Shown one piece after another: positions 1 through 64,000 of a stretch of DNA of 64,000 nucleotides. The stretch lies in the NCBI GenBank assembly GCA_034509925.1, contig CM067528.1, positions 8,966,001-9,030,000 on the forward strand, read 5' to 3'. Origin of the DNA: Hirudinaria manillensis. Lineage: Eukaryota; Annelida; Clitellata; Hirudinida; Hirudinidae. Each line of letters starts with the position of its first letter. Positions within the stretch are counted from its first letter, which is position 1. The notes beneath the pieces are model-generated. The model saw only the letters and a list, made by a program, of their open reading frames with translations. It was not told where the DNA came from and did not search any database. A program made the translations under genes and the position numbers.

Positions 1-338
1 CGCATTAATCTCATTAATCCTGATCTCGATCCAGGTGAAAACGTTTTGGGCTGATGGTTTTTTGACGGTTTTAGGCTGTCACTTTAAACTGAAAGCCAGT
101 TTAGATGCTGGATGCTATTTAGAAATTGCTGTCAGAGGCCTAAATAAGTTACTTAACAAGCGTAGAGTCCACGGTTTAATTGCTACATCAATGGCGCAAT
201 GGTTTAAAGTGATACTTTTTACGACAGCGAGATAATATTGGATATTAAACTTATATACTAATGCTTGCAAGGCGACGTGATATTCTGTAATCTAATTTCC
301 AGCAGTATTTCTTTAATTATTAATAATAATTATTAAGG
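1..338. other. 5' edge of window, no gene recognised
   Basis: AT-rich sequence ahead of the fucosyltransferase gene. A 66-codon open frame at 35-235 has no recognisable motif and is probably chance. The stretch just before position 339 (runs of TTATTAATAATAAT) may be 5' untranslated or promoter sequence of the following gene. Confidence 0.4.
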
Positions 339-1989
339 ATGAGACTGATAAGTCACAAAGCCAGATGGAGATTCGTAACCATGGCAGTCCTACTGTGCGT
401 CTTCCTATTCCTTTGCCGTCGTTTCACCCGCATTCGTCTATTCAGAGCGTGCAAAAGGAACACCTCCTACGTCACGCTCTGCCCAGAGAGACTGTTAGGG
501 CACCATAGGCTAGGGAACCATCTCTTCATGCTGTCGGCCGTACTCGATTTGGCCTTCAAAATTCAGAGGAAAGTGGCAATGCCCGCACAGGGCTGGTTTC
601 TCGACCAAGTCTTTGACTTTAATCACACTGGACTGACAGACAGGGGAGAGTTGTTTGAAATCGAGAGGTAAATAAATTAATTTTTTTTTTAGTTAGTGAA
701 TTCGTTTATTCAAAAAAAATTGAAATATACACAAATCATGCCAAAAAAAAATTATACTTAATAGCATAATTGATTGTAAATACTTGATTAAACATCACAT
801 GAACTTCTTCCGACTTCTAAAAGTCAAAATTGAATGAAACGCAAAAAGCGGGATGTACTTTGTCCAATAATTTAATCTAACCAGCAAAACAATATCTCGT
901 GTAATTCTATTTTATGTAATTGCCTCAAGTTTTCTAAAAGTAATCACCACCACCATCACTCCCGCTTTCTATTTTAATTGAAAACTTTAACACGAATTAA
1001 TTAATTCATCAATAAACGTATATATATGTTCATTTATTTATAAATTTAAACGTTGTTTACATTGTAATTTTAAAAAAATAAACAAACAAAACAGGTACGA
1101 AAGTAGAGACGAAATCTGTCCAGGCTGCAAAACAATTGAAACGCCACATTTCGACTACGACTTCCGGTTCTCTGATAGGAACTTTCTGGACGAGCATCAC
1201 CAAGACAACGAAACGACGCTCGAGATATGCGGACTCAGCCAGACCTACGTGCACGCCCTCAACCCTCAGGTGACCCGCATGCTCCATCTCCTACCCCCAA
1301 TGCTGAAAGACGATGCCTACGACAAAGCCTCGATTGTAATAAATTCCTTTAAACAAATGATGCTTACGGGCGAGTTAACTTCATTCGCTTTGTATTCCTA
1401 TAACGGCTTGGAAAAGCTTTCCTACAAATCTTTGAAGCCGAATTCGAGATTAGAAACAGGACGCGCCCATAAGGGTGAGAGTGGAAGGAGCCGAGAGCCT
1501 TTCATCGTCGGGATCCACGTCAGAATGGGAGACTTCTTGGATACCTCGCACGCGGACTACGGTTTAACTGTTGCCGACGGACAGTATTTCAGAAAGTCTT
1601 TCGAATATTTTATCAACTCCCACGAACAAGTCGTGTTTGTTGTTTTGAGCGACGACATTCAATGGGCCATTGACAACTTTGCCGAATACTGCGGACTTGG
1701 CAGTTTGACTTCATCGCCGGTCGAAGGGAAAACTCAAAACCGAACCTCGTTCGATTCTGAAAACGTGAGAATGATCTTCTTCAGAGATACCGTAGCTCAG
1801 GATTTCGCTCTTCTTTGCCGCTCCGATGCCCTGATAATATCGACTGGAACTTTTGGATGGTGGGCTGCCTGGTTTAACGGTAGAGCCAAAGTCATCTACT
1901 ACGAGAATTACCCCAGACTCGACTCCGAACTTGGAGAAAAGATGAATAAAAAGAACTACTACGTCCAGCATTGGATACCCATGAGCTGA
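339..1989 (+). CDS. GT11-family alpha-1,2-fucosyltransferase-like protein
   Basis: Two exons, 339-667 and 1095-1989, joined in phase (AG|GTAAAT donor, ACAG|G acceptor), give 407 residues. The N-terminus is a type II Golgi arrangement: a basic stretch, then one membrane segment (about residues 12-27, VTMAVLLCVFLFL). Family signatures visible: GxxGNHLF near residue 59 (RLGNHLFMLSAV), the GDP-fucose-binding loop IHVRMGDF (the usual form is HVRRGDY/F), and STGTFGWWAAW near the C-terminus. Known role of the family: transfer of fucose from GDP-fucose to galactose in alpha-1,2 linkage on Golgi glycans. The second Arg of the HxRRGD motif is Met here, as in many invertebrate members. Family assignment is firm; the exact acceptor is unknown. 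Convergent with RBBP5 downstream. Confidence 0.85.
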
Positions 1990-2660
1990 CGAGTGCCTTG
2001 CCAAGCGAGTGACAAGCGGTGTTAAATAATGTTGTATGGAAAATATGCAAGCAGATGTTGTCAAAACTCTCGATCGATCTTTGTATTTTACATTTCTTAT
2101 TTTTAAACAATTTTATGCGTCAAATATTAATCGATTTTTATCAAATTTTTTCTAATATCAGCGTATTTTGTTAAGTTTAATAATTCCATCTTTTGCAGAA
2201 AGTAAACTCTTTTGACACCGATCGCGTCAATTGGTTCAACTCTATTCAAGCTTTTACTTCGTGCATCAGCTATTAGAAGTTTGTTTTATCTTGTGATTAT
2301 CATCAATTATTATTGTAATATTATAATATTTTTGTCCGCTTTTTAGGGAATAATTACTCGATTCTTGTCTTAACGATACACGAATGGTTAATCGCCTAAG
2401 ACTTAAAGAGGAAATAACGTATATAGAAAAGTAGAGTCTAGTATAAGCCTAGCGATTGTTATTAATATATTATTAAACTACAATATATCGGAAATCTAAT
2501 TGTGAAAATTTACTTATTTTGGAATTTCCGAAAAGGCCAAATTGAGCTTCTATCAAGTTTAGGTGCAAGACATGTTATCACATTAAATTTTTTGTTCTAA
2601 AAATTCATTTATTGGATAGAGTCAAAGTTTAAAATAAATCTTCAAAAGTAAACTGGATTT
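1990..2660. other. Convergent 3' spacer between GT11 gene and RBBP5
   Basis: AT-rich, no coding signal. It should hold the 3' ends of both flanking genes. On the minus strand an AATAAA motif lies about 50 bp past the RBBP5 stop (near 2607-2612) and is a candidate poly(A) signal. Confidence 0.5.
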
Positions 2661-4109
2661 TCAGCTTCTCCTCTTTGAGCTCCCGTGATCCTTGCCTTTT
2701 TGGTATCTGTTTGGAACCGCTTTCGAGGGAGGCGAGTGTTTTTTCAAGAACGGGTGGACATCTCCAATCGAAGCTTCTGGCAAATCGACATCGACGGTTC
2801 TTCGTCTCTTGGATAGGGATTCGCTACTTTCCGAACTCTTCCTTTTCCTCTGAGTCTCGTCCAAAGTCATGGACGAATAATCTTCTTCTACGTCTTCTAT
2901 TTCCGGTGATATCGGGATAAACATGAGAAGGTCTCGGACGTCTCCCTCTTCGTCACTGCTCAGAAGGCCTGACGCTGGCTCCACTGTGGTCACGTCTACT
3001 TCCAAGTCCTCGTCAGAATCCACGTTCTTGACTTCTTGAATCACATCTTTGTCCTCGTCTTCGACGTCGAATTCCGATTCCCTCTCTTCGTATTCAACGT
3101 TTTCATCCAGCTCCTTGAACCCTGGAGCGAAAGCGCTCCAGTTTTCCACCACCTTTTGAGACCACACGGATACCGTTCCGCCGGCGACCGATACGATGAG
3201 CGGCTTGACCGGGTGCCAGACCACGTCCAGCAACATTTCTGCCCTGCTTCCGAGCAGAAACTTGCTTAGATTCCCGTTGGCCTTTTCCCAAATGTAGATG
3301 GAATGCTGCTTGGATGATCCCGCCACGACGTATTCTCCGTCTCCAGAGAAGCAACATTTCCTCCAAGACGATTTATTGACGAGATCTTGCAGCTTTTGCA
3401 GAGGCTCCAGCTCTCCGTCACGACCGCAAGTCAGTGCAGTCGCGGCATCGTAAACCCTGATGATTCTGTCGGAGGCGTTTACAAGAAAACAACCTCCTTT
3501 TCTGCAGAATTCGATCGACCTCAGAGCAATATTCGAAGTGGATAATCCAACTCTGAACGATGCTTTCAACTCCAGAGACACGGTATCTAAGATCGTGATT
3601 TTTCCTCTGCCGTTTCCCGTAAAAATGTGACGTCCTCTGCGATCGAAAGAGGCGCAAACGTTTGCGTCGCCATCGTCATCGAGAGGAATCACTCTATGCG
3701 GCTTCTCGGTATTCATCAGGATAGCGGCGTGCTTCATGGGGACTGCCAGGAACGTCTTATCATCTCTCGGGTGGAACTGGACAAATAGTACAGGAGTAGG
3801 AAACCTGAAGGAGTTCAGGCAACGACCGGTCAGGACGTTCCAGATTGAGACTGTATTGTCGGTCGCTGCAGTCAACAATTTGTGTCCAGTTTGACTCCAG
3901 CTGACGGAACATATCGGATGAACGTGGGCGTTGATGGATTGCGATATGCCTCTGGTCAGTGTATCGAAGACCACTAATCTACCGTCATTGCATCCGACAG
4001 CCAGCAAAGTGCCCCATCTGTTGAAGGCGCAGGTAATTGCCATGCTTCCGCTGTCCAACACGCCATCGTGTTCATCTGGAAAATTCTGATCAAAGGATGC
4101 GAGACTCAT
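2661..4109 (-). CDS. RBBP5: Retinoblastoma-binding protein 5 (MLL/SET1 complex subunit)
   Basis: One uninterrupted 482-codon frame. RBBP5 is a WD40 beta-propeller scaffold of the COMPASS/MLL H3K4 methyltransferase core, with WDR5 and ASH2L. The propeller occupies about residues 20-320 (CAFNRWGTLLAVGCNDGR, SFDRRGRHIFTGNGRGK, CCFSGDGEYVVAGS). It is followed by the highly conserved activation/ASH2L-binding segment (ENWSAFAP, ELDENVEYEERESEFD) and the WDR5-binding motif EVDVTTVEP near residue 370. The C-terminal tail is basic and low in complexity, and the protein is about 55 residues shorter than the human one (538). The start is the first Met after a TTTCAG|GA acceptor-like site at about 4112, so a 5' UTR intron is likely. 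The lack of coding introns contrasts with neighbouring CNOT4 and may mean retroposition or intron loss. Confidence 0.95.
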   Translation of the reverse strand: MSLASFDQNFPDEHDGVLDSGSMAITCAFNRWGTLLAVGCNDGRLVVFDTLTRGISQSINAHVHPICSVSWSQTGHKLLTAATDNTVSIWNVLTGRCLNSFRFPTPVLFVQFHPRDDKTFLAVPMKHAAILMNTEKPHRVIPLDDDGDANVCASFDRRGRHIFTGNGRGKITILDTVSLELKASFRVGLSTSNIALRSIEFCRKGGCFLVNASDRIIRVYDAATALTCGRDGELEPLQKLQDLVNKSSWRKCCFSGDGEYVVAGSSKQHSIYIWEKANGNLSKFLLGSRAEMLLDVVWHPVKPLIVSVAGGTVSVWSQKVVENWSAFAPGFKELDENVEYEERESEFDVEDEDKDVIQEVKNVDSDEDLEVDVTTVEPASGLLSSDEEGDVRDLLMFIPISPEIEDVEEDYSSMTLDETQRKRKSSESSESLSKRRRTVDVDLPEASIGDVHPFLKKHSPPSKAVPNRYQKGKDHGSSKRRS

Positions 4110-5860
4110 TCCTGAAATTAAATTTATTGACGATTTCTTTGTTTATCTTAAAATCTCCTCTAATCGCCGATTTAATCGGGAGATGGTCCCGCCAAAGATC
4201 CCCAGTAATAGAAAACAAGAGATTTTAAAACGATAAATATTTTAAAGTTACGATTTGGAATTATCGTATCATTTAAACGTAAGAAAATAACGTAATCCGA
4301 ACTATTGAATGTATTGAATGAAAAATACTCGAGAATGGACGAAAAAGAAGTAAATTTAAATAACAACAAAGATGCAATAATGCAAAAATAATTTCTGAAT
4401 CAAAACAAGATTTTTATGTGAAAAAATATTTTATTCATCTAACACGCCACTTTCTCCATTTCGTAGAAAGACTTATAAATGGCGGCTTTATTATGTTGGG
4501 GCCGTGCTTTTGAACGGCATTCGTGCATTTATTAAAACTAAATATTTTCAGCACGAGCTTAATAAATTGGCTTTTTGAAATGAATACAATTACAAATTCT
4601 TATCGGAGGATGTAGGACGGTGGTGGTAGGCCACAGACCAGTAGCCGGTCGTCCGCTAGCAGAGAAGTTCCACTATTGACGCTGATTCATGGCAACGCCT
4701 CTTATAGCTGTCCTAAAATTGAAAAAAAAAAATAAAGTATTATGGTCCACTCAAGTTTTTTGCCTGAACACTACGAAACCGAGGACATTGCTATGCAATC
4801 CACTCCATGCCTGTATTCTAATTCATGTTCCAAAAAATGGCCCTATTTCTTACCCCTATGATTTACTTGCGGTCCAATAACATAACAAGCGTGTTGTAGA
4901 CATGCCTATTGACCAGCATTCTGGATACGACCGATCTCCAGACGAGCAGACATTACTGAAGATTATTGCCACAAATAAACCGATATCAAACATATTTAAA
5001 ATATCACCAATAATTTGCAAATTCATTGTTTTCCTTGTTGAACCATCGAAAAAAAAAAAAAGGCCTATCGATCGGTGAATCTCATACGAATACGATTGCG
5101 AATATCGGAAGATGAGGATAATGAAATTAGAATGTAGGATGAAACGAATAAGAAAATACTAATGCAATGAAACGACCACCACGAGTGCAAAGACAGAACG
5201 TTCTCTTATCAAGTCTCCATCGTTCAAGTGGCCACGCACGCACGGAAGTAAGCCTCGGGACCGTGCGAATTCGGTCGTAGGGTATTTTAAGCGGTAGTAA
5301 AAAAAAAATATTGTCGAAAGAATCATCGATCTGATTATTAGCATCATTGTAAAACCACAACAAATTTATAATAATAATGATAATAAAAGTGATAAAGACG
5401 ATATTGGTGACAAGCTGACAGGGCAACTAGATGATTAAAGACTTTCTCGTTATCTTTATTGTACAGAACAAGAAATGAAGGGAAAATTGACAGCATGGCT
5501 TGAAAGACATCTTCTCGACTGAGGCTGTAGTTCCCTCCTTTGGCCTAGGCGTCTGGTAGATATTGTAAAAAAAAATATGGTGAATAATGGTTTCAACATG
5601 GACTCAAAGCATATGTATTAAGGTGCTTTAGTATTAATAATATATTCTAATTAATAACACATTCCACTATTGTTAATATTAGTATTTATTATGGTCCGCT
5701 TAGGTAGTGTTGATGGCAATTGATAATTTACGTATTCCACTTCTGCAAAAAAGAAAATAAATATTCCAAATACTTCAAAATTATGCATCGTGATTTGCAC
5801 ATTGCAGCCATACTCTAGAAATCAGCGACCCAAACTATGCGAGTGACAAGTCACCTGCAA
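4110..5860. other. Intergenic region between RBBP5 (5' side) and CNOT4 (3' side)
   Basis: About 1.75 kb with no supported gene. It should contain the RBBP5 promoter and 5' UTR exon and the 3' UTR of CNOT4. Several poly-A/poly-T runs are present (for example around 4727, 5048 and 5300). No repeat family recognised. Confidence 0.4.
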
Positions 5861-8800
5861 TCACGCGTGCTCTTTCCTAGATGGGTGCAACTTCTCGAAT
5901 CCTGGCGGGGGAGGCACGCCCGGGACCCTCCTGGCGAAAGGAGGCACGTTCTGGAGAGTGTCCGAGGTGCCGTTCGGCAGGCCCGACCAGTCGACGGAAG
6001 ATCGTTGCGGGACGGGCTCGTGATGATGGAGCCTCTGGTAGTTTGAGAAAGAGTAGTTGAATCCCAAGTGATTATGCTGCTGATGATGGACCGATGGGTT
6101 GAAGGAAGAGGGCATGGCTGAAACGAAGGAGTAGAATTTTGATGTGAAAGCAATGGTCATTGCAAACCTATGGCTGGAAGACAACATTTTAAACTCTGGT
6201 GACAATGAAGGATTTCAACGTGGAATGTATTTTTATATATTCTTGTTGCAAAGATCTAATGAACAAAAAGGATTCCTAGGACTATTTCTCAATAAAAGGC
6301 CATTATTGTAACTTTTGGCATTATGATTTTTTCATTCACTATAGCATCAATCCTCATCTAAATAGTAAACATCAAATTTCTAATAACAAGTCCGAAATAG
6401 TGAAATACTCACGGTAATTGGCCACGGCACCGGCGTTGACTATGGCTGGATCGAGACTGGCCATTTCATGCATCGAGCCATTGATCTCTGTATTCGGTTG
6501 ATAATTGAAAATTGATTCGACAACCCAAAATACGTGTCCAATGAAGTGGCTAGGCACTAGTTTGCCCGACAGAAGCAGAAGCAAATTGCAATGCCATAAG
6601 TACTAGAAAGACAGATGACGATAGCACCCATAATCCGAATGCTTCGAAATCCTCAGATCCGAACGACCCAAGCTGAATGAGCAGATGTCGTTCGTCTTGT
6701 CAGTTAAATAGAATTTGTATGTTCGCTCTAAAACTGGGGAACGATCGTAACCTCCATTCCTCATGGAAGCATCCAGGAAGATTTCCCCATTGGTCGACGC
6801 CGGTTGCTTGGCGACGGAGTTCGGATTCTCCTTGACGAAAGGGGGACTGGGACCGAAGCTGATGTTGACGTTAGGTAACATGGCTTTCAGGCCGTCCTGC
6901 CATCTTTTCTGATCATTCGGTATGACTTGACTCTGGAGAGGATGGTTCAATTATAAGCCAATCATATTAGTAAATTACTTCCTATTATTATAACATTATA
7001 ATTAGTTTTTTGATCGAAGATGGAGATGAACAACTGCCAAGTGACTAGGAGAGATAGAACTTGTAAATATTTTATTGAACAATTTATTTATTAAATCATA
7101 AACGTCTCAAAACACGGCTCCTTAATAAATCCATACCATGTTCTGCTGCTCTTGCAGTTGCTTCATCTGCTGTTGTTGTTGCTGTTGTCTTATCATGGCC
7201 TGATTCGTGCCAGGTACGAGGGCACCGTTTCCTGTGATAAACTGACCTCCGAACACGGCAGAAGTCGGCACGTATTGCGACCGGAGCCTCTGATTGGCCA
7301 GCTCGAGTTGTTGTTGATGCTGTCTTTGCATGAACAGGTAATGCTGTTGTTGTTGCTGATGAATTTGCTGATGCATGTGGGCATTGGAATACTGATCGTG
7401 CAGGGCTAGAGACTGCTGCTGCTCTTGCATCCTGAGGTATGGAGGACAGTCTCTGCTTTGGAGACGGTCGGGGGAATAAAAGGAGCTGCCTTGCTGGGCT
7501 TCCATCGGGGCATAGACGGGGGTCCTCGTGCCATTCATGAATTGCTGCTGTTGCATCATCAGCTGCATCCTGTGCTGTCTCTGTCGATCGAACTCCTCCA
7601 GTAGCAGTAGCTCCTGATGCCTGTAGTTCCTGTTGTTGGTCATGGACGTATCTGCGTATTGGTCAGGATAAGAGTCTATGTAATGATACTCGAAACCCCA
7701 TTGACTTTCAAAAGCTCTAAACAATCGTGCTGGAATGATGAGGTGGAAAATGAGTAAAGGATGCCAAAATCAAGCAACAATACAAAGCAAAATAATGCAA
7801 TAGTGGCAACAGCACGTGTGCCCACAAAGTCGGACCTGACAACAGCAACAAAGGCGACAAGTTTTGAATGCGACTCACCGGAATTGCTCAGCAACTGCTG
7901 GTCATTATTGAAGAGCGGTCGGAAGTGGCTCGACCTGTTTTCCCTGAGCGCCTGAAATCCGCAAGACCCAAGCAAAGGGGCACCAGTCTCCTCCCCCGGG
8001 AAACTCGACGTCTGGCAGTAGAGCGGCCTTTCCTCCATGATGCGTTCATTGTTTATCATGTCCAATCCCAGAGAGACTATCTTCCACGGGTCGAGATCTG
8101 AGAATAAAAAACGTAGCATCACTATAAACGACCTTTGACTTCAGGGCAATCGTCGAACAACGTGCTACGGAATGTCATCCTACCGTCGTCATGGCGATCG
8201 TCATCCTTGCTACTGTCCAAAGAGCTGGTCTGTTCCTCCATTTTCAAGTCGGCCATCTCCACCTCAACTGCATGGGCATAAATTTACAAAATTACTTAAG
8301 CAAATTCACAAATTAAAATTATGACAATTTTGATAATCGATTTCCTGACAGCATCGCACACACACGTCATGACATCAATGTCTAGGCTCATCAAAGAGCT
8401 CAAATAAATAAATAAATTGAAAACTCACTGTCAGATATGTCGAGAAGGTTTGATGAAGGAGGCATCGCTCCCTTCGTGCAGGGAGTCGAGGCCATGCCGT
8501 CGAAGAAACTTTCAGACGGCGACCGTCCAAGCGGGCTGTCGAAATCCTCGTTGGCCGAGAAGTGCTCAGAGAGGGCAAGGTTTTCATCCAGGTCGGGAGT
8601 GTGCCTCAGTTCCGCCAGGCGCTCGTCGGATCCGACGTTCGACTCACTCGCGGAGGACTCGTCCTCATCTTCAGGCAGTTCTTCTTCGAAGCCCGGAGAG
8701 GGAGGGACATCTTCCGATTCGACTGGCGAGGAAATGGAAACCTTTTCCGAGACGCCGCCGCCTGTTTCCGGATCGGAGGAGAAATCTTCCTCGGCAGACG

Positions 8801-11800
8801 TTCCGCTCGAGGCATCGTCTCGAACTTCTGGGAGCTCTGCTGCCTTCACGTTGTTGTTGTTGTCGTTTGCAGACTTCCTCTCACACTCTACCCCCTTCGG
8901 TAGTTCCGATTCCGGTTCTTTCGCCTTGGATTTGTTGGCATTCGATTTGTCTTTGTCACCGAGCTTTAGTAGTTTCGTGATGCCTCTGTCGTCGATTAGA
9001 AGACCATTTCTGGTGATCGCCGGAACTGTCATCCTATCTGAACCTGCTGCAGTTTGAGGCTTCAGGTTGGACTTCACGATGGTCGCTCCGCTTACTTTCC
9101 AACAACATGTTTGGATGAGAGTTGCAGGTTTACTTTGAGTAGATTGTGCTGTAGATTCTGTTGTCACTGGTTTGTCAGTCTCTGCTGATTGCTTAGGACT
9201 GCATGAATACGAAATCAATACTCAGTATATGACATTATTCAACTTCATTAAATATTGTAATACTATTTTTCTAATCATTATCACTCCAAGTGTCAAAAAA
9301 AATGTCAGATGTTTCACCTATTGTGACCTTTACCATTCTTTGGTTTGTCGTCTGCACCGGTGACATTCTCGACCCTGCTGGGCGACGGGTTGGAACCCTG
9401 GGATCCTGAGGACGGTGAGGAGGTCCTTGTGTTTGTGTCTTCTGACTTGAAGTAAATGGAAAAAAGTTTCTGCTCGTAGGCTGTGTGCTTCCTAAAATCA
9501 GGTTGGTTTTTGATTACTAATTCTGATGCAAATCAGGTAGCAAGAGAGCTAATTTATAAAAAAAATTGTTTAACGCATCAGGGCATAAACCAATGTTATT
9601 AATAATTGTGAACTTTTGGTCACATGGTTTTGGCTAGCGGGACGTGGACTACATCCCCGACCTAGCGTACGGGTGTCATCTCGATGTCATGCAGAAAACC
9701 AGGGTTCGTGCAGCAGTCTCTTTCGGAGTCTGTTGGCACTTTTCCCTGGTTAGGTCATCGAGAGCTTCTCCTGGATGGGCAAGCGGTCACTGCCCGAACC
9801 AGGGAATCGAACCCAGCCCGCCAGACTGATAGCTCTCTCTCTCTCGACTGATTTTTTTTTGAAAAACAATCGAACATTGAGCATCACAAACCCCTGTTGT
9901 ATCTCCTCCTTGGTGAAGCAAGCTTCTTCGTCGACAGCCTCGTGTAGGTACATACACTCCTTAATTAACAGTGTAAAAGATACATCAACGTACGATCAAT
10001 TGTCGTCAGTGGATTTGTTTTTATTTTGTTTATGGTTTGTTATGGCATTGAAATGGTGTCATGTGATTAGGTAGGACAAACAAGTGGCAATAAGCATTGT
10101 CATAATCTATTTGTGGTAAGGTATAGGCTGCAATTCATTATAGTTGAAAAGATATAGGCATTAAATAACATATAAATTAGCTTAATCACATTTAAAGGTA
10201 TAACAATGGCTAATTAAACAACTATCATCATTTTCAGTATAGTGATAAAATGAAATTTAAGTCCTATGCAAATCCATGCCATAAAGGACAGAACAGCATT
10301 TGGAACGGGACTCAATAAATACATTTTGTGGTTCCCCAAACCAAAGTATATTACGCTTAGAAAACTTGCACCGATGAACTTACCGGCTTGAGGCAAGGTT
10401 GGCCCTTTGTGAATCTGCTGCAGTACTTTGTGGTGCCCAGGGAGGCTTTTACCGACTTGCCAAACTGATGCTGAGAGGAGTTGAGGGCCCTGATGGCTTG
10501 CAGTGCATCCTCTATGCGGGCAAACATGACGTAGGCACTTTGGCACTGCAGAGGGAAAGAGATGTGGTGGTGATGATGGTTATCATGGCAAGGCAATGAT
10601 AAAGTTCATGCATTTGTAAAAATGACGATGTGCGAGAGCTGCATGATTAATGCCTATTATGCTCATCGCACCTTATGGTACCGATTAAATACAATGTTAC
10701 AATTACTATTATATTTTATGTCCTTAAGTGGTTGTTCAATCAAAATGTGCCAAAGAGTCATTAAACTGGCACATCGCAAGTTGCTCACATTGCTGTTGAT
10801 GCTCGGCGGAACAGTTTTGGCGAGAGTGATTTTGGTCATCTTTCCGAACTTCCCGAAATTTTCCTGCTTTCTGAGATCGTTTTCGGTGACGTTTGCCGGC
10901 AGACCCACGACGAACATTAGGTTCTTTTGAATGACTCTGGAAAAAAAACCTCGATGTGACCGAGCGATCTTTTCGAATGACATTTCTCTTCGCCGTACGT
11001 CAACGGGAAAAGATGTCGACAAAGATTCCAGCAAAACATAACAAATGAATTGCCTGGTATCAGTGCAATTATTTCCAGCCAGCTCCATTTCCTGTACACA
11101 TGGACCTACCTGGCGCTTGCGAAAAATTGGACGTTCTTTTCTAAGAGTTTCTTCTTCTCTTCTGATTCTTTTAACTTCTTTTTCTTTTTCAACTGATTTA
11201 TCCTTAATTTAATAATTAATTTATCCTTAATAAAAATGACAAATTGATACCATAAACCAATCAGAGATAACATCGAAGTTATAATTTATGCCCGATTAAA
11301 GTCTAACGCAATGGCAGACGATCAATCTGTTCTCGTAACGACAACTATTATAGACATCGACTTAAATACAGGACTGTCTCAACACTCACTCATTCGTAGA
11401 AAGAGGTTTGAACTGAGCAGGACCCTCTGTGTATGGCTACAATTGGGGGAAGGTAGTTGAGAGCTAAGCATAGATATCAGGATCTCTCGACCCTTAAGTA
11501 ACTTTGGCATTAAAAGGTTATAGTTCTAGCCTCAAGCCACTAACCTTTCTACAGGCTGGACACGTACCACTTTCTGTCGTTCGTATCCTATGCCAACAGA
11601 ACCTGCATATCTGAAGGTGTTGCAATAAAATAATTTAGATTTCAATAAATAATAATTTCGATCAAATTATGAATAAGCCAACTCAGTGGCTCTATTCCAT
11701 TTCATTAGCCTTGTCCATATAATTAATAGCTGGTGGCTTTGAAGCCCTATTCAGACTTCATTTTAAAATTGCTTGGTATTATTATTATTATAATATCATT

Positions 11801-12480
11801 TGGTGTATAGTAATTAAATAGATTAGTATGCGAACCTGATAACCACAAGTACAAGGTATGAAGGAAAGATCGTCAAGGTCAAGGTTCTCCATACATAATG
11901 GACACTGTGAGATTAAAAGCATTAATTATTTTTTAGTTGTGACATTCCAATTATATGTTCTCATAATACTGTTCAGGAACTTCATTCATTGCTCAAAATC
12001 TCTTTAAAATGTACATAACACCAATAGCATTGCATTATTCATTTGAATTCATAGTTTAAAAAGAGTGGGTATTCATTGTTTTACAATGAAGCCAATGGCC
12101 AATTTTATTGTAATGGATATTTTGTGCAGATTTTATGTTTGGGCTTTACTAACATTTATGCTCAGAAATGGTTGCTCAGGACTATACCACAGAGCCAATT
12201 AAAACTAATGTGCAAGTGACCACTGAAAAGCTGAACCAAATGCATAATCTATTGCACCGGTCTGTAATGACAACAGACACAGAAATGGATATTTTGTTAT
12301 GTCTTACAAACCAAAAGGCACAATAATTAAAATAGAAGCTGGTATCAGAGCTGCTGATTCAAGCAATATATGAACAACTCTCTGCCAGCTGTAATAACTA
12401 TTTCCATGTATCAGAAAGCCTTTAAATGTGTCAAATAATCGCCGAAAAACGTAATTTACCACTAGATTTTCTTGGGACAT
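5861..12480 (-). CDS. CNOT4: CCR4-NOT complex E3 ligase subunit CNOT4 (RING-RRM-C3H)
   Basis: Sixteen exons, 5' to 3': 12480-12460, 11904-11836, 11610-11545, 11436-11390, 11202-11110, 10936-10789, 10545-10384, 9959-9892, 9491-9334, 9184-8429, 8267-8184, 8097-7879, 7729-7137, 6932-6752, 6487-6413, 6117-5861. Phases close to give 998 residues. The C4C4 RING begins at residue 8 (CPLCMENL, CTCGYQICRFCW, CPACRK) and is split over exons 2-3. A Lys/Glu-rich linker helix follows, then the RRM (VIQKNLMFVVGLP; KASLGTTKYC) and a C3H finger (PCLKP, ECMYLHE). A TKEEIQQGKH segment and a long disordered acidic, Ser-rich and Gln-rich tail come next, with conserved blocks WQDGLKAMLPNVNISFG and PPPPGFE. CNOT4 ubiquitinates ribosome-associated substrates and binds CCR4-NOT. 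Exon 1 codes for only seven residues. The exon 10 acceptor is the least certain junction. Confidence 0.93.
9640..9855 (-). repeat. Possible tRNA-derived SINE inside a CNOT4 intron
   Basis: In the intron between CNOT4 exons 8 and 9. The minus strand carries GGGTTCGATTCCC (9804-9816), a near-perfect RNA polymerase III box B, next to a GAGA simple repeat and a nine-base A run at 9851-9859. I could not find a convincing box A, so this may be a decayed tRNA-like repeat rather than an intact SINE. Confidence 0.35.
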
Positions 12481-13306
12481 CTTCTTTTAAGTAGTTTGAT
12501 TTCTAAAAAATGAATTTCAGGCTGAATTTAAAACACGCAAAATAAAGATAACAAAGACCACTGCTCATTGTTAAAAGGTTTGATAAATATACTGTGCAAT
12601 AAAGGTATATTTAAACGTGAATCAATAAAACAATCCATAGCATAGTGAAGCATAAGTTATTAAACCACGTCCTACGGTACATTTATGAGTGAGACGAATA
12701 CAAACTTATTCAAGTTTTCAGAATGTCGTTCGCCTATTAAATTTCTTGATGAAAGAACAGATTTTTAAGTCGCGAGTGATATATGAACGCCTGTTTTGGA
12801 CGAACAGAAAGAAGATTAGGTTAATGATTTTACTTAAAAATACCAAAGCAAGTGTTTTAATAAAACATAGCTATTTTAAAATAGTAATAATGTTAAACAA
12901 ATTTATGATTTGCTTTTATTACATAAAAGCAGTCTCATAATAATCGCTCAGAGCTGCCTTAATTATTTTAAATCAAACATAATAGCAAACAAACATTTAA
13001 TAAAGGTATTTTATAACAATTTTTAATTGCGAAAATATAAAACTTTTTACCTCCCACAAATAAGGTCAGCCGTGATATTTATTTACTCATATGATTTTTG
13101 ATTTGACTGCTCCGGTTACTCGTGAAAGATTGAGGACCATCAGGTTCTTTTCTTATAATTAACTTTTTTAATCACTTGGTTGATAGATTTGACTGACTTA
13201 ATTGCAAGACAAAGCTGACGCCGCCGTAGAGGCAGTTTGACTAAATTTTATTCCATCTAGTGACGATCGTGCTTATATTAGATCTAATTTTCAGGAAAAC
13301 GTCGAA
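12481..13306. promoter_or_regulatory. Divergent promoter region, CNOT4 / V-ATPase subunit a
   Basis: 826 bp between the start codons of two genes transcribed away from each other. A TTTTCAG acceptor-like site at 13288-13294, just ahead of the V-ATPase ATG, suggests a 5' UTR intron on that side. No TATA box or other defined element could be assigned with confidence. Confidence 0.5.
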
Positions 13307-16300
13307 ATGGGTTCTTCTTTTAGAAGTGAGGACATGTCGTTCTGCGACATGTACCTGCACTCAGACGACGCCTACGAGTGCATCAACAGGTTGGGGGAGT
13401 TGGGAATCTGTCAGTTCAAGGATGTAAGTTGAAAAAAATATGTTGGCCACTTTAGACTTTATGTTTCGTTTTGATTTGAAGTCATATACATTAATAGAGT
13501 CATATCATGAACACTGTCTAATAATTAAGATATGTGATGGTTGATATCGTTGTGTAGCATACAGAGTGGCTTTTGTCCTATTGTAATTGACCTGTATTCA
13601 TTCAACTACTGTTTATTCTCTTGTGTCTATTGTCTATTCAAGTCCATGCTTTTCAATTTCTGATGATAAATTAGATGTAAAATATTACATTGTTAATGTG
13701 ATATTATTATTACTACTACTTTTACTGTTATTATTTATGAACTAATTTTTAAGGAACAAAATCATTGACAGATTATATGTTTAAACTGTATTGGTTTACT
13801 TCATGACAACAAGTTTGACAAAAAATGTATTTCGTGATTCCAGATGAACGTCAATGTAAACGTCTTCCAACGTCAGTTTGTCAATGAGATCAGGAAACTG
13901 GATGACCTGGAAAGGATCATAAGTAATCTCAAGTTTATTATTATTTATTATTATTATAACTATCATTTGATAATAATATTTGTATATTAATTATATTTTA
14001 CATAATTGGCTGATATTTGGCTTTATTGCTTGTCTCTTGTAACATACTGCAAGGACTTGCATTCTTTTGTACTAAATATTTTGTTTGGTTGCCTCAACAT
14101 TCCTTATCTCGTTTGACTCAATGTTCTTCAAATTGTAATTAATTCCAAATTGTGTTCTGATTATTCTCATCCACGGCATCACCACTAATGGTATGTTTTT
14201 GTTTTTGCAACTGCAGGGTACTTTGAGGGAGAACTCCAGAAGGAGAACATGGTTCCATTCGAGGAGACGTCGGACAGTCAGGTCCAGGAACAGTCCTTGA
14301 ACGACATGATCGTAAGAACCGCTTCCATCGGTCGTTTTACAATGGGGTCGTGTGTCTCCCATTGGCTGATTCGAATTGATTGCATGCCATTTTTTTCCAA
14401 ACTTCCACCTGATTGGTTTATAATTATTATGTTAGAGCTTTATTGGTGAAAGTTATGTCATCACATTCGCAATCAATGTGGAATCAGTAATCAATGTCAT
14501 TTTTCTCACCATCATCATCATCATCCTCATCATTAACATAATTATTCCAGCAACATCTGGAAAGAATGGAACATTCTGTCAGGGATATGTTTGCCAATGT
14601 AGAGCAGTTGGAGAAGTCACAAAATGAACTGATTGAACTCAGCATCATCCTATCAAAGACCAGAGAGTACTTTGAGGTTTGGCTCATTAATTATTCATTA
14701 ATTAGCCCATTGTTTATTTAAGTTTTTCAAGTGATATTAGCAAGACTTTCCATTACATTCCCCTTCGGTTTAAAGAATAATGCAGTCATCGGAAAGCCGT
14801 CTTAATTTGCCCAATCATTAACATAAATTATTCTAATAAGTCATAATTATTTCCATAATTGCAGAGCATCAGCCCTGAAGTATTAATCCGGGAGGGGTTC
14901 GAGGACGAGCAATCCGGTAGAGCGGCCCTGAGGTTTGCATGTATTATGTTAATTACCTGAATAATGAATATCGTCGGGCGATCTCGCCTCTAGGCTCGGT
15001 GAGAGAGCAAAACTAGAGGAAGGGATGTCTTTGAACGAGTTGTTAATTTATTCATTTGTTAATTTATGCTAATCGACATCGTCCTCAACCAGGTACACGG
15101 TGGGCGTCATGCCGACGGCCAGGATTTACGGCTTCACCAGGTTGCTCTACTTTGCCACGAGAGGTGCTTCGTTCTGCAGGCATTCACCATTTGAGGGTCA
15201 AATGAAGGATCCTGTTACTGTTAGTTGCTATGATTTTATTATTATTGTTATTATTATTATTATTATTAAAATAATATGGTGATAATGTAAATAATAATAT
15301 GACTATAATATGATTATAATAACTATTGTTATAATAATTGTAATACCTGTAATAACAGTATAATCAACAACAATAATAGCAAATATTAAGGATTGATAAT
15401 AATAATTATTATGGATGGATGGATGGATGGATGGGTGGGAGGAATAATAATAATAATTATTATTGTTATATCGGAGCACTGGATGGTATTGTTTCCATGG
15501 TAGTGAACATTTATAATAACTTTTATGCTTACAATTTACAGGGAGGCTTTCATAATTACTCTAAAGTTTACAATTCACAGGGAAACATGGTGGACAAATC
15601 CACTTTCATGGTCCTCTGTTCGGCACAACAACTCCACAACAAGATCAACAAGATCGCAGAGAGGCAAGCTTTGCACTTCTTTCGTTTCTTTGCTCCAGGC
15701 GTTCATCAATTTTTTTTAGAATATAATAAATTAATCCCTAAAATATCTTCAAAAAAATGATATTAATATTAATAAGAGACCTTTAGAGCATCACCATCAA
15801 TCTCAATAATTAATAAATTATATTAATGAAATTAATAAATCACTCACTGGCAAACAATATTATATAATATTGGTCAATAATATTATTTAAAAGCATTCCT
15901 TCAAACCAATAATAATTACGTCTCTTTCTACCAGCTTCCAAGCCACCCTGTACCCGTGCCCAGAGACTGAGGAGGGTAGGATGAGGGCCATCGAGGGTGC
16001 ACAGCAGAGACTCAGGGACTTGGAACTGGTTGGTTACGAGTGTAGTGGTAGTCATTGCTATTATTATTTCTATCATCATCATAATCATCACCATCATCAT
16101 CAACTGGTTGTTAACACTATTGGTGGTGGCATTCTCGTTGTGATGTCATCATCATCATCAATATTGATATGTCATTATTATTACTATTGCATCTGTTCTT
16201 TTCATTGCATTCTTTGCCAATGTTTTCAAAAACGTCATCAGCAACCTCTTTGACAACAACGTCGCCTCTCGTCTCCAGATCCTGAAGAAGTCGCGCGAAT

Positions 16301-19300
16301 CCCGCGAGGACAGCCTGAGGGAGATCGCACGCAACCTGGTCTCCTGGAAGGTCAGGGTCGTCCGGATGAAGGCCTGCTTCCACACTCTGAATCTCTTCAG
16401 GTACGAGAAGAACAGCCTCGTAGGTCAGTGCTACCTACCCACGGCCTACCTGTCCAAAGTCCGCACCCTTTTGAACGTCAGCAAGGTGGGGTAGAGTTGC
16501 TATTATTACTGATTATTATTATTAATATTAATTATTACCAATTATTATTTATTATTATTATTAATATTTATAACGTCCGACACACGAACTGTGACTGTCA
16601 CCTCAAAACTGACAAATGCAAAAACAGCTGCACTACGACCAGTTTGCCAAGATGAGGCTGCTGCTGCTTTTGATAGAATATCGAATGATACTGTCGGTTG
16701 CTATGGTGACATGTGGCAACTGAGGTCAATAACCAGCTGGCTGGGTATTTCCATTAATTTTAGCTTTTCATTTGAGAATTTATTAATAGCACAGACCAAC
16801 AATGTTGTGTTGTTGTTAGCACAGCATAAGTAATTGTTGTTGATGAACCCCAAGATTAGGCCGGCATTTATCATTGAAATTACGCCTGAAATAAAACCTT
16901 GTTATCCGTAGAGGTGATGATGATGATGATTACGGCTGCTTTGATGTTGATTATGATTGCATTGATGACTTCATTGATGATGTTTTGATGTTGTCGTTAT
17001 TATTACTATTAAAGTAGTGATAATGTAAATAATAATATTACTAGTAATAATTATTGCTATAATAATTATAATAGCTGTAACAATGGTTGCAATGGTTACA
17101 ATGCCTTCAGGACCGGGCCAGCAACATCATCACCCCGACCTACTCTAAGGACCTACCCACCTACCACGCCACCAACAAGTTCACAGCTGCCTTTCAGAAC
17201 ATCATCGATGCCTATGGCATTGCCAGCTACAAGGAGATCAATCCAGGTTAAAGGACGATGATGATGATGATGTCTGCAATAAGGATCATTATAAGAATAT
17301 GTCAGCAATAGTTATTTGTCAGACATGTTTGCGATGGTGATTGCAGGTCAACCATAAATTATCAAATAAATTATTGAAAAGAGTACGAGACCTGCTTTCG
17401 CTCGACCATCCATCAATCCATCCATCCATCCATTGCCTTATTCTTTCAATGATTTCATCCTCCTTTCCTTCCAGCCGTCTTCTCGATCATCACCTTCCCC
17501 TTCCTCTTCTCCGTCATGTTCGGCGACGCCGGACACGGTTTCCTGATGCTCCTGTTTGCCATTTACCTGGTATTGAACGAGAGAAAGATCCAGATGGCTG
17601 CAGACAAGAGCGAGGTGAGCGGGGACTAAAAATAACTTTTAAAGGTCGTGGGTCGTCATTGGCAACACATCTTTATCTTCAAAGTTGCTGTTTCAAAGCC
17701 ATGATGCTGTTAGCATTAACATGTCAAACGTGTTAATGACCTTCACGAGCATCATCATCATCACCACCTTCTCCCTCTTAATGTTGTAGATCCTGAACAT
17801 CATCTTCAGCGGTCGTTACATGATCCTCCTGATGAGCATCTTCAGCATCTACTCGGGCTTCATGTATAACGACTTCTTCTCGCGACCGATAGCCTTGCGC
17901 TCGTCGACCTGGAAGATTGTTTACGAGTGGGTGGACGCATTTTGTTTTTATCTTTGCACTGGTTTTTGTTTTGTTTTTTTGAGGGGGAGGAATGAAAAGA
18001 ATTTGAGGACATTATTGGATTTTTTTAATTAGCTGTTTATTGTTTGTTATTCTTTATTATTCTTTGAGTTTATCAACAGAGAATTTAAAAAACGATTTGT
18101 CGTATTTCTAGCAATGACTATTTGGAGCATCATCCATCATCCATGCTGGATCCTAACAACCCCAATGTGACCTCAGGAGTCTACCCCTTCGGCCTTGACC
18201 CTGTAAGACTATGACTGATGTTTCGTAACCTTGTTTCCCTTGATCACTATTTTAGTGCTCATCATTGTCAATATGACAGCGCATAAACAATCATATTACA
18301 ATAATAATATCATCTCGTCAGTAAATAAAATAGCTGAGTATCTATTTATCGCAACAACTGCCATCTTCATCGTGATCATCAGAAAAATAAATAAAAATCA
18401 AATTTCTTCACCAGGTCTGGAAACTTGCCGAGAACCAAATCACGTTCACCAACTCCTACAAGAAGAAGTTGTCCGTCATTTTCGGTGTCGCACAGATGAC
18501 TTTGGGCGTCATCATTGGACTCTTCAACCACGTGTGAGTGCCGCGACGATAGGCATAATCATCATCGCAAATCTCATTATCATCATTGTATGTAACGGTC
18601 ATCATCATCATCTTGCAATTGCAGCCACTTCAAGAAGTACGCGAACATCATCTGCGAGTTCATACCCATGCTGCTCTTCCTGATGTGCCTCTTTGGATAC
18701 CTCAGCGCTCTCATCTTTGCTAAGTGGATTATTGCTCCCACAGGCTCCTCCTACTACGACTGCTCGCCCAACCTCCTGATTGGTTAGTTTGCCTTCGGAG
18801 CTGAGTCGTCGACGGACAGATCGAAAGCAATAGACTTGCACGAGAGGGACAGCAATTTATTGCCGCTTTTGTAAATCAAAATTGGCGGAATGATATTAAA
18901 ATAACGATAATTATTATTAAAATGAATAATATCAACTGTAATTGCATCACTCACTTCAGACTTCATCAACATGTTCATGATGAAATACGAAAAGAAAGAT
19001 GATCCCAAGGCCTGTCCGACCACCTGGTTCCCCGGACAGGTGCGTGATGATGATGATGATTGCGACAATGATGATGATGATGATGACGACGACAACAATA
19101 ATTTTTGTTTACATTTTCATTTGAATTCCAGCAACAATTACAAATTACTCTAGTAGTGGTGGCTGTTATGTGTGCCTTGTGGCTCCTCTTCAGTAAACCG
19201 ATCTATCTGCTCATCAGGGACAAGATCAGGAAGAACAAAACAACGGTTTGCATCAAACTGTGTTGTTGTTGATGATGATGATGACAGAAACATCCTTAGC

Positions 19301-20840
19301 AAGTTGATAAGTCACACTGTAGTTTAGCCATCACCTCAGGCTTCCCTTATTCATAGTGATTAATGGACGAGAGTAAAGCAAAATATGAGAATTGCAATTG
19401 ATATTTTCATTGATAAATACTTGATGATATCACTTAATGAAACCATTATCATCATCATCACCATCATTGCTTTTCCAGACCCATCGGCACCTGGTGGAGG
19501 ACGATGGCGTGCTAGTCAATAGCACCAATCACCTGGTGCCCGATGACAGGAGGATGTCCAATCAGGAGAGGGGAGATCTAATGAGCAGCCTTGCCCTTCA
19601 CAACGACCAGGTGCTCCTTGGATCCATGACCCACTCGGTGGATTTTGAAGCAAACTCCAGCTCCAGTGTCGATGACCACGATCACGAGGTTAGCGAAGGG
19701 CAGGTCTTTTGACGACATTAAATTGAGCAATTGAGCTATTATAGTTCCTCTCTACGCGATTGGCTGACGCGAATGCCCCGTCCCATACGATTGGTGGACC
19801 TAAATATTTTGTGCCACTCCATTGGCCGGCTTAAATATTTTGTCTCGGTCGACCTAGACGCTAAACGTTCCACTTGATTGCCAAAACAGCCCTTCGAGTT
19901 CGGGGAGGTGATGATCCACCAGGCCATTCATACCATCGAGTTCTGCCTCGGTTGCATCTCGCATACGGCTTCCTACCTCAGATTGTGGGCACTCAGTCTG
20001 GCCCATGCACGTGAGTCTAAAATTAGCAATTACGACCTAAACAATTTATCGATTTAAATAAAAAATATTAATAGTAAAATAATTTAATCTAAATAGTCGC
20101 ATGAATTACCAAGTGATTACGCAATTAAATCGAATTAATACTTTAAATAAAAATAATGCTTGTAATTATGAATCGGGAATGCATCGGGTCGAGTCGGTGA
20201 CTTGCCTTCAAAAAACGTGTTTAGTCGAGTGGTGATTATTGATTCAATATTGTTTTTTATTTTATATAATTATTTATTTTTCAATATTATCACGTAAATT
20301 TAATATTAATACTATAAAAAATATTTAAAATTTAATATCAATACTACAAAAAGTATTTAATATTAATACTAAAAACAAAGTATTAAATTTTAAATATCAC
20401 CAACCTAAACTGCTTCTCTCTTACAACTGCAGAGTTGTCAGAGGTGCTCTGGGTGATGGTTCTCAGGACGGCCCTGAAGCAGACGGAGTTTGCGAAAGGT
20501 GTCTTCTTCCTCTTCGGCATCTTCGCCCCGTTTGCCGTCCTCAGCGTCGTCATCCTCATCCTCATGGAGGGACTCTCCGCCTTCTTGCACACCCTTCGTC
20601 TCCATTGGTCGGTTTATTGACGAGTTTAATTTATGTCGTCGTGATTTTTATTGCCAATTAATTATCGTACAAATCGACTATTATGTTTTTTTTTATAGTG
20701 GTTCCAAATATTTGCCGTGGTACTTAATATTCATGATTATCTCCTTTAGGGTGGAGTTTAACAGCAAGTTCTACCAGGGGGAGGGGCATCCCTTTGAGCC
20801 GTTCAGCTTCGAGCACATCCTCAAGCAGAGCATGGACTGA
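13307..20840 (+). CDS. ATP6V0A: V-type proton ATPase 116 kDa subunit a
   Basis: Twenty-one exons: 13307-13423, 13844-13922, 14217-14311, 14551-14676, 14865-14932, 15093-15219, 15581-15663, 15935-16028, 16279-16485, 17111-17246, 17475-17614, 17790-17926, 18112-18202, 18415-18533, 18625-18782, 18960-19039, 19132-19245, 19479-19688, 19890-20010, 20433-20607, 20750-20840. All phases close: 855 residues, normal for the family. This subunit of the membrane V0 sector forms the proton half-channels. Visible: the N-terminal cytosolic domain ([38 protein letters not shown]), then the membrane half ([46 protein letters not shown]-like [20 protein letters not shown]). The invariant [20 protein letters not shown] in exons 19-20 holds the arginine essential for proton transport (Vph1 R735). 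It ends with FSFEHILKQ. The loop coded by exon 18 ([10 protein letters not shown]...) is long and acidic. Confidence 0.95.
15230..15420. repeat. ATT/AAT-rich microsatellite and ATGG repeat in V-ATPase intron 6
   Basis: Imperfect (ATT)n/(AAT)n tracts, followed at about 15411-15436 by a (GATG)n run. Similar ATC/ATT trinucleotide runs fill other introns of this gene (16065-16170, 16500-16570, 16915-16990, 19040-19090), which shows broad simple-sequence expansion in introns. Confidence 0.7.
15664..15934 (+). other. GC-AG intron in the V-ATPase subunit a gene
   Basis: The 5' splice site reads GAGAG|GCAAGC and the 3' site TCTACCAG|C. The exon junction gives [15 protein letters not shown], co-linear with the family (KICEGFRASLYPCPE in vertebrates). 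No GT lies within 20 bp that would keep the frame. GC with a following AAG is the known minor variant of U2-type donors. Confidence 0.8.
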
Positions 20841-22690
20841 CCTCGGATCGGTTCATGAATATTAATAAGCGGAATGTTAATTTGCGGTCCTCCTGGTTCA
20901 AGAATTTTTTTCCCGGAAGTGGTGATGGAACTATGATAGAATTAATTGTAATTATCGATTATTATTTGAAAATAATAAGAGAAAAGAATTAAAATTGTAA
21001 TTTATTGGAATTGTCTTTTGTCGTTGGGTTGACGTTTTATGACGTGATGACTTTACATGCGGTTTTATTATTTATCGTTTTTGTTATTAAATTTATTATT
21101 ATTGATATTATTATTATTATTATTATTTATAATTAAACAAAGAACTTTGTTATTACGGGGTCAATAGTCGGTCGAAATCGGTATGCGATTGTGAATTTTG
21201 TCACGCTCCGATTGGTCTATTCAAACTCCTTCCTATGGCATTTGATTGATTCGTGCTCTTCATTGTTTACTTGTGGACTGTTGTTGTGACTTGAGTTTTA
21301 TGAATGGGTGCAAGACTCATGTCATGTCGTTCAGATGGGTGGCTTTAACAACTACTGAAAACAATTACCTGCTCGTTCAGTTGCACCACAGCTTGATTGT
21401 TTTAAAGCATCCCAGAAGGATGCACAAAGGAGAGAGTTGCTCGCATGTAATCTCTGAATCAGGCTCTCGTTGCTGCAGTTAGATCCAAAGCCCGGATTTC
21501 GCTCCACGTTTCCGGAATCTTTTGTTTGTTTGTCGAGATTTTGTGAACTTCGTGGTAGATGTTTACGTTTAACTTCCGATTGCATCCCCTGTTCAGCTTC
21601 CCTTCGTCACGTGTTGGCTTCATGGTAAGATATTGGTCGAGTTGTTGCCATGGTGATTTTGATGTCGTTTATTTGCTGCATGAGTTACGCCTGGAAACAG
21701 ATTGGTATGTTGTGCATTGCTTCGTCGAAACGTCTGGGATGGGCCTCTATCGCCCCTACCCAACCCCCAAAAAATGAGGGGCACTCAATTGTGTCTCCTT
21801 CAATACAGCCTGAAGTATTAGAGGTCACTTGAGGTTAAAAGGTTTATTGAATTATTTTTTATTTCTGAAATACTCGTTGACCTCTTCCAGAATGTTGTAA
21901 AAGTTTATTATTGTTATTATTATTGTAAATGTTATTATTATGATATGGTATTTGTTCTGCATTTATCTGCCTGAGATGTCAGGGTTGACCTTTTGACGCA
22001 CTTTTTTTTTCTTGGTTTGACCCAAATTCGAATCAAATGAGTCTGTCTGTTTTGTAAGGAATTGGTGGTTTATAGTTAACAATGAAGTTATACTGCAGGC
22101 ACTGCTTGACTATTTTTGATAATATTAAATAATATTTAACATGATTTACCAGTAACCTTTGACATCAGACTGCAAGATGACCTCAGTGACCTTAAACAGC
22201 TGTTGTTCTGCTTTGCATGACAAGCAAATGTGTCAAAAGCAATTTGGCTTACAATGGTCTGCTATGGTCTTTGGACTTTGTCATTCGTTCTACAGTTTCT
22301 CTTTCAATCTTGGCTGATGGCGGTGTTTTTAACTATGCGAGGAAGTTTGTCAAAGGTAATGTTCTAATTTGTTTAATTTCACGTTTAAGACGTATATTTT
22401 TTGGAGGTTTTAATATTTTATTCAGAAGAATTGAGGTTTTAATAGTTTTAATTAACCATTTTCGCCTTGATTGGAATTATTCTTGCTCAGTTTCCATGCC
22501 CGGCTTTAGACGATTAGAAAGAAATGCTTCCTGGATTGAAGACTCCATGCCGGAGAAGTTTTTGTAATAAGTCGTGATATTAACAAAATTAATTTGTAGA
22601 AGATAAACTTATCTTTTAATTAATTATTAAAAGTTGGTTTTGTTAATTTTGACATTCGCTGAAATTTTCAATAGCGATGGTTTTATTGAC
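20841..22690. other. Spacer downstream of the V-ATPase gene
   Basis: About 1.85 kb. The proximal part is presumably 3' UTR. Several open frames of 60-116 codons occur on the plus strand (for example 22217-22567), but none has a recognisable domain or a phase-consistent splice partner. A (TTA)n microsatellite lies at about 21080-21130. Nothing else recognised. Confidence 0.4.
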
Positions 22691-23075
22691 TTGAGGTGCC
22701 CAGCCACGCGTTGCTGTGGCTCAATATTATTAATTTAAAAAAAAAATAAAGTTAGCACACATCTTCTAATATGTTTATTTTTGCAATGCTTGCGGGTAAA
22801 CAATATTTTTAGTTTTTCCGTTCTCGGTATAAATGTGGAGAAAAGTCAGGTTTGCTCTAGGACACAACATGCGAGGAGCCGTCTGTGCCTACATCCAAAT
22901 CATACAATTCTAAAGATTGTCCCTGAGCTTTATTTATTGTGATTGCAAACGCCAATCTTATTGGGAATTGCAATCTTTTAAACTGAAATGGAACATCCGT
23001 CGGTATCATGGGGATGCGAGGAATGAAGACATCTTCACCTTTCATAGATCCTGTCAAGATTGTTGCTTCTAGGAC

Positions 23076-24322
23076 TGTTATATCGTTCTGGAGCTCCAAT
23101 CTTCTCCCAAGTGTCGAAGTTGATGATGGTCCAGCTGCATTTCAATCTTGGTGCCACCAAAATCAATTTCGGCAAATTTTCTGTTTCCTTTCCTCTGGTT
23201 GTTCTCAATCTTCTTCACTCTCATCTTCTTCGGACAACTCTTCGCCAGATGAGTCGTCTCGTCACAGATGAAACATTTCCGTGCAGTTGAAGGTCGGACA
23301 GGTTCTTTGCTAGGGAACGCTGGTCGAGGCTTCTTCTTTCTGCTGTTTCTCTGCACTGCTTGTATGACATTCGGAACCTCTTCGATGATGTTCGAATCGT
23401 TTCGCAATGACACCAAGTGTTCACACTCCTGGCACAAATCCCTCAATGTGCAATCTGGTTGCGACTCTATCTTTTGAAGCAACCTTGTCCGAAACTCTGC
23501 ATACATCTTCTTCTTCAGCCCCGCAACGAACAGTAGGCATTTAAACTGATTTGCTGTCATCGTATTTGCCTGTGCTAATTCTGCTAGCCTGTTCACGTTC
23601 GCAGAGTAACTTTTGAAGTTCAAATCTAGAGCCTCCACTTGAATTGCGTTATAGCGTCGTCGGAAGAGACTAACCTGCTCTCCAAACAATGATTCTAGGT
23701 TCTCCCTGATTTCGTTGTACTTCAAATCTTTTGTTGACTGCGGTCGGATGTGAGCTCTGAAGATATTGTACACCTCTGTGTCGAGTTTCGTGAGGAGAAT
23801 CTTGGCTTTGTCTTCGTCGGACAGTAGTGATCCGTGAGAGGCTACTGCATCTTCAAAACACTCTATCCAAGCTGTGAATGTGCCGCCACATTCGGGGTCA
23901 AACTTGAACATTTGGGTCTTGCTGATCAGTTCTTCCCCATGGCGATTTGTGGAGTTAGATACCGCTATCTTCTCCAACAGTTGCAACAAAACGTCGTCTC
24001 TCTTCTTAGACTCTTCATTTCGGAGACGATTTTCTTCATCGCGGCGGCGATTTTCTTCGTCGCGGCGGCGATTTTCTTCAAGGAACATCGTCATCAACGA
24101 AACGAGTTTATCCTCCGATCCCATCCTCGTCGCCAAATATGTTATATCGTTCAATCGAAGGATAACTAGTCTAAGACAAACGTTTAAGTAGCTTTATTCA
24201 CTAATCACAGTATTACGACATCGAGAGACCAGAGAGCGAAAGCGGAATAGCCACGAGGCTATTTAGTGGCCTTACACAATAGGATTGCCGCGCCTCGCTC
24301 CTATTGGTGCGCCACCACAACA
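23076..24322 (-). mobile_element. Internally deleted Ty3/Gypsy-type LTR element inside the Helitron
   Basis: The element lies on the minus strand. The 5' LTR is 24140-24322 (183 bp; starts TGTTG, ends ATAACA) and is followed by TATTTGGCGACGAGG, in the position of a primer-binding site, and then by gag. Only the last 13 bp of the 3' LTR remain (23076-23088, GAACGATATAACA). A 5-bp target duplication flanks it: AGGAC at 23071-23075 and at 24323-24327. The interior stops inside the protease region, so RT, RNase H, integrase and most of the 3' LTR have been lost. Confidence 0.88.
23078..24124 (-). CDS. Gag-like polyprotein fragment of the LTR element
   Basis: 348-codon frame; the start is the first ATG after the primer-binding-site region. 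An N-terminal charged coiled stretch carries tandem EENRRRD-type repeats. A Ty3-type capsid-like region follows (FKFDPECGGTFTAWIECFED), then one CCHC zinc knuckle, CFICDETTHLAKSC (about residue 300). The frame continues into the start of an aspartic protease (EIDFGGTKIEMQLD) and breaks just where the catalytic D-T-G motif should complete. The following bases, read in another frame, still look like protease, so a short deletion removed the active-site turn. It ends at a TAA formed by the LTR remnant. Non-functional without pol. Confidence 0.8.
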   Translation of the reverse strand: MGSEDKLVSLMTMFLEENRRRDEENRRRDEENRLRNEESKKRDDVLLQLLEKIAVSNSTNRHGEELISKTQMFKFDPECGGTFTAWIECFEDAVASHGSLLSDEDKAKILLTKLDTEVYNIFRAHIRPQSTKDLKYNEIRENLESLFGEQVSLFRRRYNAIQVEALDLNFKSYSANVNRLAELAQANTMTANQFKCLLFVAGLKKKMYAEFRTRLLQKIESQPDCTLRDLCQECEHLVSLRNDSNIIEEVPNVIQAVQRNSRKKKPRPAFPSKEPVRPSTARKCFICDETTHLAKSCPKKMRVKKIENNQRKGNRKFAEIDFGGTKIEMQLDHHQLRHLGEDWSSRTI

Positions 24323-25010
24323 AGGACATTGCTCATTAATGCTCTCACTGCAAGCCGCGTGCCTCAAAGCTTTGGCTGGTTGATATTTCGCAACGTGATA
24401 ATCGGCACGCCGACTTTTAATTACAGTACATATTATGGCATCCATGGAAGATCGAGTGAATTCAAAAATTCTATTAGATACTGAACTGCTTCATCTGCTT
24501 CCACAACAGTGTCGATTGACTTACATGTGAATGTCTCGCTTTGAATATTTGACTGAATGATATAGTTCAGTTCATAGACGTCTTTGTTTTTTGGCCGCAA
24601 GAATAGTTCGTTCACTCAGCCTATCATGATTCCTGTAATTGGTTTGAATATTTGGAAATACTTTTTCAACCAATTCTTCTTTTGAATTCACTAAATTACA
24701 AAAGTTCTGAGGCAAGGAAATTCGTCTTGAGATAAGGTCAACCGGCACCGTTCCAATTTCCAGTGGTTGGTGCGAGAATATCTCAGCTGATCGATCGTTT
24801 TGTAGCTGGACACGCACATTTGTAGCTAATTTCAACTAATTTTAGCTAATTTTAATGCCGCAAAGTAGAATATTTAATAAAAAATAACAGGCACGAATTT
24901 ATTTCGTTCGCTGAAGTCGATAGATGAATTACAGGTAGTACCTTGCCTGAAATCTTCTGCAAGCAATATTACTGCATTCCCAAATGGATTCTTTTTTTTT
25001 AAATTTTTAT

Positions 25011-25383
25011 TTTTAAAGGAATGCGATAAAAATTTAAATGTTCGCCTTTTTTTACATTTTACCTGATATAATTGTGACATGTATATGAAACTTATATAAA
25101 AACACTCCTCTAATCTAATGTTGTGTCAAAATATCAGAGTAATTGGTTAAGAACTTTCAGAGAACATTCATGGGGTACAAACCATTGCATTTTTATTTGT
25201 ATAGAAGATGCTCGAAGTTTATAATAAGTGTTTTCCATATTTTATTAAAATTAATGATATTTAATTTGATAAGCATATTTAGAATCTTTTCATCGAAGCT
25301 CTCTTTATTTCATTTGACAATCAGACCAGGAAAAATTTGTTCACGACTCATATTCTAAATATAATCACCTTCACATTTTAGTT
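25011..25383. other. Spacer before the short SF3B1-like gene
   Basis: AT-rich with no motif. It must contain the upstream sequence of the short SF3B1-like gene and the 5' break of the Helitron. Confidence 0.4.
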
Positions 25384-26868
25384 ATGACATCCGAAGAAAT
25401 TATTCCAAGACCTAACAGCTCTCGTAAATTTTGGAACCGCGCCAAGAAAAACCTCTTAAAGTCAGAGCTGTTGGCGTTGATCCTGACATGTAAAGACGGA
25501 GATGGTAAAAAGAAGAAGGATGTATTCTCTGAAATTGTCGAGAAATTCAAAACGCTTGGAACCAAAAAACTTTTTCGTAACATTTTTCCTTTGCTCGCGG
25601 ATCCTAATTTGGAAATTCAAGAAAAAATGTTGATTATCGATGCAATGAATGAAATGTTGAAAGAATTGCACGAAGTAGACCCGCAGGTCATCAATGATAT
25701 AATGCTTATCATTCTGCCTTTACTTATGGAAGGATACACCTTAAGGGCACTCATATCCACTCTGGCCTCCATTACAGGTTTGACGAATATGGCTGCTATC
25801 GTCGAGCCAAACGTTGACCATAACTCCGATAGGATCAGACATGCCGTGGCAACGATTTTGACCGTTTTGGCATCTACATTCGGTATTTCCTCTCTCGTTC
25901 CATTGCTAAGAAACATGTGTGACGAGGAAAGTTGTTGGAGAAGAAGGCATACTATAACAATTACTGTTGAACGTATAGCAATCCTGCTTGCGGATATGAT
26001 ATTGCCCCATCTTCATGACTTAGTGGATATCGTCGGTGATAGATTGTCTGACGACGATCAAATGGTGAGAATCAGTGCCGCCCAGGCGATCATCGCCCTT
26101 GCCGAAGCCGCGACGCCTTACGGTATTGAACCATTCGACTGCCTTTTGATTCCTTTGTTTAAGGGAATGAGACGCCATAGAGGCGTGACTCTGGCAAAAT
26201 TTCTGGAGGCATTAGGATGTCTCATCTCTCTCATGGATGCTGAATTGTCCATTTATTATGTCTGGGAAGTCATGCCAATCGTCATTAGAGAGATTCAATC
26301 CGATGATGAATGCATGAAAAGGACAATACCGAAAGTCGTGAAGCACTGCTGTTCTGCTGGCGTCGACTCCTCTTACATAAAGGAGACAGTTTTGTCTCCG
26401 TTTTTTCAGTCTTTCTGGAATGGACAGGTGAAGGATGAACAGACTTACAGACAGATTGTCGATGCAACCATCATAATTGCCGGCAAGGTCGGATCATCGG
26501 AAGTAATAGGAAGGATAGTCGAAGACTTAAAAGATGGATCAGACGTGTACAGGGGAATAGTTCTGGAGACCATAGCGAAAGTCATGACTAACGTTGGTCA
26601 TGCAGATATGAATTCGAGACTCGAGAAACTGCTAGTAGAAGGAGTTCTCCATGCGTTCCAACAGCAGACGAGCTTTGACGATCCATCGATAATCGACAAC
26701 ACGATAGCCGTGATGGATTTGCTCGGAGACAGGGTGAGGAATTACGCTTGTCAGATTTGCGAGGTCATCAATTGCATGCTGAGTTCCAAGTCTGACAAAG
26801 CAAGAGGTCAGGCCACAGAACTTTTGACTCCAATTTCCCAAATCTTGCTTGCTTCAGAGTGGCAATGA
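25384..26868 (+). CDS. Short SF3B1-like HEAT-repeat protein (paralogue)
   Basis: Intronless, 494 codons. It aligns end to end with about residues 480-955 of human SF3B1, the first half of the HEAT superhelix, and lacks both the N-terminal U2AF-ligand region and the C-terminal HEAT repeats. The most conserved block is [15 protein letters not shown]. The sequence is much more diverged from canonical SF3B1 than the downstream copy. At the positions equivalent to human K666 and K700, known cancer hotspots, it has Ile (codon 25960-25962) and Met (26062-26064); H662 is kept. There is no stop or frameshift across 1.48 kb, which suggests selection. An AATAAA signal lies at 26986-26991. Function unknown: it could compete for SF3b partners or PHF5A, or be a decaying copy. 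Most likely a tandem or retroposed duplicate of the next gene. Confidence 0.8.
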   Translation: MTSEEIIPRPNSSRKFWNRAKKNLLKSELLALILTCKDGDGKKKKDVFSEIVEKFKTLGTKKLFRNIFPLLADPNLEIQEKMLIIDAMNEMLKELHEVDPQVINDIMLIILPLLMEGYTLRALISTLASITGLTNMAAIVEPNVDHNSDRIRHAVATILTVLASTFGISSLVPLLRNMCDEESCWRRRHTITITVERIAILLADMILPHLHDLVDIVGDRLSDDDQMVRISAAQAIIALAEAATPYGIEPFDCLLIPLFKGMRRHRGVTLAKFLEALGCLISLMDAELSIYYVWEVMPIVIREIQSDDECMKRTIPKVVKHCCSAGVDSSYIKETVLSPFFQSFWNGQVKDEQTYRQIVDATIIIAGKVGSSEVIGRIVEDLKDGSDVYRGIVLETIAKVMTNVGHADMNSRLEKLLVEGVLHAFQQQTSFDDPSIIDNTIAVMDLLGDRVRNYACQICEVINCMLSSKSDKARGQATELLTPISQILLASEWQ

Positions 26869-27952
26869 ACCAATATCCATCCAATAGCAGCATTGACCAA
26901 CAACTCATATCTTCCTGAGACAAATTGCAAACTCAGACATGTAACTAATTTTTAAATAATTGTATTTTAAAATAATAATCTTTTTAATAAATATTGTTGA
27001 TCGTCATATAATATAAGTGTCTTGCTTATGTGGTCGTACTGCACAATACCAGTATTTATATAATCTATTCCAGTCACTTAATTTAATGATTTTATTTATA
27101 CAATTCTGATTGGCAACGGCGCCCATAATGTCGTCAGCAACATATTTTTAACTGTTCTTTGTTTTTACATGGCGTGGTGTCTTTGGCGTGGTTCCATTTG
27201 TAGGTTTAACGATCAAACTCCCCATACATACAAGGCAACGCATTATTAACAACATGCAATGCATTGGTTAAACAAAAAACAAAGATTTAATGATTTCTCA
27301 ATGATTCTTGTAACGAGTCTGAAGACCTGAAGAGTCGCTTACGAGGCTGTTCTAATTAAATTTGTTTAATAAACTTTGATGAAACTACTTTCATGGTTAA
27401 TGGGATTACTTTTTAAACTGGAATGAAAATAAAAATTTTTTTTTATTATTTTAATAACATTTCTTTATCGCCGATAAAAGTTAATTGTTTAATTGAGTTT
27501 TAAAATTGATTCATTTTTTTCAAAATTAATTTTCAAAAGTCTAGACTCATTTCATGAAATAAATTTTAAAATTAGTCAGAGTGAGGGACTAGTCTGCCGA
27601 TTTCTTAAAGATGCTGGAACCGATGAATTCATGACAAAATATTTTTTAATTAAATTATTTCAATTACATTAATTTTTTTAAGGTATTTCTTTAAAATTTT
27701 AAATAATTTAAATTTAATTATAACAGAATTAATGTAATTAAAAATTAATTTAAAATAAATTAAAATGAAATTTTTATGATAATTTTAATAATTGGTAATA
27801 AAATTAATACGCATACTCAGAATCTTTTGATACTACCTGCAAGCTTGATATTTCTGAAATTAACACCAGATCAACCAGCAATCACCAACCAAGAAGAAAA
27901 CTTAAGCAGCACAGGAAACAGGATATTCTCAAACAGCACTCTTTCTCCTGCA
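26869..27952. other. Spacer between the two SF3B1-family genes
   Basis: Mostly very AT-rich, with TTTAATTAAATT-type sequence at about 27620-27770. The frame of the next gene is open from 27776, but residues coded before 27953 look like non-coding sequence. A TTTCTGAAATTAACACCAG run near 27870 could be a 5' UTR intron acceptor. Confidence 0.4.
26986..26991 (+). terminator. Poly(A) signal AATAAA, short SF3B1-like gene
   Basis: Canonical hexamer 118 bp past the stop codon. It supports the idea that the short gene has its own transcription unit. Confidence 0.5.
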
Positions 27953-30900
27953 ATGACTAACAAAAACATGAAGGGCCAAAACTCCACCAGTTACGAAGCT
28001 TTCGATAACGATGACGTCGTTGACGAAGTCGACGACGTTGAGAGTGTCAGTGACACTCCTAGATTGTTGAAAGACCACGATCCTATGGCAGAGTATCGAA
28101 CTAAAACCATCGCGGAAAGGGAGAATGAGTATCAGGGAAGAAGGAAAAATATGGCACTTTCTCCCCCCAGATACGATCCTTTTGCTGAGGGTGGAGTCAC
28201 TCCGTCCGTATCATCCGAAAGAAGAACTTATGCCCAAATTATGATGGAAAGAGATCAGAAAAATGAAAAGAAAGAAATTGAAGACAAATTAAAAACAAAG
28301 ATCAAGGAAGGCACTTTGAAAGCCAAGCCAGTGGCACCGACTACGAGCCAAGAAACGAGCAAGAAACGCCGTTGGGATCAGACGGCTAGCAGTTCACCCA
28401 AGTCGAAGAAATGTCACTTTGACGAGGTCGCCACACCATCCGTATCAAAGTGGAATGAAACACCGGTCGTGTCCAAGGGCGAAGAGACTCCAGCTGTTCA
28501 TAAAATGTGGGAGGCCACACCGGGAGCTGAAACTCCGGGCCGTATTTCACAGGCAACCCCGAGTGTGCGCAGAAACAGATGGGATGAGACTCCCAAAGCA
28601 GAGGAGATGCCGGAAGTGCAAAAACCAAAAGTTGCTCCTGGTGCCAGCATAAGGAAATCCAGGTGGGATGAGACGCCCGCCAACGCCACGCCATGCATTT
28701 CTGGACTCATGAGCACTCCTGGATTCATGACCCCGATGAGTTCGAGCACGGGAGGAGCCACTCCCGTTGCTTTTACGCCATCGGCATCCACACCCATGGG
28801 GGCAAACGCCATGGCCATGGCAACGCCTGGACCCGCTCCCGGTTTCGGGATTCCTATGACTCCGGAACAACGGCATCTTTGGGCCCTCCAGATGGAAATC
28901 GATGAGAGAAACAGGCCGTTGTCGGACGAAGAAATTGATGCCATGATGCCGCCGGGCTTTAAGATTCTTCCACCTCCTCAGGGATATGTTCCGATCACAC
29001 CTTCGAGGAAGCTCTTGGCAACGCCCACGCCGTCGACGGCATCGCAGAGGGGATTCGTCATGCAAACGCCTGGTGCCGAGACCAAAATTGTAGATTTACA
29101 GCCAAAGGATGCCAATTTGCCAATCTTGAAGCCAGACGACATGCAGTACTTTGACAGGCTTCTGGTCGAAGTCGACGAAGAGACTCTTAGCGCGGAGGAA
29201 CAAAAAGAAAGGAAAGTAATGACGCTTCTGCTGAAGATTAAGAACGGTACGCCGCCGATGAGGAAAGCTGCACTCCGCCAAATAACAGAAAAAGCCAGGG
29301 AGTTTGGAGCCAAGGCTCTTTTCGATAAAATCCTTCCTTTACTCATGAATCCGAGCTTGGAAGACCAAGAGCGACACTTGATGGTCAAAGTCATAGACAG
29401 GATTTTGTACAAACTGGATGATTTAGTTCGACCTTACGTTCACAAAATACTGGTCGTCATTCAGCCACTCCTTATTGACGAGGACTATTACTCTAGAGTT
29501 GAGGGTCGAGAAATCATATCCAATCTGGCCAAGGCTGCAGGCCTGCAGACCATGATCCAAATCATGAGGCCAGACCTTGACAATATGGACGAATACGTTA
29601 GGAACACCTCGGCAAGGGCTTTTGCAGTCGTTGCCAGTTCGCTGGGCGTGAGAGAGTTGCTTCCTTTCATAAAGGCTGTGTGCCAAAGCAAAAAGAGTTG
29701 GCAGGCAAGGCACACCGGAATAAAGATTTTCCAACAGATGGCGATCCTTCAAGGTTGTGCAATTTTGCCCCATCTAACGAACATAGTGAACATCATCAAG
29801 GATAGATTAATCGATGAAAATCAAAAAGTTAGAACGATCACCGCCCTGGCAATTGCTGCTCTTGCCGAAGCCGCCACACCTTACGGAATTGAATGCTTTG
29901 ACGGCATCTTGAAACCCCTGTTTCAAGGACTCAAAAGCCACAGAGGCAAGATATTGGCAGCTTTCTTAAAGGCGGCAGGATGTCTTATTCCTCTCATGGA
30001 TGCCGAAATGTCTGATTGCTATGTCAAGGAAGTCATGTTGATTCTCGTTAGGGAGTTTCATTCTAGCGATGGAGAGATGAGGCCGATAGTTCTCAAGGTC
30101 GTGAAACAGTCCTGTGCCGCCGATGGTGTGGAGTCCGCCTTCATCAAAGAAGAAGTTTTGCCTTCTTATTTCAAATGTTTCTGGACTCAAAGAATGGCCA
30201 TGGACAGAAGGAACTACAAGAATTTGGTCGATACAACTGTCGAAATCGCCAACAAGGTCGGAAGTGCAGAGATAGTTGGAAGATTGGTCGACGGTTTAAA
30301 AGATGACTCGGAACAGTACAGAAAAATGGTTATGGAGACCATTGAAAAAGTCATGAACAACGTTGGCTCTGCTGATATTGATTCGAGGCTAGAGGAATTG
30401 CTCATGGACGGAGTGCTCTATGCATTCCAGGAACAGTCACCTGATGAAAACCAGGCGATAATCAACGGTATTGTTGCCGTGGTGAATTCTCTCGGAGTGA
30501 GGATGAAACCGTATGTGTCTCAGATGCACGGACTCATTGCATGGAGGATGACAAACAAATTGGCCAAATTAAGGGAACAGGCATCCGATCTCATGGCTCG
30601 AACTGCCCACGTTTGGATGAATTGTGGAGGAGAACTAACACTTGTTAATATGGGACAGATTTTTTACGAATTCCTGGGCGAAGAATATCCGGAAGTTCTT
30701 GGCAGCATTCTCGGAGCATTAAAAAGCATCGTTAATGTCGTCGGCATGTCTAAGATGGTTCCACCAATCAAAGACCTCTTACCGAGACTGACTCCTATAC
30801 TCAAGAACAGACACGAAAAGGTGCAGGAGAATTGCATCGATCTGATCGGCCGAATTGCAGACAGGGGAGCTGAATATGTGGCAGCCAGGGAGTGGATGAG

Positions 30901-31648
30901 GATTTGCTTCGAACTTCTGGAACTGCTCAAAGCCAACAAAAAGGCCATCAGAAGAGCAGCCGTCAATACTTTCGGTTATATAGCCAAAGCCATCGGACCT
31001 CACGATGTTTTGGCCACGTTGTTGAACAATCTCAAGGTTCAAGAAAGACAGAATCGCGTGTGCACGACCGTGGCCATAGCCATCGTCGCCGAAACTTGCG
31101 CACCGTTCACAGTACTACCGGCTTTGATGAACGAATACAGAGTCCCAGAGATGAATGTACAGAATGGAGTCCTTAAGTCACTCTCCTTCCTCTTTGAATA
31201 TGTCGGCGAAATGAGCAAAGATTACGTGTACGCCATCACCCCGCTCCTGGAAGATGCCCTCATGGACAGAGACCTGGTCCATAGGCAGACGGCCATGTCG
31301 GCCATAGGGCACCTGGCAATTGGCATCTATGGATTCGGCTGCGAGGATGCCCTCGCGCACCTGATGAATTTCGTCTGGCCGAACATCTTCGAAACGTCAG
31401 CTCACGTTCGCCTTGCATTTGCGAACGCAGTCGAGGGAATGAGGATCGCTCTCGGCCCGGACAAGATCCTCCAACATTTGTTCCAAGGACTTTACCATCC
31501 TGCCAGGAAGGTCAGAGAGGCCTACTGGAAGGTGTACAACTCGTTGTACCTCGGATCTCAAGACGCACTCGTGGCTGCCTATCCTAGGATACCCAACGAC
31601 GACAAAAACAAGTACATCAGATACGAATTGGACTACACTCTCTTTTGA
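27953..31648 (+). CDS. SF3B1: Splicing factor 3B subunit 1 (intronless)
   Basis: One frame of 1231 codons from the preferred ATG at 27953 (open from 27776). SF3B1 is the HEAT-repeat core of SF3b in U2 (and U12) snRNP and clamps the branch-point duplex. N-terminal part: YDPFAEGG, then five tryptophan ULM-type motifs ([36 protein letters not shown]) in a TP-rich region. [10 protein letters not shown] block follows, then about 20 HEAT repeats ([58 protein letters not shown]). It ends [10 protein letters not shown]. Residues equivalent to R625, H662, K666 and K700 are intact. Compared with human (1304 aa) it lacks the first 80-90 residues, and some very conserved C-terminal stretches are diverged. 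No introns, unlike typical metazoan SF3B1, so it may be a functional retrogene. AATAAA at 31727-31732. Confidence 0.93.
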
Positions 31649-31944
31649 ACGTACTCTATTTAGCATGGCATTCAGAAAATGAAATTGCATGTTTAATACT
31701 AGTATAATATTAGTTATTATAATTTGAATAAAAGTTAATTTTAACATGATTGTTGGATTTCTATGGATTTACAAAATATGATCAATATTGTCATTTTGCA
31801 ATTTAATAAATCAATTAAAAAAATATTTAGAGTAACCAATCAATAACATAAAATAGCTTTTACTGAGAATAAAACTATGAAGACACTTGATGCTCTAAGT
31901 TGAAACCATTTCATTTCATGGGCTCCATTTGTACTTTAGAGGGC
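31649..31944. other. Convergent spacer, SF3B1 / HTD2
   Basis: 296 bp between two stop codons facing each other. It holds the SF3B1 poly(A) signal (31727-31732) and the HTD2 3' UTR. No other feature seen. Confidence 0.5.
31727..31732 (+). terminator. Poly(A) signal AATAAA, SF3B1
   Basis: Canonical hexamer 79 bp past the SF3B1 stop codon. Confidence 0.6.
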
Positions 31945-33148
31945 TCAGACAGAGATGCCCTTTGAACCTTTGCACAGGAGACCTCTGGCACTACCCTCTA
32001 TCAAAATCTGAAATGAATAACGAAGAAACAATGAGCGAAATATAAATATATTTAAAGTCTAACAATTTCATCCATTGGGGACCAATTTTAAAAAATACAG
32101 AAACAAGAAATCATAGCAACAAAAAGCAATAGGTTTGCAATACAAGCACTTTTGTCAAAAAGTAAACATGCATTCCAATCCTCAATCAAACCTTGTTGGA
32201 ACTGTTTGAAATGCACCTCAACCCAACCAACACCCTGATTCCTTCCACCTCTTTGATCTCCATTTCTGCTGTGATCTCTTCATTGACAAAAACTGGAAAT
32301 TTTTATTATGATTGATTTTAACACAAACAAAATGAGAGTAAAGATATTTATTAAGCTAAGGATCATTACCTCAATCACAAAATGAGTGACTAAATTCACA
32401 AGTGATTTTTCAACTTATCAGAATTCATTTTGGACATTTGATTAAAAAGTAATATAATAAAAAAGTTTTGGAAACTCAAAAAATGAATTAATTGCATTAA
32501 ATTTATGATCCCATCACACTTTTAATACAAACATCATAATAATTCCAATAACTATAATAACAATGATAGGTGCATTAATGTTTTATCCAACTATCAATCC
32601 AATCAATCACACTTCACCTGGTTTGAGATATGCACATTCCAAGCTCAGCAGCACTGCACCTGAGCCAAAATGTTGTGCCATAAGACCAGAAAATAAACTG
32701 AAGTCATATGAATTATTGTTTGTAAATAACACAGACTTGCAAATGCAATAACTGACACAAATATGTTTTCCACTGCAGCTTTTAACTAGATAGTTGTCAT
32801 TAACTCTGCACTTCTATGAAACTATGTACAACACTCCAACAGAAATAATAACCTGTTAGCAAGCATTCCATGAACAATCGGTTTATTAAATTTGGTTTTT
32901 GAAGCAAAGGCTTCATCTAAGTGAATGGGATTGTGGTCCCCGCTGAGTTGGGCAAAGGTTTTTACATCTTCTGGAGTGAAGAGTCGCTTTATAGAAAATT
33001 TAGAACCGACATCAATTCTTGCCGGCTTATCATCGACAGATTTATTACTTAGGAGTTTTATATTTTGATTTATATACTTGATAGGAAATAACAAACTCCC
33101 CGTGGTAAGTCTTCTGTAAAAGAGATAAAAACCCGATCCCATCTTCAT
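31945..33148 (-). CDS. HTD2: Hydroxyacyl-thioester dehydratase type 2, mitochondrial
   Basis: Four exons: 33148-32853, 32697-32618, 32292-32228, 32007-31945; phases close to 167 residues (human HTD2 168). It is a MaoC-like (R)-specific 3-hydroxyacyl-ACP dehydratase of mitochondrial fatty-acid synthesis type II, which supplies lipoate and acyl-ACP. The basic N-terminus, rich in Arg, Tyr and Leu (about residues 1-35), suits a mitochondrial presequence. The hydratase-2 motif is complete: FAQLSGDHNPIHLDEAFA (catalytic Asp and His) and KPIVHGMLAN. Exons 2-4 give the rest of the hot-dog fold (SGAVLLSLECAYLKP, VNEEITAEMEIKEVEG). In vertebrates HTD2 is read from a bicistronic mRNA with RPP14; no RPP14 frame is seen upstream here. 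Confidence 0.9.
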
Positions 33149-43101
<9,953 letters not shown>

Positions 43102-43523
43102 GTTTAATCCGAAACGACTTAGTAAAATTAACGTCTTTTTAACATCGAAGCTAAATCGATACTCAAAATATGTTTGGCGCGATGGCGGCGAATCTATTTA
43201 TAATAACATAATATTTAATATCATTGCCAGTTTTTAATCAAAATGTTATTAACCATTCTGAGATATTTAATAAACGATTTTTTACATTATCAAAATAGAT
43301 ACAGTATTCAATGATTTTTTAGCGAAATCTAAAAAAACTAATTATGAACAAAAAATAAGATTAACAGAAAACGTTATTAATCCTCGGAGAGCAAAATTTC
43401 CAAAGCTTTAGAAAATTTATTCAGCAAAGTTTAATTTATTATCTGAAACTAACACGAGATTAGATCGTAGAAAAACTACCATTGCACCAGTTATTCTCTT
43501 AAAACAATCAACATAAACCACCC
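43102..43523. other. SMC3 upstream region and 3' side of HECT gene 1
   Basis: 422 bp, strongly AT-rich. It contains the SMC3 promoter/5' UTR and the HECT gene 1 3' UTR (a minus-strand AATAAA lies about 90 bp past its stop). Unlike the other two HECT genes, this 3' flank is unrelated to theirs. Confidence 0.5.
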
Positions 43524-46379
43524 TTAAGCAAAGCCGAAAGAATTTGATCCTTCTCTAATGGCAAGGAGGAGCTTTTCTTCAAGAACTTCCTTACAGCTGT
43601 AACGATTTAAAATCAATGTGTTGAAACATGTTGATGATGACGGGAAACATTTATCAGGATCCCCATCACGTTCCCTGAGCTGGATTGTAAGTGTTGGTGT
43701 CAACGTTTTTAGACCACCACAGGGTAACCTCGGACTGCTCGTAACAAAATGAAGGAAATAACTCTGATCACTGGCAGATAATGACGAGAGAACCTCGAAT
43801 AAATATTGAACGACAGGATTATCTACAGATAGTCCATCTTCCAAAATGCAATTATCCCTGAGGTATTCGACAGTCCACTGCTCTTTCCGAATGCCGCAAA
43901 ACAGCAGATCAAGTTCGTCAAAATAAAATCGTTTAAACAATTTTACTGAAAAAAACTGGTTGAATCCGGACCTAAGTCTTCTGAAGCTCTCTTCTGGTCC
44001 TTTGTACAACAGCCACCAGATCAATAACTGCAAATATTCTTCCAAATTATGAGCTGTCAAAAAAATATCTTCGCCACCGCTTTTCATTTCCACCGATGGA
44101 AATCCGGGAAGAGTAAAATTGATGCACAGATCTTCAAAAGAGCATCCATCGCATTTCAATTTCGATAAGGCATCTGCACGCTCCTCAGGAGTTAGAGATT
44201 TGTCATTGGTAATGTTCAATTTCTCTTTCATGGTCCTGATTAAGCTTAATACGAATTTGAACATGGAGGGTACAACATACTGTAGATCGCCAAGTGAAAG
44301 AAACTGCATTCCATCAATTGTACCAATCATGCTCTTATAAAACGCTTTGCTAAAATTAATATCGAGCCTTTCACCAATTGCGATCGACTTTGCCATGACA
44401 ATCCCAACGGCTTCCATCACGTTTTGCGACTGTAATGAAGATAAAGGCTTAGGAAACAGGCCCACTGGTGAATTAACGTACACCACACCGTTGACACTCG
44501 TAACTGGATCGCCAATCCACACGTCCAATTCGTACCTCTGACAATCTCGGGAGAATTCTGTGTAAAATTCTTTCACAGGCCCGTTGCCAGTTGCAATTTC
44601 TCCTTCAAATCTTATTCCCGAAGCAAATGACTTCGAGGTGTTAAACAAATGAAGTTTGTCAGAAACAAAGCTAGCCAGTTCTGTCCTTGGAACTTCAATC
44701 GAATCCTCCTCACCGGGGTAAAAATGGTCAAACACTTGATCTCCTACATCCACAGAAAATAAATTCTCACGCGTCTCATACGAGAATAAAAATGGATAAT
44801 GATCTGCTATTTTTATAATTGACTCGGTCATGTTGGTATATTCTTTGGACATTCCCCTATCGATCAATTCAAAATAAACAGTTTCTAAATTTTTACTTAC
44901 AAAATGATTTCTATCGATCAGCTTTTCGGTAGTCACAACTCCAAAAACCAATCCCCAATTCTCGTTTACCTCGTTGAAAATTGATAAAAGTCTCAGTACC
45001 TGGACAAACGGGTTTGTTTTCAGTTCATCTGGAGAGTTTGACAAACCGAGAGCTCTGTTCATAGATGACGAAACGCCTAGTCCTAGACTGATGTTTTTTG
45101 GCGACTCAGGTATCATAGCGCAGCGGTCTCTATCACCAATGTCGTCAATGTGAATCAGAAAACCCTGATCTATCAAGATTATATCGAGTGTTTCAACTAG
45201 TGACGTGATGAAGGTTTTAAAGTTTTCGATTCCCTTTGACTCTTTTACCATTCTTTGTAGGACATGAGGCTCTTCGAGAGGCAGGTAACGCGGCAACTTC
45301 AACATTAGTGCTACGGCTAATAACAAGCGGTGGTATCTCAATCCATAAATTGACCGAAGATCCAGGATATTGCTATTCACAGGGAGAAGAGCTTCGAGAA
45401 TTATGTTTATTTTACTCAGGCGAAATTCAAGGTCTTCTTGAATAGGAGTCATTTCATCGTAGTCGTACAACCAATACGTTACAGACCTTGCCCAAAAGTC
45501 CGTCACCCAATGCCATTCGTCATCCAAGAGCGATTCAACGTTCGGATTATTATGAAGAACTTCAAAGAGTTTTGCCTTCTGAAATTCTCTCACATGGTTG
45601 TCTATCAAGGTTTCCATGACGGCCAAACCAATTGCCGTGTTTTCCTCTTGTACCGACAGCACCAAATCTTTTACGAATGACAAAAGATCATCAATTTTCA
45701 CGAAATTGGTTAGTATGTTTAAACTGTTTGCCCAGAATATAGTCTTCAAGAGAAGAACCTGCTGCACGAACAGCGATTCTGAACTCGTGCACAATTCGTA
45801 AACTAGAGGAAATAATCTGTCAAGCGTGGAAATAAGATATGAAGTGTTATCTGCTTTAACGTGGGTACCTGTGAATAAAACACCCATGCCGATGTCTTTT
45901 AAAGAGTCGTAACTCGGACGAGGCGGCAATGCAGGTAACAGTTCGGAAATCACGTGTGCCACAGTGATTTCGTTCGATCCATCTTGCAGTGCACACTTAA
46001 TGAGTCCGTTTTCCTTTTCCATTTTCATTACCTTGATGAGAGCATTGACAATACCACTTTGTTCCAGGATCACGAATCTCTTGAAGCGACAATATACGTT
46101 CACAAGATCGTGTAAAACCATCAATATTTCCGTGTTGTCGGATATAATATCGTACGACGTAAGTCCAACGAGCAACTTCAGAAAATTGTTCGTTATGACG
46201 CATTTCCTGAACCGACAGGGGGTATGTTGCCAAACGTTGAAGACCGTATGGAAATCCTTAAATCTACGTACCAAGCTCGAACAATCATCGATTAACATTC
46301 GTATGTGGCCAGGATTCGCTCCCTTTAGGTCGAGTAGAAATTCCACAATTTCTTCCTCTATTTTTCCGAAATCACGCAT
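43524..46379 (-). CDS. HECT E3 ubiquitin ligase, TRIP12/UFD4-like C-terminus (array copy 1, type A)
   Basis: Intronless, 951 codons. The C-terminal 350-380 residues are a HECT domain closest to TRIP12/UFD4: FYTEFSRDCQRYELDVW, GIVMAKSIAIGERLDI, EEYLQLLIWW, FVTSSPRLPCGGLKTL. The catalytic cysteine loop is PSSSTCFNTLIL, and the end EKLLLAIREGSNSFG is typical. HECT ligases accept ubiquitin from E2 on this cysteine and pass it to a substrate. The N-terminal 570 residues are helical with no recognised domain, possibly an armadillo-like substrate-binding region; TRIP12's own ARM/WWE parts are not recognisable. The domain and catalytic residue look intact. It lies in tandem with two paralogues on the same strand; the 5' flank (46380-46830) matches that of copy 2. 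Confidence 0.88.
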   Translation of the reverse strand: MRDFGKIEEEIVEFLLDLKGANPGHIRMLIDDCSSLVRRFKDFHTVFNVWQHTPCRFRKCVITNNFLKLLVGLTSYDIISDNTEILMVLHDLVNVYCRFKRFVILEQSGIVNALIKVMKMEKENGLIKCALQDGSNEITVAHVISELLPALPPRPSYDSLKDIGMGVLFTGTHVKADNTSYLISTLDRLFPLVYELCTSSESLFVQQVLLLKTIFWANSLNILTNFVKIDDLLSFVKDLVLSVQEENTAIGLAVMETLIDNHVREFQKAKLFEVLHNNPNVESLLDDEWHWVTDFWARSVTYWLYDYDEMTPIQEDLEFRLSKINIILEALLPVNSNILDLRSIYGLRYHRLLLAVALMLKLPRYLPLEEPHVLQRMVKESKGIENFKTFITSLVETLDIILIDQGFLIHIDDIGDRDRCAMIPESPKNISLGLGVSSSMNRALGLSNSPDELKTNPFVQVLRLLSIFNEVNENWGLVFGVVTTEKLIDRNHFVSKNLETVYFELIDRGMSKEYTNMTESIIKIADHYPFLFSYETRENLFSVDVGDQVFDHFYPGEEDSIEVPRTELASFVSDKLHLFNTSKSFASGIRFEGEIATGNGPVKEFYTEFSRDCQRYELDVWIGDPVTSVNGVVYVNSPVGLFPKPLSSLQSQNVMEAVGIVMAKSIAIGERLDINFSKAFYKSMIGTIDGMQFLSLGDLQYVVPSMFKFVLSLIRTMKEKLNITNDKSLTPEERADALSKLKCDGCSFEDLCINFTLPGFPSVEMKSGGEDIFLTAHNLEEYLQLLIWWLLYKGPEESFRRLRSGFNQFFSVKLFKRFYFDELDLLFCGIRKEQWTVEYLRDNCILEDGLSVDNPVVQYLFEVLSSLSASDQSYFLHFVTSSPRLPCGGLKTLTPTLTIQLRERDGDPDKCFPSSSTCFNTLILNRYSCKEVLEEKLLLAIREGSNSFGFA

Positions 46380-46830
46380 TTTAGTTAGTGGCTCAAAAAG
46401 GTATCTGCTTTGCTTTGGAATCCTTTTGGTGAAAACAAATTTTTACGACTGAAATATTATTAATATTACGGTTGTTATTGTAATTTTTACCTAGTTTTTA
46501 CAAATGGTTATTTGTTCCAGCACAGCCATACCACTGAAAAACGATTCTAAAAATTAATTTAACTGATTTAATTAATTTTTATCGAGTAAAATTAGTTTTT
46601 AAAAAATTTATTTAAACCCATATTTGTTTTTTGTGTTAATGATATATCTTTGCTGAGATTTACTAGAAACTTTTAAATTTTCTTTCGATATTTGATTCTG
46701 TAACTAAACAAATCTTTTCCATTTTTTTAATATTATTATTACAAAAAACGTTAAATATGATAAATAGTCATCTTGGTCAGAATATCATAGCCTAACGAAT
46801 CATAAGACAATATTTTTTCATAGAGAATAT
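46380..46830. repeat. Duplicated 5' flank shared by HECT genes 1 and 2
   Basis: Nearly identical to 56323-56773 for its whole length: the same sequence upstream of the ATG, with a few differences only near the outer end. In copy 1 the match stops exactly at the TIR element; in copy 2 it runs on into the 3' flank of HECT gene 3. Confidence 0.92.
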
Positions 46831-47407
46831 CCCAGCAAACACACCACGGAGGTGCCCGGCTATTAAGCTCTGGTTGCTCTGCGAAATACCGGCCTTCAGT
46901 CGGGGGTTCCCCAGCCATATCCCGGCACTATTATTCGCGGATCGACCGTATCCAACCCGCCACAACTATTAAGTAAAGAACTATGCGTATAAAATATTTA
47001 TTTACAAAAATCGTTCATTCATCGACATTTAATTTTCACTTTCGACTTCCAGCTTCTCCATCTCTGGCATTCCCAAACCATCTACAAAGTCCATCCTCCA
47101 AATCTTGGGTGGTGGAGGTTGATGTGTTTGGATTCTTCTTCACTTCATCTGACTAATAAGTAGCATATGGTTCTAGGCTATATAATGTATGACATTAAAG
47201 CCATTTGACTAACCAAGCACAACTTCCATAAACTCAGATTGTTCAAAGGCGATTTTGCCGCAATGTCCCATGAGGCTAAATGATCAGGCCGTATCCTCAG
47301 TCATAAGCTGCTTCAATCATCTTTTTTATTGCTGTGTCTAGGTCGGAACTCCCATTGATATAAAAAGCAGAAATTTTAATAAAAAATGAAAAATTATTAA
47401 ACAAATA

Positions 47408-50401
47408 CTAGAATGTTATCCTTACACTCACCCAACGAGATATTATCACAGCATCCTTTAAAAGGTCCTCGAAGACTAAAAATGAAGTTAATACTCTGGA
47501 CGAGCGCCGACAAGAATCCTCAGAGAGGTTGCCCCATCTGCAAACGTTTCGGACCTTTATTCCTCTGACGTTCTCCGGGGCTGGGCCACACCCGCTGATC
47601 AGGCGGATGTTCTTGTCGGTCGAATCTTTTGCACATCTTCCAAGCCGGAGTCTGGAAATGAGTACCTCCTTTGCCCTGTGGGCACATTGGAAGACGTTTC
47701 TGGTCGAAACCTGTTTTTGAATGCCGTAGTATGAACAGGCAGAAAAGGTATCCCATCTTTCCTGCCATTCCTCCTCGATCTTCTTTGTAACCAGCCTTCG
47801 TGCGTCCTCGACAGTCCCTGGGATTAGGCGGTCCGTCTGGACTCGGGCTGTTGCTGCCTTTGCGAGTAGGTCTGCCTTCTCGTTTCCGGGAATACCTACG
47901 TGTGCGGGTACCCAGACGAGTGTGACTTCCTGTCCCTCTTCACTGAGTTCTGTAATCATAGAGAGAATTCTGTGAGTTGCAGTGTCGTTATACGCGTTAT
48001 TACGATTGCTTAGTAGCTGTATAGCACTAAGGGAATCGCTTAGTATAATAATATTAGGGTCCTCCCCCTTGTAGGAGTTTTTTAAGAGCAGCAGACAGTC
48101 CTCTATGGCTGCCAGTTCGGTGGAACATATGCTGCTCTCAGGAGAGGCTCTGATACTGAGCTCCACCTTCTTCTTAGGAATGAAGATGCCAATACCGGCC
48201 TTGTCCTTCATCTTGGATGCGTCGGTGTAACACAGCAGACTATGTTCCCTGAGGTCCTCGATCTTCTCACGAGCAACCAATGACCTGCGAGGGTCGTCGG
48301 CCGCTATCTCCAGAGTGGTGGTGTCGATCAGGGGACATTTCAGTGTCCATGGAGCTCTGTTTGTTTCCGCGTCTCGTGTGCTTACGATGTCCTTTAGAAT
48401 ATCGTCGGGCACGAGCCTAGCAGCTTCGGAAGGGCTCGGTCGGTTGGCCTTCTTCAGTATCCAGTGGAGTTTGCTCGTCCGTGGTGAGATCCTGGAACTA
48501 GAAGTTAAGTTAAAGTAACAGTTACTTATTGGGTTATGAGGCGAAGCCAGCGATCTGATGGCGTGGTTTGCAGTTAGCTTTTTTCGGCGGAGGCCTAGTG
48601 GAAGCTCACCACATTCCACCTGTAGAGTTGAGGAATTTGTTCCTGGCAGACTACGGCAACAGATTTTTAATGCTTGATATTGCAAGCTGTCATATATTTT
48701 TCTATTGCTTCCATGGCTCATGTCAAAGGCCTCGCCAGCATAATCCAATATAGATCTTATGGTTGCTCTGTATAGCTGGAGGAGGCAGGATTTGCTGGCA
48801 CCCCAAGTGGTTCCAGCAACAGCTCTCATAACATTGAGCCTCTTTCCACATCGCTCTTTGACTGCCTTTGTGTGGGCATTCCAGTTAAGTTTCTCGTCTA
48901 GGATGACTCCCAGAAAAGTCACTGTTGGGGAGACTGGAATGCGACCACCAGCTATATGGAGCCCAACTTTGCAGTTGTAATTCCTCGATTTGTTCTTCTG
49001 AAAGAGAATAGCAGAGGATTTACTACAAGATAATTTAAAACCATTATTATTAAAAAACTTATCCGTATCGTTGAGCTGTTTCTGCATCTTGGACGTCATT
49101 GACGCCAGATTGCTCCCAGAGGTCCAGAAGGCGATGTCGTCTGCATACATGGACATCTTTATCCCTTTTTGTGGCTTAGGCAGACCGTCTAGCATCACGA
49201 TGAATAGTAAAGGGCTTAGGACACTGCCTTGAGGGGTGCCATTTTCCAGCGTGTACTGCCCAGAAAGCTCTGCCCCTATTCGGACTTCAATGGTTCGATC
49301 CTTCATGAAGTCTTGGATCCAGTTCAGCATTGGGCCTCTGATGCCGAGTTTGGACAGTCTGGCGATTATGCCATCCCTCCAAACTAGATCGAAGGCCTTC
49401 TCTAGGTCGAGGAAGACACCCAGCGTCTTCTTCTTTTTGCTGGAGGACGCCATTGCGTCCTGCACTATTCGTACAATCTGGTCTGTACATCCTCTTCCTT
49501 TTCTGAAACCGGCTTGGTTTTGGCTGAGCAAGTTGGAACTTTCAAGGAACCATCTAATCCTAGAACTGACCACTCTTTCGAGGAGTTTGCAGAGAGTAGA
49601 AGTCAGAGAAATGGGTCTGTAAGAGTTTGGATCGGAGGGGTTTTTCCCTTTCTTCTGGATTGGAATGACGGTAGCTTTCTTCCACAAGGAAGGGAGGCGC
49701 CCCAGCGACCAGGATAGATTGAAAAGAGAGACGATACTGTTGAGACAGGGCAGAGGAAGTCTTCTAATCATTTCGTAGTGGATTCCATCGGGGCCAGGAG
49801 AGGAGTTTCCACACTTACGGAGTGAGTCAGCTACCTCCTGGATGTCAATGGGTTTGGAGAGAAATGAGGTGTTCGGATTTTCCTTTTGAGGATCGAAAGA
49901 AAAGACATTCTTGATATGCAAGAAGTTGGGAGAGAGGTTGGCATTATTGCTGGCCCCAGCAAAGGTTTTGGCGAGTCTTTCAGCCTTGCCTTGATTGTTC
50001 AGAGGAGATCCGTCAGGGGAAGAGAGGGGAGGGATGCGAACCCCTCTATGATGGCCGTTCATGCCGTTGACAGTCCTCCAGAGGGTGTCCAATCCTGTTG
50101 ACCTATTGAAGCTCGAGCAGAATTTTTGCCAGCATTCCTTTTTAGAATTCTTTATGATCCATTGAGCCTTGCCCTTTGCCCTTCTGTATTCATCGTGTGC
50201 CTCCACTGTTCGAATCTTCAAGAAGCGGTTCCTTAACCGGTTTCTTTCTTTTACCGCTCTTTTGCAGTCGTCGTTCCAGTAGGGAGCTGCAGGTTTCCTC
50301 GGGCATTGTCTCATGGAATGTCCGGCCCAATCAGATCTGAGGAGAAATTCTGTTAAAGACAGGTCTTGACGAAATGAACTCCATGCTTTGCAATCCAGCA
50401 A
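47408..50401 (-). CDS. I-like non-LTR retrotransposon ORF2 (RT + RNase H), 5'-truncated
   Basis: Uninterrupted 997 codons. Reverse transcriptase occupies about residues 200-500: SYRPISLTST, motif A FLDLEKAFD (about 330), motif B GTPQGSVLSPLLF (about 388) and catalytic MYADD (about 418). An RNase H domain lies at about 750-880, with its acidic residues in YTDASK, STELAAIEDC and LSDSLSAI and the final WVPAHVGIPGNEKADLLAK. RT plus C-terminal RNase H indicates the I/Jockey-related group with RNase H. The upstream apurinic endonuclease and ORF1 are absent: the frame starts in the linker after the endonuclease, so this is a typical 5'-truncated insertion. The clean ORF suggests a recent insertion. 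It sits inside the TIR element, in the same orientation as the HECT genes. Confidence 0.9.
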   Translation of the reverse strand: MLDCKAWSSFRQDLSLTEFLLRSDWAGHSMRQCPRKPAAPYWNDDCKRAVKERNRLRNRFLKIRTVEAHDEYRRAKGKAQWIIKNSKKECWQKFCSSFNRSTGLDTLWRTVNGMNGHHRGVRIPPLSSPDGSPLNNQGKAERLAKTFAGASNNANLSPNFLHIKNVFSFDPQKENPNTSFLSKPIDIQEVADSLRKCGNSSPGPDGIHYEMIRRLPLPCLNSIVSLFNLSWSLGRLPSLWKKATVIPIQKKGKNPSDPNSYRPISLTSTLCKLLERVVSSRIRWFLESSNLLSQNQAGFRKGRGCTDQIVRIVQDAMASSSKKKKTLGVFLDLEKAFDLVWRDGIIARLSKLGIRGPMLNWIQDFMKDRTIEVRIGAELSGQYTLENGTPQGSVLSPLLFIVMLDGLPKPQKGIKMSMYADDIAFWTSGSNLASMTSKMQKQLNDTDKFFNNNGFKLSCSKSSAILFQKNKSRNYNCKVGLHIAGGRIPVSPTVTFLGVILDEKLNWNAHTKAVKERCGKRLNVMRAVAGTTWGASKSCLLQLYRATIRSILDYAGEAFDMSHGSNRKIYDSLQYQALKICCRSLPGTNSSTLQVECGELPLGLRRKKLTANHAIRSLASPHNPISNCYFNLTSSSRISPRTSKLHWILKKANRPSPSEAARLVPDDILKDIVSTRDAETNRAPWTLKCPLIDTTTLEIAADDPRRSLVAREKIEDLREHSLLCYTDASKMKDKAGIGIFIPKKKVELSIRASPESSICSTELAAIEDCLLLLKNSYKGEDPNIIILSDSLSAIQLLSNRNNAYNDTATHRILSMITELSEEGQEVTLVWVPAHVGIPGNEKADLLAKAATARVQTDRLIPGTVEDARRLVTKKIEEEWQERWDTFSACSYYGIQKQVSTRNVFQCAHRAKEVLISRLRLGRCAKDSTDKNIRLISGCGPAPENVRGIKVRNVCRWGNLSEDSCRRSSRVLTSFLVFEDLLKDAVIISRWVSVRITF

Positions 50402-50650
50402 GTGTGGATATCATTTTCCGATGGATCTGCAAAAAACGTGGAAAACTATTATCTCACTAACTAATACAGTATTATTATTTTTTTTTATATTTTTTTTTTT
50501 TATTTATTTATTTTTTGTTTTTGTTTTTTTAATTTTTTTAAAATTTTTATTCCTTCCTATTATTATCCATCATTATCATTAATACTTAACCTAACTAACA
50601 TAGTCTTGACCATCTTCGTTATGAACAAGACTTTAAACCACTCACACACA
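50402..50650 (-). repeat. A-rich tail between two retrotransposon fragments
   Basis: On the minus strand this region becomes A-rich (about 50550 down to 50470, with runs of A and AAAT). It is best explained as the poly(A)-like 3' tail of the RLE-type retrotransposon to its right, next to the 5' break of the I-like element to its left. Confidence 0.55.
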
Positions 50651-52100
50651 CTTGTACTCGCCTCGGATCGAGCCGAGAGGTGGTTTTGAGCACTGGTCGA
50701 TTGATTGTCCCCGGTTCTCCGTGGGAGACTACCTGGCGTCCCTCTTTGACCATATCCACTGCGACGCCGCCTCAGCAGCCCTGGACATCTTCGCCATGGA
50801 TTTTGACCTAGCGCTACTGGTTAGGCCAACCTCTCGCAGGAACGCCTAGGTAAACTTTCCGATGAGTCCCCTTGCTCCCACCTATATGGCGAAGAACCAA
50901 ACCCTGTACCCCTTTTGTCTGATGTCCATCGTCAGGTCCAGGTATTTTTCCTCCTTCAGACTGTTGCTAATATCTATTCTATCTTCCCAGGGCACTGTCA
51001 ACTCTGCCAGGACGAGTGCATCTGCCTTAGTTGATGACAGTGCAATGTCCGGCCTTTTCCCACTTTCTGCTAGCACCTGGGGATAGTGCCTCAACCCTGC
51101 GATATCTGCCGCTATCTCCCAGTCATTGGCAATCTCGAGGAGGTGGCTCCTTCTTGACACACATCTGTTCTTTGCGAACTGGGAGGCGCCCTCTCGTAAG
51201 AAGTACGTCGCTCTCTGTGGAACCGATACCCTTGCGTTGGCGCTGGAGCAGGCTGTCTTGACGGTTTCGGTTACGGCCAGCAGAACTTGATTGTGACGCC
51301 ACGTAAAGCGGCCATGCGCCAGGGCGAAACTGCACCCAGACAGTACGTGACGGAGTGTCTGTCTCTCTCCGCAGAGCGTGCACTCAGTGTTCGCCATCAT
51401 CCATCGTTGTAGGTTGTCGCGCGAGGGCAGCACGTCGTAGACCGCGCGAACAACGAAGGCCAGCCTGAATGGGGACATGTTCCACATTTCCTGCCACGTT
51501 ATCGATCTATGGAGGACTTCTTCCCACGTGGTCCATTGCCCTTGTTGGGACTGCTGAACTGCCTTGGCTATTCGCTCGCTTTCAATTTCCCTCCTCCTTT
51601 CCTGGATCACCATCGTAGCTCTAAGTGGAGAGCTCGCCTTCGACCATCTTGTGAAATGGTTCCAGCCCACGCCAAGACGGTCGCTCTGCACCGGGCCTTT
51701 TATTTCTTCGAACTTCAGAGCTTCTTCCGACTTTGTGATCTCCTCCTGGGTCTTGAACTTTCTTCCTGATCTCAGCAGCGGCGCAACTTCTCGGATTGAT
51801 GTATCCGCGGAGTTATTCATCCTTGGCTGCGTTCGGATCTTTCCAATCTTGTATTCTTCGACAATGGATCGTAACGGAAGGCGAAGTTTTGCGCTCTTGC
51901 TGTAGAGAGCGACCGACGTCAGTCCCGGCGGAAAACCCAGCCATAATCTTACTCTCCGGCTGTATCTCCTTTCCATCGCCTCGACGGAGGACAGGCCGAT
52001 CTCATAGATGGTGAGAGGCCATAGGAGTCTTGGAAGCAGAACAAACTGCGACAGCCTGCAGTCATCTCGAACTGGGAAATGCACCCCTTCTGGAAAATCT
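50590..52100 (-). mobile_element. 3' fragment of an RLE-type (R2/NeSL-like) non-LTR retrotransposon
   Basis: The minus-strand coding region 50882-52084 (400 codons) is the C-terminal part of an RT protein. It contains a thumb-type region (RRYSRRVRLWLG), a zinc-knuckle-like CTLCGERQTLRHVLSGC and a restriction-like endonuclease core (KRPDIALSS followed by LAELTVPWEDR and KYLDL). The order RT, CCHC, PD-(D/E)xK-like endonuclease is known from the R2/NeSL/Hero group. The RT palm is missing (5' truncation near 52100). 3' UTR plus A-rich tail at the left end. The ORF is open but cannot retrotranspose alone. Confidence 0.75.
50882..52084 (-). pseudogene. RT C-terminus with restriction-like endonuclease
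   Basis: Coding part of the fragment described above. It starts in mid-protein (the first Met is not a real start) and ends near YRVWFFAI. CCHC at about residues 235-252; the PD...E endonuclease motif at about 345-370. No catalytic RT motifs remain. Confidence 0.7.
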
Positions 52101-52288
52101 GCATTTTCAATCCATTGCCTTTCTTAAGGTTTTGAATCTTTATGAACATCAAGATATTCATTTTTATCAGACTTTCAAGAATTGAAATAATCTCCTTAAC
52201 AGCCTTTTTCTAAATCTGTTTTAACAACATATCAATAATGAATCAATAATTCGTGAATTTGTCCAATAACATTACAATATTGCTTAAC

Positions 52289-52648
52289 TCACTTTTTTGT
52301 CAATCTTTTGAAATGTGAGAAGGTTGTTTCATATTTCTTCAAGAACAGTTGACCTTCTTTAATCCTCTTAACAATTTGGGCAAGAGGTTTATTTGGCTTT
52401 TTAACTAATTTTTTAAGCTGGTACAGAAGAGTTTCAAATTTAAATGATGGCACAGACCATGTTTCTTCATAAAACTGGCGAGATGACTCTTTAATCCACT
52501 CTAGTGTATCATCATAGTCATTGTGTATACTTGAGCATGGAGGAGCACTATCAACGTTAACAAAAGTAACAGTCTCGAATGAATCCATTATTTGAGACAT
52601 TCGCTTCGCTAATTTACGCCTTTGAGTGCGTGTTGACCAAAATGACAC
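52289..52648 (-). CDS. Unassigned 119-codon ORF inside the TIR element
   Basis: Basic, Lys-rich protein with no family I recognise. It contains TLEWIKESSRQFYEETWSVP and ends in basic KKYETTF-type sequence. It may be a remnant exon of a protein of the TIR element or of the host locus. No splice partners were found. Listed because it is the only ORF of length outside the retroelements here. Confidence 0.25.
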   Translation of the reverse strand: MSFWSTRTQRRKLAKRMSQIMDSFETVTFVNVDSAPPCSSIHNDYDDTLEWIKESSRQFYEETWSVPSFKFETLLYQLKKLVKKPNKPLAQIVKRIKEGQLFLKKYETTFSHFKRLTKK

Positions 52649-52849
52649 CCATTCTAAAGAGGTGATGCAGAAAAAAACCTTAGCTTGAAAGTTTTCAATA
52701 AACTATCAAATTAAATAATAAAAAATCACTAAATTATCTGGAAGTTCGATCAGCAACGTATTAGCAGTGACACACACCCCATTCCAAACAGTCTAATCCT
52801 AACAGATGTAAATCGGACCAAGAGACAAAGACTCTGGCCTTATAATACC

Positions 52850-53308
52850 CGCGCATGATCCGCCCATTTTACGCCTTTATGAAAATTCGTTGTAAATATA
52901 TTTAATTATAACTCCAAACGTTATTTAGTGAGCACATTCGTTAAATAACATCGTTTGCAACAACGACTTATTTAGCATGAATTTTCAATCTAAATAACAT
53001 CAATAGTTAGTTTAATACAGGCAAGCCGGGCAACACGCCCTCTACCCTATATTCCGTGTACGGCTTTAGAAAGACAGCTCTCCACTAGGCTTAGCTCCGC
53101 CCATTTGTTTAGCCGTTAATTCGTGAAAACTCACTTTAAATAGTTCCAAACGTTATTTATTGAGTACATTCACGTTAAACAATATCCTCTGCACCAGCGA
53201 CTACTTTAGCGAGAATTTTCAAACTAAATGACATTAAAATTGTTTGGCTGATGCGGGCAAAACGGGCAATCCGCATTCAGCCCTCGCCCCCCGGATGTGT
53301 TTGCTGGG
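52850..53308. repeat. Two diverged copies of the TIR-element right-end unit
   Basis: 53042-53308 is closely related to 63615-63880, the right part of the second TIR element (shared TAGCTCCGCCCA, AGCCGTTAATTCGTGAAAAC and CTCTGCACCAGCGACT). The segment at 52850-53040 is a more diverged copy of the same unit in the same orientation (CCGCCCATTTTACGCC, CCAAACGTTATTTAGTGAGC). Confidence 0.8.
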
Positions 53309-53466
53309 ATGTGATTGAAACCAAACAAATTTAACCAGAAAATATGAAGGAATGAAAAGAAAGTTATACTTTACTACGAAATATAACAAAGTAATATATA
53401 ATTCATTTTATGTAGAAAATATTTTAAAATACGATTTATTCGTTAAAAAATTATACCAAATCTTCT
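53309..53466. repeat. 3' flank of HECT gene 2, duplicate of the flank of gene 3
   Basis: Nearly identical to 56774-56936 (a few substitutions and one short indel). This is the 3' UTR and flank of a type B gene, although the body of gene 2 is type A. It supports the hybrid origin of gene 2. Confidence 0.92.
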
Positions 53467-56322
53467 TCAAACATATCCAAAAGAACTTGATCCTTCTCTA
53501 ATGGCAAGGAGGAGCTTTTCTTCAAGAACTTCCTTACAGCTGTAACGATTTAAAATCAATGTGTTGAAACATGTTGATGATGACGGGAAACATTTGTCAG
53601 GATCCCCATCACGTTCCCTGAGCTGGATTGTAAGTTTTGGTGCCAACGTTTTAAGACCACCACAGGGTAACCTCGGACTGCTCGTAACAAACTGAAGGAA
53701 ATAACTCTGATCACTGGCAGATAATGACGAGAGAACCTCGAATAAATATTGAACGATAGGATTATCTGCAGATAGTCCATCTTCCAAACTGCAATTATCC
53801 CTGAGGTATTCGACAGTCCACTGCTCTTTCCGAATGCCGCAAAACAGCAGATCAAGTTCGTCAAAATAAAATCGTTTAAACAATTTCACTGAAAAAAACT
53901 GGTTGAATCCGGACCTAAGTCTTCTGAAGCTCTCTTCTGGTCCTTTGTACAACAGCCACCAGATCAATAACTGCAAATATTCTTCCAAATTATGAGCTGT
54001 CAAAAAAATATCTTCGCCACCGCTTTTCATTTCCACCGATGGAAATCCGGGAAGAGTAAAATTGATGCACAGATCTTCAAAAGAGCATCCATCGCATTTC
54101 AATTTCGATAAGGCATCTGCACGCTCCTCAGGAGTTAGAGATTTGTCATTGGTAATGTTCAATTTCTCTTTCATGGTCCTGATTAAGCTTAATACGAATT
54201 TGAACATGGAGGGTACAACATACTGTAGATCGCCAAGTGAAAGAAACTGCATTCCATCAATTGTACCAATCATGCTCTTATAAAACGCATTGCTAAAATT
54301 AATATCGAGCCTTTCACCAATTGCGATCGACTTTGCCATGACAATCCCAACGGCTTCCATCACGTTTTGCGACTGTAATGAAGATAAAGGCTTAGGAAAC
54401 AGGCCCACTGGTGAATTAACGTACACCACACCGTTGACACTCGTAACTGGATCGCCAATCCACACGTCCAATTCGTACCTCTGACAATCTCGGGAGAATT
54501 CTGTGTAAAATTCTTTCACAGGCCCGTTGCCAGTTGCAATTTCTCCTTCAAATCTTATTCCCGAAGCAAATGACTTCGAGGTGTTAAACAAATGAAGTTT
54601 GTCAGAAACAAAGCTAGCCAGTTCTGTCCTTGGAACTTCAATCGAATCCTCCTCACCGGGGTAAAAATGGTCAAACACTTGATCTCCTACATCCACAGAA
54701 AATAAATTCTCACGCGTCTCATACGAGAATAAAAATGGATAATGATCTGCTATTTTTATAATTGACTCGGTCATGTTGGTATATTCTTTGGACATTCCCC
54801 TATCGATCAATTCAAAATAAACAGTTTCTAAATTTTTACTTACAAAATGATTTCTATCGATCAGCTTTTCGGTAGTCACAACTCCAAAAACCAATCCCCA
54901 ATTCTCATTTACCTCGTTGAAAATTGATAAAAGTCTCAGTACCTGGACAAACGGGTTTGTTTTCAGTTCATCTGGAGAGTTTGACAAACCGAGAGCTCTG
55001 TTCATAGATGCCGAAACGCGTAGTCCTAGACTGATGCTTTTTGGCGATTCCGGTATCATAGCGAAACGGTCTCTATCACCAATGTCGTCAATGTGAATCA
55101 AAAAACCCTGATCTATCAAGATTAGATCGAGTGTTTCAACTAGTGACGTGATGAAGGTTTTAAAGTTTTCGATTCCCTTTGACTCTTTTACCATTCTTTG
55201 TAGGACGAGCGGCTCTTCGAGAGGCAGGTTTTGCGGCAACTTCAAGATTAGTGCTACAGATGATAACAAGCGATGGTATCTCAATCCATAAATTGACCAA
55301 AGATCCATGATATTGCTATTCCCAGGGAGAAGAGCTTCGAGAATTATGTTTATTTTACTCAGGCGAAATTGAAGGTTTTCTTGAATAGGAGTCATTTCAT
55401 CGTAGTCGTACAACCAATACGTTACAGACCTTGCCCAAAAGTCCGTCACCCAATGCCATTCGTCATCCAAGAGCGATTCAACGTTCGGATTATTATGAAG
55501 AACTTCAAAGAGTTTTGCCTTCTGAAATTTTCTCACATGGTTGTCTATCAAAGTTTCCATGACGGCCAAACCAATTGCCGTGTTTTCCTCTTGTACCGAC
55601 AGCACCAAATCTTTTACGAATGACAAAAGATCATCAATTTTCACGAAATTGGTTAGTATGTTTAAACTGTTTGCCCAGAATATAGTCTTCAAGAGAAGAA
55701 CCTGCTGCACGAACAGCGATTCTGAGCTCGTGCACAATTCGTAAACTAGAGGAAATAATCTGTCAAGCGTGGAAATAAGATATGAAGTGTTATCTGCTTT
55801 AACGTGGGTACCTGTGAATAAAACACCCATGCCGATGTCTTTTAAAGAGTCGTAACTCGGCAGAGGCGGCAATGCAGGTAACAGTTCGGAAATCACGTGT
55901 GCCACAGTGATTTCGTTCGATCCGTCTTGCAGTGCACACTTAATGAGTCCGTTTTCCTTTTCCATTTTCATTACCTTGATGAGAGCATTGACAATACCAC
56001 TTTGTTCCAGGATCACGAATCTCTTGAAGCGACAATATACGTTCACAAGATCGTGTAAAACCATCAATATTTCCGTGTTGTCGGATATAATATCGTACGA
56101 CGTAAGTCCAACGAGCAACTTCAGAAAATTGTTCGTTATGACGCATTTCCTGAACCGACAGGGGGTATGTTGCCAAACGTTGAAGACCGTATGGAAATCC
56201 TTAAATCTACGTACCAAGCTCGAACAATCATCGATTAACATTCGTATGTGGCCAGGATTCGCTCCCTTTAGGTCGAGTAGAAATTCCACAATTTCTTCCT
56301 CTATTTTTCCGAAATCACGCAT
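53467..56322 (-). CDS. HECT E3 ubiquitin ligase, hybrid (array copy 2: 5' type A, 3' type B)
   Basis: Intronless, 951 codons, same architecture as copy 1, with the catalytic PSSSTCFNTLIL loop and no frame damage. From the ATG to about residue 830 it is almost identical to copy 1. From the CGIRKEQWTVEYLRDN region to the stop, and through its 3' flank, it is identical or nearly so to copy 3 (NCSLEDGLSADNPIVQ, KLTIQLRERDGD, end SSSFGYV). The last copy-1/2-specific base against copy 3 is at 53827 and the first copy-3-specific base against copy 1 is at 53789, so the switch lies in 53790-53826. Residues 315-445 are unusually diverged from copy 1. Confidence 0.9.
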   Translation of the reverse strand: MRDFGKIEEEIVEFLLDLKGANPGHIRMLIDDCSSLVRRFKDFHTVFNVWQHTPCRFRKCVITNNFLKLLVGLTSYDIISDNTEILMVLHDLVNVYCRFKRFVILEQSGIVNALIKVMKMEKENGLIKCALQDGSNEITVAHVISELLPALPPLPSYDSLKDIGMGVLFTGTHVKADNTSYLISTLDRLFPLVYELCTSSESLFVQQVLLLKTIFWANSLNILTNFVKIDDLLSFVKDLVLSVQEENTAIGLAVMETLIDNHVRKFQKAKLFEVLHNNPNVESLLDDEWHWVTDFWARSVTYWLYDYDEMTPIQENLQFRLSKINIILEALLPGNSNIMDLWSIYGLRYHRLLSSVALILKLPQNLPLEEPLVLQRMVKESKGIENFKTFITSLVETLDLILIDQGFLIHIDDIGDRDRFAMIPESPKSISLGLRVSASMNRALGLSNSPDELKTNPFVQVLRLLSIFNEVNENWGLVFGVVTTEKLIDRNHFVSKNLETVYFELIDRGMSKEYTNMTESIIKIADHYPFLFSYETRENLFSVDVGDQVFDHFYPGEEDSIEVPRTELASFVSDKLHLFNTSKSFASGIRFEGEIATGNGPVKEFYTEFSRDCQRYELDVWIGDPVTSVNGVVYVNSPVGLFPKPLSSLQSQNVMEAVGIVMAKSIAIGERLDINFSNAFYKSMIGTIDGMQFLSLGDLQYVVPSMFKFVLSLIRTMKEKLNITNDKSLTPEERADALSKLKCDGCSFEDLCINFTLPGFPSVEMKSGGEDIFLTAHNLEEYLQLLIWWLLYKGPEESFRRLRSGFNQFFSVKLFKRFYFDELDLLFCGIRKEQWTVEYLRDNCSLEDGLSADNPIVQYLFEVLSSLSASDQSYFLQFVTSSPRLPCGGLKTLAPKLTIQLRERDGDPDKCFPSSSTCFNTLILNRYSCKEVLEEKLLLAIREGSSSFGYV

Positions 56323-56936
56323 TTTAGTTAGTGGCTCAAAAAGGTATCTGCTTTGCTTTGGAATCCTTTTGGTGAAAACAAATTTTTACGACTGAAATAT
56401 TATTAATATTACGGTTGTTATTGTAATTTTTACCTAGTTTTTACAAATGGTTATTTGTTCCAGCACAGCCATACCACTGAAAAACGATTCTAAAAATTAA
56501 TTTAACTGATTTAATTAATTTTTATCGAGTAAAATTAGTTTTTAAAAAATTTATTTAAACCCATATTTGTTTTTTGTGTTAATGATATATCTTTGCTGAG
56601 ATTTACTAGAAACTTTTAAATTTTCTTTCGATATTTGATTCTGTAACTAAACAAATCTTTTCCATTTTTTTAATATTATTATTACAAAAAACGTTAAATA
56701 TGATAAATAGTCATCTTGGTCAGAATATCATAGCCTAACGAATCGTAAGGCAAGATTTTTTCGTACAAAATATGTGATTGAAACCAAACAAATTTAACCA
56801 GAAAATATGAAGGAATGAAAATAAAATTATACTTTACTACGAAATATAACAAAGTAATATATAATTCATTACTCATTTTATGTAGAAAATATTTTAAAAT
56901 ACGATTTATTCGTTAAAAAATTATACCAAATCTTCT
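56323..56936. other. Spacer between HECT genes 2 and 3 (empty TIR-element site)
   Basis: 614 bp made of the type A 5' flank (56323-56773, equal to 46380-46830) joined directly to the type B 3' flank (56774-56936, equal to 53309-53466). The junction AATATGTGATTG at about 56770-56779 is the pre-insertion site of the composite TIR element found in the sister spacer. Confidence 0.88.
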
Positions 56937-59792
56937 TCAAACATATCCAAAAGAACTTGATCCTTCTCTAATGGCAAGGAGGAGCTTTTCTTCAAGAACT
57001 TCCTTACAGCTGTAACGATTTAAAATCAATGTGTTGAAACATGTTGATGATGACGGGAAACATTTGTCAGGATCCCCATCACGTTCCCTGAGCTGGATTG
57101 TAAGTTTTGGTGCCAACGTTTTAAGACCACCACAGGGTAACCTCGGACTGCTCGTAACAAACTGAAGGAAATAACTCTGATCACTGGCAGATAATGACGA
57201 GAGAACCTCGAATAAATATTGAACGATAGGATTATCTGCAGATAGTCCATCTTCCAAACTGCAATTATCCCTGAGGTATTCGACAGTCCACTGCTCCTTC
57301 CGAATGCCGCAAAACAGCAGATCAAGTTCGTCGTAGAAAAATAGCCTTAAAAATCGTACTGGAACAAAGTAATTGAATCCAGACCTAAGTCTTCTGAAGC
57401 TCTCTTCTGGTCCTTTGTGCAACAGCCACCAGATCAATAAATGCAAATATTCTTCCAAGTTATGAACTGTCAACAAAATATCTTTGCCACCGCTTTTCAT
57501 TTCCACCGATGAAAATCCGGGAAGAGTAAAATTGATGCACAGATCTTCAAAAGAGCATCCATCGCATTGCAAATTCGATAAGGCATCTGCACGCTCTTCA
57601 GGAGTTAGAGATCCATCAGAGGTAATGCTCCATTTCTTTTTTAAAGTTTCGATAAGACTCAGCACGAATTTGAATGTGAGAGGCGCAACGTGCTCTAGAT
57701 CGCCGAGGAAAAGATATTGGACTCCTGTAACTGTTCCCATAAGGCTTTTATAGAATGCATCGCTGAATTTAATATCGAGCTTTTCACCAAGTGTTAGTGA
57801 TTTTGCCATGACCATTCCTACGGCTTCCATGACCTTGTGCTCTTCTATAGAGGCAAAGGGCTTGGGAAACAGGCCCTCTGGTGAATTTAAGTAAACCGCT
57901 CCGTTGGTACTCGTAACTGGATCACCCATCCACAAATTCAACTCGTATCTTTGACAGTCTCGCGAAAACTCTGTGTAAAACTCTTTCAAAGGACCGAGAC
58001 CGACCGCCATTTCTTCTTCAAAATTTATTTCCCAGGCCAATGATTTTGATATGCCAAACAAGTTGAGGTTGTTGGCAACAAAGTTTGCCAAGTTTGTTCT
58101 CGGGACTTTTATAGCAACACCTGAACGACAATATTCGGTTTCATCGGTGTCCCTGAGAATGTATAGGTTGACCAAATGTTTACGAACATCAAACGGTAGC
58201 AAGAAATGGTATTCTTCTGCTATTTTACATACTGACCTTAATACAGGTCTTCCTCCTCTGAATTCTTCGGTAATCATGTTGAACAAAGCATTATCGAAAA
58301 CCTGGCTGACAAAATATTCCCTGGGAATGAGTTTTTCTTTTGCAAAGTTGCTGAACAGCATTCCCCAGTTCTCATTTACCTCGTGGTAAATAGATAGCAA
58401 TCTCAGAACTTGAACGAGCGGATTCTTTCGCAGCTTGTCGGGCGATTGTGAGGTAGAAAGAACTCTAGATAGTGATGGGGTCGTGCAGAATCCTAGATTT
58501 AAATCAGCGGGTGATTTCGGTGACCAAGTTCGATCTCCCCTCTCAGCCATGTCTGGAAAGTAATCGATGAAACTCTGGTCAATTAGAATCGAATTCAGTA
58601 ATGTAACGGTAGACTTGACAGTGGTTTCGAATCCCTCTCGCCCCTTTGTTTCATCTAACTTTGTAAAGAGATGTTCCTGACCATCAAAATACATTTCAGA
58701 TGGCAGGTCAAGAATTACATTCAGTAAGCTTTTTAGCCTGTAATATCTAAGGCCAAAATTCGTTAGTGGGTCTTCTTCGCATTCTGGAAGGAGATAATCA
58801 ATATTTATAGCCAATGCGTTCAATTCGTTTTGGAAGACTTTCTGATCCAGCGCGAACTCTGTAACATCTATATTTAGCCAAAACATTATCATATTTTCAC
58901 ACATTTCTTTAACCCACCGTCGACCATCGCTGTTCAAAATCGCGTCTAAGTTGGGACAGGCATGTATGGCTTTGTGAAGTTTTTCACTTTGGAACGTCTT
59001 CAGATGTTTTTTCAGCAACGTACGTATTATGGCCAAAGCAATCATGTTGTAGCCTACATTCTCTGAGAGTAACAAAGAACCGACGAAACGAAATAGACCC
59101 TCGATTTCCACAAAATCTGACAAAACGTCGAAATGGTTTGCCCAGTAGATATTTTTCAGTAACAGGGCTAAATTTACGACAGAAGGTTCGCTATTGATGC
59201 ACAAGTTGTACATTGATGGAAACAGTTTCTTAAGAGTGGATACGATAACGTTCTTCGTGATTTCATCTTCTGTAAGGTGACCCCGACCAGCGATTAAAAT
59301 CCCCGAACCGAGATCATTCAAATCCATGTAGCACAGAGTCAAGGGCATCGACGGTAGGAATTCAGAAAGTACATGTGCCGTGGTAATTTCACTTCCTCTA
59401 AGGGTGATAATTCCATTGCTGACTTCGCTTTCCATTACCCGGACTAGAGCCTGTAAAACTCCAATTTCCTCGAAATACTTCATCATCTGCAGTTGAGATT
59501 CGCTACAAAAGAAGCTTGCAAATTTATAAGCGATCGACAACATCTCAGTTGTCTTGGACATTCGTTTGTAGACAAGCATGCCGACGAACAGTTTATAGAA
59601 ATTATCTGTCAATATGATGGCTGGGAATCCAATTCTCGTAACCACTACGTGCAAACTCTGTAACATGGAGGTCACTAGCTGTTTGTTGTCGTTGTCTTCC
59701 AAAAGACTATTCACGTGATTTGGTTTTGCGTCTTTCAGATTGTTGAGGAATTGCGTCACTTGTGACAAGTGGTCTTTCAATGTCCTAGCCAT
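56937..59792 (-). CDS. HECT E3 ubiquitin ligase (array copy 3, type B)
   Basis: Intronless, 951 codons, the same length as its paralogues, but its first 820 or so residues are strongly diverged from type A while keeping the same plan (FYTEFSRDCQRYELNLW, GMVMAKSLTLGEKLDI, EERADALSNLQCDGCSFEDL). The last 120 residues are identical to copy 2, including the catalytic STCFNTLIL loop. TRIP12/UFD4-like HECT domain; the N-terminal helical region has no recognised domain. It is the first gene of the array in the direction of transcription and is divergent from the membrane-protein gene at 60499. Intact and probably the older partner of the A/B pair. Confidence 0.88.
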   Translation of the reverse strand: MARTLKDHLSQVTQFLNNLKDAKPNHVNSLLEDNDNKQLVTSMLQSLHVVVTRIGFPAIILTDNFYKLFVGMLVYKRMSKTTEMLSIAYKFASFFCSESQLQMMKYFEEIGVLQALVRVMESEVSNGIITLRGSEITTAHVLSEFLPSMPLTLCYMDLNDLGSGILIAGRGHLTEDEITKNVIVSTLKKLFPSMYNLCINSEPSVVNLALLLKNIYWANHFDVLSDFVEIEGLFRFVGSLLLSENVGYNMIALAIIRTLLKKHLKTFQSEKLHKAIHACPNLDAILNSDGRRWVKEMCENMIMFWLNIDVTEFALDQKVFQNELNALAINIDYLLPECEEDPLTNFGLRYYRLKSLLNVILDLPSEMYFDGQEHLFTKLDETKGREGFETTVKSTVTLLNSILIDQSFIDYFPDMAERGDRTWSPKSPADLNLGFCTTPSLSRVLSTSQSPDKLRKNPLVQVLRLLSIYHEVNENWGMLFSNFAKEKLIPREYFVSQVFDNALFNMITEEFRGGRPVLRSVCKIAEEYHFLLPFDVRKHLVNLYILRDTDETEYCRSGVAIKVPRTNLANFVANNLNLFGISKSLAWEINFEEEMAVGLGPLKEFYTEFSRDCQRYELNLWMGDPVTSTNGAVYLNSPEGLFPKPFASIEEHKVMEAVGMVMAKSLTLGEKLDIKFSDAFYKSLMGTVTGVQYLFLGDLEHVAPLTFKFVLSLIETLKKKWSITSDGSLTPEERADALSNLQCDGCSFEDLCINFTLPGFSSVEMKSGGKDILLTVHNLEEYLHLLIWWLLHKGPEESFRRLRSGFNYFVPVRFLRLFFYDELDLLFCGIRKEQWTVEYLRDNCSLEDGLSADNPIVQYLFEVLSSLSASDQSYFLQFVTSSPRLPCGGLKTLAPKLTIQLRERDGDPDKCFPSSSTCFNTLILNRYSCKEVLEEKLLLAIREGSSSFGYV

Positions 59793-60498
59793 CTTCTGCT
59801 TACCTGCCGATTTTTACTGGTAAATTTATGATAAATGTTTTTCCTGATACCTAAAATGGACTTTCAAATTGATGTAATTGACTATTGTGACTGTATGATT
59901 TTGAGAGTTTAGTACTAATCTTCCTCGACATGTTAAACCCCGTTACGCGCAAAAGATTCTAAATAAAATTAATCGTCGTTTTATTAAATTAATTAGTTTA
60001 TTTAATTTTGTTTAGTTGCAATATTAATTTTTTGTTTAATTAATTGGTTTAATTATAAATAATTTAGCACAAATAATTTAATAGGGACAAGTTATTTAAT
60101 GAAATAATAATGATGAAGAAGAAGAAGGAATAAATAAATAAATCATGACTTTCTTTTTGTTGCCACTCGAGATTTGTCCAAGCGTATCTGGTATTTTAGC
60201 TTCTTTTTTAAACCACGGTACAAGTTCATTCAACCGTAGCGACTTCTATGCAAGCCACTATTGATGTCACTACACAATACAAACTATTAAGATCCATTCT
60301 TGCACAGCTTAAGAAAATAAAAACAATTATCAAAGATTGATGATAGAACGTTAGTTTGTCCACGATGGGCTATGTCTAAATTTATAATAGTTTGTAATTA
60401 ATACCGCCTTAAAAAAGGAAAATGCCTGATTCAATAAATATTAATGTTTGATTAGCTTGAGGAAAAAAACTTGATCTGTCAAATTTTCATTAGATTCG
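59793..60498. promoter_or_regulatory. Divergent upstream region, HECT gene 3 / membrane-protein gene
   Basis: 706 bp between divergent start codons, AT-rich with TTAATTAAT runs (59960-60080). It presumably carries both promoters; no defined element could be assigned. Confidence 0.4.
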
Positions 60499-62605
60499 AT
60501 GACAAGAACGAACATGGATTTTCTAAAGATTGGCACCAGAAGCTGCCATCTTCGTTTTGTTATGTCGCTTATTCTTTTATCGGTGCTTTCATATCTATGT
60601 TATATGAATATAGATTATGCAAATGATTTGGTCGAATTTGGCTACGAAATAAGGTGGAAAAATGTGACTTGGATAATCTCTAAGGAAAACGAAACCAGCA
60701 GACGAAATCTACGCAAGGTCTACGAAAACCATAACGATCCGGCTTATGAAATTCTGGACGACAAAACCATCATCCCGGCTTCAGCAAGAATTAAAGCTAG
60801 ATTGATTTTCAAGAACAAACCTCTGGTTATGTGGTCGAGCGAGTTGCACATGACACCAATCAAATGCGTGATTGACCTCATATCTCCGTTTGGAGTAAAC
60901 GTCATCAATTACAATCTTGACCCATGGAGATGTCACATGCAGGATTGCAAGCCACGAGAAAAATTGAAGGTTGTCTCCACCTCTATGTCTGACTTCTCTC
61001 AGTGAACGATTTCTTGCATACTGCTTTATCTTCTTTTCAAAGGTCTCAATCGAGAATGATTTTCCGAAGTTCTCTTAATTTGTTACTGTTGTCAAAAATC
61101 ACATTTTCTTGTTATTTGGTTTCCAAATATGATAAGAACATGGCTTGGTTTTTTTTCTTAATTTTCAACATTTTTTTACCCATCCTAAACGTCTTTATAA
61201 AATCCTTGTTTAACTATTTTTCTGTGGGTTCTTTCATTACTTTGAACTTTAGACTTGAAGTATTCCTCTTCTTCTTCTGTAAAATTGTAAGTGATGAGAT
61301 TATTTCGTTTACTCAGGTCCTTAACCAATGGAACATTTTGGTAGCAGCTCCACCACTGGACAAGCAGTTTTACGAGGCTTACAAGAACGACAACCTCATG
61401 AAATCTATAGATGTGGTATTCTGTGGCCATCCTGCGTCGATCTGTGAATTTTTCCTGCCACTGAACAAAAGCATTATACTTGTGCCAAGCATTCGGTATG
61501 CTTTTTTCTATTATGTTTTGTTGCCACAGAATGAAATGTAAGGACCCAAGTCCAGTTGCGATTTGTTATAACTAGTTAGTCTGTAGGTCAATCTATTTCT
61601 GTTCTCCGATTTCTTTTATTTTGATTTAGTTACAAATTCTCAATAAATGATTTAATTTTTTTTTATCCTGTTGAGCATTGATGTTCCTCATCTTCAGGTA
61701 CGACATCGGTAGGTACACTGCAGACCGGTGGAATTTATTAAACGAAAACTTAAAAACATTTGCTTCAAGGCCTTGGAACGTAATTGGTGCCAATAATCTT
61801 TACGATGCCAAATACATTCAGTATTACACCGGCATAGAAACGCACCACATTCCTAGTTTCTGCGACTACACTGATGCAGAATATACGAACAGAAAAAAGG
61901 AGTTTCTAATATTCAGAAGATACGACAGAGGATTCAATAAATACTTTTTCGACACCTTCAACGCTGACTGCAAAAAGGTTTATCTACATTACGAAATTAC
62001 TAGTTGCATTTTTTTATGAGTTTGAGTTTTAAAAGAGTTTTTAAAGCTCTTTTATTTGCAAATAGGTCAATTGTACCTCTAAAGTCATACTCCTGCCTCC
62101 TTACAACTACCGAGACCTCGCCCAATACAGGGCAATTATTCACGTACCGTATCAAGTCTCCATAATGACCTTCTATGAAATCTACCGTATGAACATTCCA
62201 ACGTTCTTTCCTTCTCAGGCCTTACTCGCCAGGTGGCAAGTGGACCACTTTCTCATGCCCGAAAGATCTGTGGATGGACACTTTTTTAATCAGAGGATTA
62301 ATAAATCCATAATACCACCACATCCCTCTCAAAAAGACGTTCCAGACCCTAGGAATGAATACGATTATGACGGCATATTCTATTGGCTGCAGTTTGTGGA
62401 TTTCTATCAAGACATGCCTTACACTATCATTTATGAGAGTATTCCACACTTAATCTCCATGCTGGATACTGTGGAAGATAAATTCCTTTGGTCGATCAGT
62501 TTTAAGATGCAAGCCTTTAACGTAGATTACAAGAAAGATCTTTTGAACAAGTGGAGAGACATTTTGTTACGTTATGCCAAAAATAGTCCTAACAAACCGA
62601 ACTAA
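60499..62605 (+). CDS. Uncharacterised type II membrane protein, possibly glycosyltransferase-like
   Basis: Four exons, 60499-60969, 61317-61495, 61698-61977, 62066-62605; phases close to 489 residues. A single N-terminal membrane segment (about residues 20-36, FVMSLILLSVLSYLCYM) is followed by a luminal-type domain with N-glycosylation sequons (NVTW, NETS, NKSI). Conserved-looking blocks: CVIDLISPFGVNVINYN, VVFCGHPASICEFFLPLNKSI, SIRYDIGRY, NVIGANNLYDAKYIQYYTG and VPYQVSIMTFYEIYRMNIPTFFPS. The topology and the pattern of short Cys/Gly/Pro-rich blocks suggest a Golgi glycosyltransferase, like the GT11 gene in this window, but I do not recognise a named family and see no DxD motif of certain role. 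Poly(A) signal at 62704-62709. Confidence 0.7.
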
Positions 62606-63499
62606 ATTGTTTGAAAAAGAGACTACGAAGAACTGGAATTGGAGTATTTTTTGTTGGAAGTTCATACCTCTCCTTGTATGCTTCTTTCAAAGCACATTCA
62701 TACAATAAATTTTAATGCAAGTACAAAAAAAGGTGTCGCACGATTTCAAATTGTTATCTGCTAAATGTTCTTTGGCTCCCATATGACTGAGCAAAATTTT
62801 TCTCAGAAACAGAAATACTAAAATTATTGTTTATTATTATTTAGTATTGCATTTTGCAAAGATATGCCAAAAGTATTCCGAAATGATCGTAAAATAGTAA
62901 ATTATTTCGATGGGTGAGATAACGGCAGTTCATCCACTGGCGGCCTAACTTTTTAATCTTTTTCTAAATATCGCCTCCACTCTTCCTTTTACAATAGGCT
63001 TTGCAATTCTCTACAATGACGTAAGTAGATCAAACAGCAAGTAGTAGCAAGCTTTATTTTATTTAAGAGGGTCTTTATCGATCGATTTATAGACAAAACT
63101 TCAGAGAGTTTTATGTTGCACGTTCTGGGGAAGAATAATTTCTTTGAATAATTATGAAGTGCATTTTGGTCAGCAAAAAAAAGAGATATTTTTGAAAGTT
63201 ATAGGTTTTCATTTGTATCGAGATAAGAACCTTTTGTTTCAAAGGTGTAAACAGTCCCTATCGTCAAATGAGAACACATTGGCCTTACTCTTGGACTGAA
63301 GTTCGTGCTATTCATTACCTTGTTCATGCCAGCGCCAACAATGCGTATGTATTGAACGTTTATGAGAAAGTATTAATTTCCGTGGCTTCAGGTAACAATA
63401 TTTTGCAATTTAAACAAACAAGACGAAAATGGAATTAAACTTGGATTAAAAATAAATCAATGACCACCATAGCATTGGAAAAAATCTTTTATCTACCAA
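62606..63499. other. Downstream spacer
   Basis: AT-rich, holding the 3' UTR of the preceding gene. No gene recognised; no repeat recognised up to the TIR element. Confidence 0.4.
62704..62709 (+). terminator. Poly(A) signal AATAAA, membrane-protein gene
   Basis: Canonical hexamer about 100 bp past the stop codon at 62605. Confidence 0.6.
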
Positions 63500-63880
63500 C
63501 CCAGCAAACACACCCCAGGGGGCCCACGCGGGTCCCGGGCGGGTATATTCGGGGGTCCCGCGTAGGTTTTGACCGCGGGGGGCGCAAGGGACCGGGCTGC
63601 CCGGCTATTAAGCTTTTTCCGAGTACGGCTTTAGGAAGCCAGCACTCCACCAGGCGTAGCTCCGCCCATTGGTTTAGCCGTTAATTCGTGAAAACTCACT
63701 TTAAATAGCTCTAAATGTTATTTATTGAGCACATTCAAGTTAAATAATATCCTCTGCACCAGCGACTGCTTTAGCGAGAATTTTCAAACTAAATAACATC
63801 AAAATTGTTTAGCTGATGGCGGGCAAAACGGGCAACCAGCATTCAGCCCTCGCGGGCCCCTCTGGAATGTGTTTGCTGGG
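63500..63880. mobile_element. Short non-autonomous TIR element (same family as 46831-53308)
   Basis: 381 bp, starts CCCAGCAAACACA, ends TGTGTTTGCTGGG, flanked by AA on both sides (63498-63499, 63881-63882). The left part is strongly G+C-rich (63515-63600). The right 265 bp match 53042-53308. Size and lack of coding capacity fit a MITE-like derivative. It shares the internal GCCCGGCTATTAAGCT with the left end of the large copy. Confidence 0.85.
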
Positions 63881-64000
63881 AACGTTTAAATTGGAACACG
63901 AACTTAATATTATACCCAACACGCCACAAAGTAATTTTCGTTGGCATGTCTCAGCTTCATAGATTTATTTTTAAATAAACCCATTAAAAGATCATTGCGG
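63881..64000. other. Right edge of window
   Basis: 120 bp of AT-rich sequence after the TIR element; nothing recognised. Confidence 0.4.

Follow-up and report, generated by a model that had tools for sequence, protein, structure and literature searches.

HECT ubiquitin ligases that arose as hybrids through unequal crossing over are already known. The HERC5/6 chimeras of rodents and bats are duplicated genes that carry the front of one linked HECT paralog and the end of the other, which is explained by unequal crossing over between neighbors; they break upstream of the spacer region, and the whole HECT domain comes from one parent. The codons under positive selection in rodents map to that spacer region, outside the HECT domain (PMC7775381). 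A parallel in another gene family is the chicken BG region, a same-orientation multigene region in which haplotypes were compared and many 5′/3′ hybrids were ascribed to recombination or deletion (PMC4046983). As for the ligase TRIP12, PMC12440805 reports that its last four residues contact the donor and acceptor ubiquitin, with the penultimate residue serving as a hydrophobic glue, and that changing the terminal serine to the residues of other HECT ligases, including alanine, valine and tyrosine, is deleterious.

The locus described here is an array of three HECT genes in a 64-kb window (the whole stretch of DNA analyzed, G000:C3:8966001-9030000) from a single genome assembly of 148.4 Mb and 23 contigs. 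The smallest contig, of 15,581 bp, is a mitochondrial molecule whose first 6,000 bases can be translated with the invertebrate code (code 5), which marks the source as an invertebrate. Like the HERC5/6 chimeras, the middle gene of the array has the front of one linked HECT paralog and the end of the other, and it is a clean but ordinary further case of such a hybrid. Unlike theirs, its break falls late in the HECT domain, such that only the last part has been swapped, and the genes of the array are intronless, TRIP12-like members of a large family. The array shares with the chicken BG region its same-orientation, multigene arrangement, but only one assembly was available here where haplotypes were compared in the chicken. 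No description of the TRIP12-like family of this genome was found among the papers listed in the literature searches, as judged from titles and abstract openings. The three genes are as follows.

43524..46379, minus strand: copy 1, type A HECT gene; one 951-aa open frame, A-type 3′ flank, tail SFGFA
53467..56322, minus strand: copy 2, hybrid HECT gene; one 951-aa open frame, A-type up to 53827 and B-type from 53789 on, tail SFGYV
56937..59792, minus strand: copy 3, type B HECT gene; one 951-aa open frame, tail SFGYV

All three copies are read from the minus strand in head-to-tail order, each as an unbroken frame of 951 aa. Each has a single match to the HECT profile PF00632 (E = 1.8e-64, 1.4e-65 and 2e-65 for copies 1, 2 and 3, respectively), extending from profile positions 25-27 to 304-305 of 306 and thus covering a nearly full HECT domain. 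When the three proteins were used as tblastn queries, the window yielded no fourth copy. The three-gene array with an A/B hybrid in the middle that a sequence-only reading had proposed is therefore present in the assembly, as judged from the open reading frames, the Pfam matches and the site counts given below. At its 5′ end, each of copies 1 and 2 is overlapped by an antisense open frame of 162 aa (45964-46452 and 55907-56395, both on the plus strand), probably by chance.

The change of parentage in copy 2 is confined to a short stretch.

53790..53826, minus strand: A/B switch stretch; 37 bp the same in all three copies, residues 833-845

Copy 2 shares base 53789 with B but not with A and base 53827 with A but not with B; all 37 of the 37 bases between them are identical. 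The stretch lies near the start of the C-lobe. At coding sites upstream of 53827, copy 2 agreed with copy 1 alone at 933 and with copy 3 alone at 9, and copies 1 and 3 agreed against copy 2 at 10; downstream of the switch, the corresponding counts were 0, 14 and 0. The nine upstream exceptions, at which copy 2 sides with copy 3, are scattered along the gene. A paralog at G000:C6:4478652-4481501, which is 68% identical to copy 2 and is referred to below as the C6 paralog, shares the copy 2 base at six of the nine, which we therefore read as changes in copy 1; at residues 371 and 425 it agrees with copy 1 instead, and at residue 265 with neither. The B character of copy 2 continues into its 3′ flank as far as 53311. 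The 3′ flank of copy 1 is A-type and aligns with that of the C6 paralog; the homology of copies 2 and 3 to the C6 paralog stops no more than 3 bases away from the stop codon. The earlier description of copy 2 as A in front and B behind, with the switch inside 53790-53826, is thus borne out by 933 versus 9 sites upstream and 0 versus 14 downstream, and we found one switch of parentage rather than alternating A and B tracts.

The sequences between the genes carry a second record of the same history.

56323..56772, minus strand: hybrid's A-type 5′ flank, spacer 1; meets the B 3′ flank near 56772
53311..53466, minus strand: hybrid's B-type 3′ flank; relative to copy 3, 2 of 156 sites substituted and one 7-bp indel
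46380..46830, minus strand: copy 1's A-type 5′ flank, spacer 2; 6 substitutions at 46802-46825, adjoining the transposon
46831..53308, strand not assigned: transposon in spacer 2; 6,478 bp, ends CCCAGCAAACAC inverted, LINE-like ORFs inside
47408..50401, minus strand: reverse transcriptase and RNase H ORF in the insert (Pfam)
50882..52084, minus strand: zf-RVT ORF in the insert (Pfam)

In spacer 1, the B 3′ flank (about 165 bp) runs without interruption into the A 5′ flank (about 450 bp). Spacer 2 is built of the same two pieces, split by the 6,478-bp insert, which is flanked by a 2-bp AT target duplication (46829-46830 and 53309-53310) and for which spacer 1 represents the empty site. The two spacers had been described as equal in composition, and they are, apart from the transposon that spacer 2 additionally holds. 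The intact junction in spacer 1 and the split one in spacer 2 show that the two go back to a single B-A spacer. One unequal crossover predicts this pattern, as would a misjoin of two haplotypes of one B-A pair in the course of assembly. The reverse transcriptase ORFs within the insert look like a nested LINE. A short transposon of 381 bp at 63500-63880 (plus strand), a relative of this insert, has ends CCCAGCAAACAC and an AA duplication and is dispersed in the genome; its last 264 positions match the right end of the spacer 2 insert at 89%. With the window's own matches included, there were at least 58 genome matches to the 381-bp element and at least 54 to the initial 570 bp of the spacer 2 insert.

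Comparison of types A and B along their length showed that they had not remained separate before the hybrid arose.

53902..54144, minus strand: older A/B shared block 1; residues 727-807 of copy 2, A and B identical at 94% of bases
53470..53859, minus strand: older A/B shared block 2; residues 822-951, copy 1 and copy 3 96% identical, contains the switch

Elsewhere, the base identity of A and B was 51% (residues 1-315) or, in the divergent island at residues 808-821, 64%. At amino acids shared by A and B, third positions were identical at 82 of 208 codons in residues 1-600 but at 180 of 189 in the two shared blocks (727-807 and 822-951; p = 1.5e-35). Third-position identity between B and the C6 paralog rose from 103/226 in the front part to 105/160 in the shared blocks (p = 0.00012), while that between A and the C6 paralog stayed flat (246/363 and 117/166; p = 0.55). 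Segment trees of 14 genes (the three array copies and 11 paralogs) gave the same picture: the C6 paralog clustered with A at residues 1-440, 441-600 and 601-726 (FastTree support of 1.000, 0.997 and 0.867) and fell outside A+B at 727-807 and 822-951 (support for A+B of 0.918 and 0.992). At the 13 bases of residues 845-951 that differ between copies 1 and 2, the C6 paralog agrees with copy 1 at nine, with copies 2 and 3 at one and with neither at three. We conclude that A and B exchanged HECT sequence before the hybrid arose. Because the likeness of B to the C6 paralog rises in the shared blocks while that of A stays where it was, A was probably the donor and B the recipient; the direction and extent of this exchange are not certain, since third-position identity is raised at residues 601-726 as well (B versus the C6 paralog, 49/80, p = 0.019; A versus B, 50/83, p = 0.0017). 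It is therefore probable that the "type B" C-lobe derives from A and resided in B for a time. The proposal that the new gene pairs a type A substrate region with a type B catalytic C-lobe stands as regards the A arm and the B end, but not as a union of two long-separated halves.

Taken together, these results lead us to favor an origin of copy 2 as a hybrid formed by nonallelic homologous recombination within an ancestral B-A pair, a reading to which we assign a probability of roughly 0.74. A single unequal crossover accounts for copy 2 most economically and explains best what is seen, because there is one switch, the same junction occurs in both spacers, and the divergences of the two arms agree outside a tract at residues 316-438. 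A misaligned crossover in a B-A pair had been proposed as the only event; it survives as the likeliest origin of copy 2 but not as the whole history, since A and B exchanged HECT sequence earlier. The sequence of events would have been as follows. An older A-to-B gene conversion would have made the C-terminal HECT block ~96% identical. In the ancestral B-A pair, A on one chromatid would then have recombined with B on another, the crossover falling within this homogenized block, which probably enabled the recombination. The B-A spacer would have traveled in the duplicated unit, leaving one junction common to both spacers, and the transposon would either have entered spacer 2 later or have been allelic there. 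If so, the array offers a readable case of the birth of a fusion gene, in which an older conversion evens out a short block and a later crossover makes use of it.

The two arms of the hybrid can be compared with their respective parents. Between copies 2 and 3, the B arm differs at 0 of 360 coding sites and, in the flank, at 2 of 156 sites plus the 7-bp indel. Between copies 1 and 2, the A part differs at 40 of 2,947 sites, and these differences are unevenly spread.

55011..55377, minus strand: tract dense in copy 1/copy 2 differences; residues 316-438 of copy 2, 25 differences, copy 1 counterpart at 45068-45434

As many as 25 of the 40 differences are packed into ~375 bp at residues 316-438 (permutation p = 0.0005). 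Six more lie within 30 bp adjoining the transposon; no 30-bp stretch has more (p = 0.0015), although a count of six is also attained inside the 375-bp tract. An 820-bp run between copies 1 and 2 contains no difference at all (permutation p = 0.0015). With the 316-438 tract set aside, the divergences of the two arms agree (15/2572 versus 2/516; p = 0.75); with it included, they agree less well (40/2947 versus 2/516; p = 0.078). The near identity of the copies had been taken to date the event as very recent, a claim that fails on two counts: there is no date without a clock, and residues 316-438 differ at 25 of ~375 bases. Polarization of the tract by the C6 paralog placed 15 of the 25 changes on copy 1 and 5 on copy 2, with 5 undecided. 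A DNA search of the whole assembly revealed, at its sensitivity, no donor for the tract, matching only copy 2 itself, copy 1 (94%) and the C6 paralog (74%), and no nonsynonymous excess was found within the tract (p = 0.14). The tract may stem from a divergent allele on one of the recombining chromosomes or from a donor since lost; together with the six differences beside the transposon, it requires one more event than the crossover.

This uneven distribution bears first on the age of the pair. Copies 1 and 2 might be an old pair that later gene conversion has mostly homogenized, with the odd tract and the transposon-side bases keeping the true age, a view that is compatible with an origin by crossover. 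The occurrence of 820 difference-free bp beside dense tracts (p = 0.0015 for the run and 0.0005 for the cluster) would fit, and unlike sequence at the transposon could have blocked conversion there; but the B arm, which conversion between A copies would leave untouched, is nearly identical too (0/360 coding, 2/156 flank), and we regard an old pair as unlikely.

A different origin for copy 2 would be a tandem duplication of A after which copy 3 converted the 3′ end and flank of the middle copy. Exchange between copies is frequent in this HECT family, as the older A/B blocks and the mosaic triplets in three further groups described below attest, and the dense copy 1/copy 2 tract indicates that the A copies have been touched by more than one event. 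Two events for copy 2 are possible in that the agreement of the arms is weaker once the 316-438 tract is counted (p = 0.078). For spacer 2 to equal spacer 1, however, the conversion must have removed the A 3′ flank completely, as far as the point where the A 5′ flank begins, which calls for two events and a coincident end, and the arm divergences agree without this if the odd tract is set aside; we judge such an origin rather improbable. A further alternative is an assembly artefact in which two B-A haplotypes, with and without the transposon, were misjoined in their shared C-terminal block to give a false hybrid. This would predict the gene order, the presence of the transposon in just one of the spacers and differences of an allelic kind between copies 1 and 2, and the switch does fall within a 37-bp identical stretch that itself lies in a block of ~96% identity; but that block is only ~390 bp, which would be short for the joining of long reads, and the assembly pieces are 8 to 15 Mb (eight large contigs among those listed), so that we consider it improbable.

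We then asked what the crossover would have meant for the protein. Among solved structures, TRIP12 was the closest to copy 2 (E = 4e-76, compared with 3.4e-37 for UFD4 and 1.4e-24 for E3A), and residues 455-948 of copy 2 aligned with human TRIP12 (PDB 9gkm, compared by sequence). As in human TRIP12, 33 residues separate the catalytic cysteine from the C terminus (918 to 951 here, 2007 to 2040 there); unlike human TRIP12, a much longer protein, the copies are only 951 aa long, and their terminal residue is alanine or valine rather than serine. No ARM family match was found in copies 2 and 3 by Pfam at E values up to 10, with filters that drop weak matches. Cys918 is present in all three copies and aligns with the cysteine of the TRIP12 TCVN stretch, and Phe948, which also aligns with TRIP12, is invariant among them. 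After the switch, copies 1 and 2 differ at nine residues, Cys918 not among them. Two of the nine are the last residues, Phe-Ala in copy 1 and the C6 paralog and Tyr-Val in copies 2 and 3, whose counterparts in TRIP12 are located at the active site. Copy 2 looks like a functional HECT ubiquitin ligase. The hybrid would retain its substrate arm and the greater part of its HECT domain from A, together with a C-terminal part carrying the nine changed residues, and its choice of substrate is likely to be unchanged, with ubiquitin transfer possibly altered.

A search of the genome for the HECT family gave 145 matches, a number of which were short pieces. Mosaic triplets at p ≤ 0.001 occurred in 27 of 120 tests in the C10/C8 group, involving all six of its genes, in 14 of 60 tests in the C12 group (four of five genes), in 1 of 6 tests in the C3 group (one of three genes) and in 12 of 24 tests among the window genes and the C6 paralog; the tests share genes and are not independent. 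They omitted L032 and L033 for lack of a complete ORF, as well as L045 and L046, which are groups of only two genes; the fragment L047 did not enter the analysis. Differences per 150 bases were patchy, and the HECT part tended to have fewer of them, although L034 and L039, for example, depart from this. For pairs within the C10/C8 and C12 groups, pN/pS across residues 1-200 exceeded 1 in 23 of 25 cases, four of which lacked any silent change, but no pair was significant (0/25 at p = 0.05; the pairs share genes). Over the last 350 codons, pN/pS was below 1 in 22 of the same 25 pairs, 8 of them at p < 0.05. No 50-codon window with a defined pN/pS reached 1 in the C13 pair, the C1 pair or copy 2 versus the C6 paralog, and 4 of 20 did so in the C3 group. 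These values are only a hint of positive selection on the substrate arm.

The TRIP12-like family might be a recombining repertoire, in which fast-changing substrate arms are shuffled onto homogenized HECT domains and exchangeable tails tune ubiquitin transfer, in the manner of an immune or self-recognition family, with the hybrid as one recent product. We hold this view to be doubtful, but the family may merit study as such a repertoire, and were it under diversifying selection, the array would provide natural domain swaps for probing the HECT C-lobe and the last two residues.

Five consecutive HECT stretches (L030 to L034) lie at G000:C10:2074000-2106600, three with ORFs of 955-958 aa, one (L032) with an ORF of 736 aa and one (L033) with none of at least 600 aa; L032 and L033 are decaying members next to intact HECT genes. 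In the C12 group, the frame of L043 (G000:C12:2955700-2959200) stops at EGQSF, three residues short of the EFV tail of the four other C12 genes; such tail residues matter in TRIP12. The region at G000:C5:10887300-10894600 was considered as the parent TRIP12 gene and dropped, as it is mostly N.

The window also contains several other frames. An uninterrupted frame of 1,290 aa with an SF3b1 domain lies at 27776-31648 (plus strand), and upstream of it, at 25384-26868 (plus strand), are 494 aa of HEAT repeats that may represent a partial, divergent relative. A DUF7083 domain is found in a 358-aa frame at 23078-24154 (minus strand), and a 246-aa frame at 1249-1989 (plus strand) holds part of a family 11 glycosyltransferase. 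An uninterrupted 482-aa WD40 protein, presumably RBBP5-like, is encoded at 2661-4109 (minus strand).
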